From Macrocystis pyrifera (lineage: Eukaryota > Sar > Phaeophyceae > Laminariales > Laminariaceae), in contig JASSKH010000002.1 of assembly GCA_031763025.1 (NCBI GenBank), positions 17,830,468-17,894,467 on the forward strand: DNA of 64,000 bases, written 5' to 3'. This document shows, in pieces, positions 1 through 64,000 of this stretch. A program made the translations under genes and the position numbers. The notes below the pieces were generated by a model. It saw nothing but the letters and a program-made list of their open reading frames with translations, made no database searches and was not told the origin of the DNA. Positions within the stretch are counted from its first letter, which is position 1. Each line of letters opens with the position of its first letter.

Positions 1-520
1 CTGATGTTGGACTGATAGCAAAGACTGTTGCTGTAGAAAATAATACTAGTAGCAGTAGGACAGATTACTTGGAGACTAGTCGAGTACGTAACCAATAGCA
101 GAGAGTGTTTCCCGAGAGAGTGACAGTCTAGAGAGGATGTCGGTAGTCAGGTTGTCGATCATTGGCCGGTAACAGATACAGAGACGAGTAATATAGATCA
201 GAGTATGAGCAAGGTAATGACTCTTGTAGATGAATACCTTGAAGCAGTTAGGTAGAACTACCGACAGGAAGGACCAACTGTGTTTGCCCCTTCCTCTTCA
301 GTCCACTTCTTGCCCCTCATCGCGCTGAGTTTAATACACGAAAACTTCTTCTTCTTCTTCTTTCTCCTTGACCTGGACCACTGCGTCTTTGCCTGTTCGA
401 ACTATCATCTAAACTCTGGAAGCTACCCTTCCAGTCTAAGAGTGTGACAGTTTCAATAACTGTTATCCTTGCACTCCTCTTTTTTTTCGCCTCTCCCAGG
501 CCCCACTACTAGAAAATTGC
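1..520. other. Non-coding left edge
   Basis: I see no supportable gene here. A short CTT microsatellite lies near 346-366. The last ~47 bases (about 473-520, ending in the run 'ctactagaaaattgccg') recur near 61965-62000, where they join a different part of the same repeat family. This stretch is therefore probably the edge of the mosaic repeat described next. Confidence 0.5.
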
Positions 521-777
521 CGAATGGTGGGAATTATCTTTAGCCGCTTTTTATGTGCTGGTACGATGTCGTGGAAGCATCTTCCATTGTCTTTTGTACT
601 GAATAATATACATCTGTGTGTTTTTCCTGTGAGCTACGTGAGCTCTTCTTGATCGTCCTCGCCTGATATCCGTCTGAGCTTGAGGCCCTTCCAACACGCT
701 AGCGTGGCAGAAGAAGTCTCTGGCTTGGGCAGTTACCGGTCAACCCAGCGCGGGTTGGACGTTCTTGCAATGAATAT

Positions 778-1791
778 ATGTGTGGTGATGGTGGTTATGG
801 TGATTTTATGCAAGAGACCAGCAAGGAGGTGGCTGCGGGTCATCTCAGGCCTCGGGAAGCGTTTTTGAGGGTGGAAAGATGGAAGACGGTGCAGCTGATG
901 GGGATCGTGGATAGGCTGTATTCCGAGAGACTTGTTCTGGTGCGCCACATCGTGGCCGGCGAAGAAGCTTGGACCGCGAGGAACGGCAGGGTTATCGTGT
1001 TCACGAGGGAACGGGCCCGGCTCAACGAATTGGATTTTGAGATTTCGTCTGCGCAGCTGACGATAAAGCAGAGGCAAGAGGAGGTACACCCTCTACAGCA
1101 GTCACGGCAGCATCATCCCAGCTCGGCCAGACGTGAGCCGAAATTGGTAGACCCGCTTGGAGCTGGAGGCAGAGGCATCGCAGGTGAGCAGCAGCAACAT
1201 CAGCCGCTGCCGCCGCCGCCGACTGCACGGCAGAAACCGACCGAACATGATGGGGCGGAAAGAGAGGTGAAAGGTGATGAAGTGAATAATGAGGTGAAGG
1301 TGAAGGTGCAACGTGAAGTGATATATGAGGAGGTGAAGGTGCAAGCGGAGAGCGATGGCACCGGGGAGCAGCCCCAGCAGCCACGTCTGCAAGAGCAGGA
1401 GCAGGACCAAGTGGGTCCGCTAAGCGCTTGCGACGATCGCGCCGAAGCGCAACAGCAGCGGCAGCAGGATCAAGTGGGTCCGCTACGCGCTTGCGACGAT
1501 CGCGGTGAAGCGCAACAGCAGCAGCAGCAGGACCAAGTGGGTCCGCTAAGGGCGTGCGACGATCGCACCGAAGCACAACAGCAGCAGCAGCCGGACCAAG
1601 TGGGTCCGCTACACTCTTGCGACGATCGCGCTGAAGCGCAACAACAGCAGCAGCAGCAGCAGCAGGACCAAGTGGGTCCGCTACGCGCTTGCGACGATCG
1701 CACCGAAAAACAACAGCGACAGCGGCAGCAGAGTCAGGAGGACTCGGTTAGCGCTGGAGGTGACAACCCTGGCAACCAACAGTCAGTATAA
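778..1791 (+). CDS. Hypothetical Q-rich repeat protein, copy 1
   Basis: This is a 337-residue open frame of unknown function. The N-terminal ~105 residues have mixed composition and a helix-prone stretch (FTRERARLNELDFEIS). The middle is charged and rich in E, V and K. The C-terminal third (about residues 210-313) holds five units of ~20-24 residues with the core DQVGPLRACDDR, separated by glutamine runs encoded by CAG. The first in-frame Met was taken as the start, and nothing upstream confirms it. The neighbouring duplicate at 2233-3243 differs mostly at non-synonymous sites, which argues against strong constraint. It could be an accessory or gag-like ORF of the mosaic element. I do not recognise a domain. 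Confidence 0.45.
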   Translation: MCGDGGYGDFMQETSKEVAAGHLRPREAFLRVERWKTVQLMGIVDRLYSERLVLVRHIVAGEEAWTARNGRVIVFTRERARLNELDFEISSAQLTIKQRQEEVHPLQQSRQHHPSSARREPKLVDPLGAGGRGIAGEQQQHQPLPPPPTARQKPTEHDGAEREVKGDEVNNEVKVKVQREVIYEEVKVQAESDGTGEQPQQPRLQEQEQDQVGPLSACDDRAEAQQQRQQDQVGPLRACDDRGEAQQQQQQDQVGPLRACDDRTEAQQQQQPDQVGPLHSCDDRAEAQQQQQQQQQDQVGPLRACDDRTEKQQRQRQQSQEDSVSAGGDNPGNQQSV

Positions 1792-2232
1792 GAAGAGGTG
1801 GACGGAGTGGAGGAAGTGAAGGGGGTGGAGAGGGTGGAGGAGGTCGAGAGGGTGGAGAGGGTGGACGGGGTGTATTGGTTGTGATCGGAGATCGACATGG
1901 ATTTATCGTAGACTACTCAGGAGTTATATATGGATGGTGGCTTTTATGATGTGGCCAAGAGGGTCCGTCGGCACGAATGGTGGGAATTATCTTAAGCCGC
2001 CTTTTATGTGCTGGTACGATGTCGTGGAAGCATCTTCCATTGTCTTTTGTACTGAATAACATACATCTGTGTGTTTTTTTCCTATGAGCTACGTGAGCTC
2101 TTCTCGATCGTCCTCGCCTGATATCCGTCTGAGCTTGAGGCCCTTCCAACACGCTAGCGTGGCAGAAGAAGTCTCTGGCTTGGGCAGTTACCGGTCAGCC
2201 CAGCGCGGGTTGGACGTTCTTGCAATGAATAT

Positions 2233-3243
2233 ATGTGTGGTGATGGTGGTTATGGTGATTTTATGCAAGAGACCAGCAAGGAGGTGGCTGCGGGTCATCT
2301 CAGGCCTCGGGAAGCGTTTTTGAGGGTGGAAAGATGGAAGACGGTGCAGCTGATGGAGATCGTGGATAGGCTGTATTCCGAGAGACTTGTTCTGGTGCGC
2401 CACATCGTGGCCGGCGAAGAAGCTTGGACCGCGAGGAACGGCAGGGTTATCGTGTTCACGAGGGAACGGGCCCGGCTCAACGAATTGGATTTTGAGATTT
2501 CGTCTGCGCAGCTGACGATAAAGCGGAGGCAAGAGGAGGTACACCTTCTACAGCAGTCACGGCAGCATCATCCCAGCTCGGCCAGACGTGAGCCGAAATT
2601 GGTAGACCCGCTTGGAGCTGGAGGCAGAGGCATCGCAGGTGAGCAGCAGCAATATCAGCCGCTGCCGCCGCCGCCGACTGCACGGCAGAAACCGACCGAA
2701 CATGATGGGGCGGAAAGAGAGGTGAAAGGTGATGAAGTGAATAATGAGGTGAAGGTGAAGGTGCAACGTGAAGTGATATATGAGGAGGTGAAGGTGCAAG
2801 CGGAGAGCGATGGCACCGGGGAGCAGCCCCAGCAGCCACGTCTGCAAGAGCAGGAGCAGGACCAAGTGGGTCCGCTAAGCGCTTGCGACGATCGCGCCGA
2901 AGCGCAACAGCAGCGGCAGCAGGATCAAGTGGGTCCGCTACGCGCTTGCGACGATCGCGGTGAAGCGCAACAGCAGCAGCAGCAGGACCAAGTGGGTCCG
3001 CTAAGGGCTTGCGACGATCGCGCCGAAGCACAACAGCAGCAGCAGCCGGACCAAGTGGGTCCGCTACACTCTTGCGACGATCGCGCTGAAGCGCAACAGC
3101 AGCAGCAGCAGCAGCAGGACCAAGTGGGTCCGCTACGCGCTTGCGACGATCGCACCGAAAAACAACAGCGACAGCGGCAGCAGAGTCAGGAGGACTCGGT
3201 TAGCGCTGGAGGTGACAACCCTGGCAACCAACAGTCAGTATAA
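2233..3243 (+). CDS. Hypothetical Q-rich repeat protein, copy 2
   Basis: This is the 336-residue duplicate of the ORF at 778-1791, with the same frame and the same five DQVGPL-CDDR units. Differences I can see: GGG to GAG (G to E), CAG to CGG (Q to R), CCT to CTT (P to L), CAT to TAT (H to Y), ACC to GCC (T to A), one silent GCG to GCT, and one CAG fewer in the longest Q run. The frame survives, but the changes look neutral. Its tail runs into a GTGGAGG-rich stretch that encodes nothing obvious. No homologous family is recognised. Confidence 0.45.
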   Translation: MCGDGGYGDFMQETSKEVAAGHLRPREAFLRVERWKTVQLMEIVDRLYSERLVLVRHIVAGEEAWTARNGRVIVFTRERARLNELDFEISSAQLTIKRRQEEVHLLQQSRQHHPSSARREPKLVDPLGAGGRGIAGEQQQYQPLPPPPTARQKPTEHDGAEREVKGDEVNNEVKVKVQREVIYEEVKVQAESDGTGEQPQQPRLQEQEQDQVGPLSACDDRAEAQQQRQQDQVGPLRACDDRGEAQQQQQQDQVGPLRACDDRAEAQQQQQPDQVGPLHSCDDRAEAQQQQQQQQDQVGPLRACDDRTEKQQRQRQQSQEDSVSAGGDNPGNQQSV

Positions 3244-4007
3244 GAAGAGGTGGACGGAGTGGAGGAGGTGAAGGGGGTGGAGAGGGTGGAGGAGGTCGAG
3301 AGGGTGGAGAGGGTGGACGGGGTGAAGGAAACTGGGGGACTGGTAGTGGGAGCGGAGCAGCATGGTGGTGGTGGGGCGAACATGGACACGGACGCTGGAG
3401 GGCGCTGGAACTGGGGTGGAGAAGGCTTCCCTCCTTTTGCACCAGATTAAAACAGGTTTCGTTGGCTTACCCCCGATTATCGTGATACGAAACACTGCTG
3501 TCCACTGCTCTGTTGTACGTAGGTCACGATGACTTGCGTTTTGTGTGCTTTCTTATTATGTACGTGATGCACGAGTAGTTCTGGTGATCCTTCATTTTTC
3601 CGTTTTGCATTATATATACTTGACATACCGTAGCGCAGGCTAATGAATGAGGGTTCGGGTGAGGATGCAGTGTCGAAGCGAAGTGCGCGAAGCGGGCCTC
3701 CGGATTGAGTTGCATTGATGCCATACTGGGCATGAACGGCCGAGATGTACTGATGCTGGATGCTTTGCTACTACGTTGCTTGGCCAGCGCGGCACCATCA
3801 TGTGAAGATGTACCTGGCGCAAGTATCTGTATTTTATGAAATTATTGAATAACGAACGATGAAGTTTTCGTTGTTCATACTGCTGTGTGCCTGGGACCGT
3901 ACTGCTGTAGTACCCATCGAAAGCTGATACGCGGTACCCCGGAAGGGTAGCTTGCTTATTGAGAAGATACGTGCGTGCGTAGATACATGGCATTCATTCT
4001 ATATGAC

Positions 4008-4238
4008 TATGGCCTCTGCCAGATGATATCAGCAAGAGGGCTTCCAGCGAGGGACTCCACCAGTCTCGCTGGCCTCGCACTCAGTAAGTCTTGTTCTTAG
4101 AGCTTGTATTATCACGGAGTGATCCTCATCGGACCACGAGCCAGGTGGCTAGGGGACATCACACAGGATCCCCGGCCACTGCTCCACTCACACATGCGAT
4201 TACACTGAAACCTCCACGGCTTGGTATCTTTTGGCTAC
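4008..4238 (-). repeat. LTR of truncated gypsy (3' LTR in element orientation)
   Basis: This 231-bp direct repeat is identical to 5000-5230. It follows the ATGAC target duplication directly. Confidence 0.9.
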
Positions 4239-4317
4239 AGCACCCCCAAAGCGAGTTCACTCGACACGAACGAGCTTGACAAAACCAAAAAACCAAGACG
4301 AAATCGCATGCGGCAAA

Positions 4318-4932
4318 TCACAAATCAATGCTGAACTCTGAACCAATTTTAATCTTGAGCGCACGGGTCATCCGTAATTTGCGCAATTCCTTCACGACGA
4401 AGTCAGGCGCAGCAGAATAAATCGACCGCAAAGACTCCCACGTGCGCTCCTCTGCTTCGAAACCATCCCAATCGACCAAGACAATCACCTCGTTGGCATC
4501 ATCTTCGGCCACATGCACCAAAGCATTCATGCGGCATTCACCCTGCGCAAAGGAATGTTGGAAAACATCCTTCAGATCAGCGGTGACGTTCAACGTCGCA
4601 TCCGCATAAAATCGTAAACGAGCCACGTGAGCTTGATGCACCTTCCCAGAAACGATGTTCTGAACTGAGTACACATGATCATGATCAGCTGCTACCACAC
4701 GCCACGGACCAGTCCATGTGGACAACAATTTCGGTGTGACACCCTGCCGACGAACACGAGCATACAACACGAAATCACCAACCGCAAATTTTGGCAACAC
4801 CACCTGGCCCTGAGCCTGTTTACGTTTGTTGTCGCGAGACACGGCAACAGCTGCGCGAATATCGGCGCAAAATCTCTCCTGCTCTGCAACGACTTCACGG
4901 ACGTTCGCACGCAACAAGTCAGCATTCATCAC
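4318..4932 (-). pseudogene. Gypsy pol C-terminal fragment: integrase tail plus chromodomain
   Basis: This 204-residue frame is open upstream as far as the LTR junction at 4999, so the N-terminus is cut by the deletion and the first Met is arbitrary. Residues ~50-82 (FAVGDFVLYA ... LSTWTGPWRVV) match the C-terminal GPY/F region of chromovirus integrases. Residues ~137-168 (VIVLVDWDGF ... ERTWESL) match a chromodomain (x-VxWxGF-x-TWE). In chromoviruses this module directs integration to particular chromatin. Reverse transcriptase, RNase H and the integrase catalytic core are absent, so this copy cannot move by itself. Confidence 0.8.
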
Positions 4933-4999
4933 GTCAACATTCCACCTGCCATCAGACTCAGAAACGAGCGCCGAGAAATCGGTACGCGGAGCTAGATAT

Positions 5000-5230
5000 T
5001 ATGGCCTCTGCCAGATGATATCAGCAAGAGGGCTTCCAGCGAGGGACTCCACCAGTCTCGCTGGCCTCGCACTCAGTAAGTCTTGTTCTTAGAGCTTGTA
5101 TTATCACGGAGTGATCCTCATCGGACCACGAGCCAGGTGGCTAGGGGACATCACACAGGATCCCCGGCCACTGCTCCACTCACACATGCGATTACACTGA
5201 AACCTCCACGGCTTGGTATCTTTTGGCTAC
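5000..5230 (-). repeat. LTR of truncated gypsy (5' LTR in element orientation)
   Basis: This is the 231-bp partner of 4008-4238, followed directly by the second ATGAC. The adjoining interior on the minus strand begins ATATCTAGCTCCGCG, which is not a conventional TGG-type primer-binding site. Confidence 0.9.
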
Positions 5231-5411
5231 ATGACGTAGAAACGTGTATCTCTCGGCTCCCCCCTGCCCCTCCCTCTCCCATCTATTTAATACCAGGTAA
5301 TGTTGACTGAGTTGGGCCAATAAGGGCATGGGATGCAGGTTATAGCTTTGTCTGAGTGGGACGCTTACAGACAGTAGAGAAGGTGGTCGGTTCTAATAAA
5401 ATACTCTATTT

Positions 5412-5630
5412 TTGATGGTATATAAGAGAGATGTGTTGGATAGATCTGACTATTATGCTGAACCAGATGTGAATCGTGGAACCTTGCCCGGTACGTTGTG
5501 CGGAGGGTCTTTTGATTATTTCAACGGTCATACCACACACATGACATGCTGCTACACTACCAGCAGCGTAGACTGGTTGGAGAGATGTCGGATACGTATT
5601 ATACGATCATCGTGTGTCTCGGATACGTAG
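5412..5630 (+). pseudogene. Zinc-finger-like remnant in mosaic R1
   Basis: This 72-residue frame contains TLCGGSFDYFNGHTTHM. The R2 copy near 46610-46680 reads CTLCGGSFEYFNGHTTHM, giving a C-x2-C-x9-H-x2-H pattern like a BED or C2H2 finger. In this copy the first Cys is replaced by Gly. It is probably a fossil domain of the mosaic element. The match is by motif only. Confidence 0.3.
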
Positions 5631-6003
5631 GTTCCGTGATTATAGCAATATCAATCGATGCACAGCAGATCGTTTCGAGGCGGCAGTGTTAGTTCATACA
5701 TGCTGTCGTTTTCGTACATAATTGCTTGATGATCAGCGGTAATTGAAATGAACCGTTTGAATTGCTGCTGTAATCTGATCGACAAAAGCATTGAGGAATA
5801 ACTGATACATTGTTGTTGCTCTGTGCGGAGGGTATTCTGCTTCTACTGTATTTCGTGTACCCTCATGCATAGGAAGAGACATTACAGGGTACCAGGTATC
5901 AGGCACATAAACAACACTGCCGTACAGCTGTCATGGTGGAGTGAAAGATGGGCAAGTATGGTGTGTGCGAACAGAGAGATGGAGCGAGGACCTGGTACGT
6001 ATT

Positions 6004-7405
6004 ATAGGGTTTCCCCGTATTTTTTACAAAACGCCGTGAAAGAACGTCGCCGAGAACGTCGTCTCAGTTTCTAAAATATCGTCGTGAAGTTCGCCGTGAC
6101 GTTTGAAGGACAGTTTGGCGAGTAGTCTGCGAAAGTTATGGAGATCTCGCCGCTCGTGCCTTTTCGTGAACAACGAAGGCCCGGTTTTTGCTAACAGCTG
6201 CTCAAAACTGGCGCTACTGCCATTTTATAAATTTTGAAATACGTCAGCTGTGAGTTCGACTGATTAAATAGTTGATACTTAACTTTGCAAGCTGCGCTGC
6301 CATTGTACACCCCTTCCGTTCGTGGGTCCAATCACGTGTGTGTTGTTTACTGGATGCCTGAAGATCGTACAGCAGCAGTTGCCGCACGTACGAGTACATA
6401 CAGCAAACAGCACTTCCTACCAGGTGTCATACCTGGTGTAAAACACTCGTACCTGGTCATTACAGCACAGCAGTAGTACATCTTAAAAAACGCAAAATCA
6501 CGTAGGCAGCGATGCAGCGATCCTCCGTGCATGTAGCTTCGTACATCATACGAAGGCCATATGCTCCGAATGACCCGCTACATACAACCCGGTACCGCTA
6601 CATACATATCCTGCTGCGGTACCGCCGCCTGCGTTATTCCCCCCCTGCTCATCCTCGTCCTTGTGTGATCTGCCTCCTCCACCCCGCTCGAACCTCCAAC
6701 CACTGTGACAGCAGCAGCTCCCCCACCCCTCGTGCTCACAAATTACAACTCCGGTGAGAGTCCCAGCGAGCCAATTTGAAAACTATCACCCAGACGCACA
6801 GAAGAGCCGTTGCTCCCGGTCGCCCTCACTGGCCCAACGCCACCCCCCTCCACCCCCAGTCCGGCATGCTGCGGCTCTCCATACCCTTCGCGACGGCCTA
6901 GGCTCTGCGGGGTGCGAGTACGAAGGGAATGTCTTGCGCTCGTTGTTGGTGTGATTGCATGCCCCTTGCTGCGTGCACCCGAGGACATGTTACCGTCGAC
7001 AAGAAACTCAACTGGCGATCAGCGCAGAGCTGTAGATGGGTCGCACCCAAACAGAAAGCAGTATCTCCTGCGGTGCCGGCCGGCCCCACGTTGAAGCGGT
7101 ATTGTCGTCGTGGTTTACACTGCTGCTGTGGATTGCTTTCAGCGACCCAGATGAGGGATGCCAAGGTTGGGATATATATATGGAGCAGGGGCGGATGGGC
7201 TGGGTGCGGTCTGTTCGCAGCTGTTCATCCTCACGACGAAAAAAAAAACAGGCCGTAAAAGTACCTCTCGTGAGATTTTTTCGTCGTGGTAAAATTCCCA
7301 GATTTTCGTATTTTTACGGATAATAAAGCGGCGTAACCTCGAGACGTCTTTTTTTTCCCCAGACGACGATCTTCGCGACGTTTTTTTTTCACGGGGAAAC
7401 CCTAT
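6004..7405. mobile_element. Non-autonomous DNA transposon with 15-bp TIRs
   Basis: The termini are perfect inverted repeats (ATAGGGTTTCCCCGT at 6004-6018; its complement at 7391-7405) flanked by a 3-bp ATT duplication (6001-6003, 7406-7408). The second mosaic copy has the uninterrupted site near 47125-47135. No transposase frame is recognisable in 1402 bp. A 3-bp duplication would fit Harbinger-like or CACTA-like classes, but the TIR motif alone does not assign one. Part of a foldback element lies inside at about 6227-6285. Confidence 0.85.
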
Positions 7406-7629
7406 ATTGAATAAGAAAATATATCGGGAGATTGGCGATTGATTGCTGTGTCAGAGTATGTTTGTCCCTCCCGGCCTCCCTCCTTCCCCTCAAAGCGGAG
7501 TCGTCGTATTATAGGAATGAGATTGCTTTGATTATTTTGTAGCATTCATTCTATGGATGTTATTGTACTTCCAACTGGGGGGATCTTGTAGTACTCTGCA
7601 GTGATTTCGATATTACTTTTGAGAGAGGC

Positions 7630-7850
7630 GGTGGTTATGAGCTGGTAGCGTTTGGAGACGCGAACTATGCCAGGCAAGCCACGGACAGGAAGTCCGTCTC
7701 AGGTGGAGTTATCGCATGCGCAGGTGACTTGCGTGTGCTGGTACTCGAGCACGCAGAGATGTGTTACGCTTTCGACCACCGAGATAGAATATATGGGGAT
7801 GGCAGACACAATGAAGGACTGGATCTTTGTGGTGAATTTTGTGATAGTAG
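7630..7850 (+). pseudogene. Ty1/copia RNase H remnant (R1)
   Basis: Two frames together give the copia RNase H signature: FGDANYARQATDRKSVSG in one frame, then WYSSTQRCVTLSTTEIEYM in the next. This matches the D-A-(D/N)-Y-A ... R-(K/R)-S-V-S-G ... S-T-T-E-x-E-Y-M pattern seen intact in copia-2 (33125-34171). A frameshift lies between them near 7720. The mosaic R2 copy near 47375-47540 has the same break, so the decay predates the duplication. Confidence 0.7.
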
Positions 7851-8480
7851 TTTTCTGGAGGACTGGATTTTTCTGGTGATTTTTGTGACATATGGTTTCC
7901 GGAGGACCGGATTTTTGTGGTGAATTTTGTGATAGTAGTTTTCTGGAGGACTGGATTTTTCTGGTGAATTTTGTGACATACAGTTTGCTGGAGGACTGGA
8001 TTTTCTGGTGAATTTTGTGCTACTGTAATAGTTTTCTGGAGGACTCGATTTTTCTGGTGAATATTGTGATATAAGGTTTCTGGACTGGCTGGATTTTTCT
8101 GGTGGGAGTTTGTGACAATTTTCTGGTGAATTTTGTGATATACCTGACGAAGGACTGGGTTTTCTGGTGAACTTTGTGATATAGTTTCCTGAAGGATGGC
8201 TGGATTTTCTAGTGTAGAAGATCGAACGGAGGAAATCTGAGGTTTGTGGAGAGGTATTGAATCGTTGGCATGCGTGAACAGAGGGGATCTAGTGGATCTA
8301 GTGGATTTTGTGGTACTGTTTTCTGATAGAGGACTGGACTTGCTTCTGGATAGTGTGACTTTGTGACGAGAGATGAGAGATTTCTGCAGGAGGATCGTAT
8401 TTGCTGTGGGTTTGTGATAGGTACATGCATTTCTTCCGTGGGGGATTTTCTGGTGAATTCCTGGAGGATGATTTGACATG
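7811..8480 (+). repeat. Degenerate minisatellite GGACTGGATTTTTCTGGTGAA
   Basis: About ten imperfect units of ~30-65 bp share the cores GGACTGGATTTTTCTGG and GAATTTTGTGATA. Their minus strand gives long S-P-E-N-P-V-L frames that are by-products of the repeat. Shorter versions lie at 47540-47770 and 62000-62160. Confidence 0.8.
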
Positions 8481-8612
8481 TCTACAACAGGGGAGGGATT
8501 CTGCTGAAGTTCGGATTTTTTTAGAGTTACTCCGTTGAGAGATGTGACGCTTTGCCTTGACGATTCCGATCAGGAGGACTATTGGTTGTGATCGGAGATC
8601 GACATGGATTTA

Positions 8613-9399
8613 TGAGGCGCCTTTACCACCCTAACCCACAAAGTATATAGGATAAAGTACCAGATATATTTGGGCTAAATATTCCGGTGTGCTTCCATAG
8701 TTATGAGCAGGAGTTCACGAGGGCAAGGCTTTCGATTCTAACTCAGGAAATAGGGGAGTGGTGCTCACAACCCCGAAACCGTAGAAACTAAGTATTAATG
8801 GTAATTAGGCCGCGCCAGGCTTTAGGCTAGCCTACTCCGCTATGGCCGGCTCTGGAGCGACCGATGCCCTCGTTCCCGGCCACTGCTGTGCAGAGACGTG
8901 TTGTAGAAGGTGCCCTCTTCGTAGTAATAACGCTGTATCACCCTGCATATAGGGCTTGTAGCCACGGTTGAGCACGTGAGAGCGTCCTTGTCCGAATCAA
9001 ACGGCTGCTGCTGTAAATATTTGTACCACGTACGACAGCTGCGCTACTGCACCGTGCTGCCCTGTCACGTTTGGCGGAAGGCGCAACCGAGGGAATGCTG
9101 CCAGTGCGTGCGTTGCAACTGTATCTCTTATCCATCTCCCATGGGTGACAAACAGTCACGGATAGCCACTAGAAACTCCGACAGGCAGTGCACACGCCGG
9201 CAACGTACACGAAAGAAAGAGTTAAGTCATGAACGGACGGCTTCTGCGCACAATCTGGAGGCGGCGGAATAGCTGCGAGCAAGGCGCTGGTTCTCGGAAA
9301 ACCAACGCCTGCCGAGGGTCCTCCGGTAGATGGCTCGACACGTATCCCCATAAGTGCCCTTGGTGCAAACCATACAGTGTCAGAGCGTGGCAGGTGGCA
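8613..9399. other. No gene seen
   Basis: This is unique-looking sequence of about 790 bp with only short uninformative frames. I find no RNA gene or repeat signature. Confidence 0.5.
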
Positions 9400-9446
9400 G
9401 CTAGCAGCTAGCAGCTAGCAGCTAGCAGCTAGCAGCGGCAGCAGCA

Positions 9447-9505
<59 letters not shown>

Positions 9506-9517
9506 CACCAGCACCAG

Positions 9518-9576
<59 letters not shown>

Positions 9577-9640
9577 CCAGCAGCAGCACCAGCAGCAGCA
9601 GCACCAGCAACAGCACCAGCACCAGCAGCACCAGCCTGAA
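9400..9640. repeat. CAGCTAG heptamers followed by a CAG/CAC/CAA tract
   Basis: About five GCAGCTA heptamer units (from ~9390) lead into ~200 bp of (CAG)n with scattered CAA and CAC. The frames here read as poly-Q, poly-A, poly-S or poly-L and are not evidence for a gene. Confidence 0.95.
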
Positions 9641-9823
9641 TCGTCAATCGGTCAATCGAGATCGTTAGTCGAGTTTTTGAAATCATTATTTTCAGGGCAG
9701 TCCTCGGGCATGACATATTTTCCCGCGGATTACTCCGGCCGGAATTATGAGTAGCCACCACCGCAATTCCCTCCATTTTAGGACGGGAACCGTCCTCAAC
9801 GGGAGCCTGCGGTAATCAGCCTC

Positions 9824-10079
9824 TGTTCGTTTGGATCGTTCCAGCAGCGACGGTTACAAGTTGTAGAGGGTTGCGTATGTCTTCGCAGGCGTTATTATGA
9901 ATTATGCCGTGTGTTCACGAGGAGAGTTTGAGCACTCCGTTCTCTGCTCCGTTCTCTGCTCCGAGCTACGAGCTAGGCTCCGCTCTCTCTCCCCTCATCT
10001 GTCCTCTAATACAACGATTATAAAGAAACTCATCAGACCACGTGGTGGTCAGGGCATCCAGGCTTGGACTCTATGAACA
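9824..10079 (+). repeat. copia-1 5' LTR
   Basis: 256 bp, TGTTCGTTTGG...TATGAACA. It contains a TATAAAG-like box near 10019-10025, which may act as the element's promoter (inferred). Confidence 0.95.
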
Positions 10080-10124
10080 CACTAGTGTACTTGAACGTTT
10101 GAGGTCTAGTACCAGAAGCCCACG

Positions 10125-11109
10125 ATGCCCTCGAAGGGATCGGCTCAAGAAGAGCGCGACTCTCCAAGTGACGTTGAAACGCTGCGACGCGAGATCGAAC
10201 TGGCGATGGAGAACAGCGAGGCGTCGATGCTGAACGCCATGAGGGAAATGATGACCGAGTTCATGAGGAACAACGGTCGATCGAAGCCAGGCAGCGCTGA
10301 AGGCAGCGTTGCTGTAGGAGAAAGTCCAGCAGAGGTAGGAACCACTGCTGTACGGGAAAGCCCAAGAGGGGCAGTACCCACTGCTGAAGTACGAGAGACT
10401 ACTGCTGCTGTTGAAGCAGGCATTGGTCGATCGGAATCCGGCAGCGCTGAGGGTAGCGCTGCTGTAGGGGAGAGCCCACAAGGGGCAGTACCCACTGCTG
10501 TAAGAGAGATTGCAGCAGAACAAGAGACAAATTTGCGTGAGGGCGCCTCGCCAGATTTGGGAGCAACTGGACGCGGAGGAACTGCGTTGCCTGTCGAGGT
10601 TGGCCCACCGAGGGGTCATCCAGACCAGCATGGGAGGACAGGAGGATGGGGTGCATACCCTGGCGGTGAGTTGGGTGGTGGATTTGATCTGCCTCTATCG
10701 CACCATTTGGCCTTCAAACACACTCCTGTGCCATCGTTTAGTGGGCTAAAATCTGAGTTCAACCCCTGGACAAGAGATGCTCGGTATTACGCCAAAGGAG
10801 TTGGTTTCTTGTCTGCTTTCGTGTCGGATCCACCACAGTACATTCCCGTAGGGGAATTAGACACCGAAAACTCGATGCTTGTCGCTAGGGGGTTTATGTG
10901 CACAGGCATACACTGGCATGGAATTTCCTGTCGACGGCCCTCAAGAGCAAGAGCGATAAAAGCATTTTGCACCGGTGTACCTCGCCGAGGCAAGCGTGGG
11001 ACGCTCTCCTTGCGTGGTACGGCCCTCAGACGACGGGGGCCAAATCAGACCTCTCCCGACGCCTTAACAGTTTTAAGATGGCGCGCCGGGGAGCAACCCG
11101 CTCGAGGAG
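10125..11109 (+). pseudogene. copia-1 gag N-terminal region, frameshifted
   Basis: The frame opens at ATG 10125, 46 bp after the LTR (MPSKGSAQEERDS). It encodes a charged region with repeated GSAEGSAAVGESP-type motifs, then a gag domain (FNPWTRDARYYAKGVGFLSA). Near 10890 coding moves to another frame (HRHTLAWNFLSTALKSKSD ... STSPRQAWDALLAWY in sense). Near 11095 it moves again into the long frame that starts at 11110. The pieces match the gag at 50936-52297 in order (YYAK/VYAK, AWNFLS/AWVFLS, TSPRQAWDALLAWY/TSPRKCWESIVDWY). These are therefore two frameshifts in one ancestral gag. Confidence 0.85.
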
Positions 11110-13737
11110 ATGGGCAGGATCGAGGATCTTGCCGCGGAAATGCGAACAGCAGGAATGTCAGTAGACGACCATATGCTGTACACCATATTTATTGACGCTC
11201 TGCCTGCCGAATACGAAGTGGAGGCTCGGAACCTGGCATCACGTGACAGCATCGGCCGTGATGACATCATCAAGGCTGTTCGAGAACAGCATCACCGACT
11301 TTCTGGAAACAGGAAGAAGGGGTCCAACGCTGGCCACGCAGGCCATGCTATGTACGCCGCCGGCGGCGGCGGTGGTGGTCGCCGGAAAGGCGGAGGAAAT
11401 AGCAAAGAAAAAGGTGGACGACGGGGCCACGGACGAGGCGGTAGAGGCTCCAACGAGGACGGTGGTGGCTCGGCCGCGGCTGCTGGTGGCAATGGTAACG
11501 ACGCCAAAGCCGCCAGCGGAAGTACTCCAGTGGGCAAGTGCCATAGGTGTGGCAAGAAGGGCCATTGGAGGAGCGAGTGTACGGCGAAGCTATGCAGTCG
11601 ATGCCAGGGACGCGGGCACTCTGCCGATGCCTGTCCCATGTCCACGGATCGATGCAGTCGATGCAACGGGCTGGGGCACGCTGCTGATGTCTGCCCGTCA
11701 TCGAAAGAAGAAGCCGTCATGGCGGTGACGAGTAAGGATGGGGCAAGGGACGACGACCCGGAAAAAGGTACGGTCCAGGCCTCAGCTTTCAAGGCCGAAG
11801 AGACAGGCAAGTGGAGCGATGGTTCGGGGGAAGGGGAGTCTGCTTGGCAGGTAGGAGAAGAGGCTTGGATATGTGATAGTGGTGCGTCTACCCACATGAC
11901 GCCCTCCGCTGACTGCGTGATCAATTATAGAGAATGCAACTTGACTCTCCGAATCGCTGACGGATCCACCCGAGCGATCGAAGGTTACGGTGACGTGAGT
12001 GTTGTCTTTCGGTCCGGAAACGGTCCCGTGCAAGTGCTGCTTACGAACGTTGCGCACGTGCCGGATCTCCGCTACCACTTATTTTCCCTGCCCACTCTGG
12101 TCAAAAACGGCCATACTTTCGAAGGGTGCCCCACGGGGGTTGTAATCAGGCTCAAGTCGGAGCGTTCGATCGTGTTCCCGTTGAGTGGGACTCTCTATAG
12201 CCTATACGGCTACCGGGTCGACCGCAGTTGTGGGGAAAATGCCTGTGCTGTACTCGCCCCGGGACAACTGCCCAACAAGTCTGCAATCAACATCAACGAT
12301 TTCCACTGCGCTGCTGGACACTCCCACGAGGTACTACTTCGCAAGACCGCGGAGCAGCAAGGGATTGTCCTCGAGGGAAAGCTGCTGGAGTGCAAAGGGT
12401 GCTCCATGGCAAAGGGTCTCCGCAAAGGTATCAAGCAGTCCACACACACACGAGCAGATAAGAAGCTCGGGAGGGTTTTTGTGGATTTGAGTGGACCAAA
12501 GGTGGTAGAGTCTCTCGGGCGGAAGCGGTATACTCTCATCGTGCGCGACAATTTTTCACCGTATACGTGGGTGTACTTTATGCGCCACAAGTCGGACGCC
12601 GCGGAAATGTTCGAGCTGTTCCTTGCCGATTCTCGTGCAGACGGTGTCCCTTCTACGGTGGTAATCGTCCGATCTGATGGGGGTGGTGAATTCCGCGGGG
12701 GAAAATTTGGCGATCTGTGTAGATCACGAGGGATCAAGCAGGAATTCACGACGGCCGACAGTCCCCAATACAGTGGAGTAGCAGAGCGCGCGCTAGGTTT
12801 GATAGAGACGGCCGCAATGGCGGGCCGAATCCAGGCTCAAGAGCTTTTTCCTGGCGCGAAACTCCCGGCCACGCCGTCGTTGTGGGCCGAAGCGTCCCAC
12901 TGGGCGTGTGACGCCTTGAACCGCACAGCAACAACAGCTAACCCGCAGAGCAAGTCGCCACATGAGATGTGGCATGGTAGCCCCCCCCCGGTAGTACTAC
13001 TGCCCTTCCTCAAGCCTGGCTATTGCAAGGTGAAGAGGGAAAACAAGTCACAGGCGAAAGCGCAGGAGTGCTTTTACCTCGGCCCTGCAACAAACTACCC
13101 CGGTGATTCAGTACGAGTGCTGACAAAGAACCGCACTGTGCTAATAACGCGCAATGTCACCTGGCAACGCGTGTCGCCTGCACCACCTGTACCTGCCCAG
13201 GCGAATGACTCCCTGTCTACGGAAAAGGGGGGGTCAGAGGCAGACGACGTGAGCACGTCGGATCGAGGTGGTGGGGGGGTGGTGAATGAGCTGGACAACG
13301 GTCTGGCTCACTTGAACGACCTCGACGTGACGTGGGGTTTTGACCTGGACGCGTTTATGCAGGAGCGCGCACAGCAGGCACCTGCCGCCGGCGAGGCCGG
13401 CGAAGAAACACCCGAGACGATGGGTTCGTCTCAAGGGGGCGCCGTGGACGCCTCCTCGGTCCCGACAGGGAGGGCCGAAACAGCCGAGACGATGGATTCG
13501 TCTCAAGGGGGCGCCGTGGACGCCTCCTCGGTCCCAACAGGGAGGGCCGGAAACGACCCGGGCGCAGCATCAGCCTCCGACACACCGGGCAAGGGGACGG
13601 TGAGGATCCCCCCGCGGTCCTGTCGGGAAGGCCAGCACACGAGCTCAGCAGCTGGGGCCGGCTCCCCCCGACTGTACGGGGCCGGACCCGGGGTCAAAGC
13701 CAACGCCTGGAGGGTGAACCTGCTGTGCACCAGGTAA
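11110..13737 (+). CDS. copia-1 gag C-terminus, protease and integrase
   Basis: This 875-residue open frame is the best-preserved coding stretch of the element. Gag continues to a Gly-rich linker and three CCHC knuckles (about residues 144, 162 and 182; the first is CHRCGKKGHWRSEC). The aspartic protease motif is WICDSGAST (D at ~256). The integrase HHCC finger has H 399/404/406 and C 428/431. The catalytic triad is D459 (VFVDLSGP), D523 (RSDGGGEF) and E559 (GVAERALG), with 35 residues between the last two. The C-terminal part holds two units of a 24-residue repeat (SSQGGAVDASSVP). The 5' end is set by the upstream frameshift, not by a real start. The frame ends before RT, in sequence that is out of register in both copia copies. 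Confidence 0.9.
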   Translation: MGRIEDLAAEMRTAGMSVDDHMLYTIFIDALPAEYEVEARNLASRDSIGRDDIIKAVREQHHRLSGNRKKGSNAGHAGHAMYAAGGGGGGRRKGGGNSKEKGGRRGHGRGGRGSNEDGGGSAAAAGGNGNDAKAASGSTPVGKCHRCGKKGHWRSECTAKLCSRCQGRGHSADACPMSTDRCSRCNGLGHAADVCPSSKEEAVMAVTSKDGARDDDPEKGTVQASAFKAEETGKWSDGSGEGESAWQVGEEAWICDSGASTHMTPSADCVINYRECNLTLRIADGSTRAIEGYGDVSVVFRSGNGPVQVLLTNVAHVPDLRYHLFSLPTLVKNGHTFEGCPTGVVIRLKSERSIVFPLSGTLYSLYGYRVDRSCGENACAVLAPGQLPNKSAININDFHCAAGHSHEVLLRKTAEQQGIVLEGKLLECKGCSMAKGLRKGIKQSTHTRADKKLGRVFVDLSGPKVVESLGRKRYTLIVRDNFSPYTWVYFMRHKSDAAEMFELFLADSRADGVPSTVVIVRSDGGGEFRGGKFGDLCRSRGIKQEFTTADSPQYSGVAERALGLIETAAMAGRIQAQELFPGAKLPATPSLWAEASHWACDALNRTATTANPQSKSPHEMWHGSPPPVVLLPFLKPGYCKVKRENKSQAKAQECFYLGPATNYPGDSVRVLTKNRTVLITRNVTWQRVSPAPPVPAQANDSLSTEKGGSEADDVSTSDRGGGGVVNELDNGLAHLNDLDVTWGFDLDAFMQERAQQAPAAGEAGEETPETMGSSQGGAVDASSVPTGRAETAETMDSSQGGAVDASSVPTGRAGNDPGAASASDTPGKGTVRIPPRSCREGQHTSSAAGAGSPRLYGAGPGVKANAWRVNLLCTR

Positions 13738-15477
13738 GGATGGATGAAAGGACCGCAGACGCGCTGCTTGCGGCAGCGTACGAGTCGTGGACGAAGCCTG
13801 GGAGTATGCTGGATCGTACGCCCTGGACGACGGAGGACGCAGTGGCTTTGATGGCCGGAGGACCTGCTGTGGAGAACAAAGGGGAGTTGAGCGTGTGCAT
13901 GCCGAGTGGTTTCCCGGAAGACGTAGAACCGCCCCCACAGTCCGTAGCAGATGTAGAGCGTTCTCAATACAAAGCGGCGTGGCACGAGGCCATGAAAATT
14001 GAGTTGGACGGTCACAAAACGACCGGTACGTACGAAGCCGCGACACCCGCCAAAAGGGCGGAAACCTGTAGGTGCGAAGTGGGTGTTTACCTACAAGACG
14101 GATAAGGATGGCTTGATAGTAAAGACAAAGGCCAGACTTGTGGCTAAGGGTTTTAGCCACGTGCAGGATGTAGATTATTTTCAAACGTTTGCACCGACTC
14201 CCTCGTCAGCGTCAGTTAAAATTCTGGCGGCTGTTGCAAATGAACATGGTTTAAAGATTTTTCATCTAGACGTCGCACAAGCTTTCGTTCGCGCGACACT
14301 CGACGCCGAGATATACATGAAACTGCTCGGTGGGTGTGGTGACATGTCAGGAAAGATCGTCCGCCTAAACAGATCACTGTATGGTCTAAAGCAGAGCGGA
14401 CGGCAGTGGGCCGGATTATTGGTAAGAGACCGTGGTAGAGTACGGAATGGAGCAGTGTAGGTCTGACCCGTGTGTGTTTCGCATGGTTGTGGACGGCAAG
14501 GTAGAACTGATCATGGCCGTTCATGTAGATGACATCGTGATCGCAGGATCGGATGAGACTTGTAGAGATTTCCATGCCGCGCTAGCTATGAAATTTCCCA
14601 CGAATAACCTTGGCGAACTGACTTGGTACACTGGTTGTGCTTTCAAACGCGACTGGGAACTGGGGACATCGGAGATTACGCAGAAGGCGTTCATTGAGAG
14701 CATGCTGAATCGTTTTGGTGTTAACTCATCCTCTGATATCCCCGCGACCCCCGGTGTGGAACTAGGTCCAAGAGAGGAGGGCGAACTTGGAGGAGACTGG
14801 CCGTACAGGGAGGCTGTGGGCAGCTTGATGTGGCTGTCGACCATGACGAGGCCGGACATCTCGAACGCTGTGCGTGCTGTGGCGCGCCACTCCCACAACC
14901 CAACGGAGAGGCACTGGAAGGCAGTTTTGAAGATTATGGCTTACCTCCACGGGACCAGGTTTATGGGATTGGCTTTTGTACGGGGCTCGGGTTTGGATTT
15001 GACTGCGTATAGTGATGCTGATTATGCGGATAAGTCGAACGATAGGCGCTCGGTATCGGGGACGGTAATTACCCTAGGGGTGCGGCCGTCAGTTGGGCAA
15101 GTAGTACGCAGAGGTGTGTTACGTTGTCGACAGCAGAAGCAGAGTATGTCGCCCTGGGTGAAGGGGTGAAGGAAGCTTTGTTTACGGGCGCGGTGTTGTC
15201 GTTTATCTGTCCAGAGCTAAGCGGATCATGTGTCCGGGTTTTCGAGGATAACCAGGGGGCCATAGCGTTGGCTGAAAACCCTCTTAGTTCTGCTCGGAGT
15301 AAGCATATCGACGTGCGTTTTCATTTTGTCAGAGAGCTACTTCGTGCTAAGAAGATCGACATTCAGTTCGTAGCTTCGGAAGAGCAGCACGCGGATATTT
15401 TGACGAAATCCCTTGCTGCGACCCCTTTTAAGTCTCATCGTAGGTTCTTGTTGAATCTGCCTTTGGAGGGTGACTGA
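13725..15477 (+). pseudogene. copia-1 reverse transcriptase and RNase H, frameshifted
   Basis: Four overlapping frames carry one protein. 13725-14105 holds the pre-RT region (MDERTADALLAAAYESW). 13999-14460 holds RT motifs (KWVFTYKTDKDG, KARLVAKGF, FHLDVAQAF, SLYGLKQSGRQW). 14432-15169 holds the VDD catalytic motif (AVHVDDIVIAG) and the start of RNase H (DADYADKSNDRRSVSG). 15124-15477 holds STAEAEYVALGEG, EDNQGAIALAENP and HADILTKSL. An extra C near 14047 and a missing G near 15077 are specific to this copy; copia-2 has the longer or shorter version. The break near 14422 is shared with copia-2. Confidence 0.9.
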
Positions 15478-15791
15478 GGGGTATGAGCATTATTCGATGA
15501 GTACCACGTTTGAGTGATGCGAGGAATAATTTGTCAGGTCGCCAACCCTGCGCTACTTTGAGGGGCATGGGGGAGTAGGGCACCGCTTGGCATTTTATTT
15601 TCTGGCCATGGTCATCGTTTGGAATGCGGCCGTTGTTTCAATTGCAATGGTTTGGAGTATATGTGTTATACAGGGGGTTTTGACCCGGTGGCCGGGTTTC
15701 CTCCTGCGGGACTGTCGTTGGCTGTTCTTAGGTCCTAGCAAGTCTTGAATGTCTTTTCGGTCTCGTCACTGCTGTGAAGAGCCAGCGAGGG

Positions 15792-16047
15792 TGTTCGTTT
15801 GGATCGTTCCAGCAGCGACGGTTACAAGTTGTAGAGGGTTGCGTATATCTTCGCAGGCGTTATTATGAATTATGCCGTGTGTTCACGAGGAGAGTTTGAG
15901 CACTCCGTTCTCTGCTCCGTTCTCTGCTCCGAGCTACGAGCTAGGCTCCGCTCTCTCTCCCCTCATCTGTCCTCTAATACAACGATTATAAAGAAACTCA
16001 TCAGACCACGTGGTGGTCAGGGCATCCAGGCTTGGACTCTACGAACA
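15792..16047 (+). repeat. copia-1 3' LTR
   Basis: 256 bp. It differs from the 5' LTR at two sites: an A/G change in the GCGTATRTCTTCG stretch, and C for T in the terminal CTCTAYGAACA. Confidence 0.95.
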
Positions 16048-16052
16048 GCCTC

Positions 16053-16439
16053 CACCGGAATCCATCCCGTTGTTTTTATTTTGACGGCAACTGGCCAGTA
16101 TGGAAAACTTAACAAAATTCCCGCGTGAACCGTCCACGACGGAAATGGTTCCCGCGGGAATTGGCCACCACGAGAATACCCGGGGTTTTAGCGCCAGGAA
16201 GCGCGCCCACAATGGAATTTCATCGGACGTTAATGAGCCACCGCGATGTTCGTTTGTTGTTGTAGTTGGGTTATACTCACACGTTGGAGGGGCGCTGACA
16301 AATTTGGCGCTCAGGCTCAAAGTCTTGTTTCGTGCACGCTCACAGTTGTGACATTTATTTCTTGAATGATGATTCTTGTTTTTCCTCGGCTCAAACTGAA
16401 CCGTTTTCAGCGTTGATTGCAGGGTTCTACACTATTTGA
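16053..16439. other. No gene seen
   Basis: This is flanking DNA of the copia-1 insertion. I see only short frames and a few CCCGCGGGAA-like palindromic words near 16150. Confidence 0.4.
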
Positions 16440-16770
16440 GCTTGTTGAGCTTGTTGTGGGCATGCCGTGCCATTGTGGGGGTGCCGTGGCACGCCATGGG
16501 TGGTACCACGGCAACCCCCGCGGCTACCGCCACGGCACTCCATGGCAACCCCACGGCATGTCATGGCAACCCCCACGGCACCCCAATGTTCACGGCACGT
16601 ATGTTAGAGTTTGGGTTGGGGCTAGGGTTAGGGTTAGGGTTAGGGTTAGGGTTGCATGGTATGCCGTGGAGGTCCGTGGAAGGTTCCGTGGTATGCCGTG
16701 GAAGATGCCGTGGAAGTTTTTGCCGCAGGTGGTGCCACGGCATGCTACGGCATGTCGCGAAAAAAGCCAA
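16440..16770. repeat. Interstitial telomere-type TTAGGG tract flanked by CCACGGCA/TGCCGTGG motifs
   Basis: About five TTAGGG units lie at roughly 16617-16652, preceded by degenerate units (GTTAGAGTTTGGGTTGGGGC). On both sides are many copies of CCACGGCA or its complement TGCCGTGG. The left flank has both orientations, and the right flank is mostly TGCCGTGG. TTAGGG is the telomere repeat of many eukaryotes, stramenopiles included, but this tract lies inside the window rather than at an end. Confidence 0.85.
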
Positions 16771-17239
16771 ATACTGTACATGCCTCCTCGAGCAACACGA
16801 AGGCCCCGAGGGCGGCGACCGCCCTCATCCGTTCGACTCCAAAGAAAAAAAATAAAGTTGTTCACGCTTCCGTCAGTATGGAGCAAGACACGGCAGTCAT
16901 GTACTCAGACCTACAGAGCTCTGGGGTGTTCCACGTGTGGCTAGCCCCCCGGCCCAACCCAGTTCCGATCTCACAAGAACCCCACATCTAACGAGCGGTT
17001 GATCTAGGGCCGGCGGCAGAGATGGCTGTAGGCAAGAACTTTCCAGAAAATCCATGCCCGGAACGTGGCTTCTTCTTGTGACAAAACTGACCATTGTCAT
17101 CACCCCGAGACAACGGGTCTTGTATGTGGACCACAAAGGATATTTTTTTTTTAAATGCTTATAATTAGCGTACCAAAGGGGAAAAATTCTGATGAAGCTA
17201 TTAATAGTAAATAATATATATATCAATGAAGTTTTGAAG
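16771..17239. other. No gene seen
   Basis: Short frames only. A T-rich and then AT-rich stretch (17150-17230) leads into the tandem array that follows. Confidence 0.4.
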
Positions 17240-18300
17240 AAAAATAATGCACAAAGATTCCTCTGCGAATGATGTATTTACTCACTGCCAAAGGGAAGCG
17301 CTTTCTGCGTATTGCGGGTGTTGAACGTGTTGAGAAACCCATTACTGCTTCCTTATCCTTGGCAAGATAGGCGTAAATCTAGGGGTTAGACTCCTGCAAA
17401 CACCCGCGATTAGTGCATACGCGACTAAACCATAGTGCACAAAGATTCCTCTGCGAATGATATATTTACCCACTACCAAAGAGAAGCTCTTTCTGCGTAT
17501 TGCGGGTGTTAAACGTGTTGAGAAACCCATTACTGCTTCCTTATCCTTGGCAAGATAGGCGTAAATCTAGGGGTGACTAGACTCCTGCAAACACCCGCGA
17601 TTAGTGCATACGCGACTAAAACATAGTGCAGAAAGATTCCTCTGCGAATGATGTATTTACCCACTGCCATCAGCAAGTGCTTTCTGCGTATTGCGGGTGT
17701 TAAACGTGTTGAGAAACCCATTACTGCTTCCTTATCCTTGGCAAGATAGGCGTAAATCTCGGGGTTGGACTCCGGCAAACACCCGCGATTAGTGCATACG
17801 CGACTAAAAAATAGTGCACCAAGATTCCTCTGCGAATGATGTATTTACCCACTGCCAAAGGGAAGCGCTTTCTGCGTATTGCGGGTGTTAAACGTGTTGA
17901 GAAACCCATTACTGCTTCCTTATCCTTGGCAAGATAGGCGTAAATCGCGGGGTTGGACTTCTGCAGACACCCGCGATTAGTGCGTACGCGACTAAAACAT
18001 AGTGCACAAAGATTCCTCTGCGAATGATGTACTTACCCACTGCCATCAGCAAGTGCTTTCTGCGTATTGCGGGTGTGTTAAACGTGTTGAGAAACCCATT
18101 ACTGCTTCCTTATCCTTGGCAAGATAGGCGTACATCTCGGGGTTAGACTCCGGCAAACACCCGCGATTAGTGCATACGCGACTAAAAAATATCGCACAAA
18201 GATTCCTCTGCGAATGATGTATTTACCCACTGACAACAGGAAGCGCTTTCTGCGTATTGCGGGTGTTGGACGTGTTGAGAAACCAATTGCTACCCCCTGA
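17240..18300 (-). repeat. ~190-bp tandem repeat, about 5.5 units
   Basis: Units begin near 17250, 17433, 17622, 17813, 18000 and 18192, with the core GATTCCTCTGCGAATGATGT. In minus-strand orientation each unit keeps a ~62-residue open stretch (MGFSTRLTPAIRRK ... GKYIIRRGIF). Most units also keep TTTGCAG|GAG- and GTAAATAC-like words that could act as splice sites. Some units have a CCCTAG stop where others have CCCGAG. It is either a satellite or a decayed exon array. Confidence 0.85.
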
Positions 18301-18912
18301 CCACGGTCGGCGTAGGAGTTTGACACGCCGGGTACATAATGGGCTTGTTTGCTCATATCAACAGGGTTGCGCTGCAATGCAGGACTAGAGTTGTCGATCT
18401 GACTAACGCCGTCGTCGTCCACATGGCCGTGTTTGTCGGTGGTCAGGCACCTGCTGACATGCCTTGCCCGAACGTGCCGGCACGTTTCCGGTGCCCTTGT
18501 GTGTTGTATCTTTCTCTATAATTAAAGGGTATATTTCACACCCCGGATAGCTCATGAGCTAGCCCACCTATCGTGTATAGTTCAAGCTTCGACAACATGT
18601 GCAGATCAGCTACCGCCTATAGCTCAAGCCGGGGGAAACATGTGTAGCTCACGTAGCTCCTATAGCTCATCTAGGCGCAGATGAATTAGCTCATGTAGTT
18701 CATATGGCTCAGCCTGGGCAAAAGTGTGTATATGAGCTATCTTCTGTAGCTCAAGCCTTCAAAACATGTGCAGATAGATGAGCTACATTCTATAGCTCAA
18801 GACTTCAAAACATGTGAAGATGAGCTACCACCTGTAGCTCAAGCACGGGAAACATGTGCAGATGAGCTACCCCCTACCCCCGGAAAACGTAATCATAGCT
18901 CATGCACCCAGC

Positions 18913-19155
18913 TCATTTTAGCTCTTTCTCGGCAACACATGCGTGTAAGATAAGCAGCTGAAAATGCCCACCCTCCGGGACAACTGCGGATGTATAGGGA
19001 TAATATGGGTTCGGCCTGGGTTTGATCATTGTCCTCATCCACATCGATGACGTTGTTCGTGGCGTCCACAACATCGATGGATCCGGTTGCTGCCCGCCGC
19101 CAGCCTGGTCTACGGCCGAAGCGCCGCTAGAGCTGCTACCCCAGGTCGTGGGCAT
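18913..19155 (-). pseudogene. Small ORF inside hairpin array copy A
   Basis: This 80-residue frame (MPTTWGSSSSGASAVDQAGG...) is paralogous to 26713-26955. In that copy the middle reads DPTNNVIDVDEDNDQTQAEP. Here a frame change alters this acidic part (WTPRTTSSMWMRT). Neither matches a family I know. The conservation of the first ~28 residues may simply reflect recent duplication of DNA. Confidence 0.25.
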
Positions 19156-19261
19156 GCTAGGGGTGCTGCTGTGAGGTGTCGATGTTGTGTTCTGTGCGAG
19201 CGCCTCTTGTGGTGTGCATGGTGACAGCTGCTATATACAGCCTTTGTCCAAAAACGAAAAT

Positions 19262-19575
19262 TAGAGCTGGCCTATATCTTTGACAAGGAATCACGTATAG
19301 AATACGCGCGTTCGGTTTATCACAATAATTTTATAAATTTTGAAATACGTCAGCTGTGAGTTCGACTGGTTAAATAGTTGATACTCAACTTCACAATATA
19401 TTTTTTTTAATAAATTTTGAAATACGTCAGCTGTGAGTTCGACTGATTAAATAGTTGTCCTTGTGACAACTGTGACAACTATTTAATCAGTCGAACTCAC
19501 AGCTGACGTGACAACTATTTAATCAGTCGAACTCACAGCTGACGTATTTCAAAATTTATTAAAAAAAAAAATTAT
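19262..19575. repeat. Foldback / palindromic element
   Basis: Arms of ~50 bp (AATAAATTTTGAAATACGTC... at ~19408-19458 and its complement ending ~19562) surround a short centre, with an additional internal arm copy. A further direct partial copy sits at 19330-19395. The equivalent place in array copy B (near 27060-27085) lacks the element, so it is an insertion. One arm also occurs inside the TIR element at 6227-6285. Confidence 0.8.
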
Positions 19576-20170
19576 GCTGGGTGTCGACCTATCGTCAGGT
19601 ATCTTCAGAACAGAAGCAGATCCGACCTCATATCATATCACATACTGCTGTACCTGGTACGTACAGAACATATGTGGTTGTTTGTGTTGATATCGTTCTA
19701 TTCTGCGTACTTGTATTGGTCACTTACACAGCTGTGCTCATGAACTACAGTAGTTCATCTATCCCCTGCAGCTCAAGCTTTGAAAAGGTGTGCAGATGAG
19801 CTATCGCCTATAATATAGCTCAAGCTTTGAAAACATGTGCAGATGAGCTACTGCCTATAGCTCAAGCCGGGGAAAACATGTGCAGATGAGCTACCGCCTA
19901 TAGCTCAAGCTGGGGAAAACATGTGTAGCTGATGTAGCTCCTATGGCTCATCTCGGGGGTAGATGAGCTAGCTCATGTAGCTGCTATAGCTCACTCTGGA
20001 CATATATGTGCAGATGAGCTATCCTCTATAGCTGAAGCTTGGAAAACATGTACAGATGAGCTACCCTCTTATAGCTCAAGCTAGGAAAACAGGTATAGCT
20101 CACGTAGCTCAGCGGTGAGCTAGCTCCTTAAAGAGCTAGCTCGAGCTACCGTGAGCTGATCTGTCCGAGG

Positions 20171-21536
20171 TGTGGTGTATTTTCAAGTTAGCGTTGTAGA
20201 ATCTCTATGAAATTCGACCAAGTGGAGGTGCTGACCTGCCCCACCCGAACGAAACAGAGAACCCTTGTACGTCTAATACTACATTTTTCCGAACTTTTGT
20301 TTCTTGATGAAGTTAGGGTTGTGACGGCTATCTCGCCCAGTCTTACACTGCTTTTCTTTTTTTTTTTCGAAATATTTTTTTAACTTTTTGATTCATCCTG
20401 AGGTTATAGTGGACTCGTTTATAAATTAGCCTAGGGGTTTCATGTAGAAGTTAGTGGTGTAATAGTATCTTTAATTTAGAGTGCAACAGCGGGCCCTGGA
20501 TGGAAATGGGAGGGTGTGGTGCATGTACTATGTTGAAGTGAACGCAGGAGTGGCCATCTTGCCCAGCTTTGACCGCCTATCGATCCTTAATCGAGGTTCG
20601 GAAATCTATTTTTTGTAGTCTTCAGTATATTATTTTTTTTTACATTCAAGTTCGGGTGGATTTCGCTCTCTTCAAATTAATGTGGGGTTTATCTTCACAT
20701 TAATCAGGCGGCACATGTTTTATTTCTGTTGTATTCCATTTTGTTTCTTTAACCTAACTATTATTCTCGCTCCATCCTCTTAGTTGCAGTCAACTCAGAA
20801 ACCCGGGGTCACAAAGCATACTCTTCGCCCCCCTCCCCCCCCCCCCCCACTTCGGGAACGCGCGCTTGCATTTTTCGAGGATTCCGCACTTTTTCCCTTG
20901 TCGATTCGCGTCGAAATGTGCATGCCCATGATATTAGTATTAGCAAACTAATACGCTTTCGGCAGTTCGTGCCTTTCAACAATACAAAACTCTGTACGGT
21001 GAATAGAATCTTTGCGAGGTTAGGCACAACGTCGAACTCATAGACCACTGGGCGATCGGTATGCCTACGACAGTAAACCTCGGATACTCCGCACTATTTT
21101 CGCCAGGGACGGTATTTCCCAACACCCCCCCAAAACAGGAAAAACACCCGCCCCTCGCCTCTGACTTAGCGTCATGACCGGGCCAACGGGGATGAAAGGA
21201 CGAGGGCCTTACAACGCAGCAACTAACTGCCGTGTGACGGGTGGGTTCGCCTTTCTGCGGCTTCCGCTCCCTCCTCGTACTCCCTCTCCACTTCCATGCC
21301 GACGTCCTCGACGGTGTTGGTATACATAATAAGTTCGACCTTTCGCAATACGTGCTTCTGGTAACTTTTAGTTGATTATGGTCTGTGTAGCGTTATCGAT
21401 CAGCGGCACACAAATACCAATATAAAGGATGCGGACAGACAGACAGACAGGTAGCCATGCAGACACAACCTGCACTTACCAAAATAAAGAAATGTTGTGG
21501 GGCTCATCAGATGTTTTGTAAGTACTAAGGTACTTC

Positions 21537-21571
<35 letters not shown>

Positions 21572-22070
21572 CCCCCCCCCCAACGCTCAAGACGTCGTAC
21601 ATGCATGGGAACAAATGACGCACGTTTCGAATACACAACACGGACAACTGCGGTATTCATGACGATATCCCACTTTGCCGCGCCGATCGAAATATGGAGC
21701 TCTATCCCGCTCGGCACCCCCTGCCCGCTCTTCACACACATGCAATTCAGGAGGCCCGCGTATACACCGCGAGAAACAATAGCAATATCAACAACGCGAA
21801 TGCATTTGACATAATAAGCATGCGCAAAAACAACGAGTTCACAAACCAATACCCCGTCCTTGGAACACCTCGCGTGAACATTGCACAACCAACACCAGCA
21901 TGCCAAGGAATGCCTGGCACACATCAGCCGATACTACACATATCGACACCAGGGTTATACGCGAAGGCGCTCCCATTTCCTTGTGAGGCCAGCAATCAAC
22001 GCCAGCAACCAAGCGCGTTCCCCGAAAAACCCCAGACAGTGCATCATACAGGTTACCATCCACGTCCACA
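20171..22070. other. Low-copy region without a clear gene
   Basis: T-rich stretches occur near 20340 and 20625. A poly-C run of more than 30 bases broken by one G lies at about 21537-21580. GACAGACAGACAG lies at 21435. Frames here are short and compositionally uninformative. Confidence 0.5.
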
Positions 22071-22706
22071 CTAGGCCGACTGCGCCAGCAGCACCGCGGA
22101 AAGAAACACTACGTCCACCCTCCCCAAGCAGTCTAACACGCGCATGACAGGGTCGGTGCAAAAGCACCTACCGCACCTCCACAGAGCTTCTTCACAGCTA
22201 GAAATCTTATCTTTGGGGTGTTTCTTGACTGTTGCCAACACCGTATCGAGGGTCTGTCTGTTGTATCCCTGGTTTTGGCGCTCATTGATTACCCTCAACG
22301 CGAAAGTGAAGTTCGGGAAGTTCATGGTATTGATCGATCGAAAATAGATGGGTTTCTTGGAGTGGTCCTGCTCGTGCGGGTTGAGGTTTACCCCTGCAAT
22401 CTCCAAACACCCCGAAAACCCGCTGTACGCACGCTGACACTTTTCGCTGTGGTTTTTCTCATGGGGTGCGTCCGGACCCACGAACATCCCCGTTGACCAA
22501 AGCCTGAAGTGCCTCAAGTTGGACTTGGCAAAACTGGTGTCCTGCCAGATCGCAGAGTACCCTGCAACACGACCATCCTCGGCACTCTTGTGCGGAACAA
22601 CGTCCACGCTCAAAGCGATCTGAAGGGCCTTGATGGAGAAGACTTTATCTCCACCTCCGATCCCACAGCGGATGGCACTCTCTGCATGATTCGGGTAAGA
22701 GCGCAA
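22071..22706 (-). CDS. Candidate exons of an unrecognised minus-strand gene (3' part)
   Basis: This 211-residue open frame has non-repetitive composition (GIGGGDKVFSIKALQIALSV; INTMNFPNFTFALRVINERQ; TVKKHPKDKISSCEEALWRC). Two GT-type donor words fall at sensible places on the minus strand: GCAGGG|GTAAAC near 22395 and GTGCG|GTAGGTGC near 22172. The open frame may therefore be two or more exons read through introns. The start is not defined. No domain is recognised. Together with 23720-24544 it forms the most host-like stretch of the window. Confidence 0.35.
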   Translation of the reverse strand: MRSYPNHAESAIRCGIGGGDKVFSIKALQIALSVDVVPHKSAEDGRVAGYSAIWQDTSFAKSNLRHFRLWSTGMFVGPDAPHEKNHSEKCQRAYSGFSGCLEIAGVNLNPHEQDHSKKPIYFRSINTMNFPNFTFALRVINERQNQGYNRQTLDTVLATVKKHPKDKISSCEEALWRCGRCFCTDPVMRVLDCLGRVDVVFLSAVLLAQSA

Positions 22707-22893
22707 GGTACATGTCAGCCTACATCAAGAAGGGTAACGTCAGCGTACATGATGGGTGACATAACAGGCCAACGTGCTGCAAAGCCTTCCCAGCCTGCAT
22801 GGGCCAATAGAAATTTCAAGACTAGAAGAAGGCATCGCCAGGGCGATCCTCCAGACCGATGAAACCAATGCGCAAATCCCAGCACGCCGACAG

Positions 22894-23082
22894 TCATGCC
22901 AAGGATATGCGAGGGAACATATACACCTCCGATGAGCAAAAGGACATGACACACAGACCTGCTATTTCTTCCGCGCGGTTGTTGACCGCCCCCAGGCCGT
23001 TCACCAAGAATCTTATCTTCGCCTGCCGTGATACGGGTGGAATGCACGTGCGGCCAAGCTCAGAGTTGTTCGACGTCGACAT
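22894..23082 (-). CDS. Possible internal exon of the same minus-strand gene
   Basis: This 62-residue frame (MSTSNNSELGRTCIPPVSRQ, then AKIRFLVNGLGAVNNRAEEI) has a possible splice donor (AATAGCAG|GTCTGTG) near 22970. The link to the flanking frames is inferred only from strand and order. Confidence 0.2.
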   Translation of the reverse strand: MSTSNNSELGRTCIPPVSRQAKIRFLVNGLGAVNNRAEEIAGLCVMSFCSSEVYMFPRISLA

Positions 23083-23719
23083 CGATAGACACTGTATCTA
23101 CCACGGCGGTAGGTAGATATCAATTTTGGACGACATTCGTATCTATACTAAACCGGTGCAAATCGCGTAGCACATGAACGACCGGGCGACCAGGCAACTG
23201 TGGCACTAAGTGCGACACGCTCTCAACAACGAGTGGGGCCGGGTGGGGGCGTTACTATTCCTTCCCTCCATTTCAAGGCCATGCTGAGATTGGTAAAAAC
23301 AGCAGAGGACACTGCGGTGACAACCTCTCTGGCCACCACAACGTACGATTTGGGGAGTGCGGTACGACCACCGCTCGCTTTGAGTACGTTACAACGAAAG
23401 TTGCCACTACGCAAGAAATAGGCACGATAAATACATCACAATCAGCGGAACAAATAAGGCCTCTTGGGGGAGGGGTGTTCTTCATTCAGAATTTATCGTC
23501 CGGCCTGAGTTCAAAGAGAACAGGTGGAATTAAACAGGAAATGGACCACACGCAGAGGCCAAACCGGGATCCAACCGCACTCGAAACATGCTGCTATTCC
23601 CCTTTTTCTTGTGGCGGTGTCAACGGCTGCACGCGTGGAGTCACCCCATCAGGCCTCGCAAACTTGCCCCCTTCGGTCAAAACCGCCAACGCATTAGACC
23701 TACACAATGACAGACAACA

Positions 23720-24544
23720 TCAACTGCCAATTTCTCGGTCTCCCTTCCCATCCGAGAATGTGCTCACCTGAGAGTATGCTTGCAATCCTTCCAAGAGCGA
23801 GGAAAACACTTTGGAAGTTTCGCTGTTCACCACAACGTCGAGGCCATCCAACTTGGGTAAGACCGGCCGCTTTCCATTCCTGGCTCCAACCGCAACTACC
23901 AGCAGCACTCCCAAGCATTCAGCGGCAGCCTCGTTGTTGACAGAATCCCTGGTCCCGCCTTCACCCTCACCTGGGACCGGCGAATCTACCTCTAGAACCC
24001 ACCCGTCCGCCCCAAGCACCGACGTTCGTGCTCCGTCTTTGCCTGCTCTTCGGTGCCAGTGGTAGGTGAACACCAGGACCTCGAACATCGACAGAACCCT
24101 CACACCTTCTCGGAATAGGGCAGCAGCAACCCTCGTGGCCGCCAAGTTGCAGAGTGTACCTACGGACCCCAGATACTCGCCGGTCGCCCACAAAAGGTCG
24201 TGCACGTTTAACTGGCTCTGCACACGCGTGGGCTCGGACGCACTTTTGAGGGCGTACACGTCGGAGGCGCTGTCGAGCTCGGGTTCGGCCGGCAAAGTAC
24301 AACTCGGTACGTCTGCGCCGGCACTCCTGCTGTTGCTGGCCAGGTAAGCAATGCTAGGAATGCAAGCGCGTCCCCGCTTGGGCTCGACGTTTGGGGCGCC
24401 ACACAGCTGTTCGCTTCGTCCTTCTTGCTCGCTACCGTCTCCTCTTCCTTCGTCGCCCTCCCCCCTCCGTTCTCCGTCGCCAAGGCGAGGGGGTCTACCC
24501 CTGTCATTCAGAGCCCCCGGGCAATCCCTTTCGAGGTGTGGCAC
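23720..24544 (-). CDS. Candidate exon(s) of an unrecognised minus-strand gene (5' part)
   Basis: This 274-residue frame has a low-complexity R/G/E/D-rich N-terminus and then an ordinary, globular-looking part (residues ~80-235: LNVHDLLWATGEYLGSVGTL; VRVLSMFEVLVFTYHWHR; GLDVVVNSETSKVFSSLLEG). A strong donor CTCAG|GTGAGC occurs near 23772 just after LLEGLQAYSQ, and a second (CCAG|GTGAGG) near 23968. Sequence just upstream reads GCLAVPHLERDCPG, which has C-x4-H-x4-C spacing like the end of a CCHC knuckle but lacks the first Cys. Alternatives are an old retroelement gag or a host gene. Function is unknown. Confidence 0.35.
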   Translation of the reverse strand: MPHLERDCPGALNDRGRPPRLGDGERRGEGDEGRGDGSEQEGRSEQLCGAPNVEPKRGRACIPSIAYLASNSRSAGADVPSCTLPAEPELDSASDVYALKSASEPTRVQSQLNVHDLLWATGEYLGSVGTLCNLAATRVAAALFREGVRVLSMFEVLVFTYHWHRRAGKDGARTSVLGADGWVLEVDSPVPGEGEGGTRDSVNNEAAAECLGVLLVVAVGARNGKRPVLPKLDGLDVVVNSETSKVFSSLLEGLQAYSQVSTFSDGKGDREIGS

Positions 24545-24559
24545 AGCTAGGCATCCAGC

Positions 24560-26224
24560 ATCATAGATCGCAAGATCCGGCCATTGCTGGATGATGGCAG
24601 ACGACCAGCAATTTCGAACGAAACGGGGGGGGGGGGGGGGGTCAGTGCAGTCCGGTTAGTGAGTAAAATTGCTTAGCTAAGGCGACTTTTTTTCTGCCTC
24701 CCTACAACTACAACACCTACAGCAAGGAACGGGGCGTTCGTCTCCTTCAGTTGACAACATACATGTACTGCTTTCTTTTTTTTTGTATTTTGTTAGCATT
24801 TTTTACAGCCGCAATACTGCTTCTGGCACAATGTTGATATTTCATGCCTCCCTACCGAAAAGCGGCATGAGTACGTTGTATCGAGTAACACGCTCCGCTC
24901 GTTATGGCCTCTAGGACTTGTTGGGGCCATTAGATGAAACGGAGGGCACCCATTGCTGTGTGTGCATCACTAAACGAGATTAAGAAACGGTAGGCAAAAT
25001 GATTTTTCGGGGCTTCGGTGTTGTCTCTATACTTTGCTGTGGCCATGTAAGACGCGGCGGACTGTCGATTTAGAGGCGCAAGTAAGGTAGACTACTACTC
25101 CTAGGCGTCGTCGACGTACATAATATGAGCAGCCTGAAACAATAATACATGTATCAGTAAAAGGTAGCGCAGATTTAAGAGGCCAGTTTCGTAATGAAGA
25201 AGGCATCGGATCCACCCGAGAAAGATCCCGAGAACTGTCGTGGGGGCGCTACTATTCTTATCGGCAGTGTGTCATGGAAAGTCGTATTACACTAGATTTT
25301 TTTTCGCAGCTGCAAATAACAAGGGAAATTAATTTAAAACTACATTGGTTGCGACATAATGGTGCAAGCTACTTCGGCAAGCTTCAAACCAACTTGGGGT
25401 TCCGTAATAATCAGTTGGTCCGTAAGGTGCCGGTATTATGTACGATTGATCGCATGGTTACATTGGGCACAGCAGTTGGGAGGGTACTCCCTCAGGAACA
25501 TCCATGCAAAAATCGAAATTCCAATAGATTTTCAAACTTATATAGAACTGAGCACCGACCACGTAGCCGCATGCCAACTTGCTACTGTTCCCCGGAGAGG
25601 GAACGCTGCCGGCATACCAGTAGAGTAAACAATGTGTAATGCTCCAGCCTGATGAAAGCGAAACACAAACAGGATGCAGTTGCCATAGGGCTCGTACAGC
25701 ACGGACAAGGGCGCTGCTATTTGGGGCTGCGTGCTCATGGTCACTACTTTTGGATAGCGGCTGACCTGTACAACTTCAACGTGAGTTATGGACTCGCGAT
25801 ACGTGAGCGGAAAAGATGAACAAATAAACTAGTACGATGAGTGTGATGCTGGTGAGGGGACACAAAATAAGATTTTTAGTGCGGAGGCCAAATGTAACAC
25901 CGGGCGCCCCGTGTTCATGATGTAGATACAAGCTGTCACATACCTAGGTATGATACATGATACAAGTACAGAGTAGTGGAGCTCGACTCGGGTACAACAG
26001 CAGTAGTAGGGTGATGATATCTATTACCTGGTACGAGGTATGTGCATGATACCTACTGGTACCATCACTATACAAAAGGAGCGATACACTCGTCGGTGGA
26101 TGTTTTACGACTGTTCAACAGTCACCAGCAGTCCCACCAACTGCCTGCTGGTATATGCTTCGAAGTATACCTGCTAGGTTCATAAGCCCTACCTTGTGTT
26201 TATACAGAAATCTCGAAGTACAAC
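24560..26224. other. No gene seen
   Basis: A poly-G run of ~18 lies at about 24627-24644, and T-rich runs occur near 24775. A 121-residue plus frame at 25274-25639 has ordinary composition but no motif or splice signal that I can defend. Repeated GGTACC/TACCTGG words occur at 25940-26170. Confidence 0.5.
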
Positions 26225-27740
26225 AAGTTCACACCGCGGACAGCTCATGAGCTAGCTCATCTATCGTGTACCAGGTATAGCTCAAGCTTCGAAAACATGT
26301 GCAGATGAGCTACCGCCTATAGCTCAAGCCGGGGGAAACTTCTCCAGCTCATGTAGCTCCTATAGCTCATATCGGCGGCAGATGAGCTAGCTCATGTACG
26401 TCTCATAGCTCAGCCTGCGTCAGAGTGTGTAGATGAGCTATCGTGTATAGCGTGTATAGCTCAAGTTTCGAAAATACGTGCAGATGAGCTACCGCCTATA
26501 GCTCAAGCCAGGGGAAACTTCTGTAGCTCACGTAGCGCCTATAGCTCATCTCGGGGGGCAGCTGAGCTAGCTCATGTAGCTCCAATAACTCAGCCTGGGA
26601 AAATGTGTGTAGATGAGCAATCTTCTATAGCTCAAGCAGGGAAAACATGTACAGATGAGCTATCGTCTATAGCTCACCCCCGGAGAACGCACTCATAGCT
26701 TATGCACGCAGATCATTGTAGCTCCTTCTCAGCAACACATGCGTGAAGACAAATAGCTGAAAAAGCCCACCCTCCGGGACAAGTGCGTACGTATAGAAAT
26801 AATATGGGTTCGGCCTGGGTTTGATCGTTGTCCTCATCCACATCGATGACGTTGTTCGTGGGGTCCACATCCATCGATGGATCCGGTTGCTGCCCGTCGC
26901 CAGCCTGGTCTACGGCCTTAGCGCCGCTAGAGCTGCTACCCCGGGTCGTGGGCATGCTAGGGGTGTTGCTGTGGGGTGTCGGTGTTGTGTTCTATGCGAG
27001 CGCCTCTTGTGGTGTGTATGGTGACAGCTGACAGCTGCTGTATATAGCTGTTGTCAAAAAACGAAAATTCAAATTAATAATTATGTTGGGTGTCGAATCA
27101 GGTATCTTCAGAACAGAAGCAGAAGCAGATCCGATCTCATATAATATCAATACTCTGTACCTGGTACCTACAAAAAAAAAAAGGTTGTCTGTGCTGATAT
27201 CGCTCTTTCTGCGTACTTGTATCGGTCACTTACACAGCTCATGAGCTAGCTCATCTGTCCCCTATAGCTCAATCCTTGAAAAGATGTGCAGATGAGAGCT
27301 ATCGCCTGTAGCAAACTTTGAAAATATATGTGCAGATGAGCTACCGCCTATAGCTCAAGCTTTGAAAACATGTGCGGATGAGCTATCGCCTAGAGCTCAA
27401 ACTTTGTAAACATGTGCAGATGAGCTACCGGCGATAGCTCAAGCTTCGAAAACATGTGCAGATGAGCTACCGCCTATAACTCAACCCGGGGACAACATGT
27501 GTAGTTCATGTAGCTCGTATAGCTCATGTCGGGGGTAGATGAGCTTGGTCATACAGCTCCTATAGCTCACTCTGGGCATATATGTGCAGATGAGCTATCC
27601 TCTATAGCTCAAACTTGAAAAAAAACATGTGCAGATGAGCTACCCTCCTATAGCTAAAGCCGGGAAAAGATGTGTAGCTCACGCAGCTCACGTAGCTCAC
27701 CGGTGAGCTAGCTAGCTCGAGCTACTAAGCTGATCTGTCC
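26225..27740. repeat. Hairpin-unit array, copy B (GAGCTA...TAGCTC)
   Basis: This is a direct-orientation paralogue of 18536-20170: two blocks of GAGCTA-N7-TAGCTC units (26240-26700 and 27235-27735) around a conserved middle. Copy B lacks the foldback element present in copy A. The unit number and loop sequences differ between copies while the stem halves are kept in most units. Confidence 0.85.
26713..26955 (-). CDS. Small hypothetical ORF inside hairpin array copy B
   Basis: This 80-residue frame begins MPTTRGSSSSGAKAVDQAG and has an acidic stretch NNVIDVDEDNDQTQAEP. It is paralogous to 18913-19155, where the acidic part is in a different frame. I recognise no family. Low confidence that it is translated. 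Confidence 0.25.
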   Translation of the reverse strand: MPTTRGSSSSGAKAVDQAGDGQQPDPSMDVDPTNNVIDVDEDNDQTQAEPILFLYVRTCPGGWAFSAICLHACVAEKELQ

Positions 27741-27831
27741 GAGGGGTGTACTTCACCCATGAAACTGACACGCACACTTCAAATTTCAAACCGCCTCTTG
27801 ACAGATTCCAAAGCAAGTTTGAAAGGGGGAC

Positions 27832-28539
27832 TCACACTTTGCACTGGCAGCTCCTCTTGATCTCGGGGTGGCACGCGCAGCAGCGCTGTTCGAATCCAGT
27901 CTCGGTGTTAAAATTCTTGCTGCAGGTATCCCTGCAGACCCACCGAGGGCATCCCGACACGGATGGGCACAGTCTCTTCCTAACGTTACCGTAGCCTGGT
28001 TTCCTGTTGCATTTGCTGCACACAGTGTTCAGGATCGTCCTCCTCTTCGCACATGCCGCCTCGGAGGATTCCTCACCAAGCGGTGAAGGAACCACGCTGC
28101 CTCCACTCTGCTGCGCTCGTCCATCCGTACTACTGCTGCTTGCGATCCTTGACGGCGGACGAGTAATCACCATCGTGTCACCTTGCTGCTCTCGCCCATC
28201 TGTACTACTGTTCGCGGTCCTCGCGACAGCTACCCTCGCCGGCCCCGCCGGTTGTGCACCTCCCCTCCCCTGTTCCCTCGATGGTGTTGCTGTAGGACCA
28301 GTACTCAGAGACCCGATCGAGGTGTTGTCCAATACAGGTAGAGCGAGAATGCTTGACACGTCAACCTCTCCCGTGCTGCGTGCTTCTGGTGCAGTAGTAC
28401 CAGATGGCGTGCTACATCCAGTACCTGGGTTATAGCGTGCTACTCGTGCTACGCGGGTTGGTGAGTGTGTACTTGCTGTGGAGTTAAACCGACGGTGTTG
28501 TATGTCCGTCGGACAACCTCCCCCAAACAGGTATTTCAT
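27832..28539 (-). CDS. Hypothetical Cys-rich protein, possible transposase-type zinc ribbon
   Basis: This 235-residue frame has a low-complexity S/T/P-rich first ~160 residues. The C-terminus is rich in Cys: VCSKCNRKPG, KRLCPSVSGCPRWVC, RDTCSKNF, QRCCACHPEIKRSCQCKV. The C-x2-C ... C-P-x-C-x3-W-V-C-x3-C order resembles the zinc-binding tail of piggyBac-type transposases, but no DDE core is present. This is a motif impression, not an assignment. It lies between the hairpin array and the macrosatellite, and its last coding codons are near 27832. It could be the 3' remnant of a DNA transposon or an intact small gene. Confidence 0.35.
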   Translation of the reverse strand: MKYLFGGGCPTDIQHRRFNSTASTHSPTRVARVARYNPGTGCSTPSGTTAPEARSTGEVDVSSILALPVLDNTSIGSLSTGPTATPSREQGRGGAQPAGPARVAVARTANSSTDGREQQGDTMVITRPPSRIASSSSTDGRAQQSGGSVVPSPLGEESSEAACAKRRTILNTVCSKCNRKPGYGNVRKRLCPSVSGCPRWVCRDTCSKNFNTETGFEQRCCACHPEIKRSCQCKV

Positions 28540-29036
28540 TGGGCAGCGTCCGACCGACAGCGAAATATATTTGGTACTTGTAGCAGTTGCAAGTGTCGGA
28601 GCCTACGATGCATCATCGACGATAAATAAGACGTCTTAGAAGAGAGCTTCGGGTGCTTGCGTATGTATGTATCTATGTATCCATGCGTCCTGACTCCCGA
28701 CCACGCCCACCACAACGATCAACGACCAACTGCCACCAGACAACACTACCCATCCTCCAGCAGCAGCAGCAGGCGCCCAGCAGCACACCAGCAGCAGGCA
28801 AATCATGCGCGCGCGGTGGCACATCCGGGGTATACTTTATGACTAATTGCATGTATGGGAGCCTACGATGCAGCACCGAGGATGGATATTAGGTAGAGCT
28901 GGGGGCGCGGGCGCATCTGCAGCATGAATGACATCCCGCCTCCAAACGACACCGACCACAACGATCAACAACCGCCACCAGAAAAAAAAAAAACTACCGT
29001 ACTCCTCTGCCGTTGTTCTGAGCAGCAGTGCAATTC

Positions 29037-29549
29037 TCACAGCCAATCGAGAGGGCAGCAGTATGCATGTGCCTGCTGTCGCCACCGTGTGCCTGCGCCA
29101 CCACCACGCACCGCCGTCTCTGCTGTTGTTCGAGCTGTGCGGTTGGTATTTTGGATCGACAAGCTCGTCACAATTTCATTGACGTTTGTAGTGGACCGAA
29201 AAGCTGCGTCACAGTAGCAGGGTATCTCATGCAACCACTTGAGAGCGCAGCAGTAGTAGCAGCATAGTTCCTGTGATCGTCCATTGCCTCCACACCATAC
29301 ACACCGCCCACATCTTGCTGTGCAAACGTTGCTCGACCGGCATTGAGGCGGACGAAAATCGACTGAATGAAACGCCTCAAAATCGTTTAATTGACAAAAG
29401 TTGTCCCTATCCCTAGGAAGTGAGCCATATACGACTGAATGAAACGCCTCAAAATCGTTTAATTGACAAAAGTTGTCCCTATCCCTAGGAGGTGAGCCAT
29501 ATACGGCACCGGGCCAAGCGATAGGGACAACTTTTTGACTTACAAGCAA
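29037..29549 (-). CDS. Hypothetical Cys-rich ORF in macrosatellite unit 1
   Basis: This 170-residue frame starts with two ~24-residue repeats (RDRDNFCQLNDFEAFHSV) encoded by the 75-bp subrepeats. A Cys-rich stretch follows (RSSNVCTARCGRCVWCGG; CCYYCCALKW). The same frame is kept in units 2 and 3. Conservation equals that of the surrounding DNA, so it does not show selection. No family is recognised. Confidence 0.25.
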   Translation of the reverse strand: MLVSQKVVPIAWPGAVYGSPPRDRDNFCQLNDFEAFHSVVYGSLPRDRDNFCQLNDFEAFHSVDFRPPQCRSSNVCTARCGRCVWCGGNGRSQELCCYYCCALKWLHEIPCYCDAAFRSTTNVNEIVTSLSIQNTNRTARTTAETAVRGGGAGTRWRQQAHAYCCPLDWL

Positions 29550-30285
29550 AAAACAACGTAAAAACAGACTAGACTTTACGAGCTTGCACCAATCAAAGCA
29601 GAGCTATGACTTACCGTATGACTTGCAAAATGGCCGTGATTGGCCAACATTGCCGTTACAACTGCTGCTGAGCACAAATATCGTATTGAGCGTGCTACGA
29701 GTACAACATGCAGGCTGTTGTACATCGCTGCGGCCATGCCGCCCAGCAGCACCAGCAGGCAAAACCATGCGCGTGAGGTGGTACATCCGCAGTATACTCT
29801 TCTATGGCTTGTGTCGGGGCCTGCGATGCATCACGGAGGATGGATAGGTAGAGTTTGGGGTGCGGGCACATGTATGTATCCCGACTCCCGACCACACCCA
29901 CCGCGACGACCAACAACAACAACCACCACCTGCTGTTGCCCAGCAGCTTAGTAGCAGGCCAAACCAGCGCGTGAGGTGCACATCGGCGGTGTACTCTTGG
30001 CTACTGTACCTGTAGTTGCAAGTGTTGGAGCCTATGATGCCTCATCGAGGATAAATAGGAAGAGCTTGGTGTGCGGGGGCATGTACGTAATCCGACTCCC
30101 GAACACGCCCACCGATCAACAACCAACTAACTGCCACCAGGCAAAACTGCGTCCGAGGTGACACATCCGGAGTCTACTCTAAGACTTGGCTGCTGTTGTA
30201 CCTGTAGCAGTTGCAAGTGTCGGAGCCTACGATGCATCATCGACGATAAATAAGACGTCTTAGAAGAGAGCTTCGGGTGCTTGCG

Positions 30286-30426
30286 TGTTCGTTTATAAAG
30301 GAACAAAAGAAGTCCGGGGTTCGAGTCCCGCCAGACGTCGTATTTCCGCTTTTTCTGCCGTGGGTAGAAAAAGGGAAATCAAGTGGAGTGAACCACTTTG
30401 TTAAAAGAACGCACGACTAGGGAGGG
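30286..30426 (+). other. tRNA-B-box leader of copia-2
   Basis: These 141 bp precede the 5' LTR. They match the minus strand of 52537-52677 with a single one-base indel (AAAGGAAC against AAAGAAC). The leader contains GGGGTTCGAGTCCCGCC, a textbook pol III B box within a T-arm stem, but no A box upstream. It ends in AGGGAGGG, the same purine tract that precedes the 3' LTRs of copia-2 and of the element at 48639-52677. Confidence 0.9.
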
Positions 30427-30684
30427 TGTTCGTTTGGATCGTTCCAGCAGCGACGGTTACAAGTTGTAGAGGGTTGCGTATATCTTCGCAGGCGTTATTA
30501 TGAATTATGCCGTGTGTTCACGAGGAGAGTTTGAGCACTCCGTTCTCTGCTCCGTTCTCTGCTCCGAGCTACGAGCTAGGCTCCGCTCTCTCTCCCCCCT
30601 CCTCTGTCCTCTAATACAACGATTATAAAGAAACTCATCAGACCACGTGGTGGTCAGGGCATCCAGGCTTGGACTCTACGAACA
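30427..30684 (+). repeat. copia-2 5' LTR
   Basis: 258 bp, TGTTCGTTTGG...CTACGAACA. Same family as the copia-1 LTRs, with a CCCCCCTCCTC variant near 30596. Confidence 0.95.
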
Positions 30685-30729
30685 CACTAGTGTACTTGAA
30701 CGTTTGAGGTCTAGTACCAGAAGCCCACG

Positions 30730-33153
30730 ATGCCCTCGAAGGGATCGGCTCAAGCAGAGCCCGACTCTCCAAGTGACGTTGAAACGCTGCGACGCGAGAT
30801 CGAATTGGCGATGGAGAAAAGCGAGGCGTCGATGCTGAACGCCATGAGGGAAATGATGACCGAGTTCATGAGGAACAACGGTCGATCGAAGCCAGGCAGC
30901 GCTGAAGGCAGCGTTGCTGTAGGAGAAAGTCCAGCAGAGGTAGGAACCACTGCTGTACGGGAAAGCCCAAGAGGGGCAGTACCCACTGCTGAAGTACGAG
31001 AGACTACTGCTGCTGTTGAAGCAGGCATTGGTCGATCGGAGTCCGGCAGCGCTGAGGGTAGCGCTGCTGTAGGGGAGAGCCCACAAGGGGCAGTACCCAC
31101 TGCTGTAAGAGAGATTGCAGCAGAAGAAGAGACAAATTTGCGTGAGGGCGCCTCGCCAGATTTGGGAGCAACTGGGCGCGGAGGAACTGCGTTGCCTGTC
31201 GAGGTTGGCCCACCGAGGGGTCATCCAGACCAGCATGGGAGGACAGGAGGATGGGGTGCATACCCTGGCGGTGAGTTGGGTGGTGGATTTGATCTGCCTC
31301 TATCGCACCATTTGGCCTTCAAACACACTCCTGTGCCATCGTATAGTGGGCTAAAATCTGAGTTCAACCCCTGGACAAGAGATGCTCGGTATTACGCCAA
31401 AGGAGTTGGTTTCTTGTCTGCTTTCGTGTCAGATCCACCACAGTACATTCCCGTAGGGGAATTAGACACCGAAAACTCGATGGGTTCGTCTCAAGGGGGC
31501 GCCGTGGACGCCTCCTCGGTGCCGGCAGGGAGGGCCGAAACAGCCGAGACGATGGATTCGTCTCACGGGGGCGCCGTGGACGCCTCCTCGGTCCCGGCAG
31601 GGAGGGCCGAAACACCCGAGACGATGTGTTCGTCTCAAGGGGGCGCCGTGGACGCCTCCTCGGTCCCGGCACGTGGGGTTTTGACCTGGACGCGTTTAAG
31701 CTGGAGCGCGCACAGCAGGCACCTGCCGCCGGCGAGGCCGGCGGCGAAACACCCGAGACGATGCGTTCGTCTCAAGGGGGAGCCGTGGACGCCTCCTCGG
31801 TCCCGGCAGGGAGGGCCGAAACACCCGAGACGATGGGTTCGTCTCAAGGGGGCGCCGTGGACGCCTCCTCGGTCCCGGCAGGGAGGGCCGAAACACCCGA
31901 GACGATGGGTTCGTCTCAAGGGGGCGCCGTGGACGCCTCCTCGGTCCCGGCAGGGAGGGCCGAAACACCCGAGACGATGGGTTCGTCTCAAGGGGGCGCC
32001 GTGGACGCCTCCTCGGTCCCGGCAGGGTGGGCCGAAACACCCGAGACGATGCGTTCGTCTCAAGGGGGCGCCGTGGACACCTCCTCGGTCCCGGCAGGGA
32101 GGGCCGAAACACCCGAGACGATGGGTTCGTCTCAAGGGGGCACCGTGGACGCCTCCTCGGTCCCGGCAGGGAGGGCCGAAACACCCGAGACGATGGGTTC
32201 GTCTCAAGGGGGCGCCGTGGACGCCTCCTCGGTCCCAACAGGGAGGGCCGGAAACGACCCGGGCGCAGCATCAGCCTCCGACACCGTCCAAGGGAACGGA
32301 TCCCCCCGCGGTCCTGTCGGGGAGGACCGCACACGAGCTCAGCAGCTGGGGCCGGCTCCCCCCGACTGTACGGGGCCGGACCCGAGGTCAAAGCCAACGC
32401 CTGGAGGGTGAACCTGCTGTGCACCAGGTAAGGATGGATGAAAGGACCGCAGACGCGCTGCTTGCGGCAGCGTACGAGTCGTGGACGAAGCCTGGGAGTA
32501 TGCTGGATCGTACGCCCTGGACGACGGAGGACGCCGTGGCTTTGATGGCCGGAGGACCTGCTGTGGAGAACAAAGGGAAGTTGAGCGTGTGCATGCCGAG
32601 TGGTTTCCCGGAAGACGTAGAACCGCCCCCACAGTCCGTAGCAGATGTAGAGCGTTCTCAATACAAAGCGGCGTGGCACGAGGCCATGAAAATTGAGTTG
32701 GACGGTCACAAAACGACCGGTACGTACGAAGCCGCGACACCGCCAAAAGGGCGGAAACCTGTAGGTGCGAAGTGGGTGTTTACCTACAAGACGGATAAGG
32801 ATGGCTTGATAGTAAAGACAAAGGCCAGACTTGTGGCTAAGGGTTTTAGCCAGGTGCAGGATGTAGATTATTTTCAAACGTTTGCACCAACTCCCTCGTC
32901 AGCGTCAGTTAAAATTCTGGCGGCTGTTGCAAATGAACATGGTTTAAAGATTTTTCATCTAGACGTCGCACAAGCTTTTGTTCGCGCGAAACTCGACGCC
33001 GAGATATACATGAAACTGCCCGGTGGGTGTGGTGACGTGTCAGGAAAGATCGTCCGCCTAAACAGATCACTGTATGGTCTAAAGCAGAGCGGACGGCAGT
33101 GGGCCGGATTATTGGTAAGAGACCGTGGTAGAGTACGGAATGGAGCAGTGTAG
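30730..33153 (+). CDS. copia-2 fused gag - repeat - RT N-terminal frame
   Basis: This 807-residue frame starts at the same ATG as copia-1 gag. The first ~250 residues are the gag N-terminus, ending at TENSMG. There the sequence jumps to the 24-residue repeat region that lies after integrase in copia-1; the junction is at a shared CGATG. Three repeat units are read in the original frame, seven more in a shifted frame (WVRLKGAPWTPPRSRQGGPK). The frame then enters the pre-RT and RT region (MDERTADALL ... KWVFTYKTDKDG ... SLYGLKQSGRQW) and stops at the shared RT break near 33153. Knuckles, protease and integrase are absent. It is a deletion product; whether it is expressed is unknown. Confidence 0.8.
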   Translation: MPSKGSAQAEPDSPSDVETLRREIELAMEKSEASMLNAMREMMTEFMRNNGRSKPGSAEGSVAVGESPAEVGTTAVRESPRGAVPTAEVRETTAAVEAGIGRSESGSAEGSAAVGESPQGAVPTAVREIAAEEETNLREGASPDLGATGRGGTALPVEVGPPRGHPDQHGRTGGWGAYPGGELGGGFDLPLSHHLAFKHTPVPSYSGLKSEFNPWTRDARYYAKGVGFLSAFVSDPPQYIPVGELDTENSMGSSQGGAVDASSVPAGRAETAETMDSSHGGAVDASSVPAGRAETPETMCSSQGGAVDASSVPARGVLTWTRLSWSAHSRHLPPARPAAKHPRRCVRLKGEPWTPPRSRQGGPKHPRRWVRLKGAPWTPPRSRQGGPKHPRRWVRLKGAPWTPPRSRQGGPKHPRRWVRLKGAPWTPPRSRQGGPKHPRRCVRLKGAPWTPPRSRQGGPKHPRRWVRLKGAPWTPPRSRQGGPKHPRRWVRLKGAPWTPPRSQQGGPETTRAQHQPPTPSKGTDPPAVLSGRTAHELSSWGRLPPTVRGRTRGQSQRLEGEPAVHQVRMDERTADALLAAAYESWTKPGSMLDRTPWTTEDAVALMAGGPAVENKGKLSVCMPSGFPEDVEPPPQSVADVERSQYKAAWHEAMKIELDGHKTTGTYEAATPPKGRKPVGAKWVFTYKTDKDGLIVKTKARLVAKGFSQVQDVDYFQTFAPTPSSASVKILAAVANEHGLKIFHLDVAQAFVRAKLDAEIYMKLPGGCGDVSGKIVRLNRSLYGLKQSGRQWAGLLVRDRGRVRNGAV
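31478..32250 (+). repeat. 72-bp coding minisatellite, 3 + 7 units
   Basis: The unit encodes 24 residues around SSQGGAVDASSVPAGRAET. Three units (31478-31672) are followed by an ~80-bp segment equivalent to copia-1 13325-13400 and then seven units (31752-32245). Copia-1 has only two units (13419-13550). Confidence 0.9.
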
Positions 33154-34171
33154 GTCTGACCCGTGTGTGTTTCGCATGGTTGTGGACGGCAAGGTAGAAC
33201 TGATCATGGCCGTTCATGTAGATGACATCGTGATCGCAGGATCGGATGAGACATGTAGAGATTTCCATGCCGCGCTAGCTATGAAATTTCCCGCGAATAA
33301 CCTTGGCGAACTGACTTGGTACACTGGTTGTGCTTTCAAACGCGACTGGGAACTGGGGACATTGGAGATTACGCAGAAGGCGTTCATTGAGAGCATGCTG
33401 AATCGTTTTGGTGTTAACTCATCCTCTGATATCCCCGCGACCCCCGGTGTGGAACTAGGTCCAAGAGAGGAGGGCGAACTTGGAGGAGACTGGCCGTACA
33501 GGGAGGCTGTAGGTAGCTTGATGTGGCTATCGACCATGACGAGGCCGGACATCTCGAACGCTGTGCGTGCTGTGGCGCGCCACTCCCACAACCCAACGGA
33601 GAGGCACTGGAAGGCAGTTTTGAAGATTATGGCTTACCTCCACGGGACCAGGTTTATGGGATTGACTTTTGTACGGGGCTCGGGTTTGGATTTGACTGCG
33701 TATAGTGATGCTGATTATGCGGATAAGTCGAACGATAGGCGCTCGGTATCGGGGACGGTAATTACCCTAGGGGGTGCGGCCGTCAGTTGGGCAAGTAGTA
33801 CGCAGAGGTGTGTTACGTTGTCGACCGCAGAAGCAGAGTACGTCGCCCTGGGTGAAGGGGTGAAGGAAGCTTTGTTTACGGGCGCGGTGCTGTCGTTTAT
33901 CTGTCCAGAGCTAAGCGGATCATGTGTCCGGGTTTTCGAGGATAACCAGGGGGCCATAGCGTTGGCTGAAAACCCTCTTAGTTCTGCTCGGAGTAAGCAT
34001 ATCGACGTGCGTTTTCATTTTGTCAGAGAGCTACTTCGTGCTAAGAAGATCGGTATTCAGTTCGTAGCTTCGGAAGAGCAGCACGCGGATATTTTGACGA
34101 AATCTCTTGCTGCTACCCCTTTTAAGTCTCATCGTAGGCTCTTGTTGAACCTGCCTTTGGAGGGTGACTGA
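33125..34171 (+). CDS. copia-2 reverse transcriptase C-terminus and RNase H
   Basis: This 348-residue frame is uninterrupted. Residues ~29-39 are AVHVDDIVIAG, with the catalytic VDD of Ty1/copia RT. TWYTGCAFKRDW and SLMWLSTMTRPDISNAVRAV follow. RNase H has YSDADYADKSNDRRSVSG, STAEAEYVALGEG, EDNQGAIALAENP and the terminal HADILTKSL motif. The corresponding region of copia-1 has a one-base deletion (near 15077), so this is the better copy. It overlaps the preceding frame by 29 bp in another register. Joining RT palm motifs A and B needs a frame change at GGTAAGAGACC, which both copies share. Confidence 0.9.
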   Translation: MVEYGMEQCRSDPCVFRMVVDGKVELIMAVHVDDIVIAGSDETCRDFHAALAMKFPANNLGELTWYTGCAFKRDWELGTLEITQKAFIESMLNRFGVNSSSDIPATPGVELGPREEGELGGDWPYREAVGSLMWLSTMTRPDISNAVRAVARHSHNPTERHWKAVLKIMAYLHGTRFMGLTFVRGSGLDLTAYSDADYADKSNDRRSVSGTVITLGGAAVSWASSTQRCVTLSTAEAEYVALGEGVKEALFTGAVLSFICPELSGSCVRVFEDNQGAIALAENPLSSARSKHIDVRFHFVRELLRAKKIGIQFVASEEQHADILTKSLAATPFKSHRRLLLNLPLEGD

Positions 34172-34485
34172 GGGGTATGAGCATTATTCGATGAGTACCA
34201 TGTTTGAGTGATGCGAGGAATCATTTGTCAGGTCGCCAACCCTGCGCTACTTTGAGGGGCATGGGGGAGTAGGGCACCGCTTGGCATTTTATTTTCTGGC
34301 CATGGTCATCGTTTGGAATGCGGCCGTTGTTTCAATTACAATGATTTGGAGTATATGTGCTATACAGGGGGTTTTGACCCGGTGGCCGGGTTTCCTCCTG
34401 CGGGACTGTCGTTGGCTGTTCTTAGGTCCTAGCAAGTCTTGAATGTCTTTTCGGTCTCGTCACTGCTGTGAAGAGCCAGGGAGGG

Positions 34486-34742
34486 TGTTCGTTAGGATCG
34501 TTCCAGCAGCGACGGTTACAAGTTGTAGAGGGTTGCGTATATCTTCGCAGGCGTTATTATGAATTATGCCGTGTGTTCACGAGGAGAGTTTGAGCACTCC
34601 GTTCTCTGCCCCGTTCTCTGCTCCGAGCTACGAGCTAGGCTCCGCTCTCTCTCCCCCCTCTGTCCTCTAATACAACGATTATAAAGAAAAACTCATCAGA
34701 CCACGTGGTGGTCAGGGCATCCAGGCTTGGACTCTACGAACA
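34486..34742 (+). repeat. copia-2 3' LTR
   Basis: 257 bp, preceded by the purine tract AGGGAGGG (34478-34485). About four differences from its 5' LTR, including TTAGG for TTTGG and small indels. Copia-2 therefore looks somewhat older than copia-1. Confidence 0.95.
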
Positions 34743-35115
34743 TTGCATATGTATGTATCTATGTATCCATGCGTCCTGACTCCCGACCACGCCCACCACA
34801 ACGATCAACGACCAACTGTCACCAGACAACACTACCCATCCTCCAGCAGCAGCAGGCGCCCAGCAGCACACCAGCAGCAGGCAAATCATGCGCTCACGGT
34901 GGCACATCCGGGGTATACTTTATGACTAATTGCATGTATCGGAGCCTACGATGCAGCACCGAGGATGGATATTAGGTAGAGCTGGGGGCGCGGGCGCATC
35001 TGCAGCATGAATGACATCCCGCCTCCAAACGACACCGACCACAACGATCAACAACCGCCACCAGAAAAAAAACTACCGTACTCCTCTGCCGTTGTTCTGA
35101 GCAGCAGTGCAATTC

Positions 35116-35628
35116 TCACAGCCAATCGAGAGGACAGCAGTATGCATGTGCCTGCTGTCGCCACCGTGTGCCTGCGCCACCACCACGCACCGCCGTCTCT
35201 GCTGTTGTTCGAGCTGTGCGGTTGGTATTTTGGATCGACAAGCTCGTCACAATTTCATTGACGTTTGTAGTGGACCGAAAAGCTGCGTCACAGTAGCAGG
35301 GTATCTCATGCAACCACTTGAGAGCGCAGCAGTAGTAGCAGTATAGTTCCTGTGATCGTCCATTGCCTCCACACCATACACACCGCCCACATCTTGCTGT
35401 GCAAACGTTGCTCGACCGGCATTGAGGCGGACGAAAATCGACTGAATGAAACGCCTCAAAATCGTTTAATTGACAAAAGTTGTCCCTATCCCTAGGAAGT
35501 GAGCCATATACGACTGAATGAAACGCCTCAAAATCGTTTAATTGACAAAAGTTGTCCCTATCCCTAGGAGGTGAGCCATATACGGCACCGGGCCAAGCGA
35601 TAGGGACAACTTTTTGACTTACAAGCAA
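35116..35628 (-). CDS. Hypothetical Cys-rich ORF in macrosatellite unit 2
   Basis: 170 residues. It differs from the unit 1 ORF by C to Y in the SQELYCYYCC stretch. Confidence 0.25.
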   Translation of the reverse strand: MLVSQKVVPIAWPGAVYGSPPRDRDNFCQLNDFEAFHSVVYGSLPRDRDNFCQLNDFEAFHSVDFRPPQCRSSNVCTARCGRCVWCGGNGRSQELYCYYCCALKWLHEIPCYCDAAFRSTTNVNEIVTSLSIQNTNRTARTTAETAVRGGGAGTRWRQQAHAYCCPLDWL

Positions 35629-36733
35629 AAAACAACGTAAAAACAGACTAGACTTTACGAGCTTGCACCAATCAAAGCAGAGCTAAGACTTACCGTATAA
35701 CTTGCAAAATGGCCGTGATTGGCCAACAGTGCCGTTACAACTGCTGCTGAGCACAAATATCGTATTGAGCGTGCTACGAGTACAACATGCAGGCTGTTGT
35801 ACATCGCTGCGGCCATGCCGCCCAGCAGCACCAGCGAGGCAAAACCATGCGCGTGAGGTGGTACATCCGCAGTATACTCTTCTATGGCTTGTGTCGGGGC
35901 CTGCGATGCATCACGGAGGATGGATAGGTAGAGTTTGGGGTGCGGGCACATGTATGTATCCCGACTCCCGACCACACCCACCGCGACGACCAACAACAAC
36001 AACCACCACCTGCTGTTGCCCAGCAGCTTAGTAACAGGCCAAACCAGCGCGTGAGGTGCACATCGGCGGTGTACTCTTGGCTACTGTACCTGTAGTTGCA
36101 AGTGTTGGAGCCTATGATGCCTCATCGAGGATAAATAGGAAGAGCTTGGTGTGCGGGGGCATGTACGTAATCCGACTCCCGAACACGCCCACCGATCAAC
36201 AACCAACTAACTGCCACCAGGCAAAACTGCGTCCGAGGTGACACATCCGGAGTCTACTCTAAGACTTGGCTGCTGTTGTACCTGTAGCAGTTGCAAGTGT
36301 CGGAGCCTACGATGCATCATCGACGATAAATAAGACGTCTTAGAAGAGAGCTTCGGGTGCTTGCGTATGTATGTATCTATGTATCCATGCGTCCTGACTC
36401 CCGACCACGCCCACCACAACGATCAACGACCAACTGTCACCAGACAACACTACCCATCCTCCAGCAGCAGCAGGCGCCCAGCAGCACACCAGCAGCAGGC
36501 AAATCATGCGCGCGCGGTGGCACATCCGGGGTATACTTTATGACTAATTGCATGTATCGGAGCCTACGATGCAGCACCGAGGATGGATATTAGGTAGAGC
36601 TGGGGGCGCGGGCGCATCTGCAGCATGAATGACATTCCGCCTCCAAACGACACCGACCACAACGATCAACAACCGCCACCAGAAAAAAAACTACCGTACT
36701 CCTCTGCCGTTGTTCTGAGCAGCAGTGCAATTC

Positions 36734-37246
36734 TCACAGCCAATCGAGAGGGCAGCAGTATGCATGTGCCTGCTGTCGCCACCGTGTGCCTGCGCCACCA
36801 CCACGCACCGCCGTCTCTGCTGTTGTTCGAGCTGTGCGGTTGGTATTTTGGATCGACAAGCTCGTCACAATTTCATTGACGTTTGTAGTGGACCGAAAAG
36901 CTGCGTCACAGTAGCAGGGTATCTCACGCAACCACTTGAGAGCGCAGCAGTAGTAGCAGTATAGTTCCTGTGATCGTCCATTGCCTCCACACCATACACA
37001 CCGCCCACATCTTGCTGTGCAAACGTTGCTCGACCGGCATTGAGGCGGACGAAAATCGACTGAATGAAACGCCTCAAAATCGTTTAATTGACAAAAGTTG
37101 TCCCTATCCCTAGGAAGTGAGCCATATACGACTGAATGAAACGCCTCAAAATCGTTTAATTGACAAAAGTTGTCCCTATCCCTAGGAGGTGAGCCATATA
37201 CGGCACCGGGCCAAGCGATAGGGACAACTTTTTGACTTACAAGCAA
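36734..37246 (-). CDS. Hypothetical Cys-rich ORF in macrosatellite unit 3
   Basis: 170 residues. It is like unit 2 with one further change (LKWLREIPCY in place of LKWLHEIPCY). In unit 4 a one-base insertion (GCAGATATAG for GCAGTATAG) breaks the frame. Confidence 0.25.
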   Translation of the reverse strand: MLVSQKVVPIAWPGAVYGSPPRDRDNFCQLNDFEAFHSVVYGSLPRDRDNFCQLNDFEAFHSVDFRPPQCRSSNVCTARCGRCVWCGGNGRSQELYCYYCCALKWLREIPCYCDAAFRSTTNVNEIVTSLSIQNTNRTARTTAETAVRGGGAGTRWRQQAHAYCCPLDWL

Positions 37247-38669
37247 AAAACAACGTAAAAACAGACTAGACTTTACGAGCTTGCACCAATCAAAGCAGAG
37301 CTAAGACTTACCGTATAACTTGCAAAATGGCCGTGATTGGCCAACAGTGCCGTTACAACTGCTGCTGAGCACAAATATCGTATTGAGCGTGCTACGAGTA
37401 CAACATGCAGGCTGTTGTACATCGCTGCGGCCATGCCGCCCAGCAGCACCAGCGAGGCAAAACCATGCGCGTGAGGTGGTACATCCGCAGTATACTCTTC
37501 TATGGCTTGTGTCGGGGCCTGCGATGCATCACGGAGGATGGATAGGTAGAGTTTGGGGTGCGGGCACATGTATGTATCCCGACTCCCGACCGCACCCACC
37601 GCGACGACCAACAACAACAACCACCACCTGCTGTTGCCCAGCAGCTTAGTAGCAGGCCAAACCAGCGCGTGAGGTGCACATCGGCGGTGTACTCTTGGCT
37701 ACTGTACCTGTAGTTGCAAGTGTTGGAGCCTATGATGCCTCATCGAGGATAAATAGGAAGAGCTTGGTGTGCGGGGGCATGTACGTAATCCGACTCCCGA
37801 ACACGCCCACCGATCAACAACCAGCTAACTGCCACCAGGCAAAACTGCGTCCGAGGTGACACATCCGGAGTCTACTCTAAGACTTGGCTGCTGTTGTACC
37901 TGTAGCAGTTGCAAGTGTCGGAGCCTACGATGCATCATCGACGATAAATAAGACGTCTTAGAAGAGAGCTTCGGGTGCTTGCGTATGTATGTATCTATGT
38001 ATCCATGCGTCCTGACTCCCGACCACGCCCACCACAACGATCAACGACCAACTGTCACCAGACAACACTACCCATCCTCCAGCAGCAGCAGGCGCCCAGC
38101 AGCACACCAGCAGCAGGCAAATCATGCGCGCGCGGTGGCACATCCGGGGTATACTTTATGACTAATTGCATGTATCGGAGCCTACGATGCAGCACCGAGG
38201 ATGGATATTAGGTAGAGCTGGGGGCGCGGGCGCATCTGCAGCATGAATGACATTCCGCCTCCAAACGACACCGACCACAACGATCAACAACCGCCACCAG
38301 AAAAAAAAAAACTACCGTACTCCTCTGCCGTTGTTCTGAGCAGCAGTGCAATTCTCACAGCCAATCGAGAGGGCAGCAGTATGCATGTGCCTGCTGTCGC
38401 CACCGTGTGCCTGCGCCACCACCACGCACCGCCGTCTCTGCTGTTGTTCGAGCTGTGCGGTTGGTATTTTGGATCGACAAGCTCGTCACAATTTCATTGA
38501 CGTTTGTAGTGGACCGAAAAGCTGCGTCACAGTAGCAGGGTATCTCATGCAACCACTTGAGAGCGCAGCAGTAGTAGCAGATATAGTTCCTGTGATCGTC
38601 CATTGCCTCCACACCATACACACCGCCCACATCTTGCTGTGCAAACGTTGCTCGACCGGCATTGAGGCG

Positions 38670-38940
38670 GACGAAAATCGACTGAATGAAACGCCTCAAA
38701 ATCGTTTAATTGACAAAAGTTGTCCCTATCCCTAGGAAGTGAGCCATATACGACTGAATGAAACGCCTCAAAATCGTTTAATTGACAAAAGTTGTCCCTA
38801 TCCCTAGGAGGTGAGCCGAAACGCCTCAAAATCGTTCAATTGACAAAAGTTGTCCCTATCCCTAGGAGGTGAGCCCTGAATGAAACGCCTCAAAATCGTT
38901 TAATTGACAAAAGTTGTCCCTATCCCTAGGAGGTGAGCCG
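38670..38940. repeat. Expanded ~75-bp subrepeat at the end of the macrosatellite
   Basis: Four units of GAAACGCCTCAAAATCGTTT...CCTAGGAGGTGAGCC, where complete macrosatellite units have two. The last unit abuts mosaic R2 at TGAGCTACGTGAGCTC (38941). Confidence 0.9.
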
Positions 38941-39598
38941 TGAGCTACGTGAGCTCTTCTCGATCGTCCTCGCCTGATATCCGTCTGAGCTTGAGGCCCT
39001 TCCAACAGGGTGAAGGAAACTGGGGGACTGGTAGTGGGAGCGGAGCAGCATGGTGGTGGTGGGGCGAACATGGACACGGACGCTGGAGGGCGCTGAAACT
39101 GGGGTGGAGAAGACTTCCCTCCTATTGCACCAGATTAAAACAGGTTTCGTTGGCCTACCTCCGATTATCGTGATACGAAACACTGCTGTTCACTGCTCTG
39201 TTGTACGTAGGTCACGATGACTTGCGTTTTGTGTGCTTTCTTATTATGTACGTGAGGCACGAGTAGTTCTGGTGATTCTTCTTTTTTCCGTTTTGCATTA
39301 TATATACTTGACATACCGTAGCGCAGGCTAATGAATGAGGGTTCGGGTGAGGATGCAGTGTCGAAGCGAAGTGCGCGAAGCGGGCCTCCGGATTGAGTTG
39401 CATTGATGTCATACTGGGCATGGACGGCCGAGATGTACTGATGCTGGATGCTTTGCTATTGCGTTGCTTGGCCAGCGCGGCACCATCATGTGAAGATGTA
39501 CCTGGTGCAAGTATCTGTATTTTATGAAATTATTGAATAACGAACAATGAAGTTTTCGTTGTTCATACTGCTGTGTGCCTGGGACCGTACTGCTGTAG

Positions 39599-39944
39599 CA
39601 CGGCGTCCCCGGTGGCTTGGTAGGTGGTCCGCGTGCCTGTCAAGATCAATTTCGTGGGTTCAAGTCCCACCGAGTGCATGCTCATAGGGACTTTTTCTTG
39701 CATAAAAAAATTGATAAGCGGAAAGCGCGAAAGAAAGAGTGAGTTGGCTACATTCGATGAAAATCGACGAGCAGTGGGATGCTGAACCCTATGCGCGACA
39801 AAAAATAAAGGCACGTACCGGGGGGGAGAAGGGACGACACCTGTGACCACGGCTTGTCCAGAAGATCGTCGAGGGTAAAACCTCCTACGAGTGGGCTGGG
39901 AAGTAAAAGTGATGGATAAAAAAAAAAAAAAAAAAAAAAAAAAA
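39599..39944 (+). mobile_element. tRNA-derived SINE with poly(A) tail
   Basis: This 346-bp insertion sits at a site that is uninterrupted in R1 near 3896. The 5' ~80 bp is tRNA-like: A-box-like GTGGCTTGGTAGGTGG, B box GGGTTCAAGTCCC, and a central GCCTGTCAAG that resembles the anticodon loop of tRNA-Asp (GTC). It is a degenerate tRNA-like head, not a functional tRNA gene. A TTTTT tract follows 20 bp later. The body has no frame of interest. The 3' end is 27 A residues (39918-39944). The target duplication is at most 2 bp (AG), which is unusual for L1-type retroposition. Confidence 0.85.
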
Positions 39945-40271
39945 GTACCCATCGAAAGCTGATACGCGGTACCCCGGAAGGGTAGCTTGCTTATTGAGAA
40001 GATACGTGCGTGCGTAGATACATGTCATTCATTCTATATGACGTAGAAACGTATATCTCTCGGCTCCCCCCTGCCCCTCCACTCCCATCTATTTAATACC
40101 AGGTAATGTTGACTGAGTTGGGCCAATAAGGGCATGGGATGCAGGTTATAGCTTTGTCTGAGTGGGACGCTTACAGACAGTAGAGAAGGTGGTCGGTTCT
40201 AATAAAATACTCTGTTTGTGATGGTATATAAGAGAGATGTGTTGGATAGATTTGACTATTATGCTGAACCA

Positions 40272-40576
40272 AACTGGCGTCCCCGGTGGCTTGGTAGGTG
40301 GTCCGCGAGCCTGTCAAGATCAATTTCGTGAGTTCGAGTCTCACCGAGTGCATGCTCATAGGGACTTTTTCTTGCATAAAAAATTGATAAGCGGAAAGCG
40401 CGAAAGCGTGAGTTGGCTACATTCGATGAAAATCGACGAGCAGTGGGAATGCTGAACCCTATGCGCGATAAAAACTAAAGGCACGTACCGGGGGGGAGAA
40501 GGGACGACACCTGTGACCACGGCTTGTCCAGAAGATCGTCGAGGGTAAAACCTCCTACGAGTGGGCTGGAAAGTAT
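40272..40576 (+). other. SINE head and body at the 5' end of the chimera
   Basis: This matches 39602-39900 with few changes. The B box reads GAGTTCGAGTCTCAC here against GGGTTCAAGTCCCAC in the first copy. In the gypsy frame this end region reads LVQKIVEGKTSYEWAGKYLK without a stop, so the exact junction cannot be placed within ~20 bp. Confidence 0.8.
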
Positions 40577-42241
40577 TTAAAACCGGGAACTCGTCCAATC
40601 AAACAGCGTCCATATAGGCGTAATCCAGTCATAAATGAGAAAGTACAAATCGAAATCGACAAGCTAGTGGCTGCCGATGTTCTTCGAAAATCAAATTCCA
40701 ATTGGGCTTCGCCGTTAGTTGTTGTGATGAAAAAAGATGGTAACATTCGACTGACGTGTAACTATCAACGTTTGAATAACGCAACAATAATTCCGGTTTT
40801 ACCTCTGCCTTCTATCGATGAACTGCTTGACTCGTCGGGTGGTTCACGCGTATTTTCAGTATTGGATTTAGCGAGCGGATTTTTTCAGGCAGCGATTGAA
40901 CCTGATAGTATTCCATTGACTGCTGTATGTACGCAAACAGGTTTGTATGAGTGGTTGCGTATGCCTATGGGCACTAGTGGTAGCCCAGGGTGTTTCCAGC
41001 GCCTCATGGCTCAGGTTTGTGACGGTCTACAACGGGTACAATTATACATTGACGACATCGTAGTACACTCTAAATCGGCGTCACACCATGTAGAAGATTT
41101 AGAAGGATTTTTGAAGCGATTAACGGAATACAATTTAAAATTGTCGCCTAAGAAAGCACATATAGGTGCGCCCGAAGTACAGTTCCTTGGTCATTTAGTA
41201 ACGCCGTTTGGGTTACGCCCCGATCCCAAGAAAATAGACGCGATGTTAAAAATGCCTATGCCAACTACGAAAGGGGAGCTACCTTCTCTGTTAGGTAGCG
41301 TATCGTACCTACGAAAATTTTTGCCAGGGTTGTCAACCACGGTTGAAGACTTGCATTCCTTGTTGCGTAAAGATGTCCGTTTCGAGTTCACTGCGCATCA
41401 CGTCGAGATTGCGAAGACAGTTTTAAAACAGTTGGTTAGTTCAGAGATTTTAGCGTTTCCAGATTACAAAGCAGCCATTGACGGCTCCCGGAAATTTCAG
41501 CTTGTAACGGACGCGTCTAAAGAAGGTTTTGGAGCAGTGTTAGAACAAAAACAAACCGACGGGAAAATCCGCCCGCTGCTATATATTAGCCGTAGTACAC
41601 TTCCCAGTGAAAAGAATTGGGACACTTCCGAATTAGAGTGTGGTGCTTTAGTTTGGGCAATTAAGAAATTACGCGTTTTTCTGTACGGCATTCCTTTTGA
41701 AGCATACACTGACCACCAACCGTTATTATCGTTCATTTCAATGAGTGAAACCAAGCCTCGAGTACACCGCATGTGTAATGTGTTACATGCGTACCAGTTT
41801 TCCCTCAAATATCGACCGGGAAAAGATAACCAATTAGCGGATGCGTTGTCACGATTGCCACTCCCAGCTACGGAAGATGACTACGAAAAATGCCGTCTCA
41901 TTGAGCCAGGGGATGTGGAAGTATATTTTATTGGGGCTAGTGGTATTCAAATGACACGAGCGTTCGATCCGATGTCGTCGGCTCAATCAAGTACAGTTTC
42001 ATCTATTGTTGACACGAATGAGTTATCGTCTTGTTGCCAGCCGTTGACATCGGATGAGTTAGATGAGCAGACATGGTCCGCGGTACAGCATGAGGTAGTC
42101 AGCACAAATAAGGAGCGTACCAACAACGTTAATATCGTAGATCGCCACACCTTTACTAAGTATGTTCCAAGTGTTGCGCTGGTTGTTACAGCCAGGATTA
42201 GTTATGGACGCATGCCCGATAGGTCCGAGTCAAACAGTTGA
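40577..42241 (+). pseudogene. Gypsy reverse transcriptase and RNase H
   Basis: The open frame continues from the junction (LKPGTRPIKQRPYRRNPVI) to 42241. The first Met is at 40667 (524 residues from there). Motifs: LVVVMKKDGNIRLTCNYQRL, FSVLDLASGFFQAAI, LRMPMGTSGSPGCFQRLM, catalytic YIDDIVVHS (~residue 127), and LSPKKAHIGAPEVQFLGHLV. RNase H starts at VTDASKEGFGAVLEQ (~282) with ELECGALVWAIKKLRVFLYG, TDHQPLLSF and the tether-type LKYRPGKDNQLADALSRLP. The frame is intact, but the normal upstream gag-protease is missing. It is out of frame with the integrase that follows. Confidence 0.85.
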
Positions 42242-43780
42242 AAGAGATGCGAGCGTTACAACAGAAACGAGCCGTTTGGCGCCGATATATCCACCCAATC
42301 CCGATCAATCAAACGCAGCAGGTTTAGACCCGTCGGAAGAGTCCGCAGCCGATAACGGTATACAAGAATCGACGAGTGTTAACTTAGACGCTGCGGCCGC
42401 TGCACACCGATTTGGAGAGTTTTTATGTCAACGAAGCGACGTTGAGTGGGCTGCAGCTCAACAAGAAGACCTTCTTGCGACCGCCACCATGAGGTATGTG
42501 GAGACTGAGAATATGAATTCGGCGTCAGCGTTTACACTTACCGACACAGAAGCAGGTCAGTTTAGTATAATTCGCGTCAGAAAATTAGCTAAGCAAGGTA
42601 CCATCATGAAACTAGCAGACGGAACATCTTTATTGGTCAAGCGTAGCACGAAACAACCCGCGCATCGCCCCGCGCGAGTAAGTGGTAAATTCGAGCGTTT
42701 ATTAGGTGCCGAAACCATCCGCGTTTATGTACCGTTTTTGCTGCGTCCTTGGGTTTTAGATTATGTACACAAAGAAGGATTTCACCTTGGCGAACAAGTT
42801 ACATTAGCATCGGTCGAACGATATTATTGGTGGATAGGAATGTCAGCGAGTGTGAAATGGTGGATTCGTCATTGTCTTGTATGTCAAGCCGCAAAAACTA
42901 CACGCCGTACGCCACGGTGGCCGTTAATTTCACTCCCGCTTCCATCTTCGCCGGGGGAGATGGTATCGTTCGATATTTTAGGTCCGTTACCAACAACCAA
43001 GAACGGAAATAAGTACATTCTCTTAATCGTAGATCTATTTAGTCGTCATGCAGAACCGTACGCGTTATCGGCCGAAGAGAGAAAACGGCAAAGGGATGCG
43101 CAAGTCTGTTGGCAAACGAATATGTGACGAGATGGGGATGCCCTAAACTATTGCTTTCAGATAGAGGGACCGAGTTTACGGCACAGGTAGCAAAATAAGT
43201 ATATAATATTTTGGGATCAAAGAAACGACTCACGAGTTCTTTCCATCCCCATACGAACGGATGTGTAGAAAGGTTGAACCATACGGTATGTCAAATGTTA
43301 TCTCATGTTGTAAGCTCAAAACAAGATGGTTGGGATGAGTATTTACTACAAGTAGTGTACGCTCATAACAACCACATTAGCAAGGCCACTGGATTAGCAC
43401 CGAACGAAGTACACATTGGTAGATATCCACGACTACCGATGACTTTGTTGTCTTCCCAAAAGCAGATAAGAGGAGTACAGAGTTTGAAACAAGACGAGTT
43501 GGACTATTTACAACTAATGAAAGACAAACAACAAGCTGCATACCGTTTAGTGGTCGAAAGCGATCGTTTAACTAAGGAAAAACATCCAGAAAACAACAAT
43601 AAGATAGACGATATCATACATAAACGTCCAGTATACGAGGTAGGTCAATGGGTTTGGGTATATGATATACAACATACGTTAGCCACTGCAACAGGTCAGA
43701 AAGCATTAGACAAAGAAGCTATAGAAGGTCGTATTAAGGCAAAACTTGCGAACAAGTGGACAGGACCGTATAAAATATAG
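42162..43780 (+). pseudogene. Gypsy integrase, broken by a frameshift and a stop
   Basis: One frame (to 43127) carries the zinc-binding H-x4-H and C-x2-C (VHKEGFHLGE, RHCLVCQAAK), the first catalytic Asp (VSFDILGPLP) and LLIVDLFSRHAEPYA. Near 43090 the frame changes. The next frame reads PKLLLSDRGTEFTAQVAK with the second Asp, meets TAA at 43197, and resumes as LTSSFHPHTNGCVERLNHTV with the catalytic Glu. It ends in the GPY-type LANKWTGPYKI. The set of motifs is complete but cannot be translated as one protein. Confidence 0.85.
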
Positions 43781-43839
43781 GTGTAGGGCCTTGCAACGTA
43801 GAAGGAAGGATAGTAGGACACAAGCTGTTATACTTAGAC

Positions 43840-44607
43840 ATGCCACATGACAACAAGACTAACCCCCGAGTATCCGTCCTTCGTTGTAAGCGTTGTTTTC
43901 AACCACATGAAAAAGGAAACGAACCCAGTTTCTTGCCGTGGGAATTATGTTCCTACGTACTGAATAAGTTTTCTGAGCTAGCTCCGCCTTTTTATCTAAC
44001 GACGGAAGAGGTAGACATTGAATTAGATTCACAACGCGCGCAACCGTTGAAAATCAAAGCACATCGGTTAAATAGGGGGCCAGGAGGAACCCTCAATATA
44101 CAATTCGAGACAGTATGGAAAGGACACGAAATGTCAACTTGGGAACATGAAGCGAGCATGGCGCAGTATGATGGAAATATAGTTAGGAAGTATTGGTGTA
44201 GCGATGGTATCAATCAGGTAGGAACCGATAACCAGCGCTTTCGAACGTATCAACGCCTCTCCGCACTACGTGCGGAACACCGCTCTCGTAGCACTATTTT
44301 TTGTCCGCCAGGTTACGCGCTGTCGAGCAGCATAAGGCATGGACCGAAATTGTTGACGAAGGACATGGAAGGAGCTCATATTTCTTTCAAGATGGCGAGA
44401 GAAGGATGGCAGATCGGAGTCATCCAAAGCGTCTCAACGGAGGAGGATATCAGGCTACCCTACACCGTCAATTTTTTGGACTTGGATAAGCGTTTTAATG
44501 TGGCTTTGAAGGAGGAAAATTATACGACAGAATTGGAAGCAGCGCCGTCGTCTTGGTGCTATCAGATGTTTGTCAGGACGAAGAGCGTCAAGCGAAGGAT
44601 GGTTTGA
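43840..44607 (+). pseudogene. Gypsy C-terminal region with chromodomain
   Basis: This 255-residue frame is separated from integrase by stops just after GPYKI. Residues ~85-112 (LNIQFETVWKGHEMSTWEHE) fit the chromodomain pattern xWKGH-x-x-STWE, followed by AQYDGNIVRKYW. The remaining ~140 residues are not recognised (KMAREGWQIGVIQSVSTEED). The chromodomain is clearly different from that of the truncated gypsy at 4318-4932, so two gypsy lineages are present. Confidence 0.75.
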
Positions 44608-44869
44608 GATAGGAGTGTTCGATGGGTATCTTGGTTTCTCTCGAAGTCGGAATGGTTTGGCATTCAGGTGGGCCGACAGGACGCTCTTTTTTTCAGGAAG
44701 GGTTGCATTCTGGGTGGGCCGGTCGGCTATATAAGCAAGAGGGTCGGGGAGCATTGGAACCGACAGACTCAACACCGCCAGATTTTGTTGAGGAGACGTT
44801 CCGGGGGTAGTTTGAACTCGAAACCGGTGGTTTAGACACTTACAGAATTGTTGAAGCTGCCGTTTAATG

Positions 44870-45210
44870 GAGAAGTGTCCAGAGCTAGGCGAATCATGCA
44901 TTAGGGTTATGACGGTTGCCGGGGAGCCATAGTATTCGCTGAGAACCCCCTTAGTACTACACTAAGGGTAATATACGAGCATTGAGCGATAATACCATGT
45001 TTGAGTCACGCGAGGAATGAATTATCAGGTGCCACCCCACGCTACTTCGAGGGGCATGGGTGAGTAGGGCATAACTTGACATTTTCAGTTTCTGGCCATG
45101 GTCATTGTTTGGTTGCGGCAGTTGTCTTTTATTATAGTGGTTTGGAGTAAATGGTACTAGAAGGGGGTTGTAACCGGTCCAGGATTCCCCTGCGGAACAG
45201 CTCATTTAGA
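44870..45210 (+). pseudogene. Old copia 3' fragment inside the chimera
   Basis: This diverged stretch follows the order of copia-1 15210-15720: GAGCTAGGCGAATCATG, GCTGAGAACCCCCTTAGT, then GCTACTTCGAGGGGCATGGG and TTTCTGGCCATGGTCATTGT. It is the RNase H tail and 3' untranslated region of a copia element, without an LTR that I can define. It is much more diverged than copia-1 is from copia-2. Confidence 0.7.
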
Positions 45211-46570
45211 AAAAGGGGTAGACTAGGAAGGAAGTACTCACAGTAAGAGGTACCACGATTTGATTGAATGAAGGGGTCTGAAGGAATTAAGGGTTTCATT
45301 AGATGTTTATGTACCCCGCCGTTCTTTTAATTATCATTGATTAAAGAGAAAGGTTGCGGACACAACTTCTTACTTTTGAGGTAGTTGCTTTTGAGTATAA
45401 AAACACTTTTCACTACTCAAAAGCAGGGTGGGCCAATGTTGTAAGAAGTTACTACGCCGGGTTATCAATTGGGTGGAAAATCGGAAAGGTCGTAAATCAT
45501 AGGAGGCGGCATGAGCAAGTGGCCCCCAAGAAAAAGCAGATAATATTATCCGGTCGTGGTCGTCATCATATGAGCAAAATATATTTGGATAAGATCGGAA
45601 TCTTAGACATATGCGCCAATTAGACCAGGAAGATAGGAATTTAAGAATTCGGGGCACGAATACAGAATTATGTCGACGGTTCTGTCGACGATGCGGAAAG
45701 AACATGGGAATAAGAGTTAATAGTATATTTAAATGGAACAGGTTAATTGTAAGAAATAATGAAGAACGGAAGGACAATTCAAATATGATTCATATAGTAC
45801 TTGGTCGATGGTAGGTCCGGAATGAATTGGTAGCTTACGGCAGTTTAAAAACGCAGTTGGATGAGGACATCTTGTTGCCCAATGGGGGTTTGACCGGGGG
45901 ATGATTGGTCAGTCCATACAAGTAATTAGATAGGATAAACAGCACAGCTTGCTGAGAAAGTTGGGTACCTCGCCCCCCCCCCCCCCTAGTCAGAACTGAG
46001 TTTGGGTCCGTCTTTCTCGTCAGCAGCATCGTCTATCAGCATCGAGGATAGATCCGACAAGTATTCGCGGGCAGAGGTTGGCGCAAGTCAGGCAATACAG
46101 CAGAAGAGTGAGGATTGCGAAGAACGCGAGGATAAGGCAAGGGTTGTTTCTGTGTGAAGATTCGGTTGTGCTTGAGAACGGAGAAGGAGGCGGCAAGAGA
46201 CTGAATAATCGTAAGAGCATTTCTGTTTAATTGACTGGGTGAACTAAAAGCAACACCTTTCATCACAAGATCTCGACGGGAACCTGTCATAAACGTGGTA
46301 GGAAAAGTGACCGCTTACTGAATGGACAAGAGTGCCCGGCTAGCGAGGTTATAAAAGGCCAGCGAGGAGTATCGCGCGCATCGTTAAATAAATCTAGACC
46401 GGTGCGCAGCCAACCATAGGCCAGGAGTGCTTCGTTGGTGAGAGAAACCGGATCCCGAGTACTCTTCTAAAGAAATTGATGAGATACTGCTTTTCGTAGG
46501 CTTGAAGTCTCGATTAGCCTGGATAAAACCCACTCGCGGTAAACCTAGTTCACTTATTACTACAGATGAT
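45211..46570. other. Unassigned tail of the chimera
   Basis: No domain is recognised. An 89-residue plus frame at 45354-45623 and a minus frame at 45370-45777 are uninformative. A poly-C run lies at 45973-45987. TTATAAAAGGCCAGCGAGG near 46348-46366 looks like a TATA box and could belong to an LTR promoter. Confidence 0.4.
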
Positions 46571-46600
46571 TTAAAAAAAAAAGAAAAAAGAAAAAAAAAA

Positions 46601-46759
46601 GATGTGAATCGTGGAACCTTGCCCTGTACGTTGTGCGGAGGGTCTTTTGAATATTTCAATGGTCATACCACACACATGACATGTTGCTACTACCAGCAGC
46701 ATAGACTGGTTGGATGTCGGATACGTATTATACGATCATCGTGTGTCTCGGATACGTAG
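46601..46759 (+). pseudogene. Zinc-finger-like remnant in mosaic R2
   Basis: Reads PCTLCGGSFEYFNGHTTHM, giving C-x2-C-x9-H-x2-H. It is the better-preserved counterpart of 5412-5630. The A-rich tail of the chimera fuses upstream codons (KKEKRKKKDVNRG) to it by chance. Confidence 0.3.
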
Positions 46760-47374
46760 GTTCCGTGATTATAGCAATATCAATCGATGCACAGCAGATC
46801 GTTTCGAGGCGGCAGTGTTAGTTCATACATGCTGTCGTTTTCGTACATAATTGCTTGATGATCAGCGGTAATTGAAATGAACCGTTTGAATTGCTGCTGT
46901 AATCTGATCGACAAAAGCATTGAGGAATAACTCATACATTGATGTTGCTCTGTGCGGAGGGTACTCTGCTTCTACTGTAGGTCGTGTACCCTCATGCATA
47001 GGAAGAGACATTACAGGGTACCAGGTATCAGGCACATAAACGACACTGCCGTACAGCTGTCATGGTGGAGTGAAAGGTGGGCAAGTATGGTGTGTGCGAA
47101 CAGAGAGATGGAGCGAGGACCTGGTGGTATTGAATAAGAAAGTATATCGGGAGATTGGCGATTGATTGCTGTGTCAGAGTATGTTTGTCCCTCCCGGCCT
47201 CCCTCCCTCCCCTCAAAGCGGAGTCGTCGTATTATAGGAATGAGATTGCTTTGATTATTTTGCAGCGTTCATTCTATGGATGTTATTGTACTTCCAACTG
47301 GGGGGATCTTGTAGTATACTCTGCAGTGATTTCGATATTACTTCTCAGAGAGGCAGTGTTTATGAGCTGGTAGC

Positions 47375-47540
47375 GTTTGGAGACGCGAACTATGCCAGGC
47401 AAGCCACGGACAGGAAGTCCGTCTCAGGTGGAGCTATCGCATGCGCAGGTGACTTGCGTGTGCTGGTACTCGAGCACGCAGAGATGTGTCACGCTTTCGA
47501 CCACCGAGATAGAATATATGGGGATGGCAGACACATGAAG
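47375..47540 (+). pseudogene. Ty1/copia RNase H remnant (R2)
   Basis: FGDANYARQATDRKSVSGGA reads in one frame. The second half is in another frame, as in the R1 copy near 7650-7830. Confidence 0.7.
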
Positions 47541-47770
47541 GACTGGATCTTTGTGGTGAATTTTGTGATAGTAGTTTTCTGGACGACTGGATTTTTCTGG
47601 TGATTTTTGTGACAAATGGTTTCCGGAGGACTGGATTTTTCTGGTGGAGTTTGTGATAATTTTCTGGTGAATTTTGTGATATACCTGACGAAGGACTGGA
47701 TTTTCTGGTGAACTTTGTGATGTAGCTTCCTGAAGGATGGCTGGATTTTCTAGTGTAGAAGATCGAACGG
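47541..47770 (+). repeat. Minisatellite GGACTGGATTTTTCTGG in R2
   Basis: Fewer units than in R1 (7811-8480), with the same core words. Confidence 0.75.
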
Positions 47771-47880
47771 AGGAAATCTGAGGTTTGTGGAGAGGTATTG
47801 AATCGATGGCATGCATGAACAAAGGGGATCTAGTGGATCTAGTGGATTTAGAGGCAATTTCGCAATGTTGGGGCCTGAAA

Positions 47881-48633
47881 CCTTTGTGACGTAGGCCAAT
47901 CACACACACTAAAACCAACCAAATTGTGACAGAATTCGTACGTGATTGGATGATGACTTGAAGAATCTAGCTTGTCAATTCCGCCGCCCATCGCAGCACG
48001 GCACACCTGCCACAGCAGCAGTGTCTGCAGGAGAAGCGCCTCATGACAGATAGAAAGCTCATGGAGGGAGCATCTGACGACCCGCGCAGCAAGAAGCTAG
48101 CAGCTGCGACACGCAGCAAGCACGCCGCCCACAATCGTGTGATGCCACCGGGCAACCCCGAGACCGGAGACACAGATCACAGCAGCAGCATGCCCAGTAG
48201 AGCGATGGCAAAGCTTGACAACCAAGCGGTTGCGAGCGAGAACAAAAAAATCCAACGTATAAACGAGAGGCAGAGCCACCTCGACACCCCGACAGCAAGC
48301 ATATATATACATCTGTTGTTGGAACTCGTACGATCACAGGACTAGCTATGTCGTTGCTGCTGTTATTGCAGCGTCTGTGCAGCAGCTGTTTGTTATTGTC
48401 GTAGAGAGAGAGCACCTACTCCCCCAAATCCGAACGTGAGAAGAGACGAGGGAGGGGCTTTGGGAAGAGCGTGGCGGAATTGTAAGGACCGTTGGGGCAT
48501 AAATATGAATACCAAACGGTCGTTACATTATTGCATCAGAAGGCGCATCAGCGTCGTGGATGGCTGGGGCCATTTATAAATATCCCCCATGCTCCGACGA
48601 ATTGAGGTGGTTTAAATGCCTATGATGTAGCTC
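47881..48633. other. Flanking DNA, no clear gene
   Basis: A 100-residue plus frame at 48043-48345 (MTDRKLMEGASDDPRSKKLA...) has no recognised motif. An imperfect inverted repeat, TGTAAGGACCGTTGG (48481-48495) against CCAAACGGTCGTTACA (48512-48527), can form a 14-pair hairpin. A TATA-like TTTATAAATATCCC lies at 48572-48585. Confidence 0.45.
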
Positions 48634-48638
48634 TACAC

Positions 48639-48855
48639 TGTTCGTCAGCCCCAAGCACAGGTAGTCAAGACACCCAGACAATCGATGAGTTGATGATTCA
48701 GGTCGTTTATTATTATCTCCCAGCAGTGGTAGGGACAGCAGAAGTGACATTGTGCGTCATCCCATAACACCCAGATGTCAAGAATCACATAATGCACAAT
48801 ATGCCAATATCCCGAACCGGCACGTAACTGTCAAGCTAAAGAGGCACAACGAACA
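48639..48855 (-). repeat. 3' LTR of the gag-only element
   Basis: 217 bp with TGTTCG...CGAACA ends. AGGGAGGG lies just outside it in sense orientation (48856-48863). It has no counterpart at the element's 5' end. Confidence 0.8.
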
Positions 48856-49497
48856 CCCTCCCTGACTCTTTACGTATCATTTACGGACCGAGACAACAAC
48901 ACACAACTCCATGACCTAAACCACCCACAAACAAAAAAAAAATCGAAAAGAAAGAGGAAACCCACCCCTGTGAGCAAAAACCTCTCACTCTCCCCACAGA
49001 GAAATATTGCAATTGTAGACGATATTACAATATATCCACGCCAAAAAAATAATAAAAACTAAGGTGAAAAGTACAATGCCAGAGATCGCGGAGAACCCCG
49101 TTCCCCCGGACAAAGGTCTCCTTTTGCCCCCTACTCCCGTCATAAATTCTCAGATCGTAACGGTAATGCGAGATAGCATACGTCCTTTTTCACTTGTAAA
49201 ATTAGAATTTATCTGGCGCTAAAGTTACCCGAAAAATAATAGTCGCTACCCAGTAGCTCCTAATAATCGAATAAAGAAACAATAAAATGCCGCTACTGCT
49301 GTCGACACGAACAGCTTAAGCCCTCCCAGCTACGAAAACTATTCGATCGTTCGCAGAAAATATTTTATGTTCCACTTTTCTCCGATGCGAACAAGTATTC
49401 GCAAAATGATACTGTTGGCAGAACAACCAATCAACTCACCCTCCTTTATTTTGCAGGCAGTAGTCTACTGCCAAAAATAAAAGATACCCGCAAAATT

Positions 49498-50370
49498 CAA
49501 TATGATCAGTAGCCACCGCCAATACCAGCAATACACCTCACCTCCCTTTGGTGTATCAGCGTAACCTTATTTCTCCATACCGCTACCAGTATGCATTTCA
49601 TTTCTACCAGGCCCCATCTGGTCCTGTCTACACCAGAAAAACACTACAAGTTTTTCGGATTTACAAAGACTGTTTGATTTGAACATGAAAATACGTTTCG
49701 AAGCTACCAGGCGAAAAAGGCTACGTATACCACCCAGAACGAATCCCAGATGATACATCGTCTACTATCTACGGTTTCTCCACCCTTGCAATATAATCAG
49801 TAGCCACCGCCAATACCAGCAATACACCTCACCTCCCTTTGGTGTATCAGCGTACCCTTATTTCTCCATACCGCTGCCAGTATGCATTTCATTTCTACCA
49901 GGCCCCATCTGGTCCTGTCTACACCAGAAAAACACTACAAGTTTTTCGGATTTACAAAGACTGTTTGATTTGAACATGAGAATACATGTCGAAGCTACCA
50001 GGCGAAAAAGGCTACGTATACCACCCAGAACGAATCCCAGATGATACATCGTCTACTATCTACGGTTTCTCCACCCTTGCAATATAATCAGTAGCCACCG
50101 CCAATACCAGCAATACACCTCACCTCTCTTTGGTGTATCAGCGTACCCTTATTTCTCCGTACCGCTACCAGTATGCATTTCATTTCTACCAGGCCCCATC
50201 TGGTCCTGTCTACACCAGAAAAACACTACAAGTTTTTCGGATTTACAAAGACTGTTTGATTTGAACATGAGAATACATTTCGAAGCTACCAGGCGAAAAA
50301 GGCTACGTATACCACCCAGAACGAATCCCAGATGATACATCGTCTACTATCTACGGTTTCTCCACCCTGG
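49498..50370 (-). repeat. 291-bp tandem repeat, three units
   Basis: Units at about 49498-49788, 49789-50079 and 50080-50370 have an exact 291-bp period and few substitutions. On the minus strand each holds the same 63-residue frame (MYHLGFVLGGIRSLFRLVAS...). They occupy the non-coding part of the gag-only element. Confidence 0.95.
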
Positions 50371-50935
50371 CCGCAAATAAATAGACCTCACGTTCGACCA
50401 AAAAATAATAACTTCGATCGACAGGTGTATCCATCGTAAAATTAAATTCACCATTCATTCCTACGAAATCACACCATGATGACCAGACCTGCCCCCTCCG
50501 CCCCGCGATGTTGCCGGACCTTGCATGAAGCTCCGGCTGACGAAATACCCAGATCTGCTCGCTTGTTGCCACCCGGACGAAACCCCATCGTTATTTGGTA
50601 CTGCTGCAGACAGTCCACGATTACCCCACGCCCGTTTCCTGCCACCGCTTTTTAACAGCAGCAGAATGCACGCAGCTATTATGCCGCGCGACTTTGCCCC
50701 ACCTAACACCCCCCGGTAGGGTTGCACACGGCTGGCGGCCGTGCGGCTTCTCGCGGGATTTGCATGCAGACATGTACCCTCGCTGAGCGATAACCCCATA
50801 TCTGCTGCCTCCACAACCTCTGAAGTGGAGTGCGTACGGCAAATAAATGCCGTACGACTTGAAGTCCCCCGCTCGCAACACACACGGCGGAGGTGCCTAC
50901 GGTTGTCCGCCGTAGGGCTTTTAGCTGCAGTGCCC
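50371..50935. other. Non-coding segment downstream of gag
   Basis: In the place where pol would be expected I find no protease (DSGA), integrase or RT motif on either strand. Confidence 0.6.
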
Positions 50936-52297
50936 CTAAAACGCCGTTGTCTCCACATCATCATCTCCGGGATCCCCCACAATCGCAAACACGGCCTCCG
51001 CCGGCGATCCATCCATGTCCGCCGGCGATGCGCACTTGCTGCTCTCGTGTCCTCTCCCACCACACCTTTCGCAGAGCTTTGCAGTGCAACTGTTGCTGTA
51101 GTGGCCCGCAGCCTTGCACCGGAAACACCTCACTGTCGAGCCCTTCGCTTTGCCGGCTCCACCGTCTGAACTGGCGTTGCCGTTGCCTTCCTTCCCTTTT
51201 CCAGACCGACCCCCTTTTGCCTTTCCGCCCTTCCCTCCGTAACCACTTCCCCCTTTTCCGATGAGCGCAAGCGATTTCGATGAGCCCTTCGACTTGCCGG
51301 AAGATGAGGCTATTACCTCGTGTTTGCTGCGAACCAAGTTTATGATTTCCTTGCGATCGTAAACCTGCTTGAGATTCAGATCTCGGATCTCAAGCTCGTA
51401 CTCGGCAGCAGGCAAGGCAGAAACAAAACAGGCGTACAAAGTGTTGTCATCCACATTCATGCCTGCGTTGTTCAGTTTGACACGTAGGTCCTCCATCTCA
51501 TACAGTTTTTCTACGGGGTCGTCCTCCTTCCCGATTTGAAAGCTGTACAGCTGCCTCATGCAAGTTCCCTTCTGTGCATTGGTTTTTGTATCGTACCAAT
51601 CCACTATTGACTCCCAACATTTCCTCGGAGACGTACTTCGGTGAAAAGCTGCTTTGTCAACATTTGACTGTAGAGCTTGGGAAAGAAACACCCAGGCCAT
51701 CAATTGCCGCTCGTACATAGAGGCCGTCACTCCCTGCGTCATCATAGAAGCGCGGTCGCTTCCATCGGCCCTAACCTCGACGTATGGGTCACTTTCGAAG
51801 ACTGTCTCGAATCCATGTAGCTTCGCATAGACTCGCATCTGCTTCGAGAAGGTGTCGAAGTTCTCTCTCCCCTTCAAGACAGGAATTGCCAACTTGGGTT
51901 GGCCCAAAAATGGCCGACCACGGAGGGAGAGCTCACCTGAGGGGCCAACGCCCCAATCTTGCTCTCTACCGCCGAGCTGACTTTCCGTGCGACCAGCTCC
52001 CGCAGTACCACCACGTTCCTCCTTCCTGCTCCCGGTGCCATCGTCGGAGTGATCCAACGATGGTGACACAGCATCCCTCCCTGCTGTATCTACGGTAGGT
52101 AGCCCCTGCTCCCTGCCGGACTTCCGCTGCGCCTCAGTCTCTCGACTCGTTCTTAGTAGAGTCGCCATCATCTCAAGCAGCTCAGTATGAGATGATTTTT
52201 GACGCTCCTCCGCGTCTGCGGCTGCTTGTTGTAGAACTTGGAGAGACGGGCCCAGCTCCGAGACTACGGCTCTAAGACCATCAAGTTCATCCCCCAT
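50936..52297 (-). CDS. Ty1/copia-type gag with two zinc knuckles
   Basis: This 453-residue intact frame starts at ATG 52297 (MGDELDGLRAVVSELGPSL), 7-8 bases after the primer-binding-like site. The N-terminal ~65 residues look coiled-coil. A charged linker follows. The gag domain spans about 150-330 (FDTFSKQMRVYAKLHGFETV; LMAWVFLSQALQSNVDKAAF; STSPRKCWESIVDWYDTKTN; GMNVDDNTLYACFVSALPAA). A Gly/Lys-rich linker leads to CFRCKAAGHYSNSC (~391-404) and CERCGGRGHESSKC (~409-422), both C-x2-C-x4-H-x4-C. It is homologous to the broken copia-1 gag. It is the only intact gag of the window and could package RNA in trans. The frame ends VETTAF without continuing into pol. Confidence 0.85.
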   Translation of the reverse strand: MGDELDGLRAVVSELGPSLQVLQQAAADAEERQKSSHTELLEMMATLLRTSRETEAQRKSGREQGLPTVDTAGRDAVSPSLDHSDDGTGSRKEERGGTAGAGRTESQLGGREQDWGVGPSGELSLRGRPFLGQPKLAIPVLKGRENFDTFSKQMRVYAKLHGFETVFESDPYVEVRADGSDRASMMTQGVTASMYERQLMAWVFLSQALQSNVDKAAFHRSTSPRKCWESIVDWYDTKTNAQKGTCMRQLYSFQIGKEDDPVEKLYEMEDLRVKLNNAGMNVDDNTLYACFVSALPAAEYELEIRDLNLKQVYDRKEIINLVRSKHEVIASSSGKSKGSSKSLALIGKGGSGYGGKGGKAKGGRSGKGKEGNGNASSDGGAGKAKGSTVRCFRCKAAGHYSNSCTAKLCERCGGRGHESSKCASPADMDGSPAEAVFAIVGDPGDDDVETTAF

Positions 52298-52329
52298 AAT
52301 GAGGCTGCGTCGGTACCAACGACTCTCTC

Positions 52330-52445
52330 GTTCGTTTATAAAGGATAAACCACTGAGCTGCTCAGTCAGCGATAAACCACTGAGCTACTCAGTCAGGCTG
52401 ACTGAGTAGCTCAGTGGTTTATCCTTTATAAACGAACAAAAGAAG
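52330..52445. repeat. Palindrome with A-box (TAGCTCAGTGG) arms
   Basis: Arms of ~40 bp (GTTCGTTTATAAAGGATAAA...CTACTCAGTCAG and its complement) meet near 52390. One arm has an extra ~27-bp unit (GATAAACCACTGAGCTGCTC...). The arm ends CTTTATAAACGAACA are the complement of the leader terminus TGTTCGTTTATAAAG. Confidence 0.85.
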
Positions 52446-52677
52446 TACCTTTGGGCTCGATACGGCCTCCCGCCGATAGCATCTTCCGGGGTTGATCAAG
52501 CCCCTAATCAGCGCCTGGTTTTTCCTTCCTATTGTCCCCCTCCCTAGTCGTGCGTTCTTTTAACAAAGTGGTTCACTCCACTTGATTTCCCTTTTTCTAC
52601 CCACGGCAGAAAAAGCGGAAATACGACGTCTGGCGGGACTCGAACCCCGGACTTCTTTTGTTCTTTATAAACGAACA
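52330..52677 (-). other. 5' terminal module with tRNA-like boxes and palindrome
   Basis: Sense order on the minus strand: TGTTCGTTTATAAAG terminus, B box GGGGTTCGAGTCCCGCC (52632-52649 region), AGGGAGGG, a ~100-bp unique stretch, and then a palindrome ending CTTTATAAACGAAC at 52330. The outer ends are therefore inverted repeats of ~14 bp. Inside the palindrome GAGTAGCTCAGTGGTTTATC, an excellent tRNA A box, occurs in both orientations. A and B boxes are present but in the wrong order for a simple tRNA on the minus strand. Confidence 0.75.
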
Positions 52678-53697
52678 TACACAAGATCTTTCGAATGTGG
52701 CTGTTGTCACATCGAGGTTCCAACTACAGCGCTCTCGTGGTGGCGTCGCAGCAGAGAGCACATACATGGCACGGGCAACGGCTCAGGGACCATAGGTAGG
52801 GGTCCAGAAATATATAGAGATTGTTCGCGCGAAGCGCGAAAAAAATATAAAGGCGTTTTTGTCGGGCGAGCTACAATACCAGTTACTTGAAAATAGTGGG
52901 AAAAAAATAAGAAACCGGAATGCTGGTCGAGTCCGAATTTCTTATTTGTCAAAGGTACGTTCTATACTGAGTCAGTATAACCGCATTCAATTATCTCATT
53001 TTCCTGTCATTTACTCTTACAGTGGGCTCCTTTACCTGTGTTCTGGTAGAAGGCAAGATTCTGTTTTCAGCGTCAAAAGTCGATTTCATGTATTAGTGCA
53101 TATCTGTTCGAGATAAAATCCGATTGCGAAACGGTTTTTCACGTTGGATTACCTGGTACTTTCCGGATAGACTGGCAGTACCGGTATATTTGTTGCAGGT
53201 GAATGGCTTCGGGGGTGTCGTCGCAAAGATAGGCAACAAAAAACTAGAAAATACATTCTGTACTACTGCAGCTAGCTGCTGCTCTAGAATTTTATCTCTG
53301 AGGACACAGAAGGATCACACATGAGATACTCTACGCAACGTGACCGATGGAAGTGGTATCTCGTATAATATACTACTATGTTAAATATGGATGCATGGAG
53401 AGTTGTCTGGTGGTGTAATGACGAAGTTCACTGCATTTTAGACAACACACAGAACGCAGAGTCATCGCCTTCGGTCTTCTCCAAAAAAACATACCAGGTA
53501 CAATACACGGAAAACGTCAAAACGTGTGTTCAGAACAAGACGATTTCAATCGCCAAATGTATTCAGCAGCAGCCAGTGCTACACCAAATCCTTCACGTTA
53601 GCCCATGTTCAACGGCAGTGGCAACTAAAGAGAATCGCCTCTGCGACCACGCCAGCCATATTTAGAGTCGTCGTACGACCCACGGACGAAAGGGAAC

Positions 53698-54108
53698 TTG
53701 CAGGGAGGAAATTCAACTGTCCTCTGCGTTTCGGCGAATACGTTTTCCGTCCCTGGGCCAGGGTCAGCAGGCACGATGCGCCGTTGCTCGTCCAATTATG
53801 GGTCCAGGGTCGATCTGAGACCACCCACCCTCGCGGTGCGTGCACTCCTGGCAACTTCCGGATTCCTCCATCGGTGTACGACCGCTATCCCCTCCGCTCA
53901 CCCCCCCCTGGCGCTATCCATCCGCAATGCGCGGACTCAGATATTTGCCCCTGCCCCCACCGTCCTGGCGGCGACCATGGATGGCGCCAACGAATCCCGC
54001 ATTGAGGGGTCGGGAGCAAAACTTCGAGGCGTGGCCACGGCAGTGCTTGAAATCTTGGTCAGTGCTTGCTGCATCACCCCCCTGACGACTCCACGGCGAC
54101 TTTCATGA
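53698..54108 (+). CDS. Hypothetical ORF, unit A
   Basis: This 136-residue frame ends in a non-repetitive stretch (RNARTQIFAPAPTVLAATMD; GVATAVLEILVSACC). Frame continuity depends on an eight-C run at 53901. In unit B the run has nine C and the two halves fall in different frames (58253-58561 and 58395-58664). Either one unit is frameshifted or the run is miscounted. No family is recognised. Confidence 0.25.
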   Translation: MQGGNSTVLCVSANTFSVPGPGSAGTMRRCSSNYGSRVDLRPPTLAVRALLATSGFLHRCTTAIPSAHPPLALSIRNARTQIFAPAPTVLAATMDGANESRIEGSGAKLRGVATAVLEILVSACCITPLTTPRRLS

Positions 54109-55889
54109 CCGGGAGCTATCCGCGTTTCTCAGACACCGAAGCATAGCTTTGAGGTTGGCTGGCTATCTTCCTGTTGATGGCAATGGTGAATAGAGAGTGC
54201 AGAGATACCGGCGGTAGCCCTGAATATGAGGGACGCAACAAGACAAGACAAGAATAGTGTTGCCACGACAGCGGTGATTGGTTGTGGCCCGAAAACGACT
54301 TCGAAGCGTGTCCGCAGATTCAAGTGAGCAGCCACTCTTGTACATCCGAAAGGTACGCGCATTTGACACAGTTTACATACCACATTATAGAAGTTATATT
54401 ACGACAGTAGCACCGCTATCTATTTGTTCAAGAAAGCTAGCTAGCCATCTCCCTGCCAACAAGAGTACTCCCCATGCCTTCGCACGACTCGTAACCGAGA
54501 GTAGGCTGCCAACACACGCACTGAAGTTTGCAAGCCTCTACATGTTGTTTGGATAGTTTTACAAGCATCTATACCCGCCGCTCACCAGTATATCCCTGTC
54601 GCCTGGTCCCATTAGACCCTCGACTTTGTCGTCCTAACCAAGGGCGAGACCGATCCACTCGTTGCCTGATCTGGCTCCACCTGCAGCGTCGTCACCTTCA
54701 TCATCAGTGTTATCTGGCGATCAAATGGAAAATTATGCGGTCCACGCCAGATGAGCGAATAAGACAGCGAAACCGAAGTCTCAATCACACGCGAGGGCTA
54801 CACAATATCGTTCGCTTGCATCAGAAATGTCAGACTCCACCATACGCAAAAAAAAAGTAGAATATTTACACGCATGCCGCCATCTTTACGTTAGAGCTCC
54901 GGCAAACGACAAATGACTCACCTGCTCGCTTTGCGGTGTTGCCCGTAAGAAGGTCCTCGTTGTTGAAGTCGCCATTGCCTCCGCACCATCGTCCAGCGGT
55001 GGCTTGTAAGATTCCGCCTGCGGATGATATATATGCCCAGCAACGCTAAATCATCGAAAGACGGTTCAGCAGACTCTGGCGTGTATTGTCTTGGCATACA
55101 CGCCCCCCCTCCTTCCCTCCCTCCCTCAGCAAACCCTCCTCCTTCCTGGGCAGCACGCTCGCCTCTACGGCTGCATGAAATCCCTCGTCACCGTCTGCTG
55201 CGATTTCCTGCAGGTGGGAGATAGGGCGCCAGTTCCGGGCGCTGCGTCTCGGCCTGCGGCAGTAGATATCGCATGTCGTTCTGTGCAACACTTTCTCGTC
55301 GCTTGCCCAGCCTTTCATGACACAGGTATTGGCGGCGACCTGGCGTACAGGACGAAGGCACCTAGTGATGTTTCCCTCATGATCTTGACCGCTCCCCACA
55401 GCCCGACCAGCTGCGTCCGAGCTTCCCCGTGACAGAGAGCTTCACGCGCGGAGAGTAGCTGGTGCTATACAGGCGCACCTGTTTCGCGGATAGGGCATAT
55501 ACGAGACCTGTTTCGTGGAGAGGGGCGTAGACGAGGGCGGGAAGGACGAGGGTACTTCTGTGTGTAGAACTTGAGGGGCGCTGGGCGTTACGGTTACGTA
55601 TTGCAGTACCGACATATTCGATAGAGCTTTGACCGGCCACCGTATTTCCTCGATAATTTTTAAACCGGGCGCCAGGTCCTCGGGTGCAGGGAACGCAGAG
55701 GCGAGGCGATGGCGCACTTCGAGTCGACCATCGTTTTGCACAGAATGACCGAGTTGAAGGTATCATATAACCTTAGTCCCCTTGTGTGTCGTTGAGACGA
55801 GCGCTCGTACAGCGGGAGAACGGAATGGCGCTGTTCGGCAACTGCTTCCCCAGCAGGCATGCCGTCATGGCGGCGTGTTATCGAGACGA

Positions 55890-56078
55890 CTATGCTACCA
55901 ACTTCAACTTAGCGAGCGGGCGCAAGTGCAAGGTATTCGCCGCTTCTACGCCGCAGTTGTTGAAAGCCCGCGCAGCATCCGTTTTGATCGCGATGCTAGT
56001 CAGCGTAAGGGGTCCATCGAGCAGAAAGGCGGTCGCCGTGCAAGTTGGTGCAAAGACAAAAAAAGAGTGCAGGTACTC
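55890..56078 (-). CDS. Candidate last exon, unrecognised spliced gene, unit A
   Basis: The minus strand shows acceptor TTTTTTGTGGCAG|GAG (exon from 56078) after a T-rich tract. It is followed by EYLHSFFVFAPTCTATAFLL and ending HLRPLAKLKLVA with TAG at 55890. The reading frame does not join the upstream exon in phase (that exon ends at phase 2), so a different acceptor or an error must be involved. The plus strand of the same DNA also has an open frame (55786-56160, MSLRRALVQRENGMALFGNC...), so strand is uncertain. Confidence 0.25.
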   Translation of the reverse strand, partial: EYLHSFFVFAPTCTATAFLLDGPLTLTSIAIKTDAARAFNNCGVEAANTLHLRPLAKLKLVA

Positions 56079-56155
56079 CTGCCACAAAAAAGGGACACAG
56101 GAAAAAACGTACCCAGATATTATTTGTCATGGCACTCGTGGTTGGCTACGCTCAC

Positions 56156-56455
56156 CTTAGTCGATCCTCGAGAGCAGTAGGGAACGTCTCCTGTGTGAAC
56201 CCAGAAGGGACCCTCTGCAAGTGGAAGAGGAAGGGCGTGCTGCGATGGGGGAGTGCATTGATGGCCGCCACGTTTTGCCCCCGAATCGACCATCTCCCAC
56301 CCGCGTCTACACCAAGAACCTCCTTATCCACCCGGCTGGTCGCTCTTACGAAGGACATGGGCAGCAGGGGCTCAATCCCCAGCTTTTGGAGAAGAAGGGC
56401 AGGCTGGATCACGGCGGCCAGCTCGTTCTCGATGTACGCTGATCCCCGTTGCCTC
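56156..56455 (-). CDS. Candidate internal exon, unrecognised spliced gene, unit A
   Basis: A 300-bp stretch has a good acceptor (CCCTTTACTTCAG|GAGGC, exon start 56455) and a good donor (CTAAG|GTGAGCG, exon end 56156). It is fully open in one frame: RQRGSAYIENELAAVIQPAL, LLQKLGIEPLLPMSFVRATS, RVDKEVLGVDAGGRWSIRGQ, NVAAINALPHRSTPFLFHLQ. Composition is that of a folded protein. I recognise no domain. The duplicate is at 60713-61012. Confidence 0.4.
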
Positions 56456-56710
56456 CTGAAGTAAAGGGCGGTCGGTCAACACAGGAGTCATCGGGGGATG
56501 GGTTCAACAAGCGAGACGGACGACGGACGACGGGTCGAGGCGATGTCGAGTCTTGTAGAAAAAACAAACTGCGTCGCTCGTTCTGACGAAACAGGCAAGT
56601 CTGCTCTTGACCACCGTGATAACACTGCCAAGTTGGTACCGGTAGTTGTTTAGCTATGCTCTGGATCAAGCCTGAAACATAAAAACAGAGTAATACAACC
56701 CCCAGCTCAC

Positions 56711-57225
56711 CTGTGAGTCCAACAGAATGGGCGGCTTCAAGCCGTTGCCCCCATAAATCCTGAGCCTGGTCTCGTAGGAGAGCTCGAGCTGCCTGGTCGG
56801 CTGCTTCCTGCTGCCGCCTGGTCGGTTGCTGTTGCTGCTGTTGCTGCTTCTGTTGCTGCTGCTGCTGCTTGCTGCTGCTGCTTGCTGTCGATAGTGCTGG
56901 CACTGGTGCTTCTGGCTACAGCGGCCTTCCCGTTGAAGTCGGTTGCTTTGCGGGTGCTGCTGCCGGAGGCCGTTGGTACTCTTCCTGGCACTGCTCCTCC
57001 TCTTCGGCGTCTGGAGCCTGACACGGAGAGCTCTGACTGCCTGGTCTGCTGCTGCTGCTGCTGCTGCTGCTGTGCCGCCACTGCTCTGCTGCTGATGATG
57101 TGTTGGCGCCGCGAGAAAGGTGCCGCTCGTACACGAAACTTGACGGCCCAGTGAGCGGAATTCGAGCCTCGGGGTGATTTCGGGGTGATTTTGGCCTCTT
57201 GGCCAATATAAATCGTCGTAATCAA
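56711..57225 (-). pseudogene. Poly-Q first exon, frameshifted, unit A
   Basis: The minus-strand frame starts MITTIYIGQEAKITPKSPRG and runs through a first Q run. In the second CAG tract a length change shifts it into poly-A/T (AAAAATEAATAATATDQAA). In unit B the same exon stays in frame. The donor ACAG|GTGAGC lies at 56711/56710. Confidence 0.4.
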
Positions 57226-60200
57226 AAGTCGTAATCTATCTCGCTCGGTAAACTCCTTATATTATCAGGTATTGACCAATAGTAATGCGTCGTAATCAAG
57301 AAAAATGCCCTACCTTTTGTCGCTGTGCCGTTGTCGGCTCAGGGACCATAGGTAGGGGTCCAGAAATATATAGAGATTGTTCGCGCGAAGCGCGAAAAAA
57401 ATATAAAGGCGTTTTTGTCGGGCGAGCTACAATACCAGTTACTTGAAAATAGTGGGAAAAAATAAGAAACCGGAATGCTGGTCGAGTCCGAATTTCTTAT
57501 TTGTCAAAGGTACGTTCTATACTGAGTCAGTATAACCGCATTCAATTATCTCATTTTCCTGTCATTTACTCTTACAGTGGGCTCCTTTACCTGTGTTCTG
57601 GTAGAAGGCAAGATTCTGTTTTCAGCGTCAAAAGTCGATTTCATGTATTAGTGCATATCTGTTCGAGATAAAATCCGATTGCGAAACGGTTTTTCACGTT
57701 GGATTACCTGGTACTTTCCGGATAGACTGGCAGTACCGGTATATTTGTTGCAGGTGAATGGCTTCGGGGGTGTCGTCGCAAAGATAGGCAACAAAAAACT
57801 AGAAAATACATTCTGTACTACTGCAGCTAGCTGCTGCCCTAGAATTTTATCTCTGAGGACACAGAAGGATCACACATGAGATACTCTACGCAACGTGACC
57901 GATGGAAGTGGTATCTCGTATAATATACTACTATGTTAAATATGGATGCATGGAGAGTTGTCTGGTGGTGTAATGACGAAGTTCACTGCATTTTAGACAA
58001 CACACAGAACGCAGAGTCATCGCCTTCGGTCTTCTCCAAAAAAACATACCAGGTACAATACACGGAAAACGTCAAAACGTGTGTTCAGAACAAGACGATT
58101 TCAATCGCCAAATGTATTCAGCAGCAGCCAGTGCTACACCAAATCCTTCACGTTAGCCCATGTTCAACGGCAGTGGCAACTAAAGAGAATCGCCTCTGCG
58201 ACCACGCCAGCCATATTTAGAGTCGTCGTACGACCCACGGACGAAAGGGAACTTGCAGGGAGGAAATTCAACTGTCCTCTGCGTTTCGGCGAATACGTTT
58301 TCCGTCCCTGGGCCAGGGTCAGCAGGCACGATGCGCCGTTGCTCGTCCAATTATGGGTCCAGGGTCGATCTGAGACCACCCACCCTCGCGGTGCGTGCAC
58401 TCCTGGCAACTTCCGGATTCCTCCATCGGTGTACGACCGCTATCCCCTCCGCTCACCCCCCCCCTGGCGCTATCCATCCGCAATGCGCGGACTCAGATAT
58501 TTGCCCCTGCCCCCACCGTCCTGGCGGCGACCATGGATGGCGCCAACGAATCCCGCATTGAGGGGTCGGGAGCAAAACTTCGAGGCGTGGCCACGGCAGT
58601 GCTTGAAATCTTGGTCAGTGCTTGCTGCATCACCCCCCTGACGACTCCACGGCGACTTTCATGACCGGGAGCTATCCGCGTTTCTCAGACACCGAAGCAT
58701 AGCTTTGAGGTTGGCTGGCTATCTTCCTGTTGATGGCAATGGTGAATAGAGAGTGCAGAGATACCGGCGGTAGCCCTGAATATGAGGGACGCAACAAGAC
58801 AAGACAAGAATAGTGTTGCCACGACAGCGGTGATTGGTTGTGGCCCGAAAACGACTTCGAAGCGTGTCCGCAGATTCAAGTGAGCAGCCACTCTTGTACA
58901 TCCGAAAGGTACGCGCATTTGACACAGTTTACATACCACATTATAGAAGTTATATTACGACAGTAGCACCGCTATCTATTTGTTCAAGAAAGCTAGCTAG
59001 CCATCTCCCTGCCAACAAGAGTACTCCCCATGCCTTCGCACGACTCGTAACCGAGAGTAGGCTGCCAACACACGCACTGAAGTTTGCAAGCCTCTACATG
59101 TTGTTTGGATAGTTTTACAAGCATCTATACCCGCCGCTCACCAGTATATCCCTGTCGCCTGGTCCCATTAGACCCTCGACTTTGTCGTCCTAACCAAGGG
59201 CGAGACCGATCCACTCGTTGCCTGATCTGGCTCCACCTGCAGCGTCGTCACCTTCATCATCAGTGTTATCTGGCGATCAAATGGAAAATTATGCGGTCCA
59301 CGCCAGATGAGCGAATAAGACAGCGAAACCGAAGTCTCAATCACACGCGAGGGCTACACAATATCGTTCGCTTGCATCAGAAATGTCAGACTCCACCATA
59401 CGCAAAAAAAAAGTAGAATATTTACACGCATGCCGCCATCTTTACGTTAGAGCTCCGGCAAACGACAAATGACTCACCTGCTCGCTTTGCGGTGTTGCCC
59501 GTAAGAAGGTCCTCGTTGTTGAAGTCGCCATTGCCTCCGCACCATCGTCCAGCGGTGGCTTGTAAGATTCCGCCTGCGGATGATATATATGCCCAGCAAC
59601 GCTAAATCATCGAAAGACGGTTCAGCAGACTCTGGCCGTGTATTGTCTTGGCATACACGCCCCCCCTCCTTCCCTCCCTCCCTCAGCAAACCCTCCTCCT
59701 TCCTGGGCAGCACGCTCGCCTCTACGGCTGCATGAAATCCCTCGTCACCGTCTGCTGCGATTTCCTGCAGGTGGGAGATAGGGCGCCAGTTCCGGGCGCT
59801 GCGTCTCGGCCTGCGGCAGTAGATATCGCATGTCGTTCTGTGCAACACTTTCTCGTCGCTTGCCCAGCCTTTCATGACACAGGTATTGGCGGCGACCTGG
59901 CGTACAGGACGAAGGCACCTAGTGATGTTTCCCTCATGATCTTGACCGCTCCCCACAGCCCGACCAGCTGCGTCCGAGCTTCCCCGTGACAGAGAGCTTC
60001 ACGCGCGGAGAGTAGCTGGTGCTATACAGGCGCACCTGTTTCGCGGATAGGGCATATACGAGACCTGTTTCGTGGAGAGGGGCGTAGACGAGGGCGGGAA
60101 GGACGAGGGTACTTCTGTGTGTAGAACTTGAGGGGCGCTGGGCGTTACGGTTACGTATTGCAGTACCGACATATTCGATAGAGCTTTGACCGGCCACCGT

Positions 60201-60712
60201 ATTTCCTCGATAATTTTTAAACCGGGCGCCAGGTCCTCGGGTGCAGGGAACGCAGAGGCGAGGCGATGGCGCACTTCGAGTCGACCATCGTTTTGCACAG
60301 AATGACCGAGTTGAAGGTATCATATAACCTTAGTCCCCTTGTGTGTCGTTGAGACGAGCGCTCGTACAGCGGGAGAACGGAATGGCGCTGTTCGGCAACT
60401 GCTTCCCCAGCAGGCATGCCGTCATGGCGGCGTGTTATCGAGACGACTATGCTACCAACTTCAACTTAGCGAGCGGGCGCAAGTGCAAGGTATTCGCCGC
60501 TTCTACGCCGCAGTTGTTGAAAGCCCGCGCAGCATCCGTTTTGATCGCGATGCTAGTCAGCGTAAGGGGTCCATCGAGCAGAAAGGCGGTCGCCGTGCAA
60601 GTTGGTGCAAAGACAAAAAAAGAGTGCAGGTACTCCTGCCACAAAAAAGGGACACAGGAAAAAACGTACCCAGATATTATTTGTCATGGCACTCGTGGTT
60701 GGCTACGCTCAC

Positions 60713-61012
60713 CTTAGTCGATCCTCGAGAGCAGTAGGGAACGTCTCCTGTGTGAACCCAGAAGGGACCCTCTGCAAGTGGAAGAGGAAGGGCGTGCTGC
60801 GATGGGGGAGTGCATTGATGGCCGCCACGTTTTGCCCCCGAATCGACCATCTCCCACCCGCGTCTACACCAAGAACCTCCTTATCCACCCGGCTGGTCGC
60901 TCTTACGAAGGACATGGGCAGCAGGGGCTCAATCCCCAGCTTTTGGAGAAGAAGGGCAGGCTGGATCACGGCGGCCAGCTCGTTCTCGATGTACGCTGAT
61001 CCCCGTTGCCTC
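60713..61012 (-). CDS. Candidate internal exon, unit B
   Basis: Identical in sequence and splice words to 56156-56455 as far as I can see. Confidence 0.4.
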
Positions 61013-61597
61013 CTGAAGTAAAGGGCGGTCGGTCAACACAGGAGTCATCGGGGGATGGGTTCAACAAGCGAGACGGACGACGGACGACGGGTCGAGGCGA
61101 TGTCGAGTCTTGTAGAAAAAACAAACTGCGTCGCTCGTTCTGACGAAACAGGCAAGTCTGCTCTTGACCACCGTGATAACACTGCCAAGTTGGTACCGGT
61201 AGTTGTTTAGCTATGCTCTGGATCAAGCCTGAAACATAAAAACAGAGTAATACAACCCCCAGCTCACCTGTGAGTCCAACAGAATGGGCGGCTTCAAGCC
61301 GTTGCCCCCATAAATCCTGAGCCTGGTCTCGTAGGAGAGCTCGAGCTGCCTGGTCGGCTGCTTCCTGCTGCCGCCTGGTCGGTTGCTGTTGCTGCTGTTG
61401 CTGCTTCTGTTGCTGCTGCTGCTTCTGCTGCTGCTTGCTGTCGATAGTGCTGGCACTGGTGCTTCTGGCTACAGCGGCCTTCCCGTTGAAGTCGGTTGCT
61501 TTGCGGGTGCTGCTGCCGGAGGCCGTTGGTACTCTTCCTGGCACTGCTCCTCCTCTTCGGCGTCTGGAGCCTGACACGGAGAGCTCTGACTGCCTGG

Positions 61598-61629
<32 letters not shown>

Positions 61630-61781
61630 GCCGCCACTGCTCTGCTGCTGATGATGTGTTGGCGCCGCGAGAAAGGTGCCGCTCGTACACGAAACTTGAC
61701 AGCCCAGTGAGCGGAATTCGAGCCTCGGGGTGATTTCGGGGTGATTTTGGCCTCTTGGCCAATATAAATCGTCGTAATCAA
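60966..61781 (-). CDS. Poly-Q protein frame, unit B
   Basis: This 271-residue open frame has two Q-rich tracts (about residues 52-61 and 119-137), followed by RDQAQDLWGQRLEAAHSVGL. A 39-bp segment (61229-61267) has clean splice ends (CACAG|GTGAGC ... ATGTTTCAG|GCTTG) and is a multiple of three, so it can be read either as a very short intron or as coding (ELGVVLLCFYVSG). Downstream residues run to ...GNGDQRTSRTSWPP in a frame different from the exon at 60713-61012, so part of this frame is probably spliced out. Function is unknown. Confidence 0.4.
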
Positions 61782-61890
61782 AAGTCGTAATCTATCTCGC
61801 TCGGTAAACTCCTTATATTATCAGGTATTGACCAATAGTAATGCGTCGTAATCAAGAAAAATGCCCTACCTTTTGTCGCTGTGCCGTTGT

Positions 61891-62400
61891 CGGCCCGAAA
61901 ACTTGAGCGACCCGTATCGAGAATGCCTGCGCAAGCCTTGGAAATGTCTCCATCTCCTCTTTTTTCGCCTCTCCCAGGCCCCACTACTAGAAAATTGCCG
62001 ATTTTGTGGTACTGTTTTCTGATAGAAGACTGGACTTGCTTCTGGATAGTGTGACTTTGTGACGAGAGATGAGAGATTTCTGCAGGAGGATCGTATTTGC
62101 TGTGGGTTTGTGATAGGTACATGCATTTCTTCCGTGGGGGATTTTCTGGTGAACTCCTGGAGGATGATTTGACATGTCTCCAACAGGGGAGGGATTCTGC
62201 TAAAGTTCGGATTTTTTTAGAGTTACTCCGTTGAGAGATGTGACGCTTTGCCTTGACGATTCCGATCAGGAGGACTATTGGTTGTGATCGGAGATCGACA
62301 TGGATTTATCGTAGACTACTCAGGAGTTATATATGGATGGTGGCTTTTATGATGTGGCCAAGAGGGTCCGTCGGCACGAATGGTGGGAATTATCAAGGCT
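61891..62400 (+). repeat. Mosaic repeat fragment R3
   Basis: Three blocks are joined: ~61965-62000 = 473-520; ~62001-62312 = 8294-8610; ~62280-62393 = 1873-1992. The second and third blocks are continuous here, though they lie more than 6 kb apart in R1. This gives the likely original order of the family. Confidence 0.8.
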
Positions 62401-62403
62401 TAT

Positions 62404-62765
62404 CACGGTAATTTCGGCGGGACGGTAACGGCGGTAACGGCGGGACGGGACGGTAAAACCGCCGTCAAAATCGTACCGCCGTCCCGTCCCGTCCCGTCCG
62501 ACAAATTCCCTGACCACCGTCAATTACCGTCCGGTATCTCTCCCGTTGAAAATTACCGTCCCGTCCCGCCGTGACTCCGTAAATTTACCGTCCCGTCCCG
62601 CCGTGACACCGTAAAAATACCGTCCCGTCCCGCCGTGACTCCGTAATTTTACCGTCCCGTCCCGCCGTGACTCCGTAAATATACCGTCCCGTCCCGCCGT
62701 GACTCCGTAAATTTACCGTCCCGTCCCGCCGTGACTCCGTGAATTTACCGTCCCGTCCCGCCAAA
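62404..62765. repeat. CCGTCCCGTCCCGCCGTGACTCCGTAA minisatellite with inverted head
   Basis: About seven units of ~36-38 bp (core ACCGTCCCGTCCCGCCGTGA) at 62535-62760 are preceded at 62404-62465 by the complementary sense (CGGCGGGACGGTAACGGCGG). The array could fold back on itself. Short frames here are by-products. Confidence 0.9.
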
Positions 62766-63134
62766 AAAAACTACACCGCTGTCACATACAGAATAGTCCC
62801 TTCCCGCCGACACAACTTACCTCTTCATGTCCAAGATACACTGGTGGTCGTCTGCTCCCGTTCACATGCCCACCACGAAATTACGAAATTACGAAATTTC
62901 GAGTTTCACAAATTTGAAATTAAGTTTCATTTTCTATTTTATGGCAGAAGCTGTGGTGCTGGTGTTGATGTATTTTCATTTACATAATTAGAGTGTCTGC
63001 GCAAAAGAAAGAATATTACGAATTTTGCTTATCTATTCCCCCGTTACCGACGACTAATCAAATATCCTAATCAAATTTCCATAATAATGACGAAGTTATG
63101 CATTTTTGGATAGCATATTATACTAGAGCCATAT
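62766..63134. other. AT-rich segment, no gene
   Basis: ACGAAATTACGAAATTACGAAATTTCG repeats near 62877-62900. No other feature seen. Confidence 0.4.
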
Positions 63135-63842
63135 TTGTATGATATGAGATTCGACCGCTGCATTCTGTTGGCCGAAAACTCTCCGGACGCTTTGGATTGG
63201 CCAAGCTTGCCCCGAGAGTGGCCTCGGACCCTCGGACCATGTGTCTGCTACCGGCGGAGTTTTGCGAGAAGAATTGCTGCCGCTGATGCTGCATGCCTTT
63301 GCTGCCTGCTGCTGCAGCAGCAGATACTATTAGGTAGGTGCTGCTGCTGCTGCTGCTGTACGTCACCGACTACTGCTGCTACTACTGCATATAGTGTGCT
63401 GCTGCTGCTGCTGCAAGTAAGTGCTGTTGTTGCTGGAAACACTGCGGCAATAAGCAAGCACTGCGGTGAGCAGGCGCTGCTGCAAACAAAAAAAGCGCTG
63501 CTGCAAGCGAGCGCTGCTGCACACAAGCGAGGTCTGCTGCAAGCAAGCGCTGCTGCGAGCAAGCGCTGCTGGAAGCGAGAGAGCTGCCTCAAGCAAGCGC
63601 TGCTGCGAGCAAGCGCTGCTGGAAGCGAGAGATCTGCCTCAAGCAAAAGCGCTGCTGCAAGAGCTGTCGCAGGCGCTGCTGGTGCTGCAAGCACGTGCAC
63701 CCTTGCCGCCACGCCCCTGATCTTCGACCCCTTTTCGGCCAGAGAGGACGACGAAGAAGGAGGGCGATCTTCTCGTTGTGGCGGCGTTGCTTGCACAGCG
63801 AGTGTCGAGGAGCGCAAGATAGATCGCACTTCTGCCTGTTAG
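63135..63842 (+). repeat. CTG-rich low-complexity region with an open frame
   Basis: This 235-residue plus frame (MYDMRFDRCILLAENSPDAL...) is dominated by poly-C and poly-L from (CTG)n at 63290-63415 and by AAGCGCTGCTG(C/G)AAGC-type repeats at 63475-63680. A unit of ~55 bp (GCGCTGCTGGAAGCGAGAG...) is tandemly duplicated at 63560-63635. Several overlapping frames on both strands are equally long. I therefore annotate it as simple-sequence DNA, with only the first ~45 residues looking non-repetitive. Confidence 0.7.
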
Positions 63843-64000
63843 TGCTTGCTGCTGCTTACTGCTCCTGCAGGTGGGTACTGCTGCTGCTTGCACGACTTCT
63901 TGTGTTCGGCTCGTTTGGTACAAAAAAAAGTGCTGCCGCTGCCGCAAGTGTTTTTTTTCAAGCATAAGAATCCAATATTTAGCTGTTTTTCGTCTACGAT
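63843..64000. other. Right edge, CTG-rich, no gene
   Basis: Further (CTG)n patches and a T-run. Nothing else is visible. Confidence 0.4.

Follow-up and report, generated by a model that had tools for sequence, protein, structure and literature searches.

Two different retroelements within a 64,000-nucleotide stretch of the Macrocystis pyrifera genome (contig JASSKH010000002.1 of assembly GCA_031763025.1, positions 17,830,468 to 17,894,467; hereafter the window) begin with almost the same short leader, which raises the question of what this leader is and how it came to cap both. The features concerned are listed below, together with an ordinary copia copy that serves as a control.

9824..16047, plus strand: copia copy A, an ordinary member of the family found in composite B, without the leader (control); target duplication GCCTC/GCCTC
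30286..34742, plus strand: composite B, the 5' part of a mini-element followed by a deleted copia element (5' LTR, open-frame remnants, 3' LTR); duplication TTGCG/TTGCA, with empty sites
30286..30305, plus strand: remnant of a palindromic terminal repeat lacking its centre (20 bp of 84), recognised by comparison with other copies
30306..30426, plus strand: first 121 bp of the mini-element internal region, ending in AGGGAGGG, recognised by its match to other copies
30318..30328, plus strand: perfect B-box motif GGTTCGAGTCC, the A box being absent here
30427..30684, plus strand: copia 5' LTR, directly 3' of AGGGAGGG
32722..33424, plus strand: matches to copia reverse transcriptase (RVT_2), over two open frames
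34486..34742, plus strand: copia 3' LTR, with CCAGGGAGGG just before it
48639..52677, minus strand: composite C, a gag-only copia element with a mini-element where its 5' LTR would be and with the 3' LTR at the opposite end; duplication GTGTA/GTGTA
52330..52677, minus strand: mini-element of C, in which the 5' repeat is collapsed, the internal region complete and the 3' repeat rearranged, its CGAAC end at the gag body
50936..52297, minus strand: copia gag open reading frame of 453 aa (Retrotran_gag_2), with zinc-knuckle matches below the curated cut-off
48639..48855, minus strand: 3' LTR of C, 217 bp, with TCAGGGAGGG just before it

The two leaders are nearly identical, as a preliminary description of this DNA had reported, a one-base indel near base 15-17 being their sole difference. 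The plus-strand copy (30286-30426) has the 141 bp and the coordinates originally given to it, whereas the minus-strand copy is 140 bp long and runs from 52677 to 52538, not 52537. In both cases the leader is the outermost 5' sequence within a 5-bp duplication of its own, its TGTTCG start following directly on the duplication, and the perfect B box ascribed to it is present as GGTTCGAGTCC. The bodies are indeed different, a deleted copia element with its own LTRs in B and a gag-only element with a 217-bp LTR in C; the LTRs are real, and the domains detected (RVT_2 in B, Retrotran_gag_2 in C) are those of the copia superfamily.

Composite B sits as one insertion within a satellite of ~1.6-kb units. 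Its target duplication, TTGCG/TTGCA, matches at four of five positions and lies outside the leader on one side and the copia end on the other. Three other satellite units (near 28660, 36366 and 37984) carry GCTTGCG-TATGTATG uninterrupted, and these empty sites support a single integration in which the leader entered together with the rest of B. Over 255 aligned bases its two LTRs show three substitutions, besides indels, which marks a fairly young insertion; the same count is not decisive as to whether the two LTRs come from different parents. The leader meets the body at AGGGAGGG, as had been proposed, and at this joint the mini-element shares 8 exact bp with the tract preceding the 3' LTR of B. 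The exact copia AGGG/LTR border occurs at 331 places in the genome, the B joint among them. The satellite, the units of which contain internal repeats, extends over 28574-38817 of the window, and the copia open frame of B contains a minisatellite of ~72 bp (31478-32261) with apparently fewer units in copy A.

In C the leader was likewise integrated together with its body, GTGTA (TACAC on the other strand) standing on both sides with a 5/5 match on the minus strand. The earlier claim of a joint at AGGGAGGG between the leader and this body is incorrect, because the mini-element continues for a further ~208 bp and replaces the 5' LTR, meeting the gag body at about 52330. The normal border of the C family, in which an LTR ending in GACGAACA is followed by a few bases and GAGAGTCGTTGG, was found at 55 genome places; C has a mini-element end where the family normally has an LTR end, a joint that was found once. 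Among 11 relatives of the C gag, one from Laminaria digitata has 58% identity over 66% of the query and another reaches 77% identity. Separately, the 3' half of C holds three tandem repeats of ~291 bp (49498-50371), and a 4.56-kb tandem duplication, 99.7% identical (52779-57338 and 57335-61894), begins ~100 bp from its outer end.

The genome search suggested in the preliminary description was carried out on the 537-Mb assembly and gave at least 51 matches to the leader (40 of 543 first-look candidates were scored), most spanning leader bases 4-141. Thirty-five regions (20 + 15) were fetched that together cover every match outside the window, and removal of duplicates recognised by identical flanks (L017, L035, L046, L043 and L044) left 30 distinct loci. 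Identical flanks at separate places (L016/L017, L034/L035, L042/L043/L044 and L021/L046) point to segmental duplications or assembly repeats. Judged from these copies, the leader is not a free-standing module but forms the 5' portion of a non-coding mini-element present in high copy number.

The mini-element unit, assembled from several, mostly rearranged, copies, consists of an 84-bp palindromic terminal repeat (TGTTCG...CGAACA), an internal region of ~220 bp (220 bp in L011, 217 bp in L017) and the same repeat again. The 84-bp repeat of L017 is its own reverse complement; this copy also served as the reference for joint mapping, the B mapping lying before its internal deletion and so being unaffected by it. 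A gap-free scan, which misses loci with indels in the palindrome, found two palindromes (up to four mismatches) at a spacing of 220 bp in L022 and of 217 bp in L016, making clean copies of 2 of the 30 loci. The exact 84-bp palindrome is present in 8 of the 30, and many loci are arrays, in both orientations, inversions or palindromes with indels. Genome-wide, 211 places have the 22-base centre of the palindrome, and its exact 42-base half is present 150 times. Perfect arms of 42-43 bp surround 4 of 20 sampled centres (L068, L074, L075 and L076) and are absent from the other 16, in a sample that was hand-picked, not random, and in which at least these four were already among the exact-half matches; most palindrome centres therefore probably lie in older or rearranged copies.

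The internal region opens with AAAGAAGT and closes with ACTTCTTT. No polypurine tract stands before the 3' repeat, where pyrimidines are found in both orientations, and AGGGAGGG lies inside the internal region, 99 bp from its end. Inspection by eye of the sequence after the 5' repeat, AAAGAAGT, revealed no recognised primer site. With no such tract and no recognised primer site, the anatomy leaves the replication route of the mini-element unexplained. It is a short non-coding element with identical TG...CA terminal repeats, as TRIM elements are, few loci being this regular; since the 3' tract is missing and the promoter is split, unlike that of Helenus, it is best filed as TRIM-like rather than as a TRIM member, and is presumably non-autonomous. 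As a further observation, several copies, namely those in L011 (3344), L013 (7313), L021 (3812) and L034 (1330), have their start at the palindrome centre (GCTGACT...) or one base away from it; this position may correspond to the tip of a hairpin or to the 5' end of an RNA.

The promoter boxes are distributed over both parts of the unit. In the L017 copy the A box, TAGCTCAGTGG, lies at base 53, in the terminal repeat, and the B box at base 97, in the internal region; this distance of 44 bp is the spacing of tRNA positions 8 and 52. The start of B reads TGTTCGTTTATAAAGG followed by AACAAAAG, that of C is one G shorter and that of L010 two bases longer, all three representing the palindrome minus its centre. 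The collapse in B and C may go back to one lesion or to two, the identical remainder of their leaders being compatible with either. Both window leaders have lost the A box with the deleted centre and kept the B box, and a pol III role for the leader, as read from its motifs, appears weakened by this loss. A T5 run follows 32 bp after the B-box start, suggesting that a putative pol III transcript would be ~90 nt long and too short to act as a full-length template; the predicted ~91-nt RNA is no more stable than shuffled sequences (z -0.19). ARAGORN found no tRNA genes in the window, and no known RNA family was found there by Rfam at gathering scores. A search for a parental tRNA gene with the A/B-box pattern returned 132 matches; among the matches listed, most look like (diverged) members of the mini-element repeat, and some are too diverged to say.

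The association with copia is not confined to the window. In 10 of the 30 distinct loci (L009, L011, L013, L018, L023, L025, L034, L036, L037 and L041, the last with one base intervening) the mini-element adjoins copia-family sequence, a proportion that is not a genome-wide rate, the loci having been selected by similarity to the leader and being biased towards young copies. All seven composites with both outer ends found possess a 5-bp duplication, which is perfect in six (L009/L050 CCATG, L013 CACAC, L018 GGGGG, L025/L048 AGATA, L034/L049 CAAGA and C GTGTA) and 4/5 in B; that of L018 is weak owing to its poly-G location. In the remaining 5 of the 10 composite loci, one or both ends are truncated or lie beyond the fetched stretch. 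Units without copia have perfect duplications in 7 of 13 cases (L014, L017, L019 with GAGGC/GAGGC, L022, L028, L040 and L045), with a 4/5 match in L027 and none in L010, L020, L026, L033 and L047, giving 13 perfect duplications among the 20 units with two recognisable ends. Mismatched flank pairs produced no perfect 5-mer in 380 and a match of at least 4/5 in 1 of 380; taken with the genome matches, this places the leader pattern beyond chance. Fused elements are thus found inside one target duplication, the arrangement known from complex insertions attributed to template switching.

The joints themselves provide a record of how the partners met. Sixteen mini-element/copia joints were submitted to a script, five copia/copia joints being left out of the counts, and 12 were resolved; L009, the right joint of L013, L023 and L036 gave no result because differences from the reference copies prevented exact matching. 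The resolved joints share 8 (B), 9, 5, 4, 4, 3, 2, 0, 0, 0 and 0 bases, and one has an extra base; that is, 4-9 bp are shared at 5 of the 12 and three or fewer at 7 of the 12. Random joins share 0.66 bases on average, with five or more at 0.0044 and eight or more at 0.0002; the 5-bp overlap is a run of C. Four low-overlap joints are located at, or at most one base from, element termini (L018 twice, L025 and L034), and L009/L050 and L023 contain copia pieces in inverted order.

We assign a probability of roughly 70% to the reading that a TRIM-like mini-element, with 84-bp palindromic repeats and split A and B boxes, had its cDNA joined to copia cDNA before integration and that each chimera then entered the genome as a single insertion. 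The anatomy, termini, duplications, empty sites and shared joint sequence are features of the DNA itself. The mini-element would be mobilised by copia integrase, which is probable because its termini resemble those of resident copia families (TGTTCGTT...CGAACA); its cDNA would often be joined to copia cDNA, and the chimera would insert once, leaving one 5-bp duplication around the whole. Joining would proceed by template switching and probably by end joining as well. The earlier proposal of template switching or recombination between cDNAs at the polypurine tract is therefore retained as regards joining before integration and the position of the B joint, but does not extend to all joints.

Plus-strand synthesis normally begins at the tract that precedes the 3' LTR, proceeds through the LTR and the primer site, and is then transferred to the other end. 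In B, plus-strand synthesis on mini-element DNA could have arrived at AGGGAGGG and switched there to the same purine sequence in front of a copia LTR; copying of the LTR and primer site would then give an over-long strong-stop strand with its extra sequence on the 5' side, and the usual second transfer would produce leader-LTR-body-LTR, a product that, like B, has no leader at its 3' end. One switch would suffice, a second recombination being unnecessary. In C the mini-element takes the place of the 5' LTR at ~6 bp or less from the LTR/internal border, and loss of the palindrome centre would fit a polymerase jump over a 42-bp hairpin. The enzyme, the strand and the timing of the hairpin loss are what we infer here. 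Several observations count against the preferred reading: 7 of the 20 units have no perfect duplication, that of B contains a mismatch, clean two-repeat copies are rare, and the mini-element shows neither a tract in front of its 3' repeat nor a recognised primer site. A bolder extension, which we consider unlikely, is that these elements form an LTR-like class whose palindromic repeats act as 42-bp hairpins carrying half a tRNA promoter. Such a class would dispense with the usual primer site and tract in its replication, perhaps by way of self-priming hairpins or a circular intermediate, and its hairpin ends would allow it to cap cDNAs from several copia families promiscuously.

Template switching alone is insufficient for all joints, and a second route, in which the ends of finished cDNAs are joined, has to be taken seriously; it fits some joints better than switching does, since 7 of the 12 share 0-3 bp and four of these lie at element termini. 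Taken as the explanation of the chimeras in general, the ligation of completed linear cDNAs, or their microhomology-mediated end joining, with integrase acting on the outer ends, is possible, though on balance we do not favour it. It would account for L025, which unites two intact termini without loss (CGAACA/TGTTCG), for the copia pieces of L018 that abut mini-element termini exactly or within one base, for the single extra base between copia end and mini-element in L034, and for the existence of inverted copia pieces. However, the B joint lies exactly at a purine tract, with 8 shared bp, and the C joint near the LTR/internal border, both of which are landmarks of reverse transcription. Chimerism before a single integration is common to the two routes. 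Were copia instead to have been inserted into, or converted into, a mini-element already resident in the genome, the abundance of copia (331 exact AGGG/LTR borders, including the B joint), the presence of mini-element arrays and the fragility of palindromes, which are prone to breaks, would all be in keeping with this, and for B a gene conversion with AGGGAGGG and the common CGAACA as its limits may be envisaged. Nested insertion of copia is nevertheless rejected because it would duplicate mini-element sequence and not the outer flanks, whereas in B and C the duplication stands outside the leader on one side and the copia end on the other, and in five more composites it likewise surrounds the outermost ends; we regard post-integration origins as quite improbable.

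The mini-element might alternatively be a DNA transposon of foldback or MITE type and not a retroelement, a reading that arises because palindromic ends render direct and inverted repeats indistinguishable. The missing tract, the lack of a recognised primer site, the arrays in both orientations and the small number of clean two-repeat copies agree with such an element; it seems doubtful, however, given TG...CA ends that resemble those of copia LTRs, 5-bp duplications like that of copia copy A, and chimeras with copia. The view of the preliminary description, in which the leader acts as a mobile module that provides an integrase-competent end and possibly a pol III element, drew strength from the near-identity of the B and C leaders, and three collapsed starts, each opening with TGTTCG, are consistent with it. 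Yet the leader belongs to a larger element, from whose terminal repeat the collapse has removed the A box. Exact-pattern searches of the 537 Mb returned a single occurrence of the B leader/LTR joint, a single one of the C mini-element/gag joint and three of the collapsed start (B, C and L010), so propagation of the leader as such is without support. Two further exact patterns, one placing a mini-element start after a copia purine tract and the other placing the primer region of the B family after a mini-element end, had no match in the genome. A mobile module is accordingly very improbable, and a recurrent hybrid lineage, its joints being unique or absent by exact pattern, was rejected.

The event class, joined cDNAs that enter by one integration, is known, and the palindromic, promoter-splitting terminal repeat looks like the new part. 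In the Triticeae, complex LTR retrotransposon insertions inside one 5-bp duplication have been ascribed to template switching (Sabot and Schulman 2007, PMC1950507). In common with these, the present composites are fused elements that form one insertion with a single 5-bp duplication; however, the Triticeae examples unite two copies of one family with a common internal LTR, whereas here a mini-element and copia are joined, the joints falling on the purine tract, close to the LTR/internal border, on element ends or on other short stretches of common sequence. ONSEN copies, too, recombine often while being reverse transcribed, although among members of one family (PMC5668417). As regards the mini-element, Helenus and the proposed TRIMp3 are short non-coding LTR-type elements of fungi and plants with 5-bp duplications and tRNA-derived A and B boxes, and in fungi a dependence on copia is suspected (Kojima 2024, PMC10886601). 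Helenus carries its tRNA-like sequence within the LTR and possesses a primer site and purine tract; in contrast to Helenus and TRIMp3, the terminal repeat here carries the A box and is palindromic and the internal region carries the B box, and no word beginning palindrom- or inverted occurs in the main text of Kojima 2024. Ajax, beside Helenus and Cassandra, is also a mini-LTR element with a tRNA or 5S promoter (PMC10886601, PMC7215508). Cassandra resembles the mini-element in the pol III promoter of a mini-LTR element and in tandem LTR-internal arrays, but its promoter is 5S-derived and lies within the LTR, and no mention of palindromic LTRs was found in the available part of the source (PMC7215508). 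The biv-TRIM elements of bivalves share the want of a clear primer site, palindromic or inverted inner segments, and solo and tandem forms, their palindromes lying in the inner domain and not in the terminal repeats (PMC6934838). The main text of an Ectocarpus transposon survey (PMC12477816) contains neither TRIM, chimeric nor tRNA as a whole word, and no counterpart to a palindromic, promoter-splitting terminal repeat was found in the literature searched, subscription papers lying outside the search.

The composites constitute a natural, joint-by-joint record of the fusion of retroelement DNA between families, followed by successful integration, in brown algae, whose mobile elements have been little studied. 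They can mislead repeat annotation, since they have the look of nested insertions yet are single events, and the palindromic repeat poses the testable question of how the mini-element primes its own copying. Two further observations concern individual loci. The flanks at 4436 and 9181 of L010, GGGCA and its reverse complement TGCCC, belong to two mini-elements 4.7 kb apart and look like a duplication separated by an inversion between them. The right flanks of L014, L033 and L045 all resemble ACATAAAAACCTATATATTT, as if one other repeat had been hit near the same spot.
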